Shown: positions 1-64,000 of the stretch, in pieces
How positions within the stretch are numbered: position 1 is the stretch's first letter
How the letters are laid out: each line of letters opens with the position of its first letter
NCBI RefSeq assembly: GCF_022899935.1
Contig: NZ_JALJCJ010000005.1
Coordinates: 186,001-250,000 of the forward strand
DNA length: 64,000 nt
Reading direction: 5' to 3'
Source: Shinella curvata
GTDB taxonomy: Bacteria > Pseudomonadota > Alphaproteobacteria > Rhizobiales > Rhizobiaceae
Made by a program: the position numbers and the translations under genes
The notes under the pieces: model-generated
Database searches by the model: none
Told to the model about the DNA's origin: nothing
Seen by the model: only the letters and a program-made list of their open reading frames with translations

Positions 1-252
1 GACGAATTCGCCGAGATCACCGATCAGTCGCCCAACGCCGAGACGATCGTCTACGACCGCCAGAGGCTGGAACTCACCAAGGCGGCGCTGGCAGAATTAC
101 CTGACCGAACCCGCCGAGCCTTCGAATTGCACAGACTTGGCGAGCTGACCATTGCGGAAACAGCCGCCACCATTGGTCTTTCGAGCACGACAACCTGGAC
201 GCTCCTGCGCGACGCCTACGAACATATCGACGCGCGCCTCAACCGCCCGTAA
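1..252 (+). CDS. ECF sigma factor, FecI-like (C-terminal part, cut by window edge)
   Basis: The open frame starts at base 1 without a start codon and runs 83 codons to TAA at 250-252, so this is the 3' part of a gene beginning outside the window. The visible part matches sigma region 4 of FecI-type ECF factors: a linker, then LPDRTRRAFELHRL and a helix-turn-helix (LTIAETAATIGLSSTTTW) that would contact the -35 element. A FecR-type gene starts about 90 bases downstream and an STN-domain receptor follows, the standard order of a ferric-siderophore cell-surface signalling set. Family and role are well supported; the exact ligand is not known. The end is unusual for the family in having TTTWTLLRDAY in the recognition helix. 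Confidence 0.8.
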   Translation, partial: DEFAEITDQSPNAETIVYDRQRLELTKAALAELPDRTRRAFELHRLGELTIAETAATIGLSSTTTWTLLRDAYEHIDARLNRP

Positions 253-340
253 TAAAAATCCTGACGGAAATTTCCGCACTTTCATTCGTAGACCTTTGTG
301 AGATATCTCCCGAACGGTGATTCCGGCGCGAAGGACGATT

Positions 341-1297
341 ATGAACGAGCTGCCCGAAGACAGACGCCTTTTCCGCGAGGCAGCCGATCTCGCCATCCGC
401 CTGCAAGGGGATCCCGACAACAGGGTCTCGGTCGACATGGTGAATGCCTGGATTTCGCGCAGCCCTTCCCACCGCAGCGCCTGGAAACGGGTTGCCGAAA
501 TTCATGGAATGTCCGGCCAGGTCCTGACGGAACGCTATGAAGCCTTGGAACCGAAGCGGGGCGCCATAAGCCGCCGCACGCTCCTGGTCACCGGCCTCGT
601 CGGAGCGGGCGCAATCGCAACCGGCTCTGTGGCAGTTCCCGATCTGGTCGTGAGAATTCAGGCAGACCATGCTACGGTCAAAGGTGAAATCCAGCGGATC
701 GACCTTGAGGACGGCAGCGTGGTCACGCTCGGTCCGGCAAGTGCTATCGCAATCGACTACGCGGCCTCACACCGGATCGTGCGCCTGCTTGCCGGCATGG
801 CCTATTTCGATGTCGCGAGCGACACCACCCGCCCGTTTTCGGTCATATCGGATGAAGTTGCGGCGACGGCGCTTGGCACAGCCTATGACGTTTCCAACGA
901 TGCCGGCATCATTTCCGTCTCCGTCGACCACGGGAGGGTAGCGGCGCGGATCGAAAGCGGCCGGATCGGAGAGGAACTCATGGCCGGCGACTGGATAGTC
1001 TATAATCCGGGGACACATGCCGTGATGAGCAGAGGCACGCGCGACATTTCGCAGATCGCCGCCTGGCGCAACGGCATGATCGTGGCAGAACACGAAAGTG
1101 TCTCGGTGTTGGTCGCGCGGATCGGCCGCTGGCTGCCCGGCAAGATTGTGATCGCTGATCCTTTCCTGGGTGCACGCCTTGTCAGCGGGGTCTTCGATCT
1201 CAGCGATCCCGAGCGAGCGCTTGCCGCTGTTATCAGGCCTTTCGGTGCGCGGCTCCGGCAAGCGGGTCCCTTCCTGACCATCCTCACCCCCGTCTAG
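341..1297 (+). CDS. FecR family anti-sigma regulator
   Basis: A 318-residue inner-membrane regulator that holds or activates the partner FecI-type sigma factor in response to an occupied outer-membrane receptor. Residues about 7-55 are the cytoplasmic DUF4880 region with the conserved tryptophans (NAWISRSP, SAWKRVAEI), about 79-100 form one membrane segment, 105-210 are the FecR domain (GMAYFDVASDTTRPFSV, ALGTAYDV), and the end resembles the DUF4974 secretin-like module that meets the receptor STN domain. The ATG at 341 is preferred over the GTG at 317 because AAGGA lies 5 bases before it. It sits between a sigma gene and a receptor gene on the same strand, the classical fecIRA layout. Confidence 0.88.
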   Translation: MNELPEDRRLFREAADLAIRLQGDPDNRVSVDMVNAWISRSPSHRSAWKRVAEIHGMSGQVLTERYEALEPKRGAISRRTLLVTGLVGAGAIATGSVAVPDLVVRIQADHATVKGEIQRIDLEDGSVVTLGPASAIAIDYAASHRIVRLLAGMAYFDVASDTTRPFSVISDEVAATALGTAYDVSNDAGIISVSVDHGRVAARIESGRIGEELMAGDWIVYNPGTHAVMSRGTRDISQIAAWRNGMIVAEHESVSVLVARIGRWLPGKIVIADPFLGARLVSGVFDLSDPERALAAVIRPFGARLRQAGPFLTILTPV

Positions 1298-1395
1298 TTC
1301 GGAAAAAGAGAAAATTCCGGTCGCCCGTTCGTAGAGCTTATCGGGGCGCATGGTGAAAGACCGTGCGGATGACAGTTTACGACGGAGTTCATGAC

Positions 1396-3849
1396 ATGAC
1401 ACGGGGATCCATGAAGAGGCTGGCTGGCGTTGGCCGCAGGACGATGCTGGCCGCTATGTTGACGACCACTGCGATTTCCGTTGGGACATTCACGCCGACA
1501 AACGCCCTCGCACAGGTTCACACCTATGCAATCCCCGCAGGCCCGCTCGCTGGGGCACTCGCCGCCTTCGGCCGCCAGTCAGGCACCCAGATCGCCTATG
1601 AGGCGTCCATAGCGCGTGGCAAGATATCGCCCGGGCTTACCGGCTCCATAGGTCGGGAGGAGGCCATCGCCCGCCTCCTCTCCGGTACCGGGCTCAGCTA
1701 TTCCTTCACGGATCCCTCTTCCGTCCTCATCACCGCGGCAAGCGCCGATATTGGTGGCCTTCCGGCCGACGGGTCGACGTCGCTCGAGCGGATCACCGTC
1801 GATAACGAGGGCGAGAGCGCCTGGGGGCGGGTTGACGGTTTCGTCGCGACCCGCAGCGCATCCGGCACGAAGACCGACACGGCACTCGTCGAGACACCAC
1901 AATCGATCTCCGTGGTCACCCACGCCCAGATCGAAAAGCAGGGTGCGAAACGCCTTGAGGATGCGCTCACTTATACGCCCGGCGTCAGCGTCGGCAGCTA
2001 TGGCTTCAATCCGGAGCAGGACTATGTCTTCATGCGCGGCTTCCAGGTTCCGTTCTTCCTCGACGGAACACGCCAATACCGGGACTATATCGTCGGTGCG
2101 CAGCTTGGCGTGGAACCCTATGGTCTCGAGCGCATCGAGACCGTACGCGGCCCGGCTTCCGTCCTCTATGGCCAGATCGCACCGGGCGGAATCGTCAATC
2201 AGGTGGTCAAGCGGCCGACGATCGAGCCGTTCCGCGAAGTTCAAACGACCTTTGGCGACCCTCAACGCCTACAAGCGGCGTTCGATTTCGGCGGTCCCAT
2301 CGATAACGACGGGACGCTGCTCTATCGGCTGACGGGCTTGGGTCGCAACGCAGATGGGCAAATGGATTTTCAGGGCGACGACCGCCTGTTCATCGCGCCT
2401 GCGCTGACGTGGTCCCCGGACGCGGAAACAACGCTCACCGTCTTCGGCCAGTTTCAGCGCGACAAGGACGCCCTGCGGCCGGTCCCCCTGCCGGCCTTCG
2501 GCACGATCTTCCAAAGCATTCATGGTAAGATCCCGCGTGACCGCTTTCTCGGCGAGCCCGGCTTTGACAGTTTCGAGCGTACGCAATATTCACTCGGCTA
2601 TGAATTCGAGCATCATTTCAATGATGGCTGGAGTATTCGCCAGAACTTGCGCTACTCCAATGTCGACCAGACCGAGAACACGTCGCTGATGGCTTTCGAC
2701 TACGGCTCCTTTGCTGTGGATGGGCGCACAGCGGACCGGACCGGCTGGAACGACATCAACGAAATTGGCACATTCGGGGTCGACAACCAGCTTGTCGGTG
2801 AATTTGACACCGGCAATCTGGCACACAAGCTTATCCTCGGCCTCGACTATTCCCGATCACGGAGCGACTGGAGGTTCGCATCAGCAACGCTTTCTCCGAT
2901 CGATGTTTTCGATCCGGTCTACGGCGGCCCCATCGGACCGCTCGTACCGGCTATATCGGAGCTCAAGACGGCAACACAGATCGGTCTTTACGCCCAGGAC
3001 CAGATCGCCTGGGAGAATTGGCGCCTTACCTTCGGCGGTCGCTACGACTGGGCGGAGGGCGTAACGACGGACCGCCTCTGGGCGACGAGCACGACCCAGA
3101 AGGACGAGGCCTTCACCGGCCGTGTCGGTCTCGGCTATCTCTTCGACAACGGCGTTGCGCCCTATATCAGCTATTCCACGTCCTTCGACCCGGAATTCGG
3201 CCTCGACGGCACCGGAACCCCCTTCAAGCCGACAACCGCGCAACAGTACGAAGTCGGCATCAAGTACCAACCCGTCGGCGGCAACAGCTTCTTCACACTT
3301 TCCGTCTTCGACCTGACGCGCCAGAACATTCGCACACGCGACCTCAATCCGCCGCCGACCAACCCCTGGGCTGAGACACAGACCGGCGAAGCACGGGTGC
3401 GCGGCCTGGAGGCCGAGGCAAGAATCAGCATAACCGACCGCTTCGATTTCGTCGGTGCCTATACTTATCTCGATTCCGAAATCACCAAGAGCAACAATCC
3501 CGATCTCGGGATGCCTCTCTTCCTGACGCCGAAACATCAATTCTCGCTCTGGGCAAACTACACGATCGAAGACGGTCCGGCAGCAGGTCTCGGTGCCGGT
3601 GTCGGCGTCCGATATCGCGGCAGTGTCTGGGGGTCGGGCCATGAGATCGAGGTCCCGTCCCACACTCTTTTCGACGCGAGCCTGACCTACGATTTTGGCA
3701 AGAAAAACCCGGACTTGGCCGGGCTCGACCTCACGGTTAGCGCGCGCAACCTCTTCGACAGAGAGTACGTTTCGACCTGCTCGTTCTGGGAGGGCTGCTT
3801 CTACGGAGAGGGCCGGAACGTCACGGCAACGCTGAAGTACCGCTGGTAG
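1396..3849 (+). CDS. TonB-dependent siderophore receptor with STN signalling domain (FecA-type)
   Basis: An outer-membrane ferric-siderophore transporter of about 817 residues that also signals to FecR. After a signal peptide (cleavage near TNALA-QV) comes the STN domain (HTYAIPAGPLAGALAAFG through LLSGTGLSYSF), then the TonB-box/plug region (ETPQSISVVT, LEDALTYTPGV, VRGPASVLYGQIAPGGIVN) and a beta-barrel ending in the expected aromatic residue (TLKYRW). The ATG at 1396 has CGGAG 8 bases upstream; GTG 1363, ATG 1369 and ATG 1411 are alternatives. It is the third gene of the sigma-FecR-receptor set. A cysteine pair near the C-terminus (TCSFWEGCFYGEG) probably forms a loop disulphide. The ligand cannot be read from the sequence. 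Confidence 0.92.
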   Translation: MTRGSMKRLAGVGRRTMLAAMLTTTAISVGTFTPTNALAQVHTYAIPAGPLAGALAAFGRQSGTQIAYEASIARGKISPGLTGSIGREEAIARLLSGTGLSYSFTDPSSVLITAASADIGGLPADGSTSLERITVDNEGESAWGRVDGFVATRSASGTKTDTALVETPQSISVVTHAQIEKQGAKRLEDALTYTPGVSVGSYGFNPEQDYVFMRGFQVPFFLDGTRQYRDYIVGAQLGVEPYGLERIETVRGPASVLYGQIAPGGIVNQVVKRPTIEPFREVQTTFGDPQRLQAAFDFGGPIDNDGTLLYRLTGLGRNADGQMDFQGDDRLFIAPALTWSPDAETTLTVFGQFQRDKDALRPVPLPAFGTIFQSIHGKIPRDRFLGEPGFDSFERTQYSLGYEFEHHFNDGWSIRQNLRYSNVDQTENTSLMAFDYGSFAVDGRTADRTGWNDINEIGTFGVDNQLVGEFDTGNLAHKLILGLDYSRSRSDWRFASATLSPIDVFDPVYGGPIGPLVPAISELKTATQIGLYAQDQIAWENWRLTFGGRYDWAEGVTTDRLWATSTTQKDEAFTGRVGLGYLFDNGVAPYISYSTSFDPEFGLDGTGTPFKPTTAQQYEVGIKYQPVGGNSFFTLSVFDLTRQNIRTRDLNPPPTNPWAETQTGEARVRGLEAEARISITDRFDFVGAYTYLDSEITKSNNPDLGMPLFLTPKHQFSLWANYTIEDGPAAGLGAGVGVRYRGSVWGSGHEIEVPSHTLFDASLTYDFGKKNPDLAGLDLTVSARNLFDREYVSTCSFWEGCFYGEGRNVTATLKYRW

Positions 3850-3868
3850 AACTTGCAATGATCAGAGA

Positions 3869-4540
3869 CTACTCTGTGGCGGCCCTGCACGCAAACATGG
3901 CGCGCGCCATGTGCTTTTCGACGGCGCTTTTCGATATCCCGACGATAGCTGCGATGTCTGTGTAGGTGTAACCATTGATCTTATTGAGGAAGAAGATATC
4001 GCGCGTACGCTCCGGCAGCGCGCGGATCACGTCATCGATCTTCCGGACCTCCTGCCTGGATTCAAGAGCGGAAAGCGGAGAGGGAGCAGGCGACAGGATT
4101 TGCTCCGGCAGAACAGCATCGCCGAATTCGCGGCGGACTCGCTGGGCGCGGGCATGGTCGATCACCGCATTGTAGAGTGCCCGGTTCACATAGGCTACAG
4201 CATCTTCCGGCAGCACACCCGTACGCTCGTGCAGGCGCAGGAACACGTCCTGGATAAGGTCCGACGCCGTGGCATGGCACCCGAGCTTTCGACCAATCCG
4301 CCGTAACAGGCTCGGCCGCGCTTCAACGTATAGTTCTTCGAGCCAGTTGTTCTGAACAGTTCGGCACCCTGCTTTCGTATCCGGCTGCCTGGGCGCCGGA
4401 ATGGAGCCCTCTCCGGCGCTCGATGGACCACAAGCGCGCGGAGATTGCTTTTTACTGTGTTCGCAATGGTGGGGTCTGCCAGCCTCCTCGAACCATGCGC
4501 CGCAAACGTTCGCGAACCCGGCTGAAGGAAGGCCCTTCAT
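3869..4540 (-). CDS. ECF sigma factor, FecI-like
   Basis: An RNA polymerase sigma-70 family protein of the iron-starvation ECF type. Homology begins at NWLEELYVEARPSLLRRIGRKLG (near base 4350); sigma region 2 follows (TASDLIQDVFLRLHER) and then region 4 (LPERTRDIFFLNKINGYTYTDIAAIVGISKSAVEKH as consecutive elements). The start is uncertain: no start codon lies directly before the conserved part, and the in-frame ATGs are at 4540 and 4594, which add about 60-80 residues of proline- and serine-rich sequence not typical of the family. It lies directly downstream of the receptor gene at 4601-7033 on the same strand and faces the receptor gene at 1396-3849. No FecR gene follows it, so it must work with the FecR encoded at 7199-8200, with that at 341-1297, or alone. 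Confidence 0.82.
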   Translation of the reverse strand: MKGLPSAGFANVCGAWFEEAGRPHHCEHSKKQSPRACGPSSAGEGSIPAPRQPDTKAGCRTVQNNWLEELYVEARPSLLRRIGRKLGCHATASDLIQDVFLRLHERTGVLPEDAVAYVNRALYNAVIDHARAQRVRREFGDAVLPEQILSPAPSPLSALESRQEVRKIDDVIRALPERTRDIFFLNKINGYTYTDIAAIVGISKSAVEKHMARAMFACRAATE

Positions 4541-4600
4541 GCCGGACGGAAGCGTGTTGCGACGCCCGAGCCTAGGATGACGACCGCCCGGCATGGCGGA

Positions 4601-7033
4601 TTAGAACGTACGTTTCAGCGAGAGCGTTGCGCTACGCCCCTCTCCATAAAAGACGGAGTTGTAGAAACCCATCGTCCGGAAGTATCGCTTGTCCGCGATG
4701 TTGTACACGTTCAGATTCAATGACGTCTTGTCGTCGAAATCGTAACGTAGCATGGCGTCGAATATCGCGTAGCTCTCCTGTTCGATGCTCTGCGACGCAT
4801 CAAGATAATGCGCGACATTCGCGGTCTTGCTCTGCCAGCGCATTGATCCACCGATCACTAGCTTCTCCCATTCTCCCGGGAAACGGTATGTTCCCCCCAG
4901 TTTCAATGAGCTGCGGGGTTGGAACGTGTTGACCGCATTGCCGTCATTGTCCTGCGCATCCCGATAGGTGAAGCCGGCAAAAAGATTGAGGCCGTCATAG
5001 ATTTCGCCAGCGACCTCAAATTCGAACCCGCGCGTCGTCGTTCCGTCAATCGAACGATAAACGGCACGCTGGTGGTCCATATCCCATGTGACGTATTCGG
5101 CAACGTCCTTTTGATCCGTCTGGAACACAGCAAAAGACGCATTCACCCGATCATCGAAGAGAGAAGCCTTGATCCCGACCTCGTAATTATGGCCATACGC
5201 CGGCTGTAGATAGTTGCCTTCTACATCCTGATAGGTCTGCGGCTTGAAGATGTTCGTATAGCTTGCGTAAAGCGTATGCTGATCGGTCAGATCGTAAGTG
5301 ATGCCAGCGTAGGGCGTGACGACGCCAGAGTGTTTGTAGTCGAAGTTCTCCCAATAGCTTGCGAGTTTGCCGTCCCAGTAGTTGATCCGGGCGCCGCCGA
5401 TGAACGATAATTCGTCCGTCAGCGACAATCGCGCGGCACCGTAAATCCCGAACTGCCGGGTCGCGGTGTCCCGAACGTTATTGTACTCGTCTTTCCATTC
5501 GGGTTCCGGGTAGTCGCCCGTCCACTCGAATATATTGCCGATCGGATGTTCGCTGCCCACCTGCTTGCGCTCGATGACCCGCCCGCTGGTGCGCGAAGCA
5601 AAGGCACCGACGACAAACTCATGCGTTCTGTCATAGGCTTCAAATTCGCCGTTCAGGCTTCCGGAGAGCGAGTCCTGCTTTCGATCCCCATCATAAAGCG
5701 TTGTAAAACCCAAAACGCCAAGGCCGGTTACCGGATCGGGATTCCCCTCCATTATTATCAGGGGAGCATAAAAGTCGTTTTGCGCATGATTATAGGCAAA
5801 TCGCGCCTTCCAGTCGTTCTCGAATGTGTGATCGAGTGCGAGAAAGCCTTCGGTTGCGACCGTGTTCCAGCCGGACCACGGTGTTCCCGTCGTTGATCCT
5901 TTCGGCCAATCGATAAGGTTGCCCAGGGAATCGAAGGCCGGCAACCCGGCCCATGTCGTGCCGGTGGAATCCGTTTCCTGCCGGTTTGCCCCTACGGTTA
6001 TTGTCGTTGCGTCACCAATATCGGCCTCGACAATACCGAAGAGGACATTCTTTTCCTGCTTGTAGAGATCGATCGTATCTTCCCTGGTCTGCAAGGCACC
6101 GACAATTCGCCCGCGCACCGTGCCCTCGCTGTTGAGCGGGCCTGCGACATCCATCTCCGTTCGATAATTGGAATTGGTTCCTGCCAGACCGGAAACATAG
6201 CCTTTGAATTCATCCGCCGGCCGCTTGCGAATGAAGTTGATCGAAGCTCCAGGCTCGCCGGTATTCTGCATCAATCCGGTCGCGCCCCTTACGATTTCGA
6301 TGTGATCGTAGATCACCGTATCAAGCATGCCGTCACCGTACTGGTACGTGGCGTCAAGCGTTGTCGGCACGCCGTCATATTGATAGCTGTCAATCTCAAA
6401 GCCACGCGAATAGAAGTTCAACCGGTCGGTTTCAGCCTGATTGACCGTTACGCCCGTGGCGTTCTCCATCACGTCCCGCAGAGCCGTCATTCCCCGGTCC
6501 TCGATCAACCGGCGTGTTATGACGCTCGTCGACTGAGGGGTTTTCCGCTGTGGCAATGCCAGGCCATTGGCCGTTTTCATCCACTCGGCAGTGTAGGAAC
6601 CGGTTCCCTCGGTGACGGCGCCCTGGCCTTGCACGGTGATGGCCTCGAGAACGGTCGAATCGGCGCCGCTCGATCCAAGTTCGGCTTGGCTCAAATCGAA
6701 GATCGCGACGGTATTGGCGCTGGTGAAATTGTGCCGAAGACCCGAGCCGGCAAGGAGCGTGGAAATCGCCTGCGAGGCGGTCATCGAGCCGCGAACGGGC
6801 TGCCCTGTTGCCGAGGCGATGGCGGTCTCGGGGAAAACCACGTCGATGCCGCTTATCCGAACGATATCGTTGATCGCCTGACGAATCGGCTTGGCGGAAA
6901 TGTTGAACTGATAGACCTGCGCCGTGGCTTGTGCGAATGCCGCTCGGTATCCAACGCCGTCGCCACCACCCACCGTCAAGATCGTCGTTGCCAGCAGAAC
7001 AACCAGTCTCCTGCGGCTCATTGCCTTACTCAT
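4601..7033 (-). CDS. TonB-dependent siderophore receptor with STN signalling domain
   Basis: An outer-membrane ferric-siderophore receptor of about 810 residues. It has a signal peptide ending near AAFAQA, an STN domain (YQFNISAKPIRQAINDIV, LLAGSGLRHNF), a plug with the siderophore-receptor pattern (LPQRKTPQSTSVITRRL, MENATGVTVNQAE, IVRGATGLMQNTGEPGASI) and a barrel ending SLKRTF. The ATG at 7033 (MSKAMSRRRLVV) gives a clean signal peptide; the frame stays open to 7105, but the extra residues look non-coding. Downstream on the same strand is an ECF sigma factor; upstream are a FecR gene and another sigma gene. The plug resembles pyoverdine/ferrioxamine-type receptors, but the substrate is inferred only to class level. 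Confidence 0.92.
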   Translation of the reverse strand: MSKAMSRRRLVVLLATTILTVGGGDGVGYRAAFAQATAQVYQFNISAKPIRQAINDIVRISGIDVVFPETAIASATGQPVRGSMTASQAISTLLAGSGLRHNFTSANTVAIFDLSQAELGSSGADSTVLEAITVQGQGAVTEGTGSYTAEWMKTANGLALPQRKTPQSTSVITRRLIEDRGMTALRDVMENATGVTVNQAETDRLNFYSRGFEIDSYQYDGVPTTLDATYQYGDGMLDTVIYDHIEIVRGATGLMQNTGEPGASINFIRKRPADEFKGYVSGLAGTNSNYRTEMDVAGPLNSEGTVRGRIVGALQTREDTIDLYKQEKNVLFGIVEADIGDATTITVGANRQETDSTGTTWAGLPAFDSLGNLIDWPKGSTTGTPWSGWNTVATEGFLALDHTFENDWKARFAYNHAQNDFYAPLIIMEGNPDPVTGLGVLGFTTLYDGDRKQDSLSGSLNGEFEAYDRTHEFVVGAFASRTSGRVIERKQVGSEHPIGNIFEWTGDYPEPEWKDEYNNVRDTATRQFGIYGAARLSLTDELSFIGGARINYWDGKLASYWENFDYKHSGVVTPYAGITYDLTDQHTLYASYTNIFKPQTYQDVEGNYLQPAYGHNYEVGIKASLFDDRVNASFAVFQTDQKDVAEYVTWDMDHQRAVYRSIDGTTTRGFEFEVAGEIYDGLNLFAGFTYRDAQDNDGNAVNTFQPRSSLKLGGTYRFPGEWEKLVIGGSMRWQSKTANVAHYLDASQSIEQESYAIFDAMLRYDFDDKTSLNLNVYNIADKRYFRTMGFYNSVFYGEGRSATLSLKRTF

Positions 7034-7198
7034 CTCTCGCCACCCTCTGCGCAAAACCAAACATCGAGAGCAGTGGTGCCTTGATACGCTTCCCTGACCT
7101 CTCACACTGGCTATCGCCAGAGAGGCCGCCGTACCCTCACGGAAAAACCAAAAATATCGACGCAGATACGAATATTCTTCAAAAACAGAAGCATGCCG

Positions 7199-8200
7199 TC
7201 ATGGACCGATCAGCACCACCTTTCCGCCGAGCCTTGTCACGCGGAAACCGAGAGAGGCTTGCAAGGCGGCAATTGTCGCTTCGGTGTTTTCCAGGGAGGT
7301 GTTGCCGCTGACGCGCTTTTCTCCCAGCTCGGAGCCAAGAACGATGATCCTGCCATCCCTGTAACGCTCGATCTGCGCAAGAACGTCAGAAAGGCGCGCA
7401 TTGTTGAAGATCAGTCGCCCTTCATGCCACGCCATGCTTTCGGCAAGGTTCACGGTCCTTACCGTTCCGAGACCAGCCTCATTGTATTCGATGCTTTCTC
7501 CCGGCTTCAGCACGACGGCGTTCTCGTCGCCGCTGAAAGCAACTTCCAGGCTGCCGCTCGACAATGTCACGGCGACATTGCTGTCATTCATGAGAACGAC
7601 ATCGAATTGCGTGCCGAGCACGCTTGCCTGGCCGTTTCCTGCCTCTACGATAAAGGGAACAACTGACCGCTGAACCGTGAAGTAAGCACTTCCGCGCAAC
7701 AGGCGGACCCGCCGCCCCGCTGCGGAGATATTCGCATCGAATGCCGTATCCGCGTCCATCAGCACAGTGGAACCGTCAGCAAGCGTTACAGCACGTCTTT
7801 CCGCTTTGGCCGTACTGAAATCTGCCGCCAGGTTCTGGACGAAATGAGGATGATCAAGCCAGGCCCAGGTTGCACCGACGAAAAGCGCCAGAAAGCCTGT
7901 GACGATCGGACCAGCCTTCGATCTCCGCTTATCCTTACGGAAGTGAGCAATTTTCTGCAGGGGCACCGCCAGATCATCGCTTACCTTATCCGTAAGTTCC
8001 CTCGCCGCCACGCCAAGATCGCCCCACAGCGAGCCGACTTCCCGATACGCCCGCTCGTGGTCCGGCGACAAGGCCCGCCAGCTTGCGAAATCAACCTGTT
8101 CGGCCTTCGTCGGCTTGCCGTTCATACGTGTAAACCAGGCGACGGCCTCCTTCTCGATAAGAGCCCTATCCCGCGCGGCGGGAGCTTCGTCGTTTTCCAT
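7199..8200 (-). CDS. FecR family anti-sigma regulator
   Basis: A 333-residue single-pass membrane regulator. The N-terminal DUF4880 part has the paired tryptophans (VAWFTRMNGKPTKAEQVDF, ASWRALSPDHERAY), a membrane segment follows (GPIVTGFLALFVGATWAWL), then the FecR domain (VTLADGSTVLMDADTAF, LLRGSAYFTV, VLGTQFDVV) and the C-terminal DUF4974-like end (EATIAALQASLGFRV). The ATG at 8200 starts at the conserved N-terminus; the frame remains open to 8260. It lies between an ECF sigma gene (8308-8808) and a receptor gene (4601-7033) on the same strand, with gaps of 107 and 165 bases. Established role of the family: transmits receptor occupancy from the periplasm to the sigma factor. Confidence 0.88.
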   Translation of the reverse strand: MENDEAPAARDRALIEKEAVAWFTRMNGKPTKAEQVDFASWRALSPDHERAYREVGSLWGDLGVAARELTDKVSDDLAVPLQKIAHFRKDKRRSKAGPIVTGFLALFVGATWAWLDHPHFVQNLAADFSTAKAERRAVTLADGSTVLMDADTAFDANISAAGRRVRLLRGSAYFTVQRSVVPFIVEAGNGQASVLGTQFDVVLMNDSNVAVTLSSGSLEVAFSGDENAVVLKPGESIEYNEAGLGTVRTVNLAESMAWHEGRLIFNNARLSDVLAQIERYRDGRIIVLGSELGEKRVSGNTSLENTEATIAALQASLGFRVTRLGGKVVLIGP

Positions 8201-8307
8201 CAGTCCGTTCGTTCCCGGCAACCGTTGGCAACCAGCACATGAAAATATGCGCGGCCTCACGGATCATATCGCTCAAGGCAAGGATTTACCCTCACAAGAT
8301 GCCGATG

Positions 8308-8808
8308 TTATCTTGCGCCCTTGCACGACAGGATCGCCTTGGCCATTTCCCGCTCTACGGTACTGTAAGAGACATTGAGGCCAATGGCGATCTCCTCATA
8401 GGTGCAGCCATGTACCCTGTTGAGGAGAAATATCTGTCGTGTTCGCGTAGAGAGCGCAAGCATTGCCACCTCCAGGCGTTTCAAATCTTCACGAGCAGAA
8501 ACGATCTGGTCCGGCATCACGACGGGGGCTGAATACTGCTCCTCGGTGATGCCGCCAAAGAATGCCTTTCGTCGGCATTCTGCGCGAAAACGGCTGATTG
8601 CCGAGTATTTCACGGCCTGTGTCAGGTAGGATGGGGAAAGTTTTACGTGTTCCCTGGCCTTCGCCCAGATTGCAGCAAAAACATCCTGAACCACGTCACC
8701 GGCATTGCTGGCCCCCACCGTGCGAACAACCATGCGCTCCAGGCGGAGGCGCTCAGCATTATAGAGGGCTTCTATTTCTTCTAACCTGCTCGGCATTGCG
8801 GGAACCAC
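8308..8808 (-). CDS. ECF sigma factor, FecI-like
   Basis: A 166-residue ECF sigma factor, normal length for the FecI group. Region 2 is seen as NAGDVVQDVFAAIWAKA, and region 4 as LSTRTRQIFLLNRVHGCTYEEI followed by the recognition helix VSYSTVEREMAKA. The GTG at 8808 is the first possible start; the ATG at 8796 (MPSRLEE) is equally reasonable, and neither has a strong Shine-Dalgarno sequence. It is the first gene of a same-strand run sigma, FecR, receptor, second sigma (8808 down to 3869). It probably directs polymerase to the receptor promoter when iron-siderophore is bound. Weakly spaced genes (about 100-165 bases) leave room for internal promoters. Confidence 0.87.
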   Translation of the reverse strand: MVPAMPSRLEEIEALYNAERLRLERMVVRTVGASNAGDVVQDVFAAIWAKAREHVKLSPSYLTQAVKYSAISRFRAECRRKAFFGGITEEQYSAPVVMPDQIVSAREDLKRLEVAMLALSTRTRQIFLLNRVHGCTYEEIAIGLNVSYSTVEREMAKAILSCKGAR

Positions 8809-8810
8809 AT

Positions 8811-9258
8811 TCTTTGGCGCTCGAGCACAAAGCCCTCGTGCTTAAGGTTCCACACTCGATGCAAATGTCGAGCGTAAAAGTCAAGTTATGATTCAATTTT
8901 TCGGAATTGATTGTTGCAGCGCGCGGCTATGGCAGACAAGCTCATACGGTCGGACGGAATGGGAGGAGTGGTGGTCGCGCAACCTGACCGAGCTCTCAGA
9001 GACGTGACTGGATGCTTTCTGATGTTCGAGCCCCTGCAAAAGCGTAGAAAGAGGCCGCGTTTGGGCATCTTAGGCACTGGCCCGCATCACCACCCGCATT
9101 CGCTTTCACTGCAACGAAAACCTCTGAGCTGCGCTTAACAAGCGTCGGCCTATAGGTGGTCCATTCAATTTGACGCCATTGCTAACTCAAAAAACATGAA
9201 TACAATAATCATGTTTATAGCAAAAGCGCTGTAGCTCAACTCCTGTTTTGGGTCTCGT
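8811..9258. other. gene-free divergent intergenic region
   Basis: This 448-base stretch separates the leftward sigma gene from the rightward AraC gene and must hold both promoters. The part next to the AraC gene (about 9170-9250) is clearly more AT-rich than its surroundings and contains an inverted repeat annotated separately. No convincing coding frame was seen: the short frames present do not resemble known proteins. A near match to the rhizobial iron-responsive operator (TGA-N9-TCG instead of TCA) lies at 8888-8902. Confidence 0.6.
9192..9216. promoter_or_regulatory. inverted repeat, candidate operator upstream of AraC-type regulator
   Basis: AAACATGA at 9192-9199 and TCATGTTT at 9209-9216 are perfect 8-base inverted arms around a 9-base AT spacer. 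The site ends 42 bases before the regulator's ATG, in an AT-rich promoter-like stretch. AraC regulators of the PchR/YbtA group bind short repeats near their own and their target promoters, so an autoregulatory site is plausible. Arms of this length also arise by chance several times in 64 kb; position is the main argument. Confidence 0.4.
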
Positions 9259-10221
9259 ATGCAAGAGTGGTCTCCCTATCGCGACACTCCCGAGCGAGAC
9301 AGTCCCAATAATTTAGTTCTTATCCAGGACATCATTGACACTGCGAGCCACGATCATGACACGGCTTTTGCGGTCGGGTACTATCGTGCCCACACGCTAT
9401 CGCCGTTTCTGCAATATCTCGATTGTGACCTTAAAACGACCAAGGGGCTGTACAGCGAGGGCACGTTCGCCCCGGGGATATGCCTAAGCCATGCCATGAG
9501 CGGCCGCTGGAACAGCTGGCTGGGTGGACAAGCTGTGGAAATGCAGGCCGGCGACGACGTCTTGGTATATGGCAGCGGATCGGATTTGCCTTTTACGGAA
9601 TCGCAACCCGATAACGCCCGGATTAAAATGTCCGCACTTTACGTGGGCGCAGAGTTTTTTGAGAGCGCTGCCAGCGTTAGCGACATGCCTGCTGAGCTTT
9701 CTGGCCTCCTACGTGATGGCAAACTCAGCGTACTGCAGCTATCCAACGCAGGTGCCTTAAGATCAATCCTGCAGCGGATGCATAATAATCCCTATAGTGG
9801 CTATCTGGCGCGTTTGCATATGGGCAGCCTGGGACTTGCGGCGGTCGTAGAACTGGCTTCATGCCTTGGCGGAACCAAACAAACCAATGCCGTGCCAGGT
9901 CGGCGGCGTGACCTGGCTCACGAAGCCAAGCTTTATCTCGATGCTCACGTTGCAGACCTGCCAGCGATGGCTACAATCGCCGCCAATCTCGGTACCAACG
10001 AGAGTAGTCTTCGCCGCGCTTTCAAGCAGTCCTTCGGCATCTCGATGACGGAATATGTGCGAGACCGCCTTCTGGAAGAGGCTCGGCATCTCGTCAGAGA
10101 AGGTAGATTGCATATCGCGGAGATCGCCTACAGGAGCGGTTTCTCCGATCCAGCGAATTTTACCGCAGCTTATCGGCGACACTTCGGGCATCCACCGAGC
10201 GCGGAACGTCTCCGCCGGTGA
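9259..10221 (+). CDS. AraC family transcriptional regulator, PchR/YbtA-like
   Basis: A 320-residue regulator with a ligand-sensing N-terminal half (about 1-210) and a C-terminal AraC/XylS double helix-turn-helix (about 225-315: DLPAMATIAANLGTNESSL, then IAEIAYRSGFSDPANFTAA and FGHPPS). Regulators of this architecture (PchR, YbtA, AlcR) bind a siderophore or its ferric complex and switch on the matching uptake genes. It is the first gene of a rightward set followed by an MFS carrier, a TonB-dependent receptor and two ABC half-transporters, which is exactly the gene company of PchR and YbtA. The ATG at 9259 gives the full-length protein. An inverted repeat lies about 43 bases upstream. Confidence 0.88.
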   Translation: MQEWSPYRDTPERDSPNNLVLIQDIIDTASHDHDTAFAVGYYRAHTLSPFLQYLDCDLKTTKGLYSEGTFAPGICLSHAMSGRWNSWLGGQAVEMQAGDDVLVYGSGSDLPFTESQPDNARIKMSALYVGAEFFESAASVSDMPAELSGLLRDGKLSVLQLSNAGALRSILQRMHNNPYSGYLARLHMGSLGLAAVVELASCLGGTKQTNAVPGRRRDLAHEAKLYLDAHVADLPAMATIAANLGTNESSLRRAFKQSFGISMTEYVRDRLLEEARHLVREGRLHIAEIAYRSGFSDPANFTAAYRRHFGHPPSAERLRR

Positions 10222-10330
10222 CCGAATTGCACAACTCTTATCCCGGCGCACACAAGTAACAACCGTGGCGAGCCCACAGCTGATTATCTAATGAAATCCG
10301 GAGCCCGATCAGTCTCCGGAGGCAAAGCAC

Positions 10331-11593
10331 GTGCGGGCGGACGCGACAGAAAAAGACGATGATTGGCGTATACATGCGGGAAGCGGCGCGTTCTATGCTG
10401 CGACAGCCATCCCGATGTCCTACTTCTTCTACCTCCTGCCGGCGCAACTGCGTCAGTATGAGCATTCGGCGGAAACAATAGGTCTGCTGGCGCTTGTTTA
10501 CCTGCCGTATGCGCTGCGGGTTCTCTGGGCGCCGCTGGTCGACGGCTGGTGCCATCATCGACCAGCAAGATATCGGACGGTGATGATAGCGGCCGTCCTT
10601 GCCGCAGCAGCCGGCACGCTCGGATTGGGTGCAGTGGAGCCCACGCAGGATGTTGCGGCGATCATCCTGATCGCATTTACAATCTTCATTGCCTTATCCA
10701 CCGGGACCACTGCGCTAGATGGCTATACGATCGCCATGCTCGGCAGTATGGCCCGACGCCGTGCCAGCATCGCGCAAACGGTCGGTTTCACGACCGGCGG
10801 AATCGGGCTGGGCATCGGTGCGATGCTCACCGACGGATTTGAGTGGAGAGCAGTCACCACGTTGATCGCAGTAACGATGCTGGTCGCGGCCATTCCGGTC
10901 CTGCGAATGCCCGGAAACCGGCGGCAGGCAATTCCACCAGCGGAACAAGCCGATGGGGTGGGAGACAGGCGCGGCCTCCTCGATTTCTTCCGTCGGGTGG
11001 AAACACGTCGGCTGCTTCTGTTATCGCTTCTCGTGAAATTGGGCGTGGGCATGATCGCCGGATATCTCCCCGTGTGGCAGGTAGACGCGGGTGTATCGGC
11101 GAGCCAGGCTGGGTTCTTCGGCGCGGTCGGAAGCAATATTCTTGGCCTGTTGATGGCCTTGACCAGCGGCTATTTTCTGCTGCGCTGGGACGGTTGGCGG
11201 ATAACCGCCGGGCTATGTGTACTTGCTGCTGTTGTTTTTGCTTTCGTGGGGTTGTTCCACACGGTGCTGGCGGGGCCGGTTATGGCCGTGTCCATGTCGC
11301 TCGTTTTCCTATCCATAGGCTATGCCTACATCGCGCCATTCAAGGCGTTATCGCTGGATTTAAGCGATAGCGAACAGGCCGCGACAAAAGCGGCAATGTT
11401 GGCTTCGTTTGATTTGACCCTGTCGATATTGGCGGCCTCCGTCTCCGGTTTTCTCGTTGCCGTGCTCGGCTTCGGAAATTTCCTCTGGGTGTCTGCGGCC
11501 CTGTGCCTTGCCGGTGCCGGCACTGCCTTTGCGGCGTCAAGGAACCGCCGCTGCTTCACGAAATCCGAATATACAAATGAAAGGTTGGGCTGA
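10331..11593 (+). CDS. MFS transporter, RhtX/FptX-like siderophore carrier
   Basis: A 420-residue major facilitator with about 12 hydrophobic segments. The N-terminal pattern (ATAIPMSYFFYLLPAQLRQ, YLPYALRVLWAPLVDGW, DGYTIAMLG) resembles the RhtX/FptX inner-membrane carriers that bring rhizobactin or pyochelin across the cytoplasmic membrane, and YbtX beside the yersiniabactin transporter. The start is GTG at 10331, with GGAGG 8 bases upstream. The 3' end overlaps the receptor gene start region (11577) by 17 bases, so translational coupling is likely. Siderophore transport is inferred from sequence pattern and neighbours; the compound is unknown. Confidence 0.82.
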   Translation: MRADATEKDDDWRIHAGSGAFYAATAIPMSYFFYLLPAQLRQYEHSAETIGLLALVYLPYALRVLWAPLVDGWCHHRPARYRTVMIAAVLAAAAGTLGLGAVEPTQDVAAIILIAFTIFIALSTGTTALDGYTIAMLGSMARRRASIAQTVGFTTGGIGLGIGAMLTDGFEWRAVTTLIAVTMLVAAIPVLRMPGNRRQAIPPAEQADGVGDRRGLLDFFRRVETRRLLLLSLLVKLGVGMIAGYLPVWQVDAGVSASQAGFFGAVGSNILGLLMALTSGYFLLRWDGWRITAGLCVLAAVVFAFVGLFHTVLAGPVMAVSMSLVFLSIGYAYIAPFKALSLDLSDSEQAATKAAMLASFDLTLSILAASVSGFLVAVLGFGNFLWVSAALCLAGAGTAFAASRNRRCFTKSEYTNERLG

Positions 11594-13802
11594 CGTGCTG
11601 ATATACAATGCCAGGATTGCTTTGCTCGCAACTTCAATGCTGACCGGGATGGCTACGGCATTCCATACAATGCCAGCCGCGGCCCAGGATCCGGGAGATG
11701 AAGACGTCACCGTCCTGGAGCCCGTTACCGTGACTGCGAGAAAACGGGAAGAACGGCTTAAGGATGTGCCGATATCGGTCCATGTAGAGAGTGGAAAGGC
11801 ACTCGAACAGCGACGGGCATTCGACGGGCAGTCGGTGATGCGTGAGGTGCCGGGGGCCAGCCTGGGCACATTTGGCGACCGATCCAATGGTTTTGTTGTC
11901 ATGCGTGGCGTCGCCCCCATCCTGTCACCGCTAAGCCCGGATGACAGCTCCGTCCTGACATTCATCGACGGGATGCCATTGCCCATCGGGGCGTCGTTTT
12001 CGTCGCCATTCATCGACCTCGAGCGGGTTGAGATACTGAAGGGACCACAAAACACCCTGTTCGGGCGCAACACGTCAGGTGGTGCGATCAACCTTATTCC
12101 AGCGGAGCCGACACACGAGTTTAGCAGCTCCATCCTGGGTGAGTTCGGGACGGATGGACTTTATCGGACCGAGGCAATGGTCAACGGCTCCATCCTGCCC
12201 GACGTACTGGCCGGGCGGCTGGCTCTGCGGCGTTCCTCGATCGATGGGCACATCGACAACATCGCTGGCGACACGTTGGGTGCGGATGACAGCTGGGTAG
12301 GTAGGGGATCACTCCTCTTCACGCCCACGGACGATACACGCTGGCTCATGAGCTTCCTGGGTGAAGACACGAACACGACGCCGACCACTTATATCGCCTA
12401 TCGGCCGGAAGGGGAGAAGCTCGCTGCGCAGAACGTCACGATGGACGACACACGGATGTACGCCATCAATTCGCGCTTTGAGCATGATTTCGAGACAATG
12501 ATGCTGACGGTCCAGACCGGGTACTCGCGCCTGCGCAACAGCAACTACTACAACTATCCGGATGCTAATATCGCTAGTGACTTCAGCGGTTTGCCGCCCG
12601 AGATGTTCCTCGATCCCGCAACGAACTTCATCGGCTGGGAAAAACGGGATACGCGACTTTCGCAAGAGGTTCGCCTCTCCTCGTTACCCGGTTCCGACAT
12701 CGCCTGGGTAGGTGGTATCTCGCTGTATCGGGATAAGGCCGAACGCATACGTCCGGTCGAGATGTGGTATTTCGGGCCATCGGCGACTGGCACATCCACC
12801 TATCAACAGACGACGATCGGCAAGGCGATTTTCGGCGAAGCGACATTTCCGGTGGCGGACCGTCTCAAGCTGACGGTCGGCGCGCGAGCCACGCATGAAT
12901 CGAAGGATTTCAACGGCGAGTTCTTCAGCGACGGGTCGAATGGCGCGGTTCCATATTTCGCGGAGAACGGACAGCAAAGCTATTCCTTTTTCACCGGCCG
13001 GGCCGCGCTCTCCTACGAGTGGTCACCGGAGATGATGACCTATGCCAGCATTTCGCGCGGCTACAAGAGCGGCGGTTATGCCATCAACAATTCCCTTGTC
13101 TGGGGTGGCGTGGCGAGAAATCCCTACGAATCCTCGACGGTGATCAGCTACGAGGCCGGCGTGCGGTCGTCATGGCTCGATGAAGAGTTGCAGTTGAATG
13201 GTGCCGTCTTCCTCAATGATATGCGTGACGAGCAGATGCAGACCTGGGACTACACCAATTTTACGGGTAGCGGCGTAAATCTGGATGCCCGCAGTGCAGG
13301 CTTGGAGCTGGATGCCAGCTACCGGCTTTCGCCCAACTGGACGCTGGATGGAGGGCTTGCATACACATTCAGCGAACTTCGGCACGTTTCCGCCGAAGCG
13401 GCAGCGGCACAGGATGGCCTCAAAGACGGCAACTGGCTGCCTACGGTGCCCCGCTGGTCGGGCAAGGCTTCGATAAACTATCAGGCGGAAGGCAGCGAAC
13501 TTGGATTGAACGGTATGCTGGCCGACAAGATGTTCAATGCCCGGCTTTCGTACAACTTTATCGGAACGCGCTATACGGATGCATCCAATTTTGGAAAGCT
13601 TGAGCCCGCCCATATCGTTTCCGCAAGGCTGGCTGTCGACTGGGGAGGTGGCGAAGCCTACCTTTTCGGCGACAATCTTCTCAACCGGGAATTCATGACC
13701 ATCAAGGAACGCATGGGCACCGATGCTGCCGGTGCTCCCGTGTTTGGTGTCTCCTACGCGCGGGGCATGACCTTCGGCGCAGGCGTGAACTTGCGGTTCT
13801 GA
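11577..13802 (+). CDS. TonB-dependent receptor (FyuA/pesticin-receptor type context)
   Basis: An outer-membrane TonB-dependent transporter of about 741 residues. A signal peptide ends near AAAQD, followed by a TonB-box/plug start (VLEPVTVTARKREERLKDVPISV), plug motifs (VERVEILKGPQNTLFGRNTSGGAIN split across the plug) and a barrel ending GAGVNLRF. It has no STN domain, so unlike the two receptors to the left it is not expected to signal through FecR; the AraC gene at 9259 would sense the ligand inside the cell. The plug is of the general TonB receptor group that includes FyuA. ATG 11577 overlaps the MFS gene end; GTG 11595, just after the MFS stop and with AAAGG upstream, is an alternative start. 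Confidence 0.88.
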   Translation: MKGWADVLIYNARIALLATSMLTGMATAFHTMPAAAQDPGDEDVTVLEPVTVTARKREERLKDVPISVHVESGKALEQRRAFDGQSVMREVPGASLGTFGDRSNGFVVMRGVAPILSPLSPDDSSVLTFIDGMPLPIGASFSSPFIDLERVEILKGPQNTLFGRNTSGGAINLIPAEPTHEFSSSILGEFGTDGLYRTEAMVNGSILPDVLAGRLALRRSSIDGHIDNIAGDTLGADDSWVGRGSLLFTPTDDTRWLMSFLGEDTNTTPTTYIAYRPEGEKLAAQNVTMDDTRMYAINSRFEHDFETMMLTVQTGYSRLRNSNYYNYPDANIASDFSGLPPEMFLDPATNFIGWEKRDTRLSQEVRLSSLPGSDIAWVGGISLYRDKAERIRPVEMWYFGPSATGTSTYQQTTIGKAIFGEATFPVADRLKLTVGARATHESKDFNGEFFSDGSNGAVPYFAENGQQSYSFFTGRAALSYEWSPEMMTYASISRGYKSGGYAINNSLVWGGVARNPYESSTVISYEAGVRSSWLDEELQLNGAVFLNDMRDEQMQTWDYTNFTGSGVNLDARSAGLELDASYRLSPNWTLDGGLAYTFSELRHVSAEAAAAQDGLKDGNWLPTVPRWSGKASINYQAEGSELGLNGMLADKMFNARLSYNFIGTRYTDASNFGKLEPAHIVSARLAVDWGGGEAYLFGDNLLNREFMTIKERMGTDAAGAPVFGVSYARGMTFGAGVNLRF

Positions 13803-13806
13803 GAGC

Positions 13807-15600
13807 ATGACGACGCAAGCCGGGGAGTCCCAGCAGGTCAACTATCTGGCAAGTCTCCAGCTTTTTGCACCGCATCTGCGCGGCTCACGGATTAAATTCG
13901 TGGCCGCCGTCATGCTCGCAGTTATAGCTGTCTTTCTGGAACTGCTGCCGATATGGGCGGCATATCGACTGCTCAGCGACGCCATCGTCGGTGAACTGGA
14001 ATGGCCAGAGGCAATCAAACTCGTAAGCTTCACAGCCGTTGCGACAGCTTCAGGCTTTGTCGCAATGGGCAGCGCTCTCGCTCTTTCCCACATCGTCGCT
14101 TTTGACGTCATCTATCGACTGCGGTCCGCTCTCGCCCGTCATATGGCCACCCTGCCGCTTGGCCTCTTCGCCACAAGGCGCAGCGCTGATGCAAAGAGAC
14201 TCATTGTCGATGGGCCGGAACAGTTGGAGGCAGTCATCGCCCATGGGCTTCCCGAAGGTATCAGCGCAGTGGCGAGCTGGATCGCGGTCTCGCTCTGGCT
14301 GTTTGCAATGGACTGGCGCATGGCACTCGCCACGATATTCGTAACGCCGATATCCTTGGCCCTGCTGGCGTTCGCCACCGCAAGAGGCGGGCGTCGGATG
14401 GCCGCCTATCAGGCGGCGAATGCACGAATGAATGCTGCAACCAGCGAGTATCTGGCAGGCATGCCGGTCGTCAAAATTTTCAACCGCACCGGCGAAAGCT
14501 TCAAGGACGTCAGTGACGCGGTATGCGACTACGCCCGGATCGAAACCGCCTGGGGTCGTGACTATCTTCCGATGGGCAGCACGTCGCAGACCCTCGCGCT
14601 CGCCAACATCGTGTTTATTCTGCCCATAGGGATGATCCTGCTGCAAGCGGGATCGCTCGACCTCGGCACGTTGCTCTTCTTCGTCATTCTCGGCGCCACA
14701 TACAGCCAGCCACTTCTGCGGATGTTCAATCAGCTTCACCCGATTGCCCATATCAGCACCGATGCCATGGAGATCATAGAGTTCCTCGCACTGACACCAC
14801 AGGCGGACATCGGCAAACCATCGAGCCTTGCCCATCATGATGTCACTTTTGAGCGGGTCTGCTTTGGCTACGAGGGAAAAGAGGTCCTGCGCGACATTTC
14901 GTTCACGGCGAAAACCGGGGAGGTAACGGCGCTGATCGGCCCTTCCGGCTCGGGCAAGAGCACGATTGCCAGCCTCATTCCTCGGTTTCATGACGTGCAA
15001 CACGGCCGTATCACCATCGGCGGGATTGACGTTCGGGATATGAGGCTCGAACAGCTGTTGGACACGGTCGCCTTTGTGTTTCAGGACACGTTTCTGTTTT
15101 CCGAAACCATTGCGGCGAACATTCGCTTCGGGCGGGCCGACGCATCGGATGCCGAGGTGGCGGCGGCTGCCACAGCCGCCCGCGCCAACGATTTCATCCT
15201 CGCTCTGCCGAATGGATATCAAACTGTGATTGGTGCCAGCGGCCACCGGCTGTCGGGCGGCGAGAGGCAGCGCATCGCCATAGCACGTGCCATCCTGAAG
15301 GATGCACCAGTGATCATCCTGGACGAGGCCACCGCTTTCGCCGACCCGGAGAATGAGGCGCTTATCCAGGACGCGCTTGGTGCCCTCAGCAAAGGGCGGA
15401 CACTGATCATGGTGGCGCATCGGCTGCATACGACCCGGTTCGCCGAACAGATACTGGTGGTAGCCGACGGGAGCATAGCCGAGTGCGGCCGGCATGACGA
15501 CCTGCTCACCCGCAACGGGCGGTACACTCGCCTCTGGAACGACTACATCGACACGGGGACCGGCATGGCAAGATCCTCCGACGGAGGCATCGCATCATGA
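13807..15600 (+). CDS. ABC transporter, fused permease/ATPase, YbtP/IrtA-like
   Basis: A 597-residue half-transporter. A six-helix ABC membrane domain occupies about residues 20-320, and the ATPase domain has Walker A (GPSGSGKST, about 377), signature LSGGE (about 482) and Walker B (VIILDEA, about 501) followed by TAFADPENE, a wording typical of the siderophore-importing exporters-by-fold YbtP and IrtA. The ATG lies 4 bases after the receptor stop, and the 3' end overlaps the next ABC gene by 4 bases (ATGA), so the pair is translated together and almost certainly forms a heterodimer. In the Ybt and mycobactin systems such heterodimers import ferric siderophore despite an exporter fold; import here is inferred. 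Confidence 0.88.
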   Translation: MTTQAGESQQVNYLASLQLFAPHLRGSRIKFVAAVMLAVIAVFLELLPIWAAYRLLSDAIVGELEWPEAIKLVSFTAVATASGFVAMGSALALSHIVAFDVIYRLRSALARHMATLPLGLFATRRSADAKRLIVDGPEQLEAVIAHGLPEGISAVASWIAVSLWLFAMDWRMALATIFVTPISLALLAFATARGGRRMAAYQAANARMNAATSEYLAGMPVVKIFNRTGESFKDVSDAVCDYARIETAWGRDYLPMGSTSQTLALANIVFILPIGMILLQAGSLDLGTLLFFVILGATYSQPLLRMFNQLHPIAHISTDAMEIIEFLALTPQADIGKPSSLAHHDVTFERVCFGYEGKEVLRDISFTAKTGEVTALIGPSGSGKSTIASLIPRFHDVQHGRITIGGIDVRDMRLEQLLDTVAFVFQDTFLFSETIAANIRFGRADASDAEVAAAATAARANDFILALPNGYQTVIGASGHRLSGGERQRIAIARAILKDAPVIILDEATAFADPENEALIQDALGALSKGRTLIMVAHRLHTTRFAEQILVVADGSIAECGRHDDLLTRNGRYTRLWNDYIDTGTGMARSSDGGIAS

Positions 15601-17411
15601 TGAAAGCCGGCAACCGAAAAAGCCATGCGGGCCACTCCAAAAGCTCCGACTATCATCGATTGCAGCGCCTGTGGAGCCTGGCAGGCCGGCAACGGGATGG
15701 GGTGCTGCGCGGAATTCTCTATCGTTTCGCTCAGTCAATCAGTCTTGGCTTTGCTCTCGTTGCCGTCATCCTGGTTGTCGAGACCACCGGAGAGGGAGGC
15801 CTGATCACCCCGACAGATTTTCTGCTTGTTACCCTGCTGCTGGCACTGTCCCTGGCCGGCCAGCTCGTGTTCGGTTATCTGGCTTCGGCCAACAGCTGGA
15901 CGGCAAGCTTTCAGGTGAGCAGAGATCTGAGATTGTCAATACTCGACCGCCTGCGCGCTTTGCCGCTCGGACAGCATATGCCGCAACATCGCGGCGATCC
16001 GGTCACCCTCGTCACTTCGGATATAAAGGTGGTGGAGACGTTCCTGGCCGATGCACTTCCGCGGCTGGCACAGGCATTCGGCATTCCGGTTGTGGCCATC
16101 GCTCTGCTGGTCTGGGTCGATGTCGGGCTTGCGATGGTTGCCCTTGTATCAATCGTCCTGTCTGCTCCAGTATTCCTCTGGTCGAGCCGCAGGCTGGCAG
16201 CCCTCGCCTTGCGGAGGCAGGATCTGCAGGCGGAAGCATCAGCCCGAATGATAGAATATGCGCGGGGCATCGCCGTCATCAAGGCGTTCAACCGGATCCA
16301 CGCCGGCCAGAAAAGCTTTCACAAGGCCCTGATCGACTTTCGCGATGTATCTGTCCGCATCGTGCATCATCTGGTCTTCCCTCTGATCGCCTTCGGCGTC
16401 GTCCTCACGACCGGCGTCCCGCTGCCTATCTTTGTAGCGTGCTTGCGTTTTTTCGACGCAGATATCGACCAGAATACCCCGACTGTCGCCATTGTTCTCG
16501 TCTTCTCGATCTACACACCGCTCCTTTCCTTGATCGGCGTCATGGAGATTTCCCGTCTTGCGGATGCAGCGCTCGTCCGCTTCGACCGGATCATGATGCA
16601 GACGCCGCTGCCCCAACCATGTTTTCCGAGCGAGCCGCGCGGCTTTGCACTGAAATTCGATCGCGTGCAGTTCGCATACGGCCTTGGGCAACCGGTGCTG
16701 AAACAGGTTACATTCGAGGTGCCCGAAAAATCCGTGACGGCGATTGTCGGACCCTCCGGCGCTGGAAAAAGCACTCTTCTCAATCTGCTGCCGCGCTTCT
16801 TCGACGTGGATGACGGCGCCATTCTTATTGGTGGCGTCGATGTGCGTGAAATCTCAGCCGAGCGGCTGAACGACTTGATAACCGTTGTGTTCCAGGAGGT
16901 TTATCTGTTCTCGGGTACGATCCTCGACAACATAGCGATCGGCCGAATGGGAGCAGATGAGGTTGATATCCGGGCCGCAGCGAAAGCAGCCCTGGCCCAT
17001 GATTTCATCATGGCGCTGCCTGACGGATACGCCACCAGGGTCGGCGAGGGAGGGTCCCGGCTCTCCGGCGGCGAACGACAGCGTATCTCGATCGCACGTG
17101 CAATCCTAAAGGATGCCCCGATCGTCCTGCTCGACGAAGCAACGGCCGCGATCGATGCGACCAGCGAGCGTGAAATCCAGCGAGCCCTCTCGCACCTGGT
17201 TCAGAACAAGACCCTTGTTGTGGTGGCGCACAAGCTTTCGACCATCAGACACGCACACCAGATCATTGTGTTGGACCAGGGCGGCGTCGTCGAAATCGGA
17301 TCCCACGAAACGCTCGCCGAAGCCGGCGGTCTCTATCAGAGGCTTTGGCGCCGGCGTCTTCAATCGTCAAATTGGCGCGTAACCGACGCTAATCTATCAG
17401 CCGCCAAATGA
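15597..17411 (+). CDS. ABC transporter, fused permease/ATPase, YbtQ/IrtB-like
   Basis: A 604-residue half-transporter that pairs with the product of the gene it overlaps at 15597-15600. The membrane domain is about residues 30-330; the ATPase has Walker A (GPSGAGKST, about 384), signature LSGGE (about 489) and Walker B (IVLLDEA, about 508), all intact. It closes the rightward five-gene set regulator, MFS, receptor, ABC, ABC. No siderophore synthesis gene (NRPS, salicylate synthase, thioesterase) adjoins it, which argues that the set scavenges a compound made by other organisms or made elsewhere in the genome. After its stop the next gene faces the opposite way. Confidence 0.87.
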   Translation: MMKAGNRKSHAGHSKSSDYHRLQRLWSLAGRQRDGVLRGILYRFAQSISLGFALVAVILVVETTGEGGLITPTDFLLVTLLLALSLAGQLVFGYLASANSWTASFQVSRDLRLSILDRLRALPLGQHMPQHRGDPVTLVTSDIKVVETFLADALPRLAQAFGIPVVAIALLVWVDVGLAMVALVSIVLSAPVFLWSSRRLAALALRRQDLQAEASARMIEYARGIAVIKAFNRIHAGQKSFHKALIDFRDVSVRIVHHLVFPLIAFGVVLTTGVPLPIFVACLRFFDADIDQNTPTVAIVLVFSIYTPLLSLIGVMEISRLADAALVRFDRIMMQTPLPQPCFPSEPRGFALKFDRVQFAYGLGQPVLKQVTFEVPEKSVTAIVGPSGAGKSTLLNLLPRFFDVDDGAILIGGVDVREISAERLNDLITVVFQEVYLFSGTILDNIAIGRMGADEVDIRAAAKAALAHDFIMALPDGYATRVGEGGSRLSGGERQRISIARAILKDAPIVLLDEATAAIDATSEREIQRALSHLVQNKTLVVVAHKLSTIRHAHQIIVLDQGGVVEIGSHETLAEAGGLYQRLWRRRLQSSNWRVTDANLSAAK

Positions 17412-17488
17412 ATCATAAACGTTTTGCTCTTGAAGAGAATCGACCCCGAGCCAGTGAGGTTGCGGACGTCGATGATCTTTTCGCTCAT
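17360..17488 (-). other. short frame with good ribosome site, possible truncated gene start
   Basis: On the minus strand a 42-codon frame begins MSEKIIDVRNLTGSGS, with GAGGAG 9 bases before its ATG at 17488. It lies downstream of the siderophore-interacting protein gene in the same direction and runs antisense into the last 50 bases of the ABC gene that ends at 17411. The opening resembles the start of an enzyme or ATPase gene, after which the reading makes no recognisable protein. It may be the 5' remnant of a gene cut when the 9.2-17.4 kb cassette was joined here. A chance frame is not excluded. Confidence 0.25.
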
Positions 17489-17628
17489 CGGACTTTGCTC
17501 CTCGCATAATGACACTCGATGCGTGACTGGAGATTTCGACTTGCCGCTTCCAAAACGGGAATGATTTCCCATGGCGGATTTGAGCCGAAAGCGAGTTAGA
17601 TCTGGTCGATGAAGTGGCAGGCTGACGG

Positions 17629-18687
17629 CTATACTCTCTCCCAGTACCAAGCGACATACATGTTTTTGCGATCGTGCTGACGTGTTTTGAGGCACGCTCG
17701 AATGGCGCGGATATCATCCCTTTCACACGCAGCCCATACAAATGCTCCATCCTCCAAGTTAGCGATGGCCTTCTTCGCCTCCCCTAGGAGATAACCGGAA
17801 GCGTGCTCACCCTTGGCATCACGATGCAGCCAGCGGACGTCGAGGATGCCGCCGGTGGGAAGCGGCTGTTCTTCGGCCTCATTCTGAACTTCAATCATCG
17901 CCTGCATGCGCGTTCCCGCCGGCACCTCGGCGACGATGCGGGCGATGGCCGGCAATGCGCTTTCATCGCCGATGAACAGGATCGATCCCGCCGACGGCAG
18001 ATCGCCGCCGCCCGGTCCGAGAAGGGCGGCCACTTCCCCGGGCTGCGCGTCGCGAGCGAAATCCGCGCCCGGCGTTGCCACACCGGGGGTGGGATGCTGC
18101 AGGAAGTCGATCCACACTTCCCGTCGGTCGGCATCGACGGCGCGGATTGTGTAGACGCGCACCAGCAGCGCATCCTCGCCTTCCGGCCATGCGATGCGGC
18201 CGTCGTCCCGGAAGCCGGGCCAGACAGGTGTCCTGCCTTTCGGTGGCACCAGCAGGCGGACATGCATATCGCCACCCACGAAAGGCGTAACATCCGCACA
18301 GGAGAAGATGACGCGGCGCATATGCGGCGTCACGTCCTCGGCGGAAACGACCCTGACTTCATGCAGGTTCGGCAGCGCCGACAGGGAGGTCGGCTCCGAC
18401 CACGTCAATTCGAAGGGCTGGTCCTCGGCGAAGTAGAAGAGATGTTCCGCAAGGATCGTGCGGCTCATCTCCAATGCCTCCTGTGTCGGGCAGTCGAGAT
18501 CAATTAGCAGACGGCTCGCGTCGATGCGGATATGGGCGAGGCCGACACCGCTTTTCAAGAGGGCCACGTCGCCGGTCCGCTCCACATCGGCATGTTCGAT
18601 GAAGTGCTCGCATATCTCGTCGAGCATGCCGGCGGCATTGCTGGGAACGGCAATGCCCGAAAGCTTGAAGGACGACATCTCGTTCAT
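17629..18687 (-). CDS. siderophore-interacting protein (FAD ferric-siderophore reductase) with N-terminal DUF2218
   Basis: A 352-residue flavoprotein that reduces ferric siderophore in the cytoplasm to release iron. Residues about 10-95 are a DUF2218-type domain (HFIEHADVERTGDVALL, IDLDCPTQEALEMSR). The FAD-binding domain follows (VTPHMRRVIF, LVRVYTIRAVD with the RxYT flavin motif, LGPGGGDLP), then the SIP C-terminal NAD(P)H part (FIGDESALPAIARI) ending in VAWYWERV. The start overlaps the stop of the ABC ATPase gene by 4 bases (ATGA). It is the last gene of a leftward operon binding protein, permease, permease, ATPase, reductase, so uptake and iron release are encoded together. Confidence 0.9.
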   Translation of the reverse strand: MNEMSSFKLSGIAVPSNAAGMLDEICEHFIEHADVERTGDVALLKSGVGLAHIRIDASRLLIDLDCPTQEALEMSRTILAEHLFYFAEDQPFELTWSEPTSLSALPNLHEVRVVSAEDVTPHMRRVIFSCADVTPFVGGDMHVRLLVPPKGRTPVWPGFRDDGRIAWPEGEDALLVRVYTIRAVDADRREVWIDFLQHPTPGVATPGADFARDAQPGEVAALLGPGGGDLPSAGSILFIGDESALPAIARIVAEVPAGTRMQAMIEVQNEAEEQPLPTGGILDVRWLHRDAKGEHASGYLLGEAKKAIANLEDGAFVWAACERDDIRAIRACLKTRQHDRKNMYVAWYWERV

Positions 18688-19532
18688 GCGCGTTTCTCCT
18701 GTTGCGACGGACGGCCCGTCTCGTCATCGATGACCGCGGCCATCCGGTGCCGGCCGATCGGCAGCATGATGGGACGGCCGGATATGGGGTCGGTGATAAC
18801 CCGGTTTTCAAGGCCAAAAACCTGCCGCACGGTCTCCTCCGTCAGCACCTCTTCGGGCGTGCCTGATATATGCACGCGGCCGGATGCGAGGGCGACGAGA
18901 TGGTCGGCATAGCGGGCAGCGAGATTGAGATCGTGCAGGACCATGACCACGGTCGTGCCGCGCGTGTGGTTCAGGTCGGTCAGGAGATCGAGCACCTCGA
19001 TCTGATGGTTGATGTCCAGAAAAGTCGTCGGCTCGTCGAGCAGCAGGATATCCGTCTGCTGCGCCAGCGCCATGGCGATCCAGACGCGCTGGCGCTGGCC
19101 ACCGGAGAGCTCGTCGACCGGTCGCTCGGCAAGATCGAAGGTTTTTGTGGCCGAAAGCGCGCTGTCGACCGCCTCGTCGTCCTGCCGCGTCCAGCGGGAA
19201 AACAGGCTCTGGTGCGGATGCCGCCCGCGGCTGACCAGATCCGCAACCGTTATGCCTTCCGGGGCGATCGGCGATTGCGGCAGGAGGCCCAGTGTCCGGG
19301 CAAGATCGCGCGAGGGCATGCGGTGGATGGACTTGCCATCCAGCAGCGCCTGGCCGGCCGTCGGCACGATCAGCCGCGATATGGTGCGCAGGAAGGTGGA
19401 CTTGCCGCAGGCATTTGCGCCGACAATCACGGTAATCTTGCCGGGGGGCACCGTGAGGTCGAGGCCGTGGAGGATTTCGGTGTTGTCGTAGCCGGCCGAA
19501 AGGCCGCTGGCGACGAGCAGATGATCGGTCAC
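18684..19532 (-). CDS. iron-siderophore ABC transporter ATP-binding protein (FecE/FepC type)
   Basis: A 282-residue ATPase of the iron-chelate uptake family. Walker A is GANACGKST (residue about 38), the signature is LSGGQRQRVWIAM, Walker B is DILLLDEPTTFLD, and the switch histidine is in VLHDLNLAARYADH. It energises the two permeases encoded just upstream. The genes overlap by 4 bases on both sides (19529-19532 and 18684-18687), showing a tightly coupled operon. Walker A has Ala-Cys where many paralogues have Ser-Gly, as is common in FepC-type proteins. Confidence 0.94.
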   Translation of the reverse strand: MTDHLLVASGLSAGYDNTEILHGLDLTVPPGKITVIVGANACGKSTFLRTISRLIVPTAGQALLDGKSIHRMPSRDLARTLGLLPQSPIAPEGITVADLVSRGRHPHQSLFSRWTRQDDEAVDSALSATKTFDLAERPVDELSGGQRQRVWIAMALAQQTDILLLDEPTTFLDINHQIEVLDLLTDLNHTRGTTVVMVLHDLNLAARYADHLVALASGRVHISGTPEEVLTEETVRQVFGLENRVITDPISGRPIMLPIGRHRMAAVIDDETGRPSQQEKRA

Positions 19533-20563
19533 AGCGTGCCTCCGATCCGGTTAACGCGAATGATCAGGTAAATCAGGTAGGGTGCCCCGAGCGCGCCTGT
19601 CACGACGCCGACCGGGTACCGTCCGGGCAGAAGGTGCTGACCGATGTAATCGGCCGCAAGAACGAGAGCTGCCCCCGTCAGCGCGGAGGGGATCAGCGGC
19701 GATCCGCCGTTTTTGACGATGCGGCCGGCGATCGGTCCCGAGAGGAAGGCGACGAAGGCGATCGGTCCCGTTGCGGCGGTAGCAGACGCGATAAGGCCGA
19801 CGGCCGCGATGATCACCAGCATGCGAGTTTGCGCCACGCGGGTGCCGAGCGCTGCCGCCATATCGTCGCCCAGACGCAGAGCATCCAGATCGCGGCTGCG
19901 GCTGAGGAGAAGGCCCCCAAACACCAGGAGCGCAGAGAGGAGCGGCAAGGCCTGGTCGAGCTGCGCGCCGTTGACGCTTCCCGTCAGCCAGCGCATGGCT
20001 TCCTGCAGGCTCCAGGCGGGAGCGGATTGCAGGATGTAGGCTATGACGCTCTGCAACATGGCCGAGACGCCGATACCGACCAGAATGAGCCGCGTGCCAG
20101 CGACGCCGTTGCGGAATGAGAGGCCGTAAACGAGCATCGCGACGCCGAGCCCCGCCACGATGGCGAAGACCGAGACCATCGGACCGCTCATGGACAGAAC
20201 AACGATGGCAAAGACCGCCGCCGCTCCGGCACCCGAGGTGATGCCGATAATATCAGGGCTGGCGAGCGGATTGCGCAACATGACCTGGAAGGCGACGCCC
20301 CCAAGCCCGAAGCAAAGCCCGGCGAGGACCGACATGACGGCGCGCGGCAGCCGCAGTTGCCCCACGCTGAAATCGGCGCCCGGCACTGGTTCGCCGAGCA
20401 GCACCCGCAAGACCTCGCCGGGTGGCGTGATGGTCTTCCCGATCGACAAGGTGACCGCAAAAATCGCCACCACGAGCGCCAGCAGTCCGGCGAGCACGAC
20501 GGCATAGCGACGCACCCGCTCCCGGCGATTGGCGATGACGACGTCGATGGTGGCGTTCTGCAT
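19529..20563 (-). CDS. iron-siderophore ABC transporter permease (FecD/FepG type)
   Basis: A 344-residue FecCD-family inner-membrane permease with 9-10 hydrophobic segments, for example AGLLALVVAIFAVTLSIG near the start and ATGPIAFVAFLSGPIAGRI toward the end. It pairs with the other permease to form the transmembrane pore. The ATG at 20563 follows GAGGGA and lies 3 bases after the stop of the upstream permease gene; the frame is open further upstream, but that part overlaps the other permease gene antisense to no known protein and is rejected. The two permeases are paralogues of the kind found in all Fec/Fep-type operons. Confidence 0.93.
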   Translation of the reverse strand: MQNATIDVVIANRRERVRRYAVVLAGLLALVVAIFAVTLSIGKTITPPGEVLRVLLGEPVPGADFSVGQLRLPRAVMSVLAGLCFGLGGVAFQVMLRNPLASPDIIGITSGAGAAAVFAIVVLSMSGPMVSVFAIVAGLGVAMLVYGLSFRNGVAGTRLILVGIGVSAMLQSVIAYILQSAPAWSLQEAMRWLTGSVNGAQLDQALPLLSALLVFGGLLLSRSRDLDALRLGDDMAAALGTRVAQTRMLVIIAAVGLIASATAATGPIAFVAFLSGPIAGRIVKNGGSPLIPSALTGAALVLAADYIGQHLLPGRYPVGVVTGALGAPYLIYLIIRVNRIGGTL

Positions 20564-20565
20564 GG

Positions 20566-21612
20566 TCACAGATCCCTCACCCGTTGCCGCCTGACGATCC
20601 AGATGAAGAAGGGCGCACCGATCAGGGCGGTGACAATGCCGACGTCGATTTCCGCAGGACGGGCGACGATCCGTCCCAGCACGTCGGCTGCCAGAAGCAG
20701 GCAGGCGCCGCCAAGCGCCGAGAATGGCAGCAGCCAACGATGATCGACGCCAACCACAAGTCGGCAGACATGCGGTACGACGAGACCGAGAAAGACGATC
20801 GGCCCGCATACCGCCGTCGTCCCGCCGCACAGCAGAATGGCGCCCAGCGACGCGACGGCCCGAGCAACCGCAACGTTTTCGCCAAGTCCGGCGGCCAGCT
20901 CATCGCCGAGCGCGAGGGAATTCAGCTTTCTGGCCGACAGGAGACTGATGGCAAAGCCGGCAAGCAGGAACGGCAGGACCGGAACAAGGCGCTCGTAGGT
21001 CGCGCCGCCGACACCGCCGATCTGCCAGGAGTGGATGCCGCCGGCGATATCGCCGCGTGGCAGCACGATCGCGATGACCAGGGAGGCGAAGGCGACGGAG
21101 GTCGCGGCTCCGGCAAGGGCCAGCTTGAGCGGCGTCGCCCCGCCCCGCCCGAGCGAGCCGATGGCATAGACGAAGATCGCGGCACAGCCTGCACCGACGA
21201 TGGCCGTCCAGATATAGGCATAGACGGATGACATGCCGAACCAGGCAACACCGACGACGACGGCGAGCGACGCGCCCATATTGACGCCGAGAATGCCGGG
21301 ATCGGCGAGCGGATTGCGGGTCACGCCCTGCATGATCGCCCCCGCCAGGCCCAGCGCGCCGCCTGCGATCAGGGCCAGCAATGTCCGGGGAATACGCAAC
21401 GCGACCGCCGCGCGGCCGATCGTGTCTTGCGCGCCACCGAGTGCGGCCGCGACATCAGCCCAGGCAACATCGCGTGTTCCGACCGTGACCGAGAGGAACA
21501 CAAACAGTGCGAGAAGAACGAAAAGCCCCGCCAGCCAGAGGCTTCTCGTTCGGTTGGAACCGGATGCGGCCGACCACCGCGGCTTCGATGTGTTGAGCGT
21601 GGCGGCGGTCAT
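20566..21612 (-). CDS. iron-siderophore ABC transporter permease (FecC/FepD type)
   Basis: A 348-residue FecCD-family permease. Recognisable family stretches are RIPRTLLALIAGGALGLAGAI, then GVTRNPLADPGILGVNMGAS and the late FLGLVVPHVCRLVVGVDHR, the region that couples to the ATPase. It starts at ATG 21612, overlapping the substrate-binding protein stop by 4 bases. Within the operon it is the first permease, giving the order binding protein, FepD-like, FepG-like, ATPase, reductase. The substrate is a hydroxamate or catecholate type siderophore by family, not further defined. Confidence 0.93.
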   Translation of the reverse strand: MTAATLNTSKPRWSAASGSNRTRSLWLAGLFVLLALFVFLSVTVGTRDVAWADVAAALGGAQDTIGRAAVALRIPRTLLALIAGGALGLAGAIMQGVTRNPLADPGILGVNMGASLAVVVGVAWFGMSSVYAYIWTAIVGAGCAAIFVYAIGSLGRGGATPLKLALAGAATSVAFASLVIAIVLPRGDIAGGIHSWQIGGVGGATYERLVPVLPFLLAGFAISLLSARKLNSLALGDELAAGLGENVAVARAVASLGAILLCGGTTAVCGPIVFLGLVVPHVCRLVVGVDHRWLLPFSALGGACLLLAADVLGRIVARPAEIDVGIVTALIGAPFFIWIVRRQRVRDL

Positions 21613-22604
21613 TTCGACTTCTTGGCCGCCTCGCTCAGCAGAGTCACATAGTCTTTCAGAACCCAGCGAATGGAGAGCGGGGTCGGGTTGGCGCCGGTGC
21701 CGACCGCATTGTTGCCGAGCATGACAATCGATTCCTCCGCCACGGCCGGCATATGCAGCATCAGAGCATTGGCTTTCAGGGCGTCAAAAAGCTTGCCGTC
21801 GCCATAGGTGACGAGGATATCGACATCGTCGAAGGCATCGATCTCTTCTGCGCTGACAGAGCCTGCGAACTTGCCCGGCTGCGAGGCTTCAACCACGCTT
21901 TTTGGCGAGGTGAGACCGAGATCGGCGAAGAACCGCACCCTCGTGTCATTGGTCGTGTAGAAGTTGACGGTGCTGAGATCCCAGGAACTCAGATGCGTGA
22001 TGAACATCGCCGACTTTCCCTTGAGTTCTGGATACCCGGCGAGCACGGAGGCAATGTCGGCCTCGATGCCGGCGATCAACGCCTCCCCTTCCGCGGCCAT
22101 GCCGATGCCGGCGCTGTCCAGCCGGATCGTCTCCCGCCAGTCGGTAGACCAGGGCGCCTGTGGATAGGCGATGACAGGGGCGATTGCGCTCAGTGTGTCA
22201 TAGTCCGCCTGCGTCAGACCGGAATAGGCGGCGAGGATGACATCCGGGCGCGTCGCGGCAACTGCCTCGAAATCGATACCGTCGCCTTCGTCGAACAGGG
22301 CTGGTGTCTCGGCCTTGAGTTCGCCCAGCCGCGCGGCGACCCACGGCAGAACGCCATCGCCATCATCGTCACCGAAGTTGGCGCGCGCCATGCCGACGGG
22401 AACGATGCCAAGCGCCAGCGGCACCTCATGGTTTGCCCAGGCGACCGTTGCCACCCGCTCCGGTTTCTTTTCAATGACCGTGGTGCCGAAGGCATGTTTG
22501 ATGCTGATGGGGTAGGAAGCGCTCTCGGCGGCCAACGCGGCTTTGCCCGCGCAGATGAGAACGAAGATCATCATTGCCAACCCGGCAAAACGAAGCCGCT
22601 TCAT
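21609..22604 (-). CDS. iron-siderophore ABC transporter substrate-binding protein
   Basis: A periplasmic binding protein of about 331 residues (helical-backbone type, FepB/FatB family). It has a cleavable signal peptide (GLAMMIFVLICAGKAALA-AES), the early motif YPISIKHAFGTTVIEKKPERVATVAW and a central RPDVILAAYSGLT. GGAG lies 6 bases before the ATG at 22604, favouring it over the ATG at 22616, which lacks a ribosome site. It is the first gene of the leftward uptake operon and is divergent from a TonB-dependent receptor. A TGA-N9-TCA operator candidate lies about 27 bases upstream, so iron repression by RirA is likely. Confidence 0.92.
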   Translation of the reverse strand: MKRLRFAGLAMMIFVLICAGKAALAAESASYPISIKHAFGTTVIEKKPERVATVAWANHEVPLALGIVPVGMARANFGDDDGDGVLPWVAARLGELKAETPALFDEGDGIDFEAVAATRPDVILAAYSGLTQADYDTLSAIAPVIAYPQAPWSTDWRETIRLDSAGIGMAAEGEALIAGIEADIASVLAGYPELKGKSAMFITHLSSWDLSTVNFYTTNDTRVRFFADLGLTSPKSVVEASQPGKFAGSVSAEEIDAFDDVDILVTYGDGKLFDALKANALMLHMPAVAEESIVMLGNNAVGTGANPTPLSIRWVLKDYVTLLSEAAKKSK

Positions 22605-22630
22605 CATCCACTCCATTCAATGCGATAAGT

Positions 22631-22645
22631 TGACCCCAAATCTCA
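22631..22645. promoter_or_regulatory. candidate iron-responsive operator (RirA box, TGA-N9-TCA)
   Basis: TGACCCCAAATCTCA at 22631-22645 fits the rhizobial iron-responsive operator TGA-N9-TCA, bound by RirA under iron sufficiency. It lies 27 bases upstream of the binding-protein ATG, in the 274-base gap between that leftward operon and the rightward receptor gene, the position expected for an iron-repressed divergent promoter region. The motif is short and degenerate, so position carries much of the weight. Confidence 0.5.
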
Positions 22646-22878
22646 GCTTAATTCCGCGACGTCAACGGCGCAGCAGCCAATCCGAAGAAAGTGCGTTGAG
22701 ATTTCCGGCGGATCGTACAAAACCGGGGGAATATACAATACTAGACAAATATCCTCCAGTTAATAGCGGATCATCGGGACAAGGCCTTCAGGCGGGGGAC
22801 CGGTCGGACGGGGCGTCATGCGCCCTCGCCAGCCGGACGCATGGGGCCCGGTCGCATCAGCAGCTACGTAATTGGAAC

Positions 22879-25023
22879 ATGACCATGGATATCGATCAAA
22901 AAGGCCGTTGCGCAACACGGACGCCGATCCGCTTCCGAAACGCGCGTCTTCTCGGTTGCACGGCGCTTATCGCCCTGACGCCAGTCCTGTCGTTTGCGCA
23001 GGATGCCGCCACGACAGAGAACGGGACGACAGCACTGGAAGCGGTCGTGATCGAGACATCCCGCGGGACCCTACTCAACACGCAGAACGATTCGAAATCG
23101 ATCGTCGCGACCCAGACGACCGGCACCGGCAGGATGCCAACAGATATCCTCGTTGCGCCTGCTGCGGTCTCCGTCATCACTTCGAAGGAAATCCAGGAGC
23201 GCGCTGCCGATACCGTCGAGCAGGTCGTGCAATACACGGCCGGCGTCGTGACCGACTTCTACGGCTCGGATGACCGTTTTGACTATTTCGACATTCGCGG
23301 CTTTACTCCCTACACCTTCCGGGATGGCCTCGCCATCGGCCGGACATTCGCAGGCGTTCGGGAAGAACCCTATGCCTATGAGCGAATCGAAGTCCTGAAG
23401 GGTGCGAGTTCTTCGAGCTTCGGCGCAGCCGAGCCGGGCGGTTCGGTCAACTATGTGACCAAGACACCCAAGAGCGAGCGCTTCGGCGAAGTCTATGGTA
23501 CGGGCGGCTCCTTCGCCCACAAGGAACTGGGTTTCGATTTCGGTGACAATATCACCGAGGACGATACGCTCTCCTATCGTCTGACGGGTAAATTCCAACG
23601 CGCCGACGCGGAATATGACTACTCCCAAAATGACGAAAATTTCATCATGGGTGGCCTGACCTGGCGCCCGACGGATGCCACGAGCCTGACATTCGTCTTC
23701 GACCATCTCGACAAGGACGGCGTTCCAGGCAGCGGTGGCCACCCGCTCGGCACGGATTTCGACCGCGACGTGTTCTTCGGCGAGCCGGACTATTATTTCA
23801 GCGAGACGAACCGCAACAGCTACAGCGTGTTGTTCGACCACGATTTCGGCAACGGCCTGAGCTTCAGCTCCAATGCCCGCTACAGCAATCTGAACGACGG
23901 TTTCGGCAGTGCCTATATCGGCAGCACGCCGACTGATGGCTCAACGGTTGCCGGCCGCTACTTCTTCGGCAACGAGAAATCGACCGAGCAGTTCGTCATC
24001 GACGCGCACCTGATGTACGAAGCGAATTTCAACGACATCGAGAGCCGCACGCTTCTCGGCGCCACCTACAACAAATACGAATCCTACAGCGACAGCTATT
24101 ATACGTCAGCACCGTCGATCGACTGGGAAAACCCGATCTATTCAGGCGGCCCAGGCGCGATCCCGCCCTATGCCAGCGTGAACAACGACCAGCAGACCAC
24201 GGCGATCTATCTGCAGCAGGATCTGACCTTCTTCGACAGGCTGACCGTAAGTGCCGGATTGCGCAACGATTGGCTTGATCTGAGCGAGACGGATCTGCTG
24301 GCCGGCACGACGAAGGCCGCCGATCACAGCGAGTTCACGAAGAAATTCGGCGTAAGCTACAAGATTACCGACGAGCTGGCGCCCTATATCAGCTACGCCG
24401 AGTCGGTCGCCCCGCCGGCAATCGGCGCGGATCCGACGACCGGAAAGCAGTATGAAATCGGCATCAAGTATCAGCCGGATGCCTTCCCGGCCTTGATCAC
24501 CGCTTCCGTATACGACCTGACGAAGGGCAACATCACCGTCTTCGACCAGGTGACCTATATCCCGCAAACCGTCGAGAAGGTCCGCCATCGCGGCTTCGAA
24601 CTCGAAGCCAAGGCCGAGGTGACGAACAACATCAACATCATTGCCGCGTATAGCTATATCGACAGCAAGATCGTCGAGCCGGGCGGCGCCAATGACGGCC
24701 ACCGCCTGATGCGCGTGCCGGAAAACATCGCTTCGATCTGGGGTACCTATACGCTGGAAGGCGAAGGCGGGCGCGGCGACATGACATTCGGTCTCGGTGC
24801 GCGCTATTCAGGTGCGTATTTCACCAATATCGAAAACACCAAGAAATCGGACAGCGCCGTCGTGTTCGATGCCGCCTTTACCTACAAGGTGCAGGAAAAC
24901 ACGACGTTCCAGCTGAATGTCAGCAATGTGTTCAACGAAAAGCATGTGGCGAGCATGGATTCCGGGGCCGTCTACTACAATCCGGGCCGCTCCATCCTCG
25001 CGACGCTGCGCCAGACTTGGTAA
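22879..25023 (+). CDS. TonB-dependent siderophore receptor (FhuA/FoxA-like)
   Basis: An outer-membrane ferric-siderophore receptor of 714 residues without an STN domain. It has a signal peptide ending near VLSFA-QDA, a TonB box (TALEAVVIETSRG), siderophore-receptor plug motifs (VAPAAVSVITSKEI, VEQVVQYTAGVVTDFYG, YERIEVLKGASSSSFGAAEPGGSVN in pieces) and a barrel ending ATLRQTW. The ATG at 22879 follows GGAAC; the frame is open to 22543, but that part overlaps the divergent binding-protein gene. Its divergent partner operon supplies the periplasmic and inner-membrane steps, so the receptor and the ABC importer probably handle the same siderophore. Hydroxamate specificity is suggested only by family resemblance. 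Confidence 0.92.
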   Translation: MTMDIDQKGRCATRTPIRFRNARLLGCTALIALTPVLSFAQDAATTENGTTALEAVVIETSRGTLLNTQNDSKSIVATQTTGTGRMPTDILVAPAAVSVITSKEIQERAADTVEQVVQYTAGVVTDFYGSDDRFDYFDIRGFTPYTFRDGLAIGRTFAGVREEPYAYERIEVLKGASSSSFGAAEPGGSVNYVTKTPKSERFGEVYGTGGSFAHKELGFDFGDNITEDDTLSYRLTGKFQRADAEYDYSQNDENFIMGGLTWRPTDATSLTFVFDHLDKDGVPGSGGHPLGTDFDRDVFFGEPDYYFSETNRNSYSVLFDHDFGNGLSFSSNARYSNLNDGFGSAYIGSTPTDGSTVAGRYFFGNEKSTEQFVIDAHLMYEANFNDIESRTLLGATYNKYESYSDSYYTSAPSIDWENPIYSGGPGAIPPYASVNNDQQTTAIYLQQDLTFFDRLTVSAGLRNDWLDLSETDLLAGTTKAADHSEFTKKFGVSYKITDELAPYISYAESVAPPAIGADPTTGKQYEIGIKYQPDAFPALITASVYDLTKGNITVFDQVTYIPQTVEKVRHRGFELEAKAEVTNNINIIAAYSYIDSKIVEPGGANDGHRLMRVPENIASIWGTYTLEGEGGRGDMTFGLGARYSGAYFTNIENTKKSDSAVVFDAAFTYKVQENTTFQLNVSNVFNEKHVASMDSGAVYYNPGRSILATLRQTW

Positions 25024-25031
25024 GAAAGACC

Positions 25032-25062
25032 TATCCCGCCCGTCGCTTCGACGGGCGGGATA
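25032..25062. terminator. hairpin between convergent genes
   Basis: TATCCCGCCCGTCG at 25032-25045 and its exact complement at 25049-25062 form a 14-base stem with a 3-base centre, between the receptor stop at 25023 and the convergent AraC stop at 25063. There is no strong T run on either side. Position and stem strength suggest a bidirectional terminator. Confidence 0.55.
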
Positions 25063-25962
25063 TCATGGACGCCGCAGCTGCTGCATCCGCCGCCACGCGG
25101 CAGGCGTTTCCCCGACGATCTGGCGGAAAACCTTCGTCAGATGCGCCTGATCGGAGAAGCCAAGCTGCGCGGCGATGCTGGCGACGGGAAGCCCACTTTC
25201 ACGAAGCAACTGCTTCGAACGCTCGACCCGTTTGCCAAGCTGCCATTGCAGAGGCGTGTACCCCGTCGTCTGCTTGAAAACATTTGCAAACCAGCTTTCG
25301 GACAGCCCGACGACCGCCGCCATGTCGGCAACGGACATGCGATAGTCCCCCAGATCATCGACATGGGCGAGGAGCTTGTTCATCTGGCCCTGCGTCAGCC
25401 GGCCGCTGACCCGCTCCTCGCTTTCCGAGGGAATATCCAGAAGACCCGCAACGATGCCGCCGATCAGGCTCTCCGCATAGACCGCGTGCCGGGAGGGACT
25501 TTTGATCTCATCCGCCAACAGCTTGGCCAGGGCATCGATCGCCGCCACATCCTGCAGTTCCACCGGGCGGCGCAACGCTGTCTGCGCCGCAGACGTCCCG
25601 ACGGATGGCGTCAGGTAGCGAAGCACCCGATCTCTATGAAGATGGAGATTGAGGTGACTGAAGCTGTGGGTCTTTTGGCTTCCGGTCCACAACGGCACAC
25701 CGGCGGGAACATAGACTGCCCGCGCCATGGGGCGAGAGTTCTTCGCGAAATTGTCGTCCTCATTCGAAATGCGGACATTCGACGAAACATCATTGAAGAA
25801 AAACATGATGCGAGGATCGTCGGCGAGATAATAGCCGCTGGCTCCCGCCTGGCTTTCCGCTTCCCAGAGAACGCTGACCAGCCCGTCATATTGACGCCAC
25901 TGCACAGGTGATGTGACCCGAATGCCTTCGGTTTTCCATGACATGGAATGCCAAAAGCCCAT
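25063..25962 (-). CDS. AraC family transcriptional regulator
   Basis: A 299-residue regulator. The N-terminal two thirds form a sensing domain (cupin-like; QSHSFSHLNLHLHRDRVLR-type stretch near residue 105), and the C-terminus has both AraC helix-turn-helices (MSVADMAAVVGLSESWFANVFKQ; PVASIAAQLGFSDQAHLTKVF; IVGETPAAWRR). It is convergent with the receptor gene and probably controls it or the adjacent uptake operon. The start at ATG 25962 has AAGAAG upstream; ATG 25944 is an alternative. It belongs to a different subgroup from the PchR-like regulator at 9259, so the two probably sense different ligands. Confidence 0.87.
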   Translation of the reverse strand: MGFWHSMSWKTEGIRVTSPVQWRQYDGLVSVLWEAESQAGASGYYLADDPRIMFFFNDVSSNVRISNEDDNFAKNSRPMARAVYVPAGVPLWTGSQKTHSFSHLNLHLHRDRVLRYLTPSVGTSAAQTALRRPVELQDVAAIDALAKLLADEIKSPSRHAVYAESLIGGIVAGLLDIPSESEERVSGRLTQGQMNKLLAHVDDLGDYRMSVADMAAVVGLSESWFANVFKQTTGYTPLQWQLGKRVERSKQLLRESGLPVASIAAQLGFSDQAHLTKVFRQIVGETPAAWRRMQQLRRP

Positions 25963-26502
25963 CTCAGATCACTTCTTCCACCGTAAATTTGGGAAATTGT
26001 CGAGGTCGCAAACTGGAACTCTACGAACCAAACGACTGCATGAGGACCAATAACTTGACAAGTTTTATCTTGTTTCTCGAAGAATAGCAATACAAGCGAA
26101 AAAGCGGCGCAATCTTCACCCGAAGCGCTCCCACATAAACGCAGGAGGTCGCTGGCTACGCCTCGGTACATCGCCGAGAATACCGGTCGTTTGACCGGAT
26201 TCGAAGCGATGCCACCTTAGTCCGAGCCAGGCACTCTAAAGCAATCTCGGTATCTTCTCAGGCTCCATTGCCGTGACAGGCACTCAGGTGGTCGCAATAG
26301 GAGCGCTCAAGCGTGACATGCCGCAAGGCATAAGCTTACCACACCGGCCGCAACCCGACTGCGAAGCCGGACAACTACATGGAGAAGACGATTGGCATCA
26401 ACGTTCTCAAAGCGTTGATCACGCGGCAGGTTGCCGAGCATATGCGATTTTCGCGGAGTGCTACACCCTCGAAAAATAGAAAAAACTCATTGGAGAATTC
26501 GA
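25963..26502. other. gene-free junction region next to tRNA-Met
   Basis: This 540-base region between the AraC gene and the tRNA carries no recognisable intact gene. A plus-strand open frame (26334-26546, with an ATG at 26379) reads into the tRNA and ends MVAEEGFEPPTQGL, the familiar antisense-tRNA translation that often terminates genes or gene remnants at tRNA integration sites; the 40 codons before it match nothing I recognise. The region is the likely border between accessory iron genes and the core chromosome. Confidence 0.5.
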
Positions 26503-26579
26503 TGGTAGCGGAGGAGGGATTCGAACCCCCGACACAAGGATTATGATTCCTCTGCTCTAACCTACTGAGCTACTCCGCC
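26503..26579 (-). tRNA. tRNA-Met (CAT anticodon)
   Basis: Read on the minus strand, the sequence folds as a complete tRNA: acceptor GGCGGAG/CTCCGCT, D stem GCTC/GAGC, anticodon stem GAGGA/TCCTT around the loop ATCATAA with anticodon CAT, T arm with GTTCGAATC and an encoded CCA (26503-26505). The G1-T72 pair and the general form fit elongator methionine tRNA; a lysidine-modified Ile-2 tRNA also has CAT and is the alternative. Its 3' end faces the iron gene region to the left. Confidence 0.9.
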
Positions 26580-26712
26580 GACCGAAGGACGATTGGACCG
26601 TGGTCCGTTTTCCGTCCGGTGCGCGGCTTATAAGGGGCGGCTCCCGCGGGTGTCAAGCGACCTTTGCAGGAAAAATCGCTTTGTCCGCAAAGGCCTGGGT
26701 AGACCCGGCTTT

Positions 26713-27909
26713 TCAGGCGGCGGCCGGGGTGGCGAGGATGCGCTTCAGCGCGTCTTCGGCGGCCGCTTCCCGTTCCGAGCGCTGGATGAAGCCGCCGCCA
26801 TAGATGCGGGCGTCCTCGCCTTCGCCCGAATAGAGCGCGCAGGCCTGGCCGGGTGCTACACCGGCTTCGCCTTCGGAAAGCTCGACATAAATGCCGTGCT
26901 CGTTGGAAGCGAGGCGAGCGGGGCGCGGCGGGCGCGTGGAACGAACCTTGGCATAGCAGCCGAAGCCGCCGGCAGCCACGGCCGCAAGGTCGCCATCGCC
27001 GAGCCAGTTGATGTCTCGCAGATAGAGGCGGCGCGTTTCCAGCGCTTCCTTGGGGCCGACAATGACGCGGCGCGAGCGGGCGTCGAGATAGACGACATAG
27101 AGCGGCTCGCCGGTCGCGATGCCGATGCCGCGGCGCTGGCCGATCGTGTAGTGCAGGATGCCATCATGGCCGCCCAGCACACGGCCATCGATATGCACGA
27201 TCTCGCCGGCCAGAGCCGCATTCGGCTTCAGCTTGTTGACGATATCGGTGTATTTGCCCTGCGGCACGAAACAGATATCCTGGCTGTCGGCCTTCTTGGC
27301 GACGACGAGGCCCATCTCTTCGGCGAGCGCGCGGGTCTCGGCCTTAGAGAGATGGCCGAGCGGGAAGCGCAGGTAATCGATCTGCTCCTGCGTCGTGGCG
27401 AACAGGAAATAGCTCTGGTCGCGCTCGGCATCGACGGGGCGATAGAGCGCGCGGCGCTCCGGCGCGTCCGGCTGCGGATTGGGTCGCGAGCGGATATAGT
27501 GACCGGTGGCGAGCGCGTCGGCTCCCAATTCCTTGGCGGTGGCCAGCAGGTCGGCGAACTTGACGGTCTGGTTGCAGGCAACACAGGGGATCGGTGTTTC
27601 GCCGGCGATGTAGCTTTCGGCGAAGGGATTGATTACCGTTTCGCGGAAACGCTTTTCATAGTCGAGAACATAGTGCGGGATGCCGAGCGTTTCGCAGACG
27701 CGGCGCGCATCGTCGATGTCCTGGCCGGCGCAGCAGGAGCCGGCGCGGTGCACGGCGGCACCGTGATCGTAGAGCTGCAGGGTGATGCCGAGAACGTCAT
27801 AGCCCTGGCGTTTCAGGATACCGGCCACGACGGAACTGTCGACGCCGCCCGACATGGCGACGACGACACGGGTATCTTCCGGCTTGCGATCGAAATCGAG
27901 ACTGTTCAC
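26713..27909 (-). CDS. mnmA: tRNA-specific 2-thiouridylase MnmA
   Basis: A 398-residue enzyme that thiolates U34 of tRNA Lys, Glu and Gln using ATP and a sulphur-relay persulphide. Visible are the PP-loop ([14 protein letters not shown], residues about 16-29), the catalytic cysteine motif [12 protein letters not shown], the second catalytic cysteine in [13 protein letters not shown], and the C-terminal barrel. The start is GTG at 27909 (reading [16 protein letters not shown]), which gives the usual length; the frame is open further upstream to 28344 but without homology. A tRNA gene lies just downstream. Confidence 0.95.
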
Positions 27910-28047
27910 GCGAGGTCCGTTCCGGTGGTGCGGCCTCTGCCACGACACACCTTGGCTTGGGGCCGAAACCGGCCGTTGCAGCGCTCCGCAATGTCGGAGC
28001 GTCCTTCGGGCGACATATAGAAACTTGCCGCACCGAGAGCAAGAGAA

Positions 28048-28072
28048 GGCCGGAAACCTCGTCTTTCCGGCC
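28048..28072 (-). terminator. hairpin downstream of LuxR-type gene
   Basis: GGCCGGAAA at 28048-28056 and TTTCCGGCC at 28064-28072 are perfect 9-base inverted arms with a 7-base loop, in the gap between the LuxR-type gene stop (28130) and the mnmA start (27909). The T run after it on the minus strand is weak (TTCTCTT). Confidence 0.5.
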
Positions 28073-28129
28073 ACGCAGGAGATTGCCCTTCCGGTCCGCG
28101 GGAGGGGCAGATCACAGCGTAAAGGAAAA

Positions 28130-28879
28130 TCAGATGAGACGCAGGCGCAGCGCGATCGCGATCGCCTGCATGCGATTGACCGCCTGCAGCTTACGGGTCG
28201 CGCTCTTGAAGTAGCTGCTGACCGTATAGACCGAGATGCCGAGGATGATGGCGATCTCGTCGCTGCTCTTGCCAGCCGCCGCCCAGCGCAGGCACTCGAC
28301 CTCGCGGCTCGAGAGCTTTTCCCGGCCGGCAGTGGCTGCGACAAAGGTCTTTTCGAGGCATTCGAACAGTTGCAACGCTGTAAAATGCAGTTCCGTCAGC
28401 TCGGCGCGGGCAAGCGGAGCACGCGTACCGGAAAACACCATCAGATAGGGATCACCGGTCGTGGAATGCAGAAGGAAGGCGGTAGATGATGTCAGGCCGT
28501 GGCTCTCGGCCAGCGCGATTGCGCTTCCGGCCTGGGTGTTTTCCCAGTCAGAGGGCGCCAGAAGCGTGTTGTCCCCCTGGATGGGCAGCTTGGTCATGCC
28601 GGCTTCGATAGCGAGCCGGCTGATATGGAACAGCGCCATCGCATCATATTTGCGCACGAGATCGGCCGGCCAGTTGCTGACGAGCAGACGCTCGGCAAAC
28701 CGCTGCTGCTCGTTGGCCGGAAAGCGCGAGACCAAAAAGTGGCTGAACCGGAAGTGGTTTGCGCACTGGCGCATCAGGTGCAGCACTTCGTATTCGGTCT
28801 GCACGGCCTCCAAATTCGCCGTGGACAAGAATTCGGGCGACCAGCCCTGCTGCAGCAGCATGTTGTCTGGATCTCTCAT
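28130..28879 (-). CDS. LuxR family transcriptional regulator
   Basis: A regulator of about 249 residues with an N-terminal domain resembling autoinducer-binding domains ([36 protein letters not shown]) and a C-terminal LuxR helix-turn-helix ([47 protein letters not shown]). No acyl-homoserine-lactone synthase gene is nearby, and the key lactone-contact residues cannot be confirmed by eye, so it may be an orphan regulator. The ATG at 28879 ([11 protein letters not shown]) is chosen because the residues before it look non-coding; the frame opens at 28924. It is divergent from sciP. Confidence 0.82.
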
Positions 28880-29316
28880 TTTCCGTTTCCAACAGCCGGC
28901 GCGCCGCGCCGGGCTCGTGTGCATTCTCGGTCCGGAAAATCTTGGAGCATCCCTGATGCGGCAGCGTCAAAAAACGCCACAGCCGCCGTGTTCCCCAAGG
29001 GAAACAGCGCGCGGAAGGAATTCATGTGGATGCTTCCAGGGAGCTCCGGTGGCATCGACACGATACCGCCCCCTTAAATTTGGGGGCGTATTAGCAGTAT
29101 TTGAATAAAATGGAAATGAAATATTTGCATGGCTCCCATGCGGTGACCGCGAACGAGCCTTTTGCCCAACGTAGCGGAAACCAATGCTTTGCGAGGCGAG
29201 CGCCAAGTGCGAAGCCGCTCAAAAGATTAGAAAATTGTTAGTGTGCGCTTAGGCAAATCTTAAATGTGGCGGGCTAGAGTTCCCGCATATGGTCTTGAGT
29301 TTATGTAGAGAGTCCA
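28880..29316. other. gene-free region upstream of sciP
   Basis: This 437-base divergent region has no supported gene. It becomes AT-rich from about 29080 onward. Near the sciP start it contains GCGGG/CCCGC inverted arms (about 29270-29288), a TTAA element around 29260 and a GAGTC (GANTC methylation) site a few bases before the sciP ATG, all consistent with a CtrA/CcrM-influenced promoter, though no -10/-35 pair is clear. Confidence 0.4.
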
Positions 29317-29592
29317 ATGACCGAACTGATACGACCCCGCGTTAAATACGTCATCGGCCCCGATGGCAGCCCACTGACGATCGCCGATTTGCCGCCAGCC
29401 GACACGCGGCGCTGGGTGATTCGGCGGAAGGCAGAAGTCGTCGCCGCCGTGCGTGGCGGGCTTTTGAGCCTCGAAGAAGCCTGTGAACGCTATACGCTGA
29501 CGGTCGAAGAATTCCTGTCCTGGCAGTCCTCCATCAACGATCATGGCCTTGCCGGTCTGCGCACCACGCGCATCCAGCAGTATCGCCACTAG
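29317..29592 (+). CDS. sciP: CtrA inhibitor SciP (DUF1153)
   Basis: A 91-residue DUF1153 helix-turn-helix protein, the length and pattern of SciP: VKYVIGPDGSPLTIADLPP, TRRWVIRRKAEVVAAVRGG and LSLEEACERYTLTVEEFLSW. In Caulobacter, SciP binds DNA and the CtrA response regulator and blocks CtrA-dependent transcription in early cell-cycle stages; that work is the basis for the name here. The gene lies 1.9 kb from ctrA on the same strand, with fliJ between, so the regulator and its inhibitor are physically linked. A GAGTC site lies directly before the ATG. A strong terminator follows at 29614. Confidence 0.9.
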   Translation: MTELIRPRVKYVIGPDGSPLTIADLPPADTRRWVIRRKAEVVAAVRGGLLSLEEACERYTLTVEEFLSWQSSINDHGLAGLRTTRIQQYRH

Positions 29593-29613
29593 ACCCATTC
29601 TGGATCAAGACCC

Positions 29614-29644
29614 CAGCGGCCGCGTTTGACGCGGCCGCTGTTTT
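29614..29644 (+). terminator. rho-independent terminator of sciP
   Basis: CAGCGGCCGCG at 29614-29624 pairs perfectly with CGCGGCCGCTG at 29630-29640 around TTTGA, followed by TTTTATT. It begins 21 bases after the sciP stop. Confidence 0.88.
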
Positions 29645-29659
29645 ATTGCGCCCTGCGGC

Positions 29660-30148
29660 TCAATGCGGCCTGAGCTTCATCTGCAGAAGGCCCGTCATGA
29701 TCGCCGACGCCGCATAGAACCACAGGCCGGGCTGCGTGAAGGCGGAGGCCATGCCGCTCGTCTTGGCGGCAACGATGACCAGCGCCACCAGCATCACATC
29801 CATCATCGACCATTTTCCGAGCACCGGCAGCAGCCGGGAAAGCCAGCTTGCCTTGCCGCCATTTGTCTGCACGGCGGCCGTCGCCTCCAGCGCCATGCCG
29901 AAAAGCTTGACGATCGGAAAGACGATGGAAAACAACGCAACAAGTGCGGCCAGTCCGCCGCTCCCCTGCCCCCAGAGCGAGACGACGATGTCGATCAGCG
30001 ACGGTGCCTCATCGAAGAAATAGAGCTTTTCGAAACGGACAAGCGGCAAAACCAGGCCGAAGGCGAGGCAAAGGCTGGAAAGAACCAGAAGGGCGGGAAC
30101 GACGAGGATCATGAAAGGCTTCGCGTTTGAGTTCGCCCTGCATAGCAT
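29660..30148 (-). CDS. PqiA-domain (paraquat-inducible protein A family) membrane protein
   Basis: A small inner-membrane protein of about 162 residues with four hydrophobic segments: an N-terminal one (FMILVVPALLVLSSLCLAFG), then GGLAALVALFSIVFPIVKLF, WSMMDVMLVALVIVAAK and the last near GLWFYAASAIMTGLL. The pattern FPIVKLFGM plus LGKWSMMDVMLVALVI is characteristic of PqiA domains. It has only one such domain, where full PqiA proteins have two, and no MlaD-type partner gene lies nearby. ATG 30148 is chosen; ATG 30112 is possible and upstream residues look non-coding. Related proteins act in envelope lipid transport; the function here is unknown. Confidence 0.78.
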   Translation of the reverse strand: MLCRANSNAKPFMILVVPALLVLSSLCLAFGLVLPLVRFEKLYFFDEAPSLIDIVVSLWGQGSGGLAALVALFSIVFPIVKLFGMALEATAAVQTNGGKASWLSRLLPVLGKWSMMDVMLVALVIVAAKTSGMASAFTQPGLWFYAASAIMTGLLQMKLRPH

Positions 30149-30251
30149 CCGTTTCGTTCCGATGCAGCACGGACTGTTCACATCCTCATGACTTGCCGGA
30201 GCGGACCGAACGGGAAAGGATGGCGCTAACACCATCAGCAAGGAGCAGACC

Positions 30252-30533
30252 ATGGATATCCGCCACGAAGACAACGGCTCGAAAGGCCGCTATTCCGTCA
30301 TCGTCGAAGGCCACGAGGCGGAAGTGACCTATTCGCGCGCCTCCTCGAAGCTCATCATCGTCGACCATACCGGCGTGCCGGATGCACTGCGTGGCAAGGG
30401 CGTCGGCCAGGCGCTGGCGGCCCATGCGGTGGAGGAGGCACGCAAGGGCGGCTGGAAGATCATGCCGCTCTGCCCGTTCTTCAAGGCGCAGGCGTTGCGC
30501 CACACGGACTGGGCCGACGTCGTCAACCTTTGA
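30252..30533 (+). CDS. GNAT-like N-acetyltransferase (YjdJ type)
   Basis: A 93-residue protein of the short GCN5-related family. It keeps the acetyl-CoA-binding pattern RGKGVGQALAAHAVEEARKGGW and the following MPLCPFFKAQALRHTDWADV typical of YjdJ-type proteins, and it lacks the N-terminal strand of longer GNATs. The ATG at 30252 has GGAGC upstream. It is divergent from the PqiA-domain gene. The substrate is unknown. Confidence 0.82.
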   Translation: MDIRHEDNGSKGRYSVIVEGHEAEVTYSRASSKLIIVDHTGVPDALRGKGVGQALAAHAVEEARKGGWKIMPLCPFFKAQALRHTDWADVVNL

Positions 30534-30543
30534 AATTCTCCGC

Positions 30544-30599
30544 AAAAAAACGCGAAGAGCCCTCGTGAGCGGTCTTGCGGCCGCTCGCGAGGGTTCTTC
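30544..30599 (-). terminator. long hairpin terminator of fliJ
   Basis: A 19-base arm at 30554-30572 pairs with 30581-30599 (17 of 19 exact, the others G-T) around an 8-base loop. On the minus strand it is followed by seven T residues (30544-30550), so it terminates fliJ; it also lies 20 bases after the convergent GNAT gene stop and may act both ways. Confidence 0.85.
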
Positions 30600-30614
30600 A
30601 GAACCGAAACGACG

Positions 30615-30965
30615 TCAGGCGCGAAGCCGGACCGCGTTGTCGCGCTCTTCCAGCGCAGAAGCCTTGGCGAACTCCGCCTCGGCCTCTTCCAGCGCCAGCT
30701 CCGCAGCATCCTGCTGAACCTTCAGTTCCCTGATGGAGACCTGCAGGTTGTCGGAGCGCTGCCGCGCCGCCTTGGCAAAGGTGGGGTAAGCGAAGTGACT
30801 GGGATCGGTAATCCCGGATTTCTTCTCTTCGATGGCGATCTGGCTCTCCAGCTCCTTCGACATCCGTTCGAATTCGGACATCATGAGCTGCAACTGAGAC
30901 AGCTGCCTTCTTTTGTCTTTCACCTGAAATTCCTTCAGGCGAACTAGGCTCTCACGCGACTTCAT
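30615..30965 (-). CDS. fliJ: flagellar export protein FliJ
   Basis: A 116-residue, highly charged coiled-coil protein that fits FliJ, the general chaperone of the flagellar type III export gate: MKSRESLVRLKEFQVKDKRR at the start, then two long helices rich in Glu, Gln and Lys (LQLMMSEFERMSKELESQI; LQVSIRELKVQQDAAELAL). FliJ is short and poorly conserved, so the name rests on size, the N-terminal pattern and position. GGGAG precedes the ATG at 30965. It is divergent from ctrA and shares the long AT-rich control region with it, which would tie flagellar export to the cell-cycle regulator. Confidence 0.75.
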   Translation of the reverse strand: MKSRESLVRLKEFQVKDKRRQLSQLQLMMSEFERMSKELESQIAIEEKKSGITDPSHFAYPTFAKAARQRSDNLQVSIRELKVQQDAAELALEEAEAEFAKASALEERDNAVRLRA

Positions 30966-31494
30966 ACGCAATACTCCCGTGGATAGCGAGACCCCGGCAT
31001 AAAGGCTGGCGCCCGCCGAACACATTGGCGAACGCTTAACCCGGCATTCCAAATCAGTGCCAAAAAGCGGTTCTCACCGCCTATTGAAACCGGCATTTCC
31101 ACCCGAAGCCCGACAAAACACGTCGAGCGTTAAAAAAAACCTAGCGAGAATTAATGAATCCCTACCGCTGGTAACCTTTCGTTTACGGGCATCGTTAATC
31201 ATAGGTTCGATGATTTAAGGCTCAGTAAATGCGGTTCGCAAAAAACAGGGTGGTCCGCATTGATGAGTCTAAAGAGTCGGTTAGCGGTGTTTCTTAACGA
31301 GAAAAATTAAGAGACACATTTCTGATTCACATTAAAAATCAGGAGTCTGCCCAAAATAATTAACAGATCGATACACCTTGCCAAAGTGAATCAGGATTTG
31401 TTAACCATTTCGTGGCAGCCTCCAAATCAGGCAACGACTGGATCCGTATCGCGTAGGGGGCCAGGTACCTTGAGCGGCGGAAAAGGGGACAGAT
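30966..31494. promoter_or_regulatory. ctrA/fliJ control region with clustered GANTC and TTAA elements
   Basis: The 529-base gap between fliJ and ctrA has no gene. It holds six GANTC sites, the target of the CcrM cell-cycle methyltransferase: 31156-31160, 31265-31269, 31274-31278, 31324-31328, 31343-31347 and 31388-31392. It also has many TTAA half-sites of the CtrA motif (31130, 31151, 31195, 31215, 31294, 31307, 31332, 31360, 31401), the last reading TTAACCAT. No exact TTAA-N7-TTAA pair was found. In related bacteria ctrA has several promoters controlled by CtrA itself and by GANTC methylation; this layout fits that. Confidence 0.7.
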
Positions 31495-32193
31495 ATGCGG
31501 GTTCTACTCATTGAGGACGACAGCGCGACAGCGCAGAGCATCGAGCTGATGCTGAAGTCCGAAAGTTTTAATGTGTATACCACCGACCTCGGCGAGGAAG
31601 GTGTCGATCTGGGCAAGTTGTATGATTACGATATCATCCTGCTCGATCTCAATCTGCCCGACATGTCGGGTTATGAAGTTCTGCGCACGCTGCGCCTGTC
31701 CAAGGTCAAGACGCCGATCCTGATCCTTTCCGGCATGGCCGGTATCGAGGACAAGGTGCGCGGCCTCGGTTTCGGTGCCGACGACTACATGACGAAGCCG
31801 TTCCACAAGGACGAACTCGTCGCCCGCATTCATGCCATCGTGCGCCGCTCCAAGGGTCACGCACAGTCGGTCATTTCGACGGGCGAGCTCATCGTCAACC
31901 TCGACGCCAAGACCGTCGAAGTCGGCGGCCAGCGCGTGCACCTGACGGGCAAGGAATACCAGATGCTCGAGCTGCTCTCGCTGCGCAAGGGCACGACGCT
32001 CACCAAGGAAATGTTCCTCAACCACCTCTATGGCGGCATGGACGAGCCGGAACTGAAGATCATCGACGTCTTCATCTGCAAGCTGCGCAAGAAGCTCGCA
32101 AACGCCGCCGGCGGCGCCAACTACATCGAGACGGTCTGGGGCCGCGGCTACGTGCTGCGCGAGCCCGATGGCGACTACGCCGAAAGCGCGTAA
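31495..32193 (+). CDS. ctrA: cell cycle response regulator CtrA
   Basis: A 232-residue OmpR-class response regulator with the sequence of rhizobial CtrA: receiver domain with the acidic pair IEDD, phosphoacceptor Asp51 ([13 protein letters not shown]), lysine in [13 protein letters not shown], and a winged-helix DNA-binding domain ([48 protein letters not shown]). CtrA controls chromosome replication, division and flagellar genes in alphaproteobacteria and is phosphorylated through CckA and ChpT. The chpT gene is 600 bases downstream and sciP is 1.9 kb upstream. The ATG at 31495 matches the family start; a terminator follows at 32222. Confidence 0.97.
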
Positions 32194-32221
32194 TCACACC
32201 CCTCCCCCGCTCAAGACTTCG

Positions 32222-32247
32222 ACCCGCCGCTTGCCGGCGGGTTTTTC
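32222..32247 (+). terminator. rho-independent terminator of ctrA
   Basis: ACCCGCCG at 32222-32229 pairs with CGGCGGGT at 32235-32242 around CTTGC and runs into TTTTTCTTT. It starts 29 bases after the ctrA stop. Confidence 0.88.
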
Positions 32248-32284
32248 TTTGTCCGGATCCGGATGAAAGGCATGCCGGAAATGC

Positions 32285-32317
32285 AAAACGCGGCCAGCTC
32301 CTTCGAGCGGCCGCGTT
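32285..32317 (-). terminator. terminator of the receiver-protein gene
   Basis: AACGCGGCC at 32287-32295 pairs with GGCCGCGTT at 32309-32317; the inner GCTC/GAGC extends the stem with one bulged base. On the minus strand it is followed by TTTTGC. It lies 27 bases after the stop of the leftward receiver gene. Confidence 0.8.
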
Positions 32318-32343
32318 CGAGAACGGTATAGATCGGGCGCCGC

Positions 32344-32706
32344 TTACGCGGCGATCGAGAGATTGCTGAAGACCTGGGTCAGGATCTTGCGGTCGAACGG
32401 CTTCAGGAGGAAATCATCCGCGCCGGCACGCTTGCCCATCATCATCTTCTTCAAGTCCGCCTCGACGACGCAATAGAAGATGCGGACCGACTTGCCCTGC
32501 GGCAGGTTGCGGATGTTGCCGATCAACTCGAGCGCACCATCCATCGTGGCATCGACGATCAGGATGTTGGGAAGCTCCGCCTCGCAGCGCACCAGCGCCT
32601 CGAGCGAACTCGACGCTTCCAGCACGAGGAAATTGAAGCCGGAAAGAATACGTTTGCCGACCTTCCGGACGACATCGGAACCGTCGGCGATCATCAACCG
32701 CTGCAT
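32344..32706 (-). CDS. single-domain response regulator, atypical receiver
   Basis: A 120-residue CheY-like protein made of one receiver domain only. It keeps the probable phosphoacceptor Asp52 (ILIVDATMDG) and the conserved Lys102 (FLLKPFD), but the N-terminal acidic pair is reduced to ADGSD (Asp8-Gly9), and the usual Thr/Ser of strand 4 is replaced in the IFYCVV stretch. Metal binding and phosphoryl switching may therefore be weakened. AAGGAG lies 7 bases before the ATG at 32706. It lies between ctrA and chpT, on the chpT strand and downstream of it, so a link with the CckA-ChpT-CtrA relay is possible but only inferred. It does not match CpdR or DivK. Confidence 0.8.
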   Translation of the reverse strand: MQRLMIADGSDVVRKVGKRILSGFNFLVLEASSSLEALVRCEAELPNILIVDATMDGALELIGNIRNLPQGKSVRIFYCVVEADLKKMMMGKRAGADDFLLKPFDRKILTQVFSNLSIAA

Positions 32707-32819
32707 TAGATGCTCCTTGGTCTCCCGCCCGTTAAGCGGGAACAGCACAGAAAGCGACAGTACCGATCACTGGCAAACAAAGCGTTAGCGGCCATGGTTA
32801 ATGCCAGGCCGCCTTTGCA

Positions 32820-33473
32820 TCATTCGGAGGGTGTCACCAGGCGTGCGCTGAAGACGATCTCTTCCGGGCTGACGGCAACATCGAGTTCCATGCCGGCTTC
32901 ATCGGCGAGCAGCACCGTGTAGTAGGGCTGGATCGAGTGGGCATCCACGGATTCTTCTGGTGTACCGGACAGGATTTCCGTGAATTTCGGCGGCACGCGC
33001 AGCATGCGGCCCTTCACGGCGAGCTTGAAGACCGCGTCGAATTCCGGGTTTTCCAGCGTCACGTCGATCGAACCGCCACGCGGAATGGCGCCATAGGCGA
33101 CGAGGAAGAGGTTGAGCAGCAGCTTGACCCGGTTCTTCGGGATAATGGCGCGCGGGCCGCTCCAGGTGATCTCGGTCTTCTTTTCGGCGGCGGCGAAATC
33201 GCGCGCGGCCTTTTCCGCCTCGCCCGTATCGATCGACGCACCGACCGAACCGGAAGCGCCAAAAGCAAGGCGTGCGAATTTGAGACGCACGGAGGCGTTC
33301 AACGCGCTGGTACGGATGAGGTCCATCGCCTCGGCATCGGCACCGCCTTCATCGAGCAGTTCGAGACCATTGTTGATCGCGCCGACCGGCGAGATGACGT
33401 CATGGCAGACGCGGCTGCACAGAAGCGCTGCCAGATCGGGACCTGTCAGCGTGAGGTTCGGATTTTTCGCCAT
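32820..33473 (-). CDS. chpT: histidine phosphotransferase ChpT
   Basis: A 217-residue protein matching ChpT, the dimeric phosphotransferase that passes phosphate from the hybrid kinase CckA to CtrA and CpdR. The phosphorylated histidine is His24 in LLCSRVCHDVISPVGAINNG, with the helix-hairpin DHp region after it (LIRTSALNASVRLKFARLAFG). The C-terminal part is the degenerate Bergerat-like fold (IIPKNRVKLLLNLFLVAYGAIPRGG) lacking ATP motifs, as known for ChpT. It lies near ctrA with a small receiver gene between them. The ATG at 33473 matches the family start. Confidence 0.9.
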   Translation of the reverse strand: MAKNPNLTLTGPDLAALLCSRVCHDVISPVGAINNGLELLDEGGADAEAMDLIRTSALNASVRLKFARLAFGASGSVGASIDTGEAEKAARDFAAAEKKTEITWSGPRAIIPKNRVKLLLNLFLVAYGAIPRGGSIDVTLENPEFDAVFKLAVKGRMLRVPPKFTEILSGTPEESVDAHSIQPYYTVLLADEAGMELDVAVSPEEIVFSARLVTPSE

Positions 33474-33693
33474 AAATTTCTCCTGGATCCACGCATTCTT
33501 TCATCGCGGGACACCTTGTGAAGGGCGCACGCGGGACCATTCCGCGCGACGCATAGCACGCCATGATTGCGCGAGGCGTGCTCGTTTTGAAGACAGCCAT
33601 AATGACACCACATTTGGTAAACCGATTGTTAAGACCATCAGATCAAATTGCAGCATGGAACGGGGCCGAGACATCAAGGAAGGCAAACGGGAC

Positions 33694-34272
33694 ATGACTG
33701 TTACAAATCTGGTCACGGCGGCATTCAGGCTCGCACTTGCGGCCTTTGCGACGTTGCTCCTCGCCCTGCCGGCGCAGGCACAACAGTCCAACCAGTATTC
33801 GATGCAGGAAATCGTCGATGCCGGTCATGGTTTCTTCGGCTCCACATCGGGTGGCCTTGCCAAGGTTGTCGAGCGCGCCTTCGAATCCTACGGCCTGCCG
33901 AACGGCTACATTCTCGGCCAGGAAGGTTCCGGCGCTTTCGTCGCGGGCCTGACCTATGGCGAAGGTACGCTCAACACCAAGAATGCCGGTCAGCACCCCG
34001 TCTTCTGGCAGGGCCCTTCGCTCGGCCTCGACTGGGGCGGCCAGGGCAGCCGCACGATGATGCTCGTCTACAACCTGCCCGATGTGAACGCCCTCTACGA
34101 TCGTTTCGGCGGCGTCTCCGGTTCGGCCTACGTGATCGCCGGCGTCGGCATGCAGGTGAACGTCAACCGGGATATGGTCCTCGTGCCGATCCGCACCGGC
34201 GTCGGCGCCCGTCTCGGCATCAATGCGGGCTATCTCAAGCTCACCCGCCAGCCGACTTGGAACCCCTTCTGA
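33694..34272 (+). CDS. eipA: EipA-like envelope integrity protein (DUF1134)
   Basis: A 192-residue secreted DUF1134 protein. A signal peptide (LALAAFATLLLALPAQA-QQ) is followed by the conserved domain: SMQEIVDAGHGFFGSTSGGLAKVVE (in pieces), YILGQEGSGAFVAGLTYGEG, VFWQGPSLGLDWGGQGSR and GVGMQVNVNRDMVLVPIRTGVGARLG. The Brucella homologue EipA is a periplasmic protein needed for envelope integrity and is under CtrA control in that genus; that is the basis of the name. Here it lies beside chpT, divergently. AAGGAAGG lies upstream of the ATG at 33694; ATG 33655 lacks a ribosome site. Confidence 0.85.
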   Translation: MTVTNLVTAAFRLALAAFATLLLALPAQAQQSNQYSMQEIVDAGHGFFGSTSGGLAKVVERAFESYGLPNGYILGQEGSGAFVAGLTYGEGTLNTKNAGQHPVFWQGPSLGLDWGGQGSRTMMLVYNLPDVNALYDRFGGVSGSAYVIAGVGMQVNVNRDMVLVPIRTGVGARLGINAGYLKLTRQPTWNPF

Positions 34273-34442
34273 TAAATTCCTTCCGAATGAACCTGGCCGC
34301 TTGACCGTCTGGTTAACCGAGAGTTGATTTCGCGGGAGCGACCCCTCCCGCAAATCCGGGCAAGTCGCTATAGTGCCCTTGCCCGACATCCCGTTTGGAC
34401 CCGCCGCGTTGGATTGGGACCCGTTTTGAAGCGAGTTGATCC

Positions 34443-35588
34443 GTGATCGAGTATGCCCTCCTCTTCGCGCTTGGCTTCCTCGCCGCCACGCTGACCGGAC
34501 TGCTCATCGCGCCGGCGATCCAGAAACGCGTCGTCAAGTTCACTGAAGCCCGCATGAAGGCCACCATGCCGCTCAGCCCGCAGGAAGTGCGTGCGCAGAA
34601 GGACATGGCCCGCGCCGCCTTTGCCGCCGAAAATGCCAGGCTTTCCCAGAGCGTGCGCCGCGAGCGTGAAAAGCACACGCAACAGATGGTGCGCAACGAA
34701 AAGCTCCTTGCGCAAGCTGCCGCCATCGGCACGGAAAACGCCGAACTGCATGCGCAGATCGCCGACATGAACATCGAGGCCGGTGACATGCGCTCGGCTT
34801 TCCGGCGCGAGGAGATGAGGGGCGAGCAATTGAAGACGGCGCTTGCCAGCGCCGACCGCGAGGTGCGCAGCCGCCTCACCGAGATCGATAAGCTCAACAT
34901 GACCATCACCCATCTCCAGTCCGATATCGACGCGATGAAGCTCGATATCGCGACGCAGGAGACCACGATGGAGAACCTGAAGAGCCGCATCGGCAATCTC
35001 AAGGACGAGCGCGACAAGGCGCGGGACGACCTGAAGAGCGCAAGCGAAAAGGCAAAATCGCTGGAACTGCGCCTCACCCGCGAAGAGGGCCGCGTGCGCC
35101 AGCTCGAGACGCGGCTGACGCGGGAACTTGCCGGTGCTGCCGACAAGGACAATGCAATCGAACGGCGCATCGCGGAAATCAGCCGCCTGCGCGACAAGGT
35201 GAAGACGTTGAGCGCCGAAAACAAAGAAGCCGTCAAAGCTGCGCGCACGAATGGCATTGCCCGCGCCCTGGCACCTGGCAAGCTGGCCCCGCGTCGCACC
35301 GAAAAACTGGTGCCGCCCATCGACATCGTCGCGCTGGAAGAAGACGTCCGAAACCAGGGAACCGCTCTCTCCGAACGGCTGCTTGCCGCCAAGACCGGCG
35401 ACAACGACACGGCACTGCGCGAGGAGATGGCCGATCTCGCCAGCAAGATGATCGTACTGACCGCCGCGCGCGAGGGCGCGAGCTCACCGGTACACGAGCT
35501 CATCGCAACGCTTGATCCTTCCCTCGACGGCGACGAACGCAGCCTGGCCCAGCGCGTGCGTGAACAGATCGGTCGCGACGAGGCCTGA
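34443..35588 (+). CDS. membrane-anchored coiled-coil protein, unknown function
   Basis: A 381-residue protein I do not recognise by name. One membrane helix lies at residues about 2-26 (ALLFALGFLAATLTGLLIAP), then a long charged coiled coil from about 50 to 280 with repeated leucine/arginine heptads (RREREKHTQQMVRNEKLLAQ; MENLKSRIGNLKDERDKARD; LRLTREEGRVRQLETRL). The C-terminal 100 residues are less regular (PPIDIVALEEDVRNQGTALSE, LATLDPSLDGD-type end). The start is GTG at 34443. A small secreted protein gene follows 17 bases later on the same strand. The shape, an inner-membrane anchor with a cytoplasmic coiled coil, suggests a structural or scaffold role, which is inference. Confidence 0.78.
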   Translation: MIEYALLFALGFLAATLTGLLIAPAIQKRVVKFTEARMKATMPLSPQEVRAQKDMARAAFAAENARLSQSVRREREKHTQQMVRNEKLLAQAAAIGTENAELHAQIADMNIEAGDMRSAFRREEMRGEQLKTALASADREVRSRLTEIDKLNMTITHLQSDIDAMKLDIATQETTMENLKSRIGNLKDERDKARDDLKSASEKAKSLELRLTREEGRVRQLETRLTRELAGAADKDNAIERRIAEISRLRDKVKTLSAENKEAVKAARTNGIARALAPGKLAPRRTEKLVPPIDIVALEEDVRNQGTALSERLLAAKTGDNDTALREEMADLASKMIVLTAAREGASSPVHELIATLDPSLDGDERSLAQRVREQIGRDEA

Positions 35589-35605
35589 CCCCGAAGGAGC
35601 GCGGC

Positions 35606-35989
35606 ATGAAGGCAGCCATCATCGCACTCGCACTCAGCCTCACCGGTGCCAACGCACCGTCTCCGAAACAGGAAGCCACGCTCGCCGGCCAATATTGCGG
35701 CCGGCTGTGGAGCAACGGCGCCCTCGTCCAGACCATCACCGAATTGAAGACGGAAAGCGACGGCCGACTGACCGGCACCTACCGGTTCGCCGATGTCGGC
35801 ACGATGACCTCGGGCACCCTCGACGAACCCGTCCCCATCGCCGGTCTCGACCATACGCTGGACTGGCACGACAAATACGGCAGCGGCAAGCTGATCCTCA
35901 CCTTCAAGCCCGACTACAGCGGCTTTACCGGAAAGTGGCGGGATCAGTCCGGTTCCCCGAACGAATTGTGGGATGGCGTGCGCTGCTGA
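35606..35989 (+). CDS. small secreted protein, unknown function
   Basis: A 127-residue protein with a short signal peptide (AIIALALSLTGANA) and a mature part of about 112 residues that looks like a small beta-sandwich: repeated Gly-Thr and aromatic positions (LAGQYCGRLWSNGALVQTI, GRLTGTYRFADVGTMTSGTL, KLILTFKPDYSGFTGKW). The two cysteines, in QYCGRL and at the last residue (GVRC), could form a disulphide. It follows the coiled-coil gene by 17 bases and is probably co-transcribed. GAAGGAG lies ahead of the ATG. No function is assigned. Confidence 0.75.
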   Translation: MKAAIIALALSLTGANAPSPKQEATLAGQYCGRLWSNGALVQTITELKTESDGRLTGTYRFADVGTMTSGTLDEPVPIAGLDHTLDWHDKYGSGKLILTFKPDYSGFTGKWRDQSGSPNELWDGVRC

Positions 35990-35995
35990 GCAACG

Positions 35996-36826
35996 TCAAT
36001 CGACGCGGCCCATGGCCAGCGCAATCTGATAGAGCGCAATCCCGCTCGCCGTCGCAACATTGAGACTGTCGAGACCGGGGCGCTGCGGAATACGTGCCGT
36101 GTGGAAGCGTGACAGAATGCTCTGCGGCAGCCCCTCACCTTCCGTGCCCAGCACCAGCGCGATACGCCGCGCCGCCGGAATGGCCGCGACCGAAACCGCA
36201 CCGCGCGGCGACAGCCCCCAGATCTCGAAACCGGCGGACGCCAGCCCCTCGAGCATCGCCTGGGCGCCGAGGCCGCGCGAAAACGGCACGCTCAGCACCG
36301 AGCCCACGGAAACCCGGATCGCCTTGCGATAAAGCGGATCGCAGGAGGTTTCGTCGAGGAAGACAGCATCCGCACCGAAGGCTGCGGCATTGCGGAAGAT
36401 CGAACCGACATTGTCGTGGTTGGAAAGACCGCAGCCGGCCAGAACGAGGCTTGTTTCCGGCACACGTCCGAGCAGCCCTGCACCGGTCTGCGACGCAGGC
36501 TTGCGGCCGAGCGCCAGCACGCCCCGATGCATGTTGAAACCGGCAACGGCATCGAAAACCGCGGCCGACGCCACATAGACCGGCACCTCATTGCCAAAGG
36601 CCGCGAGGACGCCAGAAAGGCCGGAAAGCCGGTTTTCCAGAAGCAGGATCGCGTCGCAGCCAAATCCGTTCGCCTTGGCTTGCGCGCTGCCGAGCATGCG
36701 CAACACCACCGTACCCTCGGCGATGAAAAGCCCGTCTCGGCCGGTCAGGTCCCGCTCGCGGATCGACACGAAGCCCGCGATGCGCGGGTCGGAGGGATCT
36801 TCGATGCGGACCGGCGCGCCTGCCAT
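35996..36826 (-). CDS. TrmH/SpoU family RNA 2'-O-methyltransferase
   Basis: A 276-residue SPOUT methyltransferase using S-adenosylmethionine. All three SpoU motifs are present: motif 1 (GLSNHDNVGSIFRNAAAFGA, with the catalytic Asn/Arg), motif 2 (RIALVLGTEGEGLP) and motif 3 (GLDSLNVATASGIALYQIA), forming the C-terminal trefoil knot. The N-terminal 100 residues (RIEDPSDPRIAGFVSIRERDL) act as substrate-recognition part. Related proteins modify 23S rRNA or tRNA; which is not decidable here. The upstream DUF6476-type gene ends about at its start (6-base gap), so they are probably co-transcribed. Confidence 0.88.
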   Translation of the reverse strand: MAGAPVRIEDPSDPRIAGFVSIRERDLTGRDGLFIAEGTVVLRMLGSAQAKANGFGCDAILLLENRLSGLSGVLAAFGNEVPVYVASAAVFDAVAGFNMHRGVLALGRKPASQTGAGLLGRVPETSLVLAGCGLSNHDNVGSIFRNAAAFGADAVFLDETSCDPLYRKAIRVSVGSVLSVPFSRGLGAQAMLEGLASAGFEIWGLSPRGAVSVAAIPAARRIALVLGTEGEGLPQSILSRFHTARIPQRPGLDSLNVATASGIALYQIALAMGRVD

Positions 36827-36832
36827 GTCAGG

Positions 36833-37228
36833 TCAATTGCCCTTGACGTCGATCTCGGCGACCGTGCGGCCTGCGGCGATATCGAAGAGGATCGCCTTGC
36901 GCGCCCCATCGGCCGTCACGCCGTAGAACAGGATCTGCCCACCCGACTGCGAGACCGCCGAAACGGCAAAACCGTCCGGCAGCGCCACCATCGCCTTGAC
37001 CGGCGCGTCGCTGGGCACGGCAACACCGCTCGAAGAGGCAGAAAGGGTGGCGTCCGGCTTGCTTTCCCGCGTGTTGATCTTGTAGACAATGGCCGCGAGA
37101 ACCGCCAGGAACATCAGGAACATGATGCCGCCCGAAACGAGTTGCAGACGCATCATCTTGCGGCGCACATTCTCCATAACGGGATCGAGCGGCTTGTCTT
37201 CCTGCTCGTCGTTTTCGATATTGGACAT
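36833..37228 (-). CDS. single-pass membrane protein (DUF6476-like)
   Basis: A 131-residue protein of a family common in Rhizobiales. It has a short acidic N-terminus (MSNIENDEQEDKPLDP), one membrane segment (LVSGGIMFLMFLAVLAAIVY, residues about 30-50) and a periplasmic part with a small beta-rich domain (MVALPDGFAVSAVSQSGGQI, FDIAAGRTVAEI). The ATG at 37228 is the natural start. It is divergent from the pseudouridine synthase gene (36 bases apart) and precedes the SpoU methyltransferase gene by 6 bases. The function is unknown. Confidence 0.78.
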   Translation of the reverse strand: MSNIENDEQEDKPLDPVMENVRRKMMRLQLVSGGIMFLMFLAVLAAIVYKINTRESKPDATLSASSSGVAVPSDAPVKAMVALPDGFAVSAVSQSGGQILFYGVTADGARKAILFDIAAGRTVAEIDVKGN

Positions 37229-37263
37229 GGCGACGCCCTTCCGGCAGTGAGTAGATTTGAACG

Positions 37264-38307
37264 ATGACCGACCCCTTTAAAGAAGCCGACGCCACAATGA
37301 AAGTCCTGACGGTGCCGGATGATGCCGAAGGGCGCATCGACGCGTGGCTTGCCGCAACGCTTGCCGGCGATTTCTCGCGCAGCCGCATCAAGGCGCTGAT
37401 CGAGGAAGGGGCGGCTGTCGTCAACGGAACGGTCATGGACGAGCCAAAGCGCAAAGTGCGCGCCGGCGACGTCATCGAATTCACCATGCCCGCCCCGCGC
37501 GACCCCGAGCCGAAGGGCGAGGATATCCCGCTCGACGTGCTCTATGAGGATGACGACGTCATCGTGGTGGTGAAGCCCGCCGGCCTCGTCGTGCATCCCG
37601 CCGTCGGAAACTGGACGGGAACCCTCGTCAATGCGCTGATCTATCATTGCGGCGCGAGCCTGTCGGGCATCGGCGGCGTGCGCCGGCCCGGCATTGTGCA
37701 CCGGCTCGACAAGGAGACGAGCGGCGTCATGGTCGTCGCCAAGAACGACCTTTCCCACCGCCACCTCTCCGACCAATTCGCCGACCACGGTCGCACCGGC
37801 CCGCTGGAGCGTGCCTACCAGGCCATCGTCTGGGGCCGCCCACGCCAGATCAAGGGCACGATCGATGCCCCGCTCGGCCGCGGCCATGACCGCACCAAGC
37901 GCGCCGTCAAGAATGAAGATGCCGACGACGCCCGCGAGGCCATCACCCATTATGAGGTGATCGAGCGCTACGGCGAAACCGAGGACGCGACCTGCCTCGC
38001 CTCGCTGGTCGAATGCCACCTCGAAACCGGCCGCACGCATCAGATCCGCGTGCACATGGCCCATATCGGCCATCCCCTGGTCGGCGACCCCGAATATGGT
38101 GCGGCCTTCAAGACCAAGGCCAATCGCCTGCCCGAAGGCCCGAAGAGGGTCGTCGACAAGTTCCGCAGGCAGGCGCTGCACGCCTTCCTGCTGCAGTTCG
38201 AGCATCCCTCGACCGGCGAGACCATGCGTTTCGAAAGCCCGCCGGCCAAGGACATGGAAAAGCTGATCGAGGCCTTCCGCTCCATCGACAAACCCTCAGA
38301 GCCTTGA
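37264..38307 (+). CDS. RluA family pseudouridine synthase (RluD-like)
   Basis: A 347-residue enzyme converting uridine to pseudouridine, by length and order an RluC/RluD-type 23S rRNA enzyme. An S4 RNA-binding domain is at residues about 22-80 (RIDAWLAATLAGDFSRSRIK, VRAGDVIEF), followed by the catalytic domain (DVLYEDDDVIVVVKPAGLVVH) with the catalytic aspartate in the HRLDK motif (Asp149) and the late ETGRTHQIRVHMAHIGHPLVGD. The ATG at 37264 gives the full S4 domain. The gene precedes rpoH by 239 bases on the same strand, an arrangement frequent in rhizobia. Confidence 0.92.
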   Translation: MTDPFKEADATMKVLTVPDDAEGRIDAWLAATLAGDFSRSRIKALIEEGAAVVNGTVMDEPKRKVRAGDVIEFTMPAPRDPEPKGEDIPLDVLYEDDDVIVVVKPAGLVVHPAVGNWTGTLVNALIYHCGASLSGIGGVRRPGIVHRLDKETSGVMVVAKNDLSHRHLSDQFADHGRTGPLERAYQAIVWGRPRQIKGTIDAPLGRGHDRTKRAVKNEDADDAREAITHYEVIERYGETEDATCLASLVECHLETGRTHQIRVHMAHIGHPLVGDPEYGAAFKTKANRLPEGPKRVVDKFRRQALHAFLLQFEHPSTGETMRFESPPAKDMEKLIEAFRSIDKPSEP

Positions 38308-38394
38308 TTTCCGGGCCTCGCTCCCCACCTTAGCAGAGTGTCGCAAAACCCATTTCGTTCTCCCGCCTTCACGCAGCCGTGAAGCCCGCGGTGC

Positions 38395-38423
38395 CTTGAA
38401 CCATTGTTTCGCCATACCTATCT
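38395..38423 (+). promoter_or_regulatory. candidate sigma-32-type promoter of rpoH
   Basis: CTTGAA at 38395-38400 and CCTATCT at 38417-38423, 16 bases apart, agree with the alphaproteobacterial heat-shock promoter (CTTGAC, about 17 bases, CYTATNT) with one mismatch in the -35 element. It lies 124 bases before the rpoH ATG. It suggests that rpoH is transcribed at least partly by its own product. Confidence 0.55.
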
Positions 38424-38546
38424 TTATGATCAGTGGGACGGCCATGTCCCACGGGGAGCATGGTTGCTGACGGGGATCCGGTCTTCAGGATCAAGCTCCG
38501 TACCAAGGCTTGCCGATATGGAAGCCTACTCAGAAAGGGGTGCTGA

Positions 38547-39452
38547 ATGGCCCGCAATACGCTGCCGTCGATCACGGCTGGAGAAGGTGGTCTCAACCGC
38601 TATCTCGATGAAATCCGCAAATTTCCGATGCTTGAGCCGCAGCAGGAATACATGCTCGCCAAGCGTTACCAGGAGCACGGCGACCGTACCGCCGCCCACG
38701 AACTCGTCACCAGCCATCTGCGCCTCGTGGCGAAGATCGCCATGGGCTATCGCGGCTACGGCCTGCCGATCGGCGAAGTCGTCTCCGAGGGCAATGTTGG
38801 CCTGATGCAGGCCGTCAAGAAGTTCGACCCGGAGCGCGGCTTCCGCCTTGCGACCTATGCCATGTGGTGGATCAAGGCCTCGATCCAGGAATATATCCTG
38901 CGCTCGTGGTCGCTGGTGAAGATGGGCACGACGGCCAACCAGAAGCGCCTGTTCTTCAACCTGCGCCGCATGAAGAGCAAGATTCAGGCGATCGACGACG
39001 GCGACCTCAAGCCCGACCAGGTCAAGGAAATCGCGACCAAGCTCAAGGTCTCGGAGGACGAAGTCATCTCGATGAACCGCCGCCTCTCCGGCGACGCCTC
39101 GCTGAACGCGCCGATCAAGGCCGGCGAAGGCGAATCCGGCCAGTGGCAGGATTGGCTCGTCGACGACCATGACAGCCAGGAGCAGACGCTGATCGAGCAG
39201 GACGAGCTCGATACGCGCCGCGCCATGCTGGCCCGTGCCATGGGCGTGCTGAACGACCGCGAGCGCCGCATCTTCGAGGCCCGCCGCCTCGCCGAGGATC
39301 CGGTCACGCTGGAAGAACTCTCCGCCGAGTTCGACATCAGCCGCGAGCGCGTCCGCCAGATCGAGGTCCGCGCCTTCGAGAAGGTGCAGGAGGCCGTGCA
39401 GAAATTCGCGGCCGAGCAGGCCCGTGCCGTCCGCGTCATCGAAGACGCCTGA
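38547..39452 (+). CDS. rpoH: RNA polymerase heat-shock sigma factor RpoH (sigma-32)
   Basis: A 301-residue sigma-32 factor. Region 1.2 starts at LNRYLDEIRKFPMLEPQQEYML; region 2 contains HLRLVAKIAMGYRGYGLP, GLMQAVKKFDPERGFRLATYAMWWIKASIQEYIL in pieces; the RpoH-box-like part follows (NQKRLFFNLRRMK); region 4.2 has the helix-turn-helix VTLEELSAEFDISRERVRQIEVRAF. Rhizobia often have two rpoH genes; the length and the RpoH1-like sequence point to the main one, not proven here. The ATG is at 38547. A strong bidirectional terminator follows at 39481. Confidence 0.95.
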   Translation: MARNTLPSITAGEGGLNRYLDEIRKFPMLEPQQEYMLAKRYQEHGDRTAAHELVTSHLRLVAKIAMGYRGYGLPIGEVVSEGNVGLMQAVKKFDPERGFRLATYAMWWIKASIQEYILRSWSLVKMGTTANQKRLFFNLRRMKSKIQAIDDGDLKPDQVKEIATKLKVSEDEVISMNRRLSGDASLNAPIKAGEGESGQWQDWLVDDHDSQEQTLIEQDELDTRRAMLARAMGVLNDRERRIFEARRLAEDPVTLEELSAEFDISRERVRQIEVRAFEKVQEAVQKFAAEQARAVRVIEDA

Positions 39453-39480
39453 GGCTCTGCACAAAGCACTGAAACGCAAA

Positions 39481-39508
39481 AAGGCCCGGCATCGCTGCCG
39501 GGCCTTTT
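39481..39508. terminator. bidirectional terminator after rpoH
   Basis: AAGGCCCGGC at 39481-39490 pairs with GCCGGGCCTT at 39497-39506 around ATCGCT. T runs exist on both strands (TTTT on plus, TTTTT on minus), so it serves rpoH and the convergent gene ending at 39525. Confidence 0.9.
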
Positions 39509-39524
39509 CTTTGTGCCTCGTCCC

Positions 39525-41801
39525 TTAGCCCGCCGTCGACCAGGCCTTCATCACCTTGTCGAAGGCTTCCGCACCAGCGGTACCCTTGTCCAAGGTGATC
39601 AGCGCGCGGCGACCGTTGCGATAGGTGATCGGAATGTCGATCCAGCTGCGGGTGCGCAGCAGTTCGGTGTTCTTGGCGATCGCCTCGGGGAAATCGTTGA
39701 GCGCGATCATGTGGAAGTCGTCGGTGATCTTCGCGGGCACCGCGATCAGCGCATCACCGCGATCCTGTTCGGTCCGCTTCATCGCCACGCGCTGTACGCC
39801 TTCGATACCGCCGCCTTCGAAACTCTCCGGCAGCGAGAAGACCAGTTCGACGATATGGCTTGCCGGCAGGGACTTGTCGGCGTTCCGTCGGAACGTGATG
39901 AGTGCGGTCAGGCCCTTGGAGGGCACGTTGACCTGAGCCCGCACCACCGGTTCCGGCTTGGCATCGCCGCCCGGAGATTCCTCGGCTGTGGACCAGGCGA
40001 CCGTGCCTTCGATTGCCGTCGGCGCCGTCTGGCCCAGGCGCTCCTCATAGAGGAACATCTTCTGCGTTACGCCGATCGCGGCCGGCTGCTCGCCAGTGGC
40101 GGCAGGCGTCTGCGTGTCGGTTGTCGTCGCCGTGCCCGTATCGGTCGGCGTCACGGGGGTCTGCGTCGTGCCATCGGTGCCGGTGGCCGGCGTCGCTCCA
40201 TCGGTCGTACCGGCGGCGGTCGTGCCGGTACCGGTTTCGGTTGTTGCCTCCGCCGTTTCCGGCGTCTGGGCGGCGACCGACTTGCCCTCTTCGGTAGAAA
40301 CCCCTTCAGGGGCCGCCGCGGGGCCTTCATCGACTTCCGTGCCGTCCGTCAGGAGGCGCTGGGTGAACTTGCCGCTGCTCTGGTCAGCCGAGGCCACCTC
40401 GGTTGCCGGCTTGGTCGCGGCACCGTCGGTCTGCGTGTCAGTGGCAGCCGTGTCCGTGGTCGTCGTGGCGGCCGGCGGGTTGCGGCCACCCTCGGCGGTT
40501 TCAGGCGTGGCGTCAGGTGTTTCCGTCGTGTCCGGCGACGATGCTGTCAGGGAGACGATACGCTCGTTGACCCAGCCATTCACCGCATCACGATTGAACC
40601 AGTAACCGGCGCCTGCGCCGCCCGCGATGGCGATAACGCCGATCAGCGCGGCGATGGCGCCGTAATTGACACGCGATTTGCGTGGCTCGGCCCGGAAGGA
40701 GCGCTGCGGCGTGCGGGCTTCGACGGCAGGCGTCTTGGTTACGGCATCCGCGAGACCAGCCTGTTCCATCGACGAGGCCGTCGCGGCAGCGGCAGCGCCG
40801 GCCGTCGGGGTAAAGCCGATGAGATCGTCGAGGTCGCCCCATTCGTTCTTCTGCGCGGGCTGTGCCTGCTTGGGCTCTTCGGCTTGTGCCGCCTTCTCCT
40901 CGGGCCATTCCCATGCCATCGGATCGGTGCCGGCGGCAGGTTCCTGCTTGTCGGCCGGCGTGGTGACCGGGGCGACATCGCTCCAGTCCCACTGCGCCTC
41001 TGCGGCGGGCATGCGGGCATCCGCGACGGGGGCGGCATCCGGCAGCTGCTCGTCATGCACCGGATAGGCTTCGGCGACCGGCTCCACGACCGCGGCAGCC
41101 TCGACGGGCTGCGCATCGTTCTGCGGTTCCGGTTCCTGCCAGGAAGGAACGTAGTCGCCCGCCGGCTCGGCCTCGACCTGCCAGGAAGGCTCGACATGTG
41201 CCTCGACAACGGCCGGCTGCTGTTCAGGCTCCTCGACAACAGACTCTTCCGCCCCGGTCTCCACGACCGGCTCCGGTTCCTGTTCGGACTCAGGCTCAGG
41301 CTCAGGCTCAGGAACCTGCTCCTGGACCGCAACGGTTTCGACCACCGGCTGTTCAACCGGGGGCTCTTCCACCCTGTTTTCTTCTTCAGGCTGCTCCGGC
41401 TCGGCTTCGTATGGCACCTGCGCGGCCGGCTCTTCGACGACCTCTGCGACAGGTGCCGCTTCGACGGGCTGCTCTTCAGGCTCTTCGACGGCGGCGGGCT
41501 CTTCCACCACCGCTTCCACGGGTTCCGGCTCTGCGGCCTCGACAACGGGATCCTGAACGGTTTCCGGCGCAAGATCGTCGGCGGGCAGCGCCTCGGCGTG
41601 CTCGCCTTCGACATCGCTGATCGCCGTCTCGAGCTTGTCGAGCTGGCGCTTCACGAGGTCATCGGAAGGGCGCGGGTTCATGGATTCGAGTTGCCGGCGG
41701 ACAGCGCCGCGAGCCTTCTCGTAAACCTTCAGCCGCATCTCGGCATTGTTGTCCGAGAGGCCATCAACGGCCCTTCGAATGACTGCTACAAAATCCGCCA
41801 T
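39525..41801 (-). CDS. large acidic single-pass membrane protein, unknown function
   Basis: A protein of about 758 residues that I do not recognise by name. The N-terminus (MADFVAVIRRAVDGLSDNNAEMRLKVYEKAR in pieces) is a compact helical domain of about 75 residues. Residues about 80-380 are a low-complexity Glu/Pro/Val/Ala-rich stretch, one membrane helix follows (YGAIAALIGVIAIAGGAGAGYWF, about residue 395-415), then a Thr/Ala/Gly-rich linker, and a C-terminal folded domain of about 170 residues (AIGVTQKMFLYEERLGQ through YRNGRRALITLDKGTAGAEAF). The ATG at 41801 is chosen from the conserved start; the frame opens at 41825. The layout, a cytoplasmic domain and acidic tether with a periplasmic domain, suggests an envelope or division-related role only by shape. 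Confidence 0.8.
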   Translation of the reverse strand: MADFVAVIRRAVDGLSDNNAEMRLKVYEKARGAVRRQLESMNPRPSDDLVKRQLDKLETAISDVEGEHAEALPADDLAPETVQDPVVEAAEPEPVEAVVEEPAAVEEPEEQPVEAAPVAEVVEEPAAQVPYEAEPEQPEEENRVEEPPVEQPVVETVAVQEQVPEPEPEPESEQEPEPVVETGAEESVVEEPEQQPAVVEAHVEPSWQVEAEPAGDYVPSWQEPEPQNDAQPVEAAAVVEPVAEAYPVHDEQLPDAAPVADARMPAAEAQWDWSDVAPVTTPADKQEPAAGTDPMAWEWPEEKAAQAEEPKQAQPAQKNEWGDLDDLIGFTPTAGAAAAATASSMEQAGLADAVTKTPAVEARTPQRSFRAEPRKSRVNYGAIAALIGVIAIAGGAGAGYWFNRDAVNGWVNERIVSLTASSPDTTETPDATPETAEGGRNPPAATTTTDTAATDTQTDGAATKPATEVASADQSSGKFTQRLLTDGTEVDEGPAAAPEGVSTEEGKSVAAQTPETAEATTETGTGTTAAGTTDGATPATGTDGTTQTPVTPTDTGTATTTDTQTPAATGEQPAAIGVTQKMFLYEERLGQTAPTAIEGTVAWSTAEESPGGDAKPEPVVRAQVNVPSKGLTALITFRRNADKSLPASHIVELVFSLPESFEGGGIEGVQRVAMKRTEQDRGDALIAVPAKITDDFHMIALNDFPEAIAKNTELLRTRSWIDIPITYRNGRRALITLDKGTAGAEAFDKVMKAWSTAG

Positions 41802-41870
41802 CAGAACTTTCCGTGGTGTCCGCACGCTATCCCATTGGAATACGTCACGGAACTGGTGCTAGGCTTGAGA

Positions 41871-43166
41871 TTAATCCTCAAACGGGTCCGTCACAAGTAT
41901 GGTGTCGTCCCGCTCCGGGCTGGTCGAAAGCAGGGCGACCGGCGCGCCGATCAGCTCTTCGACCTGACGGACATATTTGATCGCCTGGGCCGGCAGATCC
42001 GCCCAGCTGCGTGCGCCGACCGTCGATTCCTTCCAGCCTTCGAGCGTGATGTAAACAGGCTCGACGCGGGCCTGCTGGGTCTGGCTGGCCGGCAGGTAGT
42101 CGATCTCCTTGCCGTCGAGCTTGTAGCCGACGCAGATCTTCAGCTCGTCGAGACCATCGAGAACGTCGAGCTTGGTGAGCGCGATGCCTGTGATGCCGTT
42201 GGTCTTGACCGTCTGGCGCACCAGAACCGCATCAAACCAGCCGCAACGGCGCGGGCGGCCGGTGTTGACACCGACTTCGCGGCCGACGGTCGCCAGATGT
42301 TTGCCGATCTCGTCATCCAGCTCGCAGGGGAACGGGCCTTCGCCGACGCGGGTCGTGTAGGCCTTGGTAATGCCGAGCACGTAGTTGATCGCCGTCGGGC
42401 CGAGGCCCGAACCGGCGGCGGCCTGGCCGGCAACCGTGTTGGACGACGTCACGAAGGGATAGGTGCCGTGGTCGTTGTCGAGCAGCGCACCCTGCGCGCC
42501 TTCGAACAGGATACGCGCGCCCGAGCGGCGCTGCTTGTCGAGCAGATCCCAGACCCGGTCGATATAGGGCAGGATGTGGCCGGCGACCGAGGTCAGCTCC
42601 TCTTCGATCGACTCGACGGAGATTTCGGCAAGGCCCATGCCGCGGCGCAGCGCGTTGTGGTGCGTCAGCAGGCGCTCGATCTTCGGGCGCAGCGTCTCGG
42701 GCTCGGCAAGGTCGATCACGCGGATGGCGCGACGGCCGACCTTGTCCTCATAGGCCGGGCCGATGCCGCGGCGGGTGGTGCCGATCTTGGTGCCGGTGGC
42801 CGACGCCGCGTCTTCGCGCAGCGCGTCGAGGTCGCGGTGCAGGGACAGGATGAGCGGCGCGTTATCGGCGATCCGCAGCACTTCGGGCGTGACGGCCACG
42901 CCCTGTGCACGCAGCTTTTCGACTTCCGCAACGAAATGGTGGGGATCAACGACCACGCCGTTGCCGATGACGCTGAGCTTGCCGCGCACGAGGCCGGACG
43001 GCAGCAAGGCAAGCTTGTAGCTCACGCCGTTGATGACGAGCGTATGGCCGGCATTGTGGCCGCCCTGGTAGCGAACGATTACCTCGGCCCGTTCCGAAAG
43101 CCAGTCGACAATCTTGCCCTTGCCTTCGTCACCCCATTGAGAACCGACAACTACGACACTCGCCAT
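41871..43166 (-). CDS. purA: adenylosuccinate synthetase PurA
   Basis: A 431-residue GTP-dependent enzyme of AMP synthesis, joining IMP and aspartate. The start [23 protein letters not shown] has the P-loop-like GDEGKGK motif and catalytic Asp13; GGHNAGHT holds the catalytic histidine; [14 protein letters not shown] and the late [12 protein letters not shown] (guanine specificity) are present. The length is normal. The ATG at 43166 is chosen from the family start, although the frame is open to 43292. It is divergent from an EamA transporter gene. Confidence 0.96.
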
Positions 43167-43305
43167 TTCACCTATCCCGTTTTCGCGCGCGAACGCGCTA
43201 CCGTTTACGCATGCATACGCGTGCGCCTGACACAAACCCGCGCATCTATACTGTGTTGTCTTTGGGAATGCGACCCTGTTATGACGGCCCACATCCGCTT
43301 TTTGA

Positions 43306-44283
43306 ATGACACCAAGCGCTTTTTCACGTTACGTCGACCACCTGCCGGTGCGTCCTGCCCGCCCTTTTCACCATCCGGATCCTGCCGCCTTGACCACCAG
43401 AGCCTATTTATACCTGTGCATCACGTCACTCTTCTGGGGCGGAAACTCGGTTGCGGGCAAGCTCGCGGTCGGTCATGTGAGCCCGATGGTGCTGACGACC
43501 TTCCGTTGGGTCGTCGCGCTTCTCATCATCCTCGCCTTCATGATGCCACAGGTGAAACGCGACTGGCCGGTCATCCGCAAGCATTGGCTTCAACTGCTGC
43601 TCTACGGCGTCTTCGGCTTCACGGCCTTCAACGCCCTCCTCTATACCGCGCTCGGCCACACCAGCGCCATCAATGCCGTCATCGAGCAGGCCGGCATTCC
43701 CATGCTGATCTTCGTCTTCAACTTCCTGCTCTTCCGCATCCAGGCATCCATCGCGCAGGTCATCGGCTTCACGGTAACGCTCGTCGGTGTGCTGATAACA
43801 GCCGCTCATGGCGAATTCTCGGCGCTTGCCGAACTCGAGTTCAATTTCGGCGACGCGTTGATGCTGGTCGCCTGCATCGTCTATGCCGCCTATACGGTCT
43901 CGCTACGCTGGAAACCGAACCTGCACTGGCAGAGCTTCATCGCCGCGCCTGCCCTGGGCGCACTCCTCAGCGCCATACCGCTCCTCTTCTGGGAGGTGTC
44001 CCGCGATGTCGCGATCTTCCCGGATGCGACCGGCTGGGCCATCGTGCTCTATGCCGGCATCTTTCCCTCCCTCCTCTCGCAAGTTCTCTATGTACGCGGC
44101 GTCGAGATGATCGGCGCAAACCGGGCCGGCCTGTTCATCAACGCCATTCCGGTGTTCGGCACACTCCTCTCCGTGCTCCTTATCGGCGAGACCATTCGCC
44201 CCTTCCACTTCGTCGCCCTCCTTCTGGTGCTCGGCGGCATCGCGATTGCCGAATGGGGGCGCCCGAAGGAGAAAAAGGCCTAA
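43306..44283 (+). CDS. EamA/DMT family transporter
   Basis: A drug/metabolite transporter with ten hydrophobic segments in two EamA repeats: the first starts [19 protein letters not shown], the second near [20 protein letters not shown], ending [20 protein letters not shown]. The ATG at 43306 gives 325 residues, including about 28 polar residues not usual in the family; the TTG at 43390 (reading [10 protein letters not shown]) would begin right at the first helix and is a serious alternative. The substrate is unknown; family members export metabolites or amino acids. Confidence 0.87.
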
Positions 44284-44372
44284 AAACCCATAGAAATCAT
44301 AGGTAAATCCCTATATTCCAAAGGTTTTCTCCCTAAAACTGAGGCGGCTCCTTAAACTTTGTTTAGATTTTT

Positions 44373-44395
44373 AATGGTGCAGTTCGCGCACCATT
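44373..44395 (+). promoter_or_regulatory. leader hairpin before chemoreceptor gene
   Basis: AATGGTGC at 44373-44380 and GCACCATT at 44388-44395 form an 8-base stem with a 7-base loop, ending 20 bases before the preferred start of the chemoreceptor gene. No T run follows, so it is more likely a leader structure than a terminator. Its significance is unproven. Confidence 0.35.
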
Positions 44396-44415
44396 GCTCT
44401 CTTCAGGTTCAAGCC

Positions 44416-46227
44416 GTGAAAAACATCCGCATTTCCACCCGCATCTATCTCCTTACCGCCATGGCGCTCGTCTTCATGGCGGCTGCCATGATCTACAAGA
44501 CGCAGGTCGCAAACGAGGAGGTGAATGCCGAGCGCCGCCAGATGCTGCGCAACGTCACGGAATCCGCCATTTCCGTCATCGCGTCCTACGAGAAGCTCGC
44601 CAATGAGGGCGCGCTGCCCATCGAGGAAGCCAAGACGCGCGCGATCGCCGACGTGATGGCCATGCGCTTCGGTGAAGGCGGCTACTTCTTCATCAACGGC
44701 TTCGACGGCATGATGATTGCCCATCCCCTGAACGCCAAGCTGATCGGCACGGATGTGCGCGGCCTCAAGGATCCCAATGGCAAGGCGTTCAACGTCGAGC
44801 TCATCGCCCTCGCCCAGACCCCCGGCAACGGCTTCGTCGACTATGTCTGGGACAAGCCTGGCCAGAGCGAGCCGGTCGAAAAATTCTCCTATATCCAGGG
44901 TTTCAAGCCCTGGGGCTGGGGCGTCGGCACAGGCGTTTATGCCGATGACCTCGCCGCGCAGTACTACACTTCCATGGCGACGACGATCGTCATCACGCTG
45001 ATTGCCGGTATCGCGACGCTGGCTGCCGCCCTCCTCATCGGCCGCTCCATCAGCCGCCCGATCAACCGCCTGAAGGACGTGATGCTCGAAGTCTCGCGCA
45101 ACGAGACGCAGTCCACCGTGCCGGATACGGATCGCAAGGACGAAATCGGCAACATGGCCGATGCCCTCGTTCTCCTGCGCAACTCGGTCATCGAGCGCAA
45201 TGCGCTGGAAATCCGCCAACGTGAGCAGCAGGGTATTCTCGACGACGAGCGCAGCGCCAACGAAGAGCGCCAGGCCTCCGTCGCCCGTGGCCAGTCACGT
45301 GTCGTCGATACGATCGGTTCCGCACTGGAGCGCCTCGCCCAGGGCGACCTCACCGTCTCCGTGCCGGAACTCGGCGCCGAATATGAGAAGCTGCGTCGTG
45401 ACTTCAACGGCGCCGTCGCGTCGCTGAAATCCACCATCGCGGCGATTGCCGAATCCACTGCCGTCGTCAACGGCAGCGCCGGCGAGATCAGCCGCGCGGC
45501 GAACGACCTCTCGCAGCGCACCGAACAGCAGGCGGCCTCGCTGGAGGAAACCGCCGCCGCCCTCGACGAGATCACCGCCGCCGTGCAGAACTCCACCACC
45601 CGCGCCGAGGAAGCAAAGCGCATGGTCTCCGATGCCCGTGCGGGTGCTGCAAAGTCGAGCGAAGTGGTACGCAATGCCATCGACGCGATGGGCCGCATCG
45701 AAAGTTCGTCCTCGAAGATCGGCGAGATCATTGGCGTGATCGACGACATCGCCTTCCAGACCAACCTGCTGGCGCTGAATGCCGGCGTGGAAGCGGCGCG
45801 TGCCGGTGAAGCCGGCAAGGGCTTTGCCGTCGTCGCCCAGGAAGTGCGCGAGCTTGCCCAGCGCTCCGCCAATGCGGCCAAGGAAATCAAGACGCTGATC
45901 AATGCCTCGTCGACCGAAGTCTCCGCCGGTGTCTCGCTGGTCGAGGAGACCGGCACGTCGCTTGGCGATATCGAACGCCGCGTCAACGAGATCAACGATC
46001 GCATCGTCTCGATTGCCACCGCCGCGCAGGAGCAGGCCGTCGGCCTCCGGGAAATCAACACGGCCGTCAACCAGATGGACCAGATGACCCAGCAGAACGC
46101 CGCCATGGTGGAAGAGACCTCGGCCGCCAGCCAGACGCTGGCCCAGGAAAGCGGTCAGCTCGCCAGCCGCATCGCGCACTTCCAGCTCGCCGGTCACGGC
46201 AGCGGCCAGATGCGCCGCGCGGCCTGA
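44416..46227 (+). CDS. methyl-accepting chemotaxis protein with single Cache domain
   Basis: A chemoreceptor of about 603 residues. A first membrane helix ([19 protein letters not shown]) leads to a periplasmic single-Cache domain ([52 protein letters not shown]), which typically binds small carboxylates. A second helix follows ([20 protein letters not shown]), then HAMP ([18 protein letters not shown]), a linker, and the signalling domain with the hairpin tip [31 protein letters not shown] (in pieces). The start GTG 44416 ([10 protein letters not shown]) is preferred to ATG 44359, whose added residues look non-coding. No C-terminal pentapeptide for CheR tethering is visible. Confidence 0.9.
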
Positions 46228-46253
46228 TCTTAAAAACTTCCGCCGCAAACCGA

Positions 46254-46285
46254 AAAGGCCCGCCGGAACAATCCGGCGGGCCTTT
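46254..46285. terminator. bidirectional terminator between chemoreceptor gene and serA
   Basis: AAAGGCCCGCCGGA at 46254-46267 pairs perfectly with TCCGGCGGGCCTTT at 46272-46285 around ACAA. T residues follow on plus and TTTT on minus. It lies in the 85-base convergent gap. Confidence 0.9.
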
Positions 46286-46312
46286 CCTATACTCGTCTTG
46301 GGAGGACGAAGA

Positions 46313-47908
46313 TCAGTCGACGTTGAAGACCAGCGGCTTGATCTGTCGGATCGCCGGGTTGGCGCGCAGCTTGTTCAGCACGTCTTCCGAGACAGCGGCA
46401 TCGACATAGAGCAGCGCGATGGCATCGCCGCCCTGCTTGTCGCGGCCAAGCTGGAAGTTCGCAATGTTCACGCCGGCTTCGCCGAGCGTCGTGCCGATGA
46501 AGCCGATCATGCCGGGGACGTCGGTGTTGGTGATGTAGACCATGTGGTTGCCCACGTCGGCATCGAGGTTGATGCCCTTGATCTGGATGAAGCGCGGCTT
46601 GCCGTCGGAGAAGACCGTGCCGGCGATCGAGCGGGTCTGGTTCTCGGTCTTGACAGTAAGACGGATATAGCCGTCGAAGACGCCCGACTTGTCACGCTTC
46701 ACTTCCGAGAGGATGACGCCCTTTTCCTTGATCATGACCGGAGCCGAGACCATGTTGACGTCGGCGACCTGCGGGCGGATGAGGCCGGCGAGAACCGCGC
46801 TGGTCAGCGCCTTGGTATTCATCGAGGCGGTCGCGCCGTCATAAAGGATTTCGATTTCCTTGATCGCGCTTTCCGTGACCTGACCGACGAAGGCACCGAG
46901 CACGTCCGCAAGGCGGATGAAGGGTTTCAGGATCGGCGCTTCCTCGGCGGTGATCGACGGCATGTTGATGGCGTTCGAGACGGCACCCTTGACGAGATAG
47001 TCCGACATCTGCTCGGCGACCTGCAGGGCGACGTTTTCCTGCGCTTCCGTGGTCGAGGCGCCGAGATGCGGCGTGCAGACGACGTTTTCCAGGCCGAAGA
47101 GCGGGCTTTCGGTCGCGGGCTCGACTTCGAACACGTCGAAACCGGCACCGGCGACATGGCCGGACTTGATGGCTTCGGCAAGCGCTGCTTCATCGACCAG
47201 GCCACCGCGGGCGCAGTTGATGATGCGAACGCCCTTCTTGGTCTTGGCGAGGGCTTCCTTGTTCAGGATGCCGCGGGTCTTGTCCGTCATCGGCACATGC
47301 AGCGTGATGAAATCGGCACGGGCGAGCAGGTCATCCAGTTCCACCTTCTCGACGCCCATTTCCCGGGCACGTTCGGCCGAGAGGAAGGGATCGTAGGCGA
47401 TGACATGCATGCCGAGGCCGATGGCCTTGCGGCAAACGATGCCGCCGATGTTACCGGCACCGATGACGCCGAGCGCCTTGCCGGTGATTTCGACACCCAT
47501 GAACTTCGACTTTTCCCACTTGCCGGCCTGCGTGGAGGTGTCAGCCGCGGGCAGCTGGCGAGCGACGGCGAACATCAGCGCGATGGCGTGTTCTGCCGTG
47601 GTGATCGAGTTGCCGAAGGGCGTGTTCATGACGATGATGCCGCGGCGCGAGGCGGCCGGAATATCGACATTGTCGACGCCGATGCCGGCGCGGCCGATGA
47701 CCTTCAGATTGGTCGCGGCGGCGATCAGCTTTTCCGTCGCCTTGGTGGCCGAGCGGATGGCGAGACCGTCATAGTTACCGATGATCTCGGCGAGCTTTTC
47801 CTTGTCCTTGCCGAGCTTCGGCTGGAAATCGACTTCGACGCCGCGATCGCGGAAAATCTGGACGGCGGTTTCCGACAGTTCGTCAGATACGAGTACGCGA
47901 GGTGCCAT
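46313..47908 (-). CDS. serA: D-3-phosphoglycerate dehydrogenase SerA
   Basis: A 531-residue enzyme making 3-phosphohydroxypyruvate from 3-phosphoglycerate, the first step of serine synthesis. The NAD-binding motif is GVIGAGNIGGIV, the catalytic elements are INCARGGLVDEAAL and the histidine in VCTPHLGAST, followed by the intervening domain and a C-terminal ACT domain (ITNTDVPGMIGFIGTTLGEA) for serine feedback. The length fits the long (type I) form. It follows serC by 78 bases on the same strand, so the two act in one operon. Confidence 0.96.
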   Translation of the reverse strand: MAPRVLVSDELSETAVQIFRDRGVEVDFQPKLGKDKEKLAEIIGNYDGLAIRSATKATEKLIAAATNLKVIGRAGIGVDNVDIPAASRRGIIVMNTPFGNSITTAEHAIALMFAVARQLPAADTSTQAGKWEKSKFMGVEITGKALGVIGAGNIGGIVCRKAIGLGMHVIAYDPFLSAERAREMGVEKVELDDLLARADFITLHVPMTDKTRGILNKEALAKTKKGVRIINCARGGLVDEAALAEAIKSGHVAGAGFDVFEVEPATESPLFGLENVVCTPHLGASTTEAQENVALQVAEQMSDYLVKGAVSNAINMPSITAEEAPILKPFIRLADVLGAFVGQVTESAIKEIEILYDGATASMNTKALTSAVLAGLIRPQVADVNMVSAPVMIKEKGVILSEVKRDKSGVFDGYIRLTVKTENQTRSIAGTVFSDGKPRFIQIKGINLDADVGNHMVYITNTDVPGMIGFIGTTLGEAGVNIANFQLGRDKQGGDAIALLYVDAAVSEDVLNKLRANPAIRQIKPLVFNVD

Positions 47909-47950
47909 GAGAGGCCTCCTTAAATCGGTCTAGGGAGATGAGATAAAGGT

Positions 47951-47973
47951 GGCTTCGCCCATGGGACGAAGCC
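47951..47973 (-). repeat. inverted repeat between serC and serA
   Basis: GGCTTCG at 47951-47957 and CGAAGCC at 47967-47973 enclose CCCATGGGA, which itself has CCC/GGG ends. The hairpin lies between the serC stop (47987) and serA start (47908). It could be a weak terminator, mRNA-stabilising hairpin or attenuator; no T run is convincing. Confidence 0.35.
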
Positions 47974-47986
47974 GGTCGCGAAAAAA

Positions 47987-49168
47987 TCAGGCCGCAGCCT
48001 TGGAAAGCGCCGCCTTCTGGGTCTCGAAGGCCCAGATCATCCAGGGCATCAATGCCTCGAGGTCGGCAGTGTCGATGGTGGCACCGGCCCAGATGCGCAG
48101 GCCCGAGGGGGCATCGCGGTAGGCACCGATGTCATAGGCGACACCCTGCTTGTCGAGAAGGGACACGAGGCCCTTGGCGAAAGCTGCCTGTGCATCGGCG
48201 TCGAGCGCCAGCACGTCCTTATCGGCAATCGTCAGGCACACCGAGGTGTTCGAGCGGGTCGCCGGGTCCTTGGCAAGGTTGGCGATCCAGTCGTTCTTCT
48301 CGACGAAATCGAAGATGACCTTGGCATTGGCGTCGGCGCGGGCCATCAGGCCCTTAAGGCCGCCGACTTCCTTGGCCCAGAGCAGCGCATCGATGTAATC
48401 CTCGACGCAGAGCATGGAGGGCGTGTTGATCGTCTCGCCCTGGAAGATGCCCTCGATGATCTTACCGCCCTTGGTCATGCGGAAAATCTTCGGCATCGGC
48501 CAGGCCGGCGTATAGCTTTCCAGACGCTCGACGGCACGCGGCGACAGGATGATGACACCATGCGCGCCCTCGCCGCCGAGAACCTTCTGCCAGGAGAAGG
48601 TGACGACATCGAGCTTGGCGAAATCGAGGTTCTGCGCGAAAGCGGCCGAGGTCGCGTCGCAGATCGTCAGGCCCTTGCGGTCGGCCGGGATGAAGTCGGC
48701 ATTGGCAACGCGCACGCCGGAGGTCGTGCCGTTCCAGGTGAAGACCACGTCACGGTCGAAATCGATCGTGGAAAGGTCGGGCAGCAGGCCGTAGTCGGCC
48801 GTGATCTTGCGCGTGTCGGGAAGCTTCAGCTCCTTGACGACGTCGGAAACCCAGCCCGAACCGAAGCTTTCCCAGGCAACCATATCGACGCCGCGCGGGC
48901 CGAGCAGCGACCACAGCGCCATTTCGACGGCGCCGGTATCCGAAGCGGGCACGATGCCTATGCGGTAATCCGCCGGGACTTCGAGGACTTCACGGGTAAG
49001 GTCGATGGCCTGCTTGAGCTTGGTCTTGCCGATCTTGGCGCGGTGCGAACGACCGAGCGGTGCATCGGAAAGCGCTTCGAGCGACCAGTTGGGGCGCTTC
49101 GAGCACGGGCCAGAAGAAAAATGGGTATTGTTCGGACGCACGTCCGGCGGTGTGACGGTCTTCGTCAT
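47987..49168 (-). CDS. serC: phosphoserine aminotransferase SerC
   Basis: A 393-residue PLP enzyme that transaminates 3-phosphohydroxypyruvate to phosphoserine. It belongs to the alphaproteobacterial form of SerC: start with [17 protein letters not shown], the PLP-bound lysine is in [17 protein letters not shown], and substrate residues appear in [11 protein letters not shown]. The length is normal for this form. The ATG at 49168 is preceded by a structured leader (49173-49211), in which GGAAGG is the ribosome site. serA follows in the same direction. Confidence 0.94.
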
Positions 49169-49172
49169 GATC

Positions 49173-49211
49173 GCTATCCTTCCAGATAGATAGCCCTTCG
49201 TTGGGGAAGGG
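49173..49211 (-). ncRNA. structured serC leader (candidate serC RNA motif)
   Basis: On the minus strand two hairpins lie directly before the serC ATG. The first is CCCTTC/GAAGGG (plus-strand 49194-49199 with 49206-49211). The second is GCTATC/GATAGC (49173-49178 with 49189-49194), whose loop and arm contain the GGAAGG ribosome site, 9 bases from the ATG. A two-hairpin serC leader motif is known from alphaproteobacteria; agreement is by layout, not by a covariance search. It could act as a translational switch. Confidence 0.5.
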
Positions 49212-49296
49212 TGTCCCGCCGCCGTGAATATGGAACAGACCTGCTTTCGTCAAGAGGAATATGTCGCGAACGAAGAATAATCCGGCGCAATGGAAA

Positions 49297-49322
49297 CGGC
49301 GCGCCGGTTGTCCGGCGCGCCG
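49297..49322 (-). terminator. hairpin after outer-membrane protein gene
   Basis: CGGCGCGCCGG at 49297-49307 pairs exactly with CCGGCGCGCCG at 49312-49322 around TTGT, 24 bases after the stop of the leftward gene at 49347. The minus-strand tail is only GTTTCC, so termination may be partial. Confidence 0.65.
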
Positions 49323-49346
49323 TTGAAAAGGTCGATGAGAAATGGC

Positions 49347-50186
49347 CTACCAGGTGGTGACGCGGATACCGGCGCGGATCTCGTGCTTCTGGAAACCGTC
49401 GTCGCGGCCCTTCGTGCCCGCACCGCCCCAACCCGCTTCGGTGGCGCCGTACTTGTACATCTTGCCGCCAGCCGTATCGGAATAGCGATAGCCGAGGTCG
49501 AGCTTGATGCGGTTCGTCAAATCCACGGATGCACCCGCCATGAGGGCGTAGGTGAAACGCCAGCTGTCCTCGCCGCTGAGACGCTCGTTTGCATAGACCC
49601 TGCCCGAGCAGCTGGCCGTGCCGTCTTCGCAGAACGGCTTCTGGTTCATGTTATTCCAGCGAAGGTAGGTTACCCCCGCACCCGCGCCGATATAGGGCGT
49701 GATGCCGGCATAGGTGCCGAGATCGAGATATCCGTTGGCCAGGACGTTGACAGCGTTGTAGTCGCCCTTGTGGCCAAAGCCGCAGCTCGTCCCCGCCGGC
49801 TCATCGTCGCTGCAGGGCAGGTTGACATTCGATCCACCGCTGAGGCTGCCATTGAAGAAATCGGTCGTCAGGTCGGTGCGCAGGAAGTTGTTGAACTGGT
49901 AGCCCATGCCGACACCGTAGGACATCGGCTTGGAGAAGCGCGCGCTGTCGAAGCTTTCGTTCGAGAAGACCGTGCCGCCCGGCTGATAGACCGTGTATTG
50001 CGGCTTGCCGCCCTTCATCCAGCCCGAATAGCCGAGGTCGCCACGCAGATACCAGCCCTCGGCAACCGCGCTGCCGGACACATCGATCTCCGGCGCGTTA
50101 ATGATGTCGAGGTCACTCGCCATGGCGCCGGTCGCGACGAGGCCGGCAAAAATGGCGAAACCAAGCGGTGCGATACGTCGAAACAT
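49347..50186 (-). CDS. outer-membrane beta-barrel protein (Omp25/RopB-like porin family)
   Basis: A 279-residue outer-membrane protein with a signal peptide (FAIFAGLVATGAMA-SDL), a short linker and an eight-strand barrel of the Omp25/Omp31/RopB kind: GWYLRGDLGYSGW, VGMGYQFNNFLRTDLTTDFF, GAGAGVTYLRWNN, RFTYALMAGASVDLTNRIKLDLGYR, with the final strand ending IRAGIRVTTW. Four cysteines in two pairs (LPCSDDEPAGTSCGF; FCEDGTASCSG) sit in predicted external loops and suggest disulphides. A close paralogue lies immediately upstream on the same strand. Confidence 0.87.
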   Translation of the reverse strand: MFRRIAPLGFAIFAGLVATGAMASDLDIINAPEIDVSGSAVAEGWYLRGDLGYSGWMKGGKPQYTVYQPGGTVFSNESFDSARFSKPMSYGVGMGYQFNNFLRTDLTTDFFNGSLSGGSNVNLPCSDDEPAGTSCGFGHKGDYNAVNVLANGYLDLGTYAGITPYIGAGAGVTYLRWNNMNQKPFCEDGTASCSGRVYANERLSGEDSWRFTYALMAGASVDLTNRIKLDLGYRYSDTAGGKMYKYGATEAGWGGAGTKGRDDGFQKHEIRAGIRVTTW

Positions 50187-50350
50187 AGCTTCGTTCCCCT
50201 GAAACCCGGACCTGCCGGCGGTTGCTTTCGGCGCGGGCGCAAACGAGGACGTAGCTGCCTATACCGTTGATTAACCATAACTGTTAAGGGGTGAAAAAAC
50301 GGTTAAGTCCCTGCGGCCACGACGACGGATGCGGGACGGCTGGAACGCAA

Positions 50351-50373
50351 AGGGCCGCCCAAAGGGCGGCCCT
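50351..50373 (-). terminator. terminator of the second outer-membrane protein gene
   Basis: AGGGCCGCCC at 50351-50360 pairs with GGGCGGCCCT at 50364-50373 around AAA, 25 bases after the stop at 50398. The minus-strand tail reads TTTGCG. Confidence 0.75.
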
Positions 50374-50397
50374 GAATATCAGTCCCGGGATACGGGA

Positions 50398-51231
50398 TTA
50401 TTTGTAGACCGGCTGCTCGATCGGGATTTCTGCCGGCGGGATGTAAGCCTGCTGGTCGCAACCGTTGAAGGAGTAGCGCAGACCCGCGCGGGCTTCATGG
50501 CTGTAGAAGCCCTTGTCGTAGCCCGGGCCGCCGCCCGCGTTGTAGCCGAACATGCCGCCCTTGGTGACATGGCGGAAGCGGTAGCCGACATCGGCCTTCA
50601 GGTTGCAGGTCATGTCGATCGAAGCGCCGGCCATGAGGGCGTAGGTAAAGCGCCAGCTCTTCTTGCCGCGGTGCACGAAGGTCGGGTCGCAGTTCGTCGG
50701 ATCGCCATCTTCGCACGACGTGTTGTTGAGGTCGTTCCAGCGCACATAGGTGCCGCCGATACCGGCACCGACATAAGGCGTGAAAGCACCGTAGTGGCCG
50801 ATGTCGACATAGGCGTTGGCGAGCAGGCTAAGGGCCGTCAGGGACGCAACGTCGGTGGATGTGCAGCTGACCGCCACGCCGCAGCCGCCAGACGTCGAGC
50901 CACGGAAATTCGACTTGAACATGTAGTCGAGCGTCACGTCCGTACGGAAGTGATCATTGATCTGGTAGCCGACGCCGCCGCCGAGCGTGAAGCCGCTCTT
51001 CAGCGTCGCCGAGTCGAATTCACGGACATTGCCGTTCGAACCCTGGAAATACTTCGCGCCGCGGATCTTGTTGTAGGACCAGCCCATGTCGCCGCGCAGG
51101 TACCAGCCGCCCGTCTCCACGATGGTTTGCTGAACCGGCGCCTCAATGACTTCCGGCTGGTAGATGTCGGCCGCATAACCGGACGTGCCTGTCAGCAGGA
51201 CGGCTACGACGCCACTCAAAACTTTCCTCAT
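50398..51231 (-). CDS. outer-membrane beta-barrel protein (Omp25/RopB-like porin family)
   Basis: A 277-residue paralogue of the product at 49347-50186, from tandem duplication. It has a signal peptide (VLSGVVAVLLTGTSGYA-ADI), then TGGWYLRGDMGWSYNKI, GGGVGYQINDHFRTDVTLDYMF, GAGIGGTYVRWNDLN, RFTYALMAGASIDMTCNLKADVGYRF, and a barrel end near HEARAGLRYSFNGC; about 18 residues follow the last strand, unlike typical barrels that end in an aromatic residue. Cysteine pairs (GGCGVAVSC; CEDGDPTNC) again lie in loops. The long AT-rich upstream region (51232-51440) suggests strong, separate transcription. Confidence 0.87.
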   Translation of the reverse strand: MRKVLSGVVAVLLTGTSGYAADIYQPEVIEAPVQQTIVETGGWYLRGDMGWSYNKIRGAKYFQGSNGNVREFDSATLKSGFTLGGGVGYQINDHFRTDVTLDYMFKSNFRGSTSGGCGVAVSCTSTDVASLTALSLLANAYVDIGHYGAFTPYVGAGIGGTYVRWNDLNNTSCEDGDPTNCDPTFVHRGKKSWRFTYALMAGASIDMTCNLKADVGYRFRHVTKGGMFGYNAGGGPGYDKGFYSHEARAGLRYSFNGCDQQAYIPPAEIPIEQPVYK

Positions 51232-51442
51232 GGCCTTGCTCCAATAGGCTTCAACTTGGCGCGGCCGGTGCGCCGGTCCCCAAGTCCCTCGATCAGGGAT
51301 GGATAATGGAGAGGAAAGGTTAAGGGGCGATTAACTACAAAGATTTACCTTATTTGTTAACAAGCGTTCACACACTCGGTAAATTTTAAATAAAACGCAC
51401 ACCGACGACACCAAAGCTTCAAGACCTACTTACTGCACAAAG

Positions 51443-51471
51443 AAAAAGCCGGAGCGAAGCCCCGGCTTTTT
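51443..51471 (-). terminator. rho-independent terminator of glmM
   Basis: On the minus strand AAAAAGCCGG, a GC-rich loop with its own GC pairs, and CCGGCTTTTT form a classic hairpin with T run, 23 bases after the glmM stop at 51494. Confidence 0.88.
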
Positions 51472-51493
51472 GAAACAGCAAAGAATGTCAGGA

Positions 51494-52846
51494 TCAGGCG
51501 GCGCTGCGCACCGATCCGATGACACCGACCAGTTCGTCCACTATGCGCTCCACCTGGCCGCGATCATCACCTTCGGCCATGACGCGGATCAGCGGCTCCG
51601 TGCCGGAAGGACGGATCAGCAGACGGCCGTTCTTGGCCAGTTCGCTTTCCGCGTCGGCGATCGCCTGGCGTACGCTTGCGTCTTCCAGCGGCTTGCCGGC
51701 CTTGATGCGGACGTTCTTCAGCACCTGCGGCACCGGCTCGAACCGGTTGCAAACCTCGCTCACAGACTTGCCGCTGCGCTTGACGCAGGCGAGCACCTGC
51801 AGCGCCGCGACGAGCCCGTCGCCCGTCGTGCCGAAATCCGACAGGACGATATGGCCGGACTGTTCGCCGCCGACATTGTAGTCGTGGTTGCGCATGTGCT
51901 CAACGACATAGCGGTCGCCGACCTTGGTGCGCTCGAGACCCAGGCCCTTGTCGGTGAGGAACCGCTCCAGACCGAGATTGGACATGACGGTTGCGACAAG
52001 GCCGTTGCCGCGCAGGATGCCGTCCGCAGCCCAGCTTTCTGCAATCACCGCCATCAGCTGGTCGCCGTCGATGGTCTTGCCGGTCTCGTCGATGATCTGG
52101 ACGCGATCCGCATCGCCATCCAGCGCAATGCCGATATCGGCGCGCACTTCGTGGACCTTGCGCAGCAGCGTTTCGGGATGGGTCGAGCCGCATTCGAGAT
52201 TGATGTTGAGGCCGTCAGGTTCGTTGCCGATCGTCACGACATCGGCGCCGAGTTCCCAAAGCGCAGCCGGAGCCACCCGATAGGCCGCACCGTTGGCGCA
52301 GTCGATGGCGACGCGCAGGCCCTGCAGTGTGACATCGCGCGGCAGCGTGCGCTTGGCATGCTCGATATAGCGGTCGTGCACACCATCGATACGCTTGGCC
52401 CGGCCGATTTCCGCGGACTTGGCCAGCTGGGCCATCAGGTCCTTTTCAAGCAGCTCCTCGATCTCCATCTCAATCTCGTCGGAGAGCTTGTAGCCATCGG
52501 GGCCGAAAAGCTTGATGCCGTTGTCGTAGAACGGATTGTGCGAGGCCGAGATCATCACGCCGATATCGGCACGCAGCGAGCGCGTCAGCATGGCGACGGC
52601 CGGCGTCGGGATCGGGCCGAGAACGAAGGCGTCGATACCCGCCGCGGTGAAGCCGGCAACCATGGCATTTTCCAGCATGTAGCCGGAAAGCCGCGTATCC
52701 TTGCCGATAACGACCCGGTGGCGATGCGCACCACGACGGAAGATGGTGCCGACCGCAATGCCGACGCGCATGGCGAGGTCCGGCGTCATGGGAAAAGTAT
52801 TGGACTGTCCCCGGATACCATCCGTGCCGAAATAACGACGTTTCAT
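51494..52846 (-). CDS. glmM: phosphoglucosamine mutase GlmM
   Basis: A 450-residue enzyme converting glucosamine-6-phosphate to glucosamine-1-phosphate for peptidoglycan and LPS. It has [12 protein letters not shown] at the start, the catalytic phosphoserine Ser102 in [16 protein letters not shown], the metal site [13 protein letters not shown] and the phosphate-binding [15 protein letters not shown]. The length is exactly that of the family. The ATG at 52846 is the conserved start. ftsH lies upstream on the same strand, 289 bases away, with its own terminator between. Confidence 0.96.
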
Positions 52847-53084
52847 ATGTGCTCCTGAAATCGCCAGCTCTGGCGGCATTCTCTGATGCGCTCAGCTCGG
52901 GAGTTTTTACTCACCAAGCCCGGCGGCGTCATACATCAAGCCGCGAACAGGCGGAATAGTTTAAATCCGTAACCCTGTTTTAACCTTAAGGCGCGGCACG
53001 ACCATGTCGTTTCTTTGCCACAAAAGCCGGGAAATAGCATCAGCCCGCAGATCAGGAATGATTACAGGCCGTTACCGAAAGAAA

Positions 53085-53110
53085 ACGGCCGGGAACAATG
53101 TCCCGACCGT
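53085..53110 (-). terminator. terminator of ftsH
   Basis: ACGGCCGGGA at 53085-53094 pairs with TCCCGACCGT at 53101-53110 with one mismatch; on the minus strand it is followed by TTTTCTTT. It is 25 bases after the ftsH stop. Confidence 0.8.
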
Positions 53111-53135
53111 ACTTTCTCATAGCTTTCGCTGGATC

Positions 53136-55058
53136 TTACTGCGGCTGCGGTTCAAGACCGCCTTCTGCCTCGCCGCCCTTTTTGTGGCCGGCCTTCGGAA
53201 CGGCCGAGCCACGGCTCGGCGGCGTGTCATCGCCCAGGTCGCGCGCCGGCTTTTCACCGCGGATGAGCGCCTTGATCTCGTCGCCCGTCAGCGTTTCGTA
53301 TTCGAGCAGGCCTTCAGCGAGCGCCACGAATTCATGGTTCTGCTCGGTGATGATGCGCTTGGCTTCGGAATAGGCTTCGTCGATCAGACGGCGGATCTCG
53401 TTGTCGATCTTCTGAGCAGTGGCTTCCGAGACGTTCTTCTGCTGCGCCACCGAATGACCGAGGAAGACCTCCTGCTGGTTTTCGCCATAAGCGACCTGGC
53501 CAAGCTGGTCGGAGAAGCCCCACTGGGTCACCATGGCACGGGCAAGCTTCGTCGCCTGCTCGATATCCGAGGAGGCGCCCGAGGTGATGTTGTCCTTGCC
53601 GAAGGTGATCTCTTCGGCGACACGGCCACCCATCATGATGGCGAGGCGCGAGACCATCCACTTGTAGCTCATCGAGTAGCGGTCACCCTCGGGAAGCTGC
53701 ATGACCATGCCGAGCGCACGGCCACGCGGAATAATCGTCGCCTTGTGCAGGGGATCGGCAAGCGGAACTTTCAGCGCGACGATGGCGTGGCCTGCTTCGT
53801 GATAGGCGGTGAGCTTCTTTTCCGCCTCGGTCATGGCCGAGGAACGGCGCTCGGCGCCCATCATGATCTTGTCCTTGGCGTCCTCGAATTCCTGCATGGT
53901 GACGAGGCGCTTGTTGCGGCGCGCGGCCATCAGGGCAGCCTCGTTGACGAGGTTCATGAGATCGGCGCCGGAGAAACCGGGCGTACCGCGAGCCAGAACC
54001 TTGAGGTCGACATTCGGTGCCAGCGGCACGTTGCGGACATGGACCTTGAGGATGCGCTCGCGGCCGACGATGTCGGGGTTCGGCACGACGACCTGACGGT
54101 CGAAGCGGCCCGGACGCAGCAGCGCCGGGTCGAGAACGTCGGGGCGGTTGGTCGCGGCGATCAGGATGATGCCTTCATTGGCCTCGAAACCGTCCATCTC
54201 GACGAGCAACTGGTTCAGCGTCTGTTCGCGCTCGTCATTGCCGCCGCCGAGACCTGCGCCACGGTGACGACCGACGGCATCGATTTCGTCGATGAAGATG
54301 ATGCAGGGCGCATTCTTCTTGGCCTGCTCGAACATGTCGCGCACGCGGCTGGCACCGACACCGACGAACATTTCGACGAAGTCCGAACCCGAGATAGTGA
54401 AGAACGGCACGTTCGCTTCGCCCGCGACGGAGCGCGCCAGCAGCGTCTTACCGGTACCGGGCGGGCCGACGAGCAGCACGCCGCGCGGAATACGGCCACC
54501 GAGGCGCTGGAATTTCTGCGGATCGCGCAGGAACTCGACAATTTCTTCCAGATCCTGCTTGGCCTCATCGACGCCGGCTACGTCGGCGAAGGTGACGCGG
54601 CCGTGTGCTTCGGTGAGAAGCTTGGCCTTGGACTTTCCAAAACCCATGGCACCGCGCGAACCGCCCTGCATCTGGCGCATGAAGAACAGCCAGACGCCGA
54701 GGATCAGGAGCATGGGCAGGAGCGTGCCGATATAGCTGAGGAAGCCGGAGGAACCATCCGTTTCCGGACGCGCGCTGACAACGACGTTCTTAGCCTCGAG
54801 GCGCTGAACAAGCGAATTGTCACCGGCCGGCGCATAGGTCTGGAAGGTCGCACCGGTCTCGACATAGCTGCCGACGATCTTCTCCCCGGTGATCACCACT
54901 TCCTTCACCCGGCTCGAGTCCACTTCCTTGAGGAACTGCGAATAAGGGATTTCCCGCGAGCCGGTCTGTGCCGGGCTCGTCTGGAACATGCTGAACAGCG
55001 CGATCAGCAGGAGGGCGATGATCGCCCAGAGTGCGAAGTTGCGAAAATTGGGATTCAT
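53136..55058 (-). CDS. ftsH: ATP-dependent zinc metalloprotease FtsH
   Basis: A 640-residue membrane protease that degrades misfolded membrane proteins and regulators such as sigma-32 and LpxC. Two membrane helices flank a small periplasmic domain ([19 protein letters not shown] and [21 protein letters not shown]). The AAA domain has Walker A GPPGTGKT (about residue 196), Walker B IIFIDEID and the SRH with RPGRFDRQ. The zinc site is [10 protein letters not shown] (about residue 420). The start at ATG 55058 ([11 protein letters not shown]) is the family start. It lies between tilS and glmM in the usual rhizobial order. Confidence 0.97.
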
Positions 55059-55257
55059 CGAGCGTTCCAGGTACTTTCCCGGCCGGGCTCTCCCGGCCGC
55101 TTCTTTGCGCCTAACATAGGGTTGCCATGCGGCCTTGCCAAGGCAAAGCGCACGGACAGCGGGCATTTCTCACGCTATCGTCAACGAGAAGGGTTGTCTT
55201 CGGTCCCCCCTCATCGATCTCAGACGCAATTCTAGCACAACGCGCAGGCCCGCGCCT

Positions 55258-56547
55258 TCATTCGTTCGGCGGGGACGAAAAAGCCGGCTTCCCTAGAATG
55301 TGGGCGAGCGCATCGGCAAGCGGCAGATCGAAACGGGGAAGAAACCTTGCGTATGGCGCAATGATGGCGTCGAGAGAGACCGCATCGCCACTCACCGCCG
55401 CGCCGTCCTCGAATTTCAGGCACGGCATGGCCTTGCGGGCGCGCAGAACGGGTCCGCGCAACTCCAGCGCATCCGTATCCGCGTGGGTGCCGAGCGCGCC
55501 GATCACGATCGGCCGGCTGCTGCCGTTGGTCACGCGGTAGCGCCCGTCCCAGACTGCGACCTCCCTCGCCGGCACCACGAGACGCTCGATCCCGCGGCAC
55601 TCCCGGTAGAGAAACAACCCCTCGCGCCGCCGGTCGAAAACCACGCGACCGGCGGTCAGCCGCGACAGTGTGCCGCTGGCGAGAAACAGATGCAAACGCT
55701 CGGCCGACGTGGTTTCGAGCGCATGAACCCGGCCACCTGCGGTCGCCCCGAGCATGAGAAGCCCCCGCCATGCAGCGGCCCCGGCGAGAACGGCGTCCAT
55801 CGCCGTCGGCACCAGCGTGAAGGCGCCGTTCTCCATACGCGCATTCCGGATCAGGAAGTCGGCAGCCTCTTTCGAAAGCGCCAGCCTGTCGCCGACGCCA
55901 TGGCCCTGCTTGTTCACGCTCGCACGCTGTCGGATACGGACACGCTCGAAGCGGATGTTCGCATTGCTGGGGTCTTCAAGCCACGTCTCGCCTCGTTCGG
56001 AGAGAAAGGCCCGGACGGACGCCCGGCCCACCGCGAGGAATGGCCGCAACAACCACACCGAACCCTGCAACAGAACGGCGTCTGCCATGCCCGAAAGCCC
56101 GACGCCGCCGGTCGAACGCTCGGCGCGCATCGCCACCGTCTCGTTCTGGTCGTCACGCGTGTGGGCCGAAAGGATGGCGTCGGCACCTGCCGCGACGGCA
56201 GCCTCGGCAAGCAATTCGTACCGCCTGGCGCGGGCTGCCGCCTGAAGGGCAGTTGCAGGCTTGTCGCCATCCCATCGGCGGATGGTGTGACAAATGCCGA
56301 ATCGGGCGCAGAGTGCTGCGACCGCCTTGGCCTCTTCGGCGGAACCGGGGCGCAGCGCGTGGTCGATGGTACAGGCGCAAAGGGTGATACCGGGATAGCG
56401 CCCGGTGGCGCAAAGCGTGGCCAGCGCCACGAGCAGTCCGGTCGAGTCGCTGCCGCCGGAAATGGCGATCAGCAGGCGCGCCGGGCGCTTGAAACTTTCC
56501 AGGAAACGGCCGGTTGCCTCGACGACGGAAGTATCCGTCCGGGCCAC
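55258..56547 (-). CDS. tilS: tRNA(Ile)-lysidine synthase TilS
   Basis: A 429-residue enzyme that converts cytidine 34 of tRNA-Ile2 (CAT) to lysidine, changing its identity from Met to Ile. The PP-loop is LLIAISGGSDSTGLLVAL, followed by ATALQAAARARRYELLAEAA, AHTRDDQNETVAMR and RPFLAVGRASVRAFL. The C-terminal half is poorly conserved, as is usual. The start is GTG at 56547, 21 bases after the cpoB stop. It probably shares the cpoB transcript. Confidence 0.9.
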   Translation of the reverse strand: MARTDTSVVEATGRFLESFKRPARLLIAISGGSDSTGLLVALATLCATGRYPGITLCACTIDHALRPGSAEEAKAVAALCARFGICHTIRRWDGDKPATALQAAARARRYELLAEAAVAAGADAILSAHTRDDQNETVAMRAERSTGGVGLSGMADAVLLQGSVWLLRPFLAVGRASVRAFLSERGETWLEDPSNANIRFERVRIRQRASVNKQGHGVGDRLALSKEAADFLIRNARMENGAFTLVPTAMDAVLAGAAAWRGLLMLGATAGGRVHALETTSAERLHLFLASGTLSRLTAGRVVFDRRREGLFLYRECRGIERLVVPAREVAVWDGRYRVTNGSSRPIVIGALGTHADTDALELRGPVLRARKAMPCLKFEDGAAVSGDAVSLDAIIAPYARFLPRFDLPLADALAHILGKPAFSSPPNE

Positions 56548-56567
56548 GGCCTCGGATTCGCCCGCAC

Positions 56568-57581
56568 TCAGCAGGACAGGCGGCTCTGTTCGGACGTGAC
56601 CTTGCTCTTCACGGCCTTGGAGGCATTCGGATAGCGCTTGCCGACTTCGCGCAGCGTCGCGCAGGCGGTTTCGCGGTTGTCGAGGGCAGCAAGCGACATG
56701 CCGAGCTTCAGAAGCATTTCCGGCGCCTTCTTCGACTTGCTGAAGGTCTGGTGCGCATTCAGGAACGTCTTGGCCGCGTCATTGAAATTGCCCTGGGAAT
56801 ACTGGGCCTCGCCGAGCCAGAAATTGGCATCCGCCGCCTTCTCGCCCTTCGGGAAGATATCGAGATAGTCGCGGAATTCGCGCTCGGCCATCTGGTAATC
56901 GCCGGTCAGCACATGGCCATAGGCGACATTGTAGAGATCATCGGGATTGTCGAGCGAGGCCGTCGATGACTGCGAAGCCGCCGGAAGGTTGCCGCCACCA
57001 TCCACACCCGGAAGATTGTTGTCATTGCCGAGTGAAGCACTCTGGTTGTCGAGGTCCGGATTGGCGGCTGCACCGATCGGGTTGCCGTTTTCATCAAAAC
57101 GGATCGACCCCAGCTCCTGCGGCTGTGCGCCGGTGCCCGCATCGGAAGCAGCGCTCTGGGTGTCGGTCCCGGCGGTATCATCCGCCGGCACCTGGTTCGT
57201 TGCGGTCTGTTGGTCGGCCGAGCCGCCATTCACCGGTTTGTCGAGCGCGCCGCTTTTGCCGCTGGCACCACCCTTGCCGCTCTCCAGATCCTGGAAGCGG
57301 TATTCGTTGTCTTCCTGCGTCTTGCGGAGCTGCTCTTGCATTTGCAGCAGCTGGTAGCTCATTTCCTCGATCCGGCCATTAAGGCTGCGGATCTGCTCTT
57401 CGAGCTCACCGACACGCGGGTCCATGGCCTGCGCCAGAACCACATCGCCCTTCGCCGCACGCTCGTTCTGCGCCGGCAGGAAGCCGTTTGTCAGCGTCGA
57501 GAGCGGCGATGCGCTGATCGGCCCGACCATGACTGCTACCGCTGCGAGACTGAAAACGCCTGCCGCGACAAGTTTCTTCAT
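56568..57581 (-). CDS. cpoB: Tol-Pal system protein CpoB (YbgF)
   Basis: A 337-residue periplasmic protein coordinating outer-membrane constriction with peptidoglycan synthesis. It has a signal peptide (LVAAGVFSLAAVAVMVGPISA), an N-terminal coiled coil for trimerisation (VGELEEQIRSLNGRIEEMSYQ), a long Ser/Gly/Asp-rich linker (residues about 105-215) and a C-terminal TPR domain (DLYNVAYGHVLTGDYQMAE, FPKGEKAADANFWLGEAQY, SKKAPEMLLKLGMSLA). The extended low-complexity linker is longer than in enterobacterial CpoB. It follows pal in the same direction after a terminator. Confidence 0.92.
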   Translation of the reverse strand: MKKLVAAGVFSLAAVAVMVGPISASPLSTLTNGFLPAQNERAAKGDVVLAQAMDPRVGELEEQIRSLNGRIEEMSYQLLQMQEQLRKTQEDNEYRFQDLESGKGGASGKSGALDKPVNGGSADQQTATNQVPADDTAGTDTQSAASDAGTGAQPQELGSIRFDENGNPIGAAANPDLDNQSASLGNDNNLPGVDGGGNLPAASQSSTASLDNPDDLYNVAYGHVLTGDYQMAEREFRDYLDIFPKGEKAADANFWLGEAQYSQGNFNDAAKTFLNAHQTFSKSKKAPEMLLKLGMSLAALDNRETACATLREVGKRYPNASKAVKSKVTSEQSRLSC

Positions 57582-57686
57582 CTATCTTCGTCCTGTTGGT
57601 GTCGTTGTACGCCGAAGCGCAGGCGCAAGAGTTTTCCAAATGCTCTTAAAAAGCAACGGAGTTCGGCCAAAGTGTGTTGAAAAAAG

Positions 57687-57710
57687 AAAGGCGGCCTCTC
57701 GGCCGCCTTT
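57687..57710 (-). terminator. rho-independent terminator of pal
   Basis: AAAGGCGGCC at 57687-57696 pairs with GGCCGCCTTT at 57701-57710 around TCTC. On the minus strand it is followed by CTTTTTTC. It is 24 bases after the pal stop. Confidence 0.88.
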
Positions 57711-57734
57711 CCGCTGGTTCCTCATGGTGAGGAA

Positions 57735-58268
57735 TTACATGCCTGCACCACCGAGAACGGTGACGGCGCGGCGGTTCTGCGACCAGCAGGAAATGTCGTC
57801 GCAGACGGCGACCGGCTTTTCCTTGCCGAAGGAGATCGTCTTCATGCGGTTTGCCGGAACGCCGCGCGAAACGAGGTACTGGCGGGTCGCGGCAGCGCGG
57901 CGTGCGCCGAGCGCGAGGTTGTATTCACGCGTGCCGCGTTCGTCGGCGTGGCCTTCGACCGTGATGGCGTAGTTCGGATACTTCTGCAGCCACTGGGCCT
58001 GACGGTCGAGCGTCGCGGCGGCATCTGCACGGACCGACGAGGAGTCCGTATCGAAGAAGATGCGGTCGCCGACATTCACGGTGAAGTCCTGCTGCGAGCC
58101 CGGGGTCGCCGCACCGGCGCCACCGAGGCCGAGATCGCCGGCGCTGTTCGGCAGGTTCTTCTTGGAGGCGCAGCCTGCGAGAGCCAGCGTCATGACGAGC
58201 GCGATCATCACCGGATTGCGAGCGATGGTCTGCATGCGGCCAGCGGCCGGGGAATGAATGCGGCTCAT
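57735..58268 (-). CDS. pal: peptidoglycan-associated lipoprotein Pal
   Basis: A 177-residue outer-membrane lipoprotein that ties the membrane to peptidoglycan and binds TolB. The lipobox is LALAGC with Cys33 as lipidated residue; the OmpA-like domain (residues about 70-175) contains NVGDRIFFDTDSSSVRAD and the peptidoglycan-binding TVEGHADERGTREYNLALGARRA in pieces. AAGGAGA precedes the ATG at 58268; the frame is open to 58301. It lies between tolB and cpoB as in other proteobacteria. Confidence 0.95.
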   Translation of the reverse strand: MSRIHSPAAGRMQTIARNPVMIALVMTLALAGCASKKNLPNSAGDLGLGGAGAATPGSQQDFTVNVGDRIFFDTDSSSVRADAAATLDRQAQWLQKYPNYAITVEGHADERGTREYNLALGARRAAATRQYLVSRGVPANRMKTISFGKEKPVAVCDDISCWSQNRRAVTVLGGAGM

Positions 58269-58483
58269 GAGCCGGTCTCCTTGCATCAGTTTTTGCGTCA
58301 AGTTCGTTGAAACGCGGTTTTCAATCAGGGTTGCCAGACTGTAACCGCGGTCGGTTAATCCGCGCTCAACGATTATGGTTAACGATTGCTTGTAAGACCG
58401 TCCCCGGCCCCTTGCATTCTTTGTTACTCACCGCTCCGGCCACGAATTCTCGTCGCTATCGCCGGATGGGCGTCATGCGAAAA

Positions 58484-58550
58484 CGGGTCTGCCGCGTCTC
58501 GCCGTGAAGCCTGATTTACAGGACTTTGCGGCAAGAACGCGGCAGACCCG
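58484..58550 (-). terminator. long inverted repeat between pal and tolB
   Basis: CGGGTCTGCCGCG at 58484-58496 and CGCGGCAGACCCG at 58538-58550 are perfect 13-base inverted arms with a 41-base loop, beginning 20 bases after the tolB stop. On the minus strand the outer end is followed by TTTTCGC. It is probably the tolB terminator, but the loop is unusually large for one. The rest of the 301-base gap, up to pal at 58268, shows no gene. Confidence 0.6.
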
Positions 58551-58569
58551 CCGTATATGTGACACATGC

Positions 58570-59874
58570 CTACTCGAGAAGCGGCGACCAGGCCGGGTCG
58601 GAAGCGAAGCCCTTCGTCTGGACCAGCTGCTCGTTGTAGCCCGAAAGGTCGATCGAGTAGATCTGCGGACCGCCGGCGCCGGCGCCCTGACGGAAGAACA
58701 TCAGCACGCGACCGTTGGGTGCCCAGGTCGGGCCTTCATTGTGGAAGCCCGAGGTCAGGATGCGCTCGCCCGAGCCGTCCGTCTTCATCACGCCGATCGA
58801 GAACTTGCCGCCCGACTGCTTGGTGAAGGCGATGAGGTCACCGCGCGGAGACCAGACCGGCGTGGAATAGGAACCGTCACCGAAGGAGATGCGGCGCTGG
58901 CCGGAGCCGTCGGCGCCCATCACGTAGAGCTGCGGCTTGCCGCCACGGTCGCTTTCGAAGACGATCTGCGACCCGTCGGGCGAATAGGAGGGCGAGGTGT
59001 CGATGGCGGCCGTCGAGGTGAGACGGGTCGTGGTGCGTGAGCGCAGGTCCATCGTGTAGATGTTGGAATTGCCTTCCTGCTGCAGGCTCATGATGACCTT
59101 CTGACCATCCGGCGAGAAACGCGGCGAGAAGGTCATGCCGGGGAAGTTGCCGACCACTTCGCGCTGTCCGGTCTCGAGCTGGAGCAGATAGACGCGCGGC
59201 TGGTTGCCCTCGAAGGACATGTAGGTGATTTCCTGGCGGTTCGGCGAGAAGCGCGGCGTCAGAACCAGTTCGTTGGAATTGGTGAGCGCGCGGGCGTTGA
59301 AGCCGTCCTGATCCATGATGGCGAGTTGGCGCTTGCGGGCCGTCTTCGGGCCGCTTTCGGCGACATAGACGATGCGGGTATCGAAGTAACCCTTTTCACC
59401 GGTCAGGCGCTCATAAATGGCGTCTGCGATGATATGGGCGACACGGCGCCAGTTTTCCGGTTGGGTGTAGAATTGCTGGCCCGTCAGCTGCTGGCCGGCA
59501 AAGGTGTCCCAGAGGCGGAATTCGGCACGCAGGCGGCCATCGCTTTCCTGCGTCACGCGACCCGTGACGAGGGCCTGCGCATTGATGACCTTCCAGTCAT
59601 CAAAGCGCGGTGCCTGGTCGGGGTTCGAGATCTTTTCGATGAAGGCCTGCTTGTTGACGGGGGCGAAAAGGCCCGAGCGCTTCAGGTCCGCCGCAATCAC
59701 ATCGGAGATACGCTGGCCGAGGTCGCCGCTGGCGACGAAATCCGTCACGGCAATCGGCAACGGTTCGACGTTGCCCTTGTTGATGTTGATTTCGACAAGC
59801 GCCCAGGCCTGCGGCAGGGACGCCGCAAGGCCGGTCAGCACGACCAGCAAACGGAGAAGAGTGCGTCTGAACAT
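58570..59874 (-). CDS. tolB: Tol-Pal system beta-propeller protein TolB
   Basis: A 434-residue periplasmic protein linking Pal to TolA. It has a signal peptide ([24 protein letters not shown]), an N-terminal domain ([35 protein letters not shown]) and six propeller repeats with the TolB pattern ([73 protein letters not shown]). The length is normal. It follows tolA by 22 bases. Confidence 0.96.
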
Positions 59875-59896
59875 CTTTTCTAGGCCTTCCTAGTTC

Positions 59897-61009
59897 TTAC
59901 ATCATCTGGCTGGGGTCGAAGTTCACGACAACTTCACTCCAGGCGTCATATTTTTCGGGCGGCAGCCCCTTGAAGGGCCGCGATTTCATGATGGCGCGGC
60001 GGGCACCGCCGGCAAGCGCACGACGGGCGGCTTCCGAACCACCCTCCGCCGTCACTTCCGGCTCGCCGATGATGTCGCCATTCTGGTCGAGCTGCATCGT
60101 CACCTTGATACGCACGTCCTGCGCGTCGGCCATGCCCGGAATGATCGACCAGTTGTTCTGGATCTGACCGCGCAGTGCATCCATCTCGCTCATCGTCAGC
60201 TTGGTGCCGGCCGTCGTCTTTTTGCCGCCGAGCGCCGCCTGCTCCTTCGAGCGCTTGGCGCCGCCGCCGGCCGCCTTTTCCTTGTTGAGAAGCGCGGAAA
60301 TCTCGTCCGAATTGAATTCGGTTTCGTTCATCGACGACGCTTTTTCCTGCTTCTTCTTCTCGTCCTTCTTACGGTCGGGCGTCTTGGCGGTCTCGGCCTT
60401 GGCCGTCTCTACCTTCTTCTCGGCCGGCTTTTCCGCCGTCTCGGACTTCTTCGTCTCGAGCTTCGGCTTCATCTCGGGAAGCGGAATCTTGTCCGGCAGC
60501 GCCTCGGCTTCCGGGTCCGCCGTCGGCTTTTCCTCTGATGGTGTCGCCTCGGCCTTCGGGTCCGGCTTCACCTCTTGCTTGGCTTCGGCGACGGCGGCAA
60601 CCTCCGTCGAGGGTTCGCTTGCAGGCTCTTCCTGCTTCACCTCTTCGGCGGGCTTGCTGTCAGACGTCTGGACGACCTTCTCGGCCTTTTCCGGCGCGGC
60701 GGCGGTCTCGATGTCGCGCGGCTTTTCCTCCGGCGTCGGCAGGTTCTTCAGGTCGACGTCGTTGTCACCGGCATTTTCCGCATTCTCGACCGGGGTTTCC
60801 TTCTTGGTCGGAACGGGCGCTGCCTTTTCCTTAAGCTCGGCTTTTTTGTCGCCCTGCTGGATCTGCGTCAGTTCCTCGATCGACACGATATCGACCGGCA
60901 GCGCCTCGACGTCGGCGACGTCGAAGCTTTCAGGACTGCCGAGCGAAACCAGCGCCCAGGTCAGGACCAGGGCGTGGAGCGCGGAGGATGTGGCAAGGCT
61001 GCCCTTCAT
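59897..61009 (-). CDS. tolA: cell envelope protein TolA
   Basis: A 370-residue TonB-like protein: an N-terminal membrane helix (residues about 7-26, SALHALVLTWALVSLGS) that binds TolQR, a long Lys/Glu/Ala-rich helical middle (about 55-260), and a C-terminal TolA/TonB domain (LRGQIQNNWSIIPGMADAQD, KVTMQLDQNGDIIGEPEV, AIMKSRPFKGLPPEKYDAW) that contacts TolB and Pal. It starts 9 bases after tolR. The low-complexity middle matches the known architecture; alignment there is not informative. Confidence 0.93.
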   Translation of the reverse strand: MKGSLATSSALHALVLTWALVSLGSPESFDVADVEALPVDIVSIEELTQIQQGDKKAELKEKAAPVPTKKETPVENAENAGDNDVDLKNLPTPEEKPRDIETAAAPEKAEKVVQTSDSKPAEEVKQEEPASEPSTEVAAVAEAKQEVKPDPKAEATPSEEKPTADPEAEALPDKIPLPEMKPKLETKKSETAEKPAEKKVETAKAETAKTPDRKKDEKKKQEKASSMNETEFNSDEISALLNKEKAAGGGAKRSKEQAALGGKKTTAGTKLTMSEMDALRGQIQNNWSIIPGMADAQDVRIKVTMQLDQNGDIIGEPEVTAEGGSEAARRALAGGARRAIMKSRPFKGLPPEKYDAWSEVVVNFDPSQMM

Positions 61010-61018
61010 GGCGTGCGA

Positions 61019-61471
61019 TTACCTGTCCGGTTTCTGCTCGGTGACGAGACCGATATTGGTGAAGCCGCCGGCCTGGATGCGCGACATGACATCGGCGATC
61101 ACGCCATAAGGTGCCGTGCCGTCACCACGCACGAAAACGCGTTCCGTATAGCCGGTCGTCGCGACGGCCTGCAGTTTGGCAGCAACTTCGTCGATCGGAA
61201 TGGGGGTCTCCTGCAGGTACACCTGGCCATCGGCCTTGACCGAAATGGTGATCGGCTGCGTATCGGCATTGAGCGCCTTCGCCTGCGTCTTCGGCAGATC
61301 GAGCGGCACGCCGACCGTCATCAAGGGGGCTGCCACCATGAAGATAATGAGCAGAACGAGCATGACGTCGACGAACGGCGTCACGTTGATCTCGCTCATC
61401 GGGGTACGCTTGCCGCCCCCGCGACGGCGGCGTCCGCCACCAGAATTCTTCGCTCCGACTGACATGCCCAT
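61019..61471 (-). CDS. tolR: Tol-Pal biopolymer transport protein TolR
   Basis: A 150-residue ExbD/TolR protein. After a glycine/arginine-rich N-terminus (NSGGGRRRRGGGKRTPM) comes the single membrane helix with the proton-pathway aspartate (ITPFVDVMLVLLIIFMVAAPLM-type; here VTPFVDVMLVLLIIF) and a periplasmic domain (LPKTQAKALNADTQPITISV, AVATTGYTERVFVRGDG). It forms the proton-driven motor with TolQ and energises TolA. It lies 30 bases after tolQ. Confidence 0.95.
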   Translation of the reverse strand: MGMSVGAKNSGGGRRRRGGGKRTPMSEINVTPFVDVMLVLLIIFMVAAPLMTVGVPLDLPKTQAKALNADTQPITISVKADGQVYLQETPIPIDEVAAKLQAVATTGYTERVFVRGDGTAPYGVIADVMSRIQAGGFTNIGLVTEQKPDR

Positions 61472-61501
61472 GGCGTCGTCTCCGTCTCTTCTAAACGCCG
61501 G

Positions 61502-62218
61502 TCACTGCGCCGCGGCGCGCGGCTGCAGCTTCTCGTCGATCTGGCGCGAGAGGATGGCGGAGAATTCGTCCGCGAAACCTTCCATGCGCGCCGTCAGCTT
61601 GCCGGCATCGGCAGAGAACTTGTTGTAGGCAATAACCGCCGGAATTGCGGCAAGCAGGCCGATGGCCGTGGCGAGAAGCGCTTCGGCGATACCGGGGGCG
61701 ACGACTGCGAGGCTCGTCTGCTTGGAGCCGGCGATCGCCTGGAACGAGGTCATGATGCCGACGACGGTACCGAACAGGCCGACGAAGGGTGCGGCCGAGC
61801 CGATGGTGGCAAGCGAGCCGAGGCGGGCTTCCAGCGTTTCGGATTCGCGCGACAGCGTGACGTCCATCGCCCGGTCGATACGCATCTGCAGACCAATCGG
61901 CGAGCGTGCGCCGCGCTCGAAGCTCTTCTTCCATTCGCGCATCGCCGCCACGAAGATGGCGCTCATGCCCGATGTCTGGCGATCGGAGAGCGTGCGGTAG
62001 AGTTCTTCCAGCGACTGGCCCGACCAGAAAACCTGCTCGAAGCTGTCGAGCTGGCGACGGGCCTTGCCGTAGCTCACCGTCTTGTCGACCACGATGCCCC
62101 AGGTCCAGACGGACGCGGCGATCAGGCCGAGCATGACCAGCTTCACGACGAACCCGGCCTGCATGAAGAGACCCCAGAGGGTTACACTGTGCGCGGCATC
62201 CAAACCGACTTGTTCCAT
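61502..62218 (-). CDS. tolQ: Tol-Pal proton channel protein TolQ
   Basis: A 238-residue ExbB/TolQ protein with three membrane helices: AGFVVKLVMLGLIAASVWTW near the start and the pair LATIGSAAPFVGLFGTVVGI and IAEALLATAIGLLAAIPAVIAY, the typical TolQ motifs. The start MEQVGLDAAH at 62218 is taken from family pattern; the frame stays open to 62323. It is the first gene of the tolQRAB run and is separated from ybgC by a 313-base gap, so it has its own promoter. Confidence 0.95.
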   Translation of the reverse strand: MEQVGLDAAHSVTLWGLFMQAGFVVKLVMLGLIAASVWTWGIVVDKTVSYGKARRQLDSFEQVFWSGQSLEELYRTLSDRQTSGMSAIFVAAMREWKKSFERGARSPIGLQMRIDRAMDVTLSRESETLEARLGSLATIGSAAPFVGLFGTVVGIMTSFQAIAGSKQTSLAVVAPGIAEALLATAIGLLAAIPAVIAYNKFSADAGKLTARMEGFADEFSAILSRQIDEKLQPRAAAQ

Positions 62219-62531
62219 AGACCTATGTCCCCGAATCCAAACACCCGGCACGGGCCTTTGCGGCTCGAACCGGGTAACATTCACGCCGCACGGTCTCCTG
62301 GGAGGTCGAACCCGCATCGGCATTCACAGAAACGCGCGTTGCAGACCAGGATTGTGCCCCACCCGCTTCGCATATCCGTCAAGAATGTCCGGTTGATGCC
62401 GCCGGCAGCCATGCCGGTCAAACGCTTACAACCTGCCTTCTTCACGGCAATTTTGGTTAAAGGATGACGTGCAGTGCACAAAATCCTCACCAACCGAGTA
62501 AGACATCATTATGGTTAAGGGAGTGTTACCG
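62219..62531. other. gene-free region upstream of tolQ
   Basis: The 313 bases between tolQ and ybgC have no supported gene. The half next to ybgC (about 62450-62530) is AT-richer and contains GGTTAA at two places. The tolQ promoter should lie here, but no clear -35/-10 pair or strong hairpin stands out. Confidence 0.4.
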
Positions 62532-63002
62532 CTAATGCGCGCCTGAAACTTCTTGCGCCTTGGCAAGAAAACGCGCCGCAAGTCCGTCCGGCAGGCGCCG
62601 CGGCCGGCCTGCGGAATTGATGACCGCGATGATGACACGCGCAGCGATCAGCAATTGCTCGCCGCGCCGGATGTCCTGGTTGAGGATCATCTTCGCCCCG
62701 CCCGCCTTTTCAGTGAACGTCTGGATGGTCAGGATATCGTCCATGCGCGCGGGCGCCTTGAAGTCGATCTCCATGCGGTGCACGACGAAAACCAATCCCT
62801 CGCGATCCTCTTCCAGAACAAGACTGCCCTGCTCCACGCCGAGAAGACGCAGATAGTCCGTCCGGCCGCGTTCCAGGAAATGCAGGTAGCGGGCGTGATA
62901 GACCACACCGGAAAAATCCGTGTCCTCGTAGTAAACCCGCTGCACGAGCCGGTGTCCTGCTTCGGTCAATTCGCCAGAAAGGTGATGGGGGACATTCGTC
63001 AA
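62532..63002 (-). CDS. ybgC: YbgC-type acyl-CoA thioesterase of the Tol-Pal cluster
   Basis: A 156-residue hotdog-fold thioesterase. The active-site region is RVYYEDTDFSGVVYHARYLHFLERGRTDYL, seen in pieces, with the catalytic aspartate in YEDTD and the conserved VVYHARYLHFLERGR; later MEIDFKAPARMDDIL is typical. The start is probably TTG at 63002, reading [10 protein letters not shown], overlapping the NUDIX gene stop as TTGA; no ATG or GTG fits at the conserved start. Translation would then be coupled to the NUDIX gene. It is the usual upstream neighbour of tolQ. Confidence 0.88.
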   Translation of the reverse strand: MTNVPHHLSGELTEAGHRLVQRVYYEDTDFSGVVYHARYLHFLERGRTDYLRLLGVEQGSLVLEEDREGLVFVVHRMEIDFKAPARMDDILTIQTFTEKAGGAKMILNQDIRRGEQLLIAARVIIAVINSAGRPRRLPDGLAARFLAKAQEVSGAH

Positions 63003-63529
63003 GACACGGTCTCCTTCACAGCCAGCAAAGGCAGGCCTTCCCGAACGATGAGATGTTCGGCCGATGCCGGCAGCCGGTCGATGCGGCCTGCGATGAATTG
63101 CGGTTTCAGCCGATTTTCGGTCAGCGTCTCCGGCGTCGCCCGCAACCAGCGGAACTCCACCTCCACACCATCGACGACCCGGTGGACGATGTCCGTCTCG
63201 TGGAACGGAAAGGCCCCGTCCAGCGAGAGCAGGTAGTAGAAGCCGAGTTCGTGCGCGGCATAGCCCTCGTAGGTGAAGAAATTTTCGACCGTCCACACAA
63301 GACGCTCGATACGCGCTTCCCGATGCAGTTCTTCGCGCATTTCGCGCAGAACCGTCTCCTCGGAACTCTCCCCGATCTCCGCACGCCCGCCGGGCAGCGC
63401 CCAGTAGTCATCCTTCGCACCGCGCTGGGCGAGGATGTAGCCGTCGCGGAAGATCAGGCCGGCCACGCGAAAGCTGAAGAGCTGCGGCCTGCGATCGATC
63501 CGGATCATGTGGCGGCCCGGCTCACTCAT
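62999..63529 (-). CDS. NUDIX hydrolase
   Basis: A 176-residue hydrolase of nucleoside-diphosphate-linked compounds. The NUDIX box is intact ([22 protein letters not shown], read as G, five residues, E, seven residues, REMREEL), preceded by [15 protein letters not shown]. The C-terminal part ([34 protein letters not shown]) suggests an ADP-ribose or related substrate, not defined. The ATG at 63529 (MSEPGRH) overlaps the ruvB stop by 8 bases; TTG 63535 is an alternative. The 3' end overlaps ybgC. Confidence 0.9.
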
Positions 63530-64000
63530 CCTCAAGGCCCAGCCGGAATTGCGTTGCTTCCAGATCCTTCGGCGGCGTCAAACCCATATGCTTCCAGGCA
63601 TTGACCGTCAGCACACGACCGCGCGGCGTGCGCTGGATGAAGCCCTGCTGGATCATGTAGGGCTCGATAATGTCTTCGATGGCGTCGCGCGGCTCGGAAA
63701 GCCCCGCAGCAATGGTTTCGATACCCACGGGACCGCCGCCAAAATTGTGCGCGATCATCGAGAGATAACGCCGGTCGAGCTGATCGAGACCCATATTGTC
63801 TACGAGCAGTCGCGTCAGGGCCTCGTCCGCGATCTTCTGCGTCACCGCTTCCGCCCGCGCCACTTCGGCAAAGTCGCGGACACGGCGCAGGAGACGTCCG
63901 GCGATGCGCGGCGTACCGCGGGCACGCCGCGCAATCTCGCGCGCACCCTCGTCCGTCATCCCGAGGCCCATCAGCCGTGCGCCGCGACGCACGATCGATT
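63522..64000 (-). CDS. ruvB: Holliday junction branch migration helicase RuvB (C-terminal part)
   Basis: The gene runs off the right window edge; about 158 C-terminal codons are visible, without a start codon at the edge. They match the RuvB lid and winged-helix domains: [60 protein letters not shown] in pieces, and the DNA-binding end [16 protein letters not shown]. RuvB is the hexameric motor driving branch migration with RuvA and RuvC. The gene precedes the NUDIX-ybgC-tol cluster, as in other rhizobia. Confidence 0.95.

What the first reader, a model, noticed from the sequence alone, without database searches (positions are those of the whole stretch)
9259..17411. Yersiniabactin/pyochelin-type uptake cassette without biosynthesis genes in a rhizobial genome
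Five same-strand genes encode an AraC regulator of the PchR/YbtA type, an RhtX/FptX-like MFS carrier, a TonB-dependent receptor and two overlapping ABC half-transporters with the YbtP/IrtA wording TAFADPENE. This is the uptake half of a Ybt or Pch locus in one block, with no NRPS or salicylate gene in the window. It has two alternative inner-membrane routes (MFS and ABC) side by side. Inference: a self-contained scavenging module for a siderophore made by neighbours, sensed in the cytoplasm by the AraC protein.
Basis: partly seen in the sequence, partly recalled or inferred. Interest (0 to 1): 0.75.

Follow-up and report, generated by a model that had tools for sequence, protein, structure and literature searches.

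The report
Mobile iron-siderophore scavenging gene cassette
A bacterium of the genus Shinella carries a compact five-gene kit that most likely imports an iron-carrying molecule made by other microbes; in relatives the pump is conserved while the parts that choose the molecule appear to be swapped, which would make it a natural example of modular iron theft.

Summary
The five genes are real and in the stated order: AraC, MFS, TonB receptor, two overlapping ABC half-transporters. The ABC pair groups with siderophore importers: among solved single half-transporters ABC-A scores best with YbtP and IrtA, ABC-B with YbtQ and YbtP, and a tree separates both halves from seven other ABC half-transporters of this genome (100/100). 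In this genome no condensation domain and no salicylate or isochorismate synthase was found. Its own siderophore locus looks petrobactin-like and has its own receptor.

The cassette looks iron-regulated. A 14/16 match to a published RirA operator lies 46 bp before the AraC gene; 8 of 13 related AraC upstream regions hold TGA-N9-TCA (shuffles: mean 0.98, none of 3000 reaches 8).

Similar receptor-ABC sets, without synthesis genes in the stretches read, sit on Bartonella, Rhodovulum and Neorhizobium plasmids; another Shinella has one beside a salicylate-type NRPS/PKS cluster. Between two loci the ABC halves are 75-79% identical, but receptor, MFS and AraC only 28-31%.

Best reading: a xenosiderophore cassette with exchangeable recognition parts. 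Substrate unknown. The 'Ybt/Pch' label fits the ABC pair; receptor, MFS and AraC are only distant relatives.

The parts
9192..9216 (+). Palindrome holding TGAATACAATAATCAT (9197-9212), 14/16 identical to a published RirA IRO box; 46 bp before the AraC start
   Evidence: consensus TGACTAAAATAATCAT from PMC10510648 (passages)
9259..10221 (+). AraC-family regulator, 320 aa: cupin-like N-domain plus double HTH
   Evidence: HTH_18, HTH_AraC; AlphaFold2 mean pLDDT 88.9; Foldseek hits to AraC-family proteins and cupins
10331..11593 (+). MFS transporter, 420 aa, near the RhtX/FptX and AmpG families but below both cut-offs
11577..13802 (+). TonB-dependent receptor, 741 aa, distantly FyuA-like
13807..15600 (+). 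ABC half-transporter A (YbtP/IrtA side), TAFADPENE
15597..17411 (+). ABC half-transporter B (YbtQ side)
26503..26579 (-). tRNA-Met; matches to 20 other Shinella genomes begin at its 3' end, and the variable DNA that holds the cassette lies to the left

Best explanation
A stand-alone import cassette for an iron-siderophore that this bacterium does not make. The receptor takes the ferric complex through the outer membrane. The A/B heterodimer, a type IV (exporter-fold) ABC importer like YbtPQ/IrtAB, moves it or its iron into the cytoplasm, with the MFS protein as a second or helper route. The AraC protein senses the ligand inside and switches the genes on, and RirA represses the operon when iron is plentiful. 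The ABC pair is the conserved engine; receptor, MFS and AraC are the exchangeable recognition set. Shown here: gene content, ABC clade, operator-like site, no NRPS or salicylate genes found in the genome, stand-alone relatives. Inferred: import direction, iron-siderophore substrate, sensing, RirA binding, division of labour between MFS and ABC.
For: ABC-A scores 329 bits with YbtP and 328 with IrtA against 265 for the next single half-transporter shown, TM_0288; ABC-B 274 with YbtQ and 270 with YbtP against 250 for SAV1866. Tree of 30 rows: the seven other ABC half-transporters of this genome split off 100/100, A clade 99/99 (12 rows), window in an 8-row A subclade (100/100) and a 7-row B subclade (100/98). 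Condensation domains: 0 in this genome. The two chorismate-binding enzymes are PabB and anthranilate synthase. In a 235.6-kb stretch of the contig the two best matches to the IRO box (15/16, 14/16) lie before the AraC genes of a second cassette and of this one. Stand-alone sets. A relative of the ABC pair (51-52%) lies beside a salicylate-type NRPS/PKS cluster in Shinella sp. WSC3-e. Receptor kin (32%) lies next to an IrtA-type SIP-ABC in the same genome.
Against: No ligand or uptake data. The receptor of the synthesis-linked Shinella locus is only 31-33% identical, so its substrate cannot be carried over. The margin over exporters is small for ABC-B (274 against 250), and neither IrtA nor IrtB is among the 60 hits shown for it. 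Eukaryotic ABCB chains have higher whole-protein totals in both searches because two halves are summed. NCBIfam models hit hardest are exporters such as MsbA, those shown all below cut-off. TGA-N9-TCA is missing before 5 of 13 AraC genes, among them both in the Shinella WSC3-e locus. Of the three other carrier genomes tested, G126 has no condensation domain but G255 has 2 and G293 has 4, on other contigs.
Confidence: 0.74

Rival explanations
1. Remnant of a complete siderophore locus: the lineage once made the compound and lost the synthesis genes, keeping the uptake half, which still works.
For: ABC kin sit beside NRPS clusters in Shinella sp. WSC3-e, Pantoea sp. At-9b and Chroococcidiopsis.
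Against: No condensation domain or salicylate gene found in the genome; the nearest kin by gene set (Bartonella, G255) are stand-alone too; the cassette was not seen beside the tRNA-Met in 20 other Shinella genomes (19 by tblastn on flanks of 2.3-20 kb; one by blastn on 139 kb).
Confidence: 0.22
2. The cassette imports the strain's own petrobactin-like siderophore made by the NIS locus on contig C14.
For: The genome has two IucA/IucC genes with AMP-ligase, DUF6005 and TIM-barrel genes, resembling fecI-fecR-fprA-asbABCDEF-fatB of Sinorhizobium fredii (PMC8822346, abstract and passages). The NCBIfam families nearest to that locus's own receptor are heme-type, below cut-off, so its role as petrobactin receptor is not proven.
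Against: That locus has its own FecI, FecR, TonB receptor and periplasmic binding protein. YbtPQ/IrtAB-type importers are known for NRPS-made siderophores (recalled; PMC10967856 abstract and one section read, PMC10246721 search listing only).
Confidence: 0.06
3. The ABC pair is a drug or lipid exporter that happens to lie beside a receptor.
For: Exporter fold; highest NCBIfam scores are exporter families such as MsbA, below cut-off; small margin for ABC-B.
Against: Importer halves beat exporter halves; well-supported separation from seven other ABCs of this genome; tightly packed genes, and the same order ara-mfs-tbdr-abcA-abcB recurs in G255.
Confidence: 0.05
4. It handles a metallophore for zinc, copper or nickel rather than iron.
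For: Yersiniabactin and pyochelin systems also deal with copper and zinc (PMC8725597 and PMC11481552, search listings only).
Against: IRO-box-like operators before the AraC genes point to the iron regulon.
Confidence: 0.1

Closest known systems
Pyochelin uptake set of Pseudomonas (FptA, FptX, PchR, PchHI)
   Same: Receptor + MFS + AraC + ABC heterodimer; FptX and PchHI both reported necessary for PCH-Fe uptake (PMC10846271, abstract and introduction read)
   Different: There PchHI and fptX are co-expressed in the pyochelin biosynthesis cluster (same paper); here no such synthesis genes were found. Sequences of the Pch proteins were not compared here
Yersiniabactin uptake set (FyuA, YbtPQ, YbtX, YbtA)
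   Same: ABC halves score best with YbtP/YbtQ among solved half-transporters (A also IrtA); FyuA is the best solved receptor match (110 bits)
Mycobacterial IrtAB
   Same: Type IV ABC import heterodimer; ABC-A 328 bits with IrtA
   Different: The window's ABC-A has no SIP domain, and ABC-B shows no IrtB among its 60 best; a true SIP-fused IrtA lies elsewhere in this genome
Rhizobactin 1021 uptake set (RhtA, RhtX, RhrA)
   Same: Receptor + MFS + AraC trio in Rhizobiaceae (recalled)
   Different: RhtA model 28.7 of 1100 and RhrA model 20.1 of 500 bits; no ABC pair of this type there (recalled)
Rhodovulum, Bartonella, Neorhizobium plasmid cassettes and the G255 cassette
   Same: The same kinds of parts, no synthesis genes within the stretches read
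   Different: Receptor, MFS and AraC differ strongly between them

Membership tests
YbtPQ/IrtAB-type ABC siderophore importer | Two half-transporters, TMD-NBD each, adjacent genes, distinct A and B lineages | tested here: met
YbtPQ/IrtAB-type ABC siderophore importer | Closer to solved YbtPQ/IrtAB than to exporter half-transporters | tested here: met
   (clear for ABC-A, 329 against 265; narrow for ABC-B, 274 against 250, IrtA/IrtB not among the 60 shown). Separation from 7 other ABCs of the genome; YbtPQ and IrtAB themselves were not in that tree
YbtPQ/IrtAB-type ABC siderophore importer | Imports a ferric siderophore | not testable with these tools
   needs uptake assays
FyuA receptor family | Sequence membership | tested here: inconclusive
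   FyuA is the best PDB hit at 109.5 bits, next 59; below the cut-off of TIGR01783 (141 of 223.5)
RhtX/FptX MFS subfamily (TIGR02718) | Score over the curated cut-off 356 | tested here: not met
   88.8 bits; AmpG family model 86.8
PchR/YbtA/RhrA AraC regulators | Match to a specific family model | tested here: not met
   RhrA model 20.1 of 500 bits; other hits are HTH-only, below cut-off. No PchR or YbtA model was among the 25 hits shown
AraC ligand-binding regulators in general | N-terminal cupin-like domain plus C-terminal double HTH | tested here: met
   (whole-model TM-scores are low, 0.26-0.36 for the AraC-family leaders; single domains match better)
RirA regulon | TGA-N9-TCA operator near the promoter | tested here: met
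   motif as quoted in PMC8822346 (passages)
RirA regulon | RirA binds and represses | not testable with these tools
   EMSA / rirA mutant needed; presence of rirA in this genome was not searched
Yersiniabactin/pyochelin biosynthetic locus | NRPS condensation domains and salicylate/isochorismate synthase | tested here: not met

The most novel reading that the evidence does not exclude
The ABC pair is a broad-specificity siderophore import engine. Bacteria re-target it by exchanging a recognition set (receptor, MFS carrier, AraC sensor) as a block, and some add a second set to the same engine. This would make a plug-in system for stealing many different siderophores, passed around on plasmids and variable chromosomal regions and wired into each host through an IRO box.
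Probability: 0.35. Interest if true: 0.65.

Novelty: new variant of a known kind. Interest (0 to 1): 0.47.

Why it matters
Siderophore cheating is usually discussed for receptors alone. Here a whole uptake path, with sensor and importer, occurs without synthesis genes. The contrast between a conserved importer and very different recognition parts makes a direct test possible of where siderophore specificity lies, and of how an exporter-fold importer chooses its cargo. A Shinella with a salicylate-type NRPS cluster and a related ABC pair offers a candidate producer in the same genus.

Tried and rejected
Isochorismate synthase suspected at C15:300146: rejected, it is PabB (634 bits, cut-off 452). 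Window as part of a plasmid: judged unlikely; the right side is collinear with a 4.6-Mb Shinella record (deposited as 'plasmid') and with 3.5-3.7-Mb Sinorhizobium records, and its first 1.4 kb is found in all 21 genus genomes. Attachment-site repeat for an island: a 28-base tRNA 3'-end pattern with up to 3 mismatches occurs once in the genome, so no left border was found and 'island' rests on variability alone. Synteny by the genome-contig scan with ABC-B: only 3 distant matches (25-30% identity); not used further. Samples of class and phylum gave no receptor beyond our own genome at E<=1e-120 (1 of 385; 1 of 398; own counted), so distribution came from the family sample and the plasmid collection. 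Placement of the receptor relative to receptors of synthesis-linked loci was not resolved (long branches, quick method). Repeats near the cassette as AraC sites: only weak two-copy repeats. Siderophore-type lysine/ornithine N-oxygenase in the genome: two weak Pfam matches (26.6 and 20 bits), not followed. The first operator count (8 of 10 regions) used regions picked after a look at 22 regions and left out two short AraC upstream regions and the Pantoea one; one search repeats it with all 13 AraC upstream regions of the compared loci (8 of 13). Literature: the searches listed no paper that I recognised as describing this stand-alone cassette; subscription papers are not held.
Full report
WHAT IS THERE. 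Five + strand genes occupy 9259-17411: an AraC-family regulator (320 aa), an MFS protein (420 aa, GTG start), a TonB-dependent receptor (likely ATG at 11577, 741 aa, overlapping the MFS end by 17 bases), and two ABC half-transporters (597 and 604 aa) whose genes overlap by four bases. Pfam domains agree. ABC-A holds LDEATAFADPENE, ABC-B LDEATAAIDATSE.

IMPORTER OR EXPORTER. Among single half-transporters of the PDB, ABC-A scores best with YbtP (6p6i_A, 329 bits) and IrtA (328); the next one shown, TM_0288 (an exporter half, recalled), has 265. ABC-B scores 274 with YbtQ and 270 with YbtP against 250 for SAV1866 and 246 for MsbA; neither IrtA nor IrtB is among the 60 hits shown for it. Longer eukaryotic ABCB chains have higher totals in both calls because two halves are summed. 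The 25 NCBIfam families shown for each half are all below cut-off, the highest being MsbA. I compared 12 A rows, 11 B rows and the 7 remaining ABC half-transporters that one search found in this genome; these seven are called exporter-type here by default, their function was not tested. In the tree of these 30 rows the seven split off at 100/100, the A clade has 99/99, and the window's halves sit in an 8-row A subclade (100/100) and a 7-row B subclade (100/98). YbtPQ and IrtAB themselves were not in the tree; a Pantoea pair from a salicylate-NRPS locus and this genome's own IrtA-like pair were. TAFADP is in 8 of 12 A rows, 0 of 11 B rows and 0 of 7 others. I take import as likely; direction is not shown.

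THE OTHER THREE PROTEINS ARE LOOSER FITS. The receptor's best solved relative is FyuA, 109.5 bits, the next 59, and it is below the siderophore-receptor model's cut-off (141 of 223.5). The MFS protein scores 88.8 bits with RhtX/FptX (cut-off 356) and 86.8 with AmpG (cut-off 350). The AraC protein matches general HTH models; RhrA gives 20 of 500 bits. Its AlphaFold2 model (26 sequences, mean pLDDT 88.9) has a cupin-like N-domain and a double HTH, and Foldseek finds AraC-family proteins (ToxT, CuxR, Rns, AraC) and cupins, with low whole-model TM-scores. Of the 19 best AraC relatives, 6 share a longest-contig length with listed receptor relatives and 2 with listed ABC-B relatives (only the upper parts of those lists were compared, and equal contig length is a hint of one contig, not proof). 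One of the 6 is nearly identical to this genome's own protein.

NO SYNTHESIS GENES FOR AN NRPS SIDEROPHORE FOUND. The genome (6.07 Mb, 19 contigs, 99.99% complete) shows no condensation domain. Its two chorismate-binding enzymes are PabB and anthranilate synthase. Two weak matches to the lysine/ornithine oxygenase family were not followed. There is an NIS locus on C14 with FecI, FecR, a TonB receptor, two IucA/IucC proteins (one fused to an AMP-ligase), a DUF6005 protein, a TIM-barrel protein and a periplasmic binding protein. The order resembles the petrobactin operon fecI-fecR-fprA-asbABCDEF-fatB of Sinorhizobium fredii (PMC8822346, abstract and passages read). NCBIfam families nearest to its receptor are heme-type, below cut-off. 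The locus has its own receptor, so it is a weak candidate for this cassette's ligand.

IRON REGULATION. At 9197-9212, inside a palindrome (9192-9216) and 46 bases before the AraC start, lies TGAATACAATAATCAT. The RirA-bound fhuA box is TGACTAAAATAATCAT (PMC10510648, passages): 14 of 16 agree. It is the best match in the 64-kb window, and in a 235.6-kb stretch of this contig only one match is better, 15/16, before the AraC gene of a second cassette. I first counted TGA-N9-TCA in ten AraC upstream regions, chosen after a look at 22 regions: 8 hold it, shuffles give 0.80 on average and at most 4, TGA ranks first of 64 triplet palindromes, and spacings 5 to 14 other than 9 give at most 3. Repeated with all 13 AraC upstream regions of the compared loci, 8 hold it; dinucleotide shuffles give 0.98 on average, at most 5, and none of 3000 reaches 8. 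The five without it are the second Bartonella AraC (84-bp gap inside the set), Neorhizobium, both of Shinella WSC3-e, and Pantoea. The regions are not independent: six of the 13 come from related AraC pairs at one locus. The bare motif also occurs 27 times in the window against 12 expected, so the argument rests on position and on the 16-base match. PMC8822346 reports the motif in 5 of 10 RirA ChIP peaks. I did not search for rirA in this genome.

RELATIVES. In 394 genomes of the family, own included, the receptor is found in 7 at E<=1e-80 and ABC-B in 4 at E<=1e-140. G255 has the same five-gene order plus a divergent second AraC-receptor-MFS set. In the plasmid collection ABC-B hits 11 records at E<=1e-80; I read the locus in 6 of the 11 (two of four Bartonella, one of three Rhodovulum, one of two Shinella, Neorhizobium, Chroococcidiopsis). 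Bartonella plasmids carry AraC AraC MFS TBDR TBDR MFS ABC ABC, in different surroundings on a 283-kb and a 56-kb plasmid. Rhodovulum has AraC (other strand), MFS, TBDR, ABC, ABC. Neorhizobium has a receptor, an MFS-like gene and the ABC pair; the gene I took as its AraC is annotated hypothetical and is 37% identical to an annotated AraC of Shinella WSC3-e. None of these has synthesis genes annotated within the stretch read. Linked to synthesis, by annotation, are Shinella sp. WSC3-e (NRPS/PKS genes, SidA/IucD-type monooxygenase, isochorismate synthase and lyase), Pantoea sp. At-9b (salicylate synthase and NRPS) and Chroococcidiopsis (NRPS). Of the eight A rows in the window's subclade, six are stand-alone sets with a receptor (two of them near-identical Bartonella copies), one is linked to synthesis, and one (G293) is a remnant with a broken ABC-B and no match to the receptor in 19.9 kb. 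Whole genomes: G126 (the Bartonella, by its contig length and coordinates) has no condensation domain, G255 has two and G293 four on other contigs. G255's lie in an NRPS/PKS gene row where I saw no obvious salicylate gene in 19.9 kb, judged from ORF starts only.

PARTS APPEAR SWAPPED. G255 and Rhodovulum share ABC-A at 75% and ABC-B at 79%, but receptor 28%, MFS 31% and AraC 28%. The window and Bartonella share 56, 52, 62, 41 and 38% in the same order. Rhodovulum's receptor, MFS and AraC are instead 50%, 50% and 45% identical to the receptor-MFS-AraC set of this genome's second cassette, which suggests that the three move together. Receptors evolve fast, but the G255-Rhodovulum contrast is too large for drift alone in my view; no formal test was made.

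WHERE IT SITS. The tRNA-Met at 26503-26579 marks a border. In the 20 other Shinella genomes searched the match to the right-hand DNA starts between window 26490 and 26503, at the tRNA 3' end. In the left flanks of 19 of them (2.3 to 20 kb; two short, 2.3 and 5.8 kb) none of the five proteins is found at E<=1e-30; in the 20th, which by its coordinates is Shinella sp. PSBB067, blastn of 139 kb to the left shows no match over 200 bases to the cassette. Flanks differ from genome to genome where I looked. No attachment repeat was found. In the 7 other Shinella genomes of the family sample, receptor and ABC-B are absent anywhere at the thresholds used; the rest were checked at this site only.

JUDGEMENT. 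An uptake-only, iron-regulated importer cassette that has moved between replicons is the best reading. Its parts are of known kinds and its MFS-plus-ABC layout has a functional precedent in pyochelin (PMC10846271). What I have not seen described is the stand-alone, modular form across Alphaproteobacteria. The ligand is unknown. A salicylate-capped NRPS siderophore is my leading guess, from the linked ABC relatives, at about even odds.

Noticed in passing
L017 5937-8495 (-) and 4231-5940 (-), contig C18 of the same genome: A full-length IrtA (SIP/FAD domain fused to ABC, 746 bits to 6tej_A) with an IrtB (438 bits) beside TonB receptors and AraC genes; 88% identical copies in two other Shinella records. 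A mycobacterial-type importer in a Gram-negative with TonB receptors.
   Followed up: partly
L039 1554-13921, contig C15:127.5-139.9 kb of the same genome: A second cassette: ABC pair with receptor and AraC, plus a divergent AraC-MFS-receptor set and an FAD-binding-enzyme gene; a 15/16 IRO box before one AraC gene.
   Followed up: partly
C15:179.9-211.0 kb (L040 9881-12352; window 1369-3849, 4601-7021, 11577-13802, 22879-25023): Five TonB receptors in about 31 kb, with FecI/FecR genes and FecBCD-type ABC systems: an iron-uptake hot region.
   Followed up: partly
window 26503-26579: tRNA-Met is a variable junction in Shinella: 21 of 21 genomes share the right side while the left sides read differ; some carry recombinase-like ORFs beside it, judged by eye.
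   Followed up: partly
L067/L107, Shinella sp. WSC3-e plasmid pbSHIWSC3 16-52 kb: NRPS/PKS cluster with isochorismate synthase, isochorismate lyase and SidA/IucD-type monooxygenase by annotation; looks like a mycobactin-like siderophore locus in a rhizobial relative.
   Followed up: partly
L038 6153-18465, contig C14: Petrobactin-like NIS locus with FecI/FecR and receptor, with an IucA/IucC protein fused to an AMP-ligase.
   Followed up: partly
L066 7324-10872 (G293): ABC pair of the same subclade with the B gene interrupted and no receptor match nearby: a decaying cassette.
   Followed up: no
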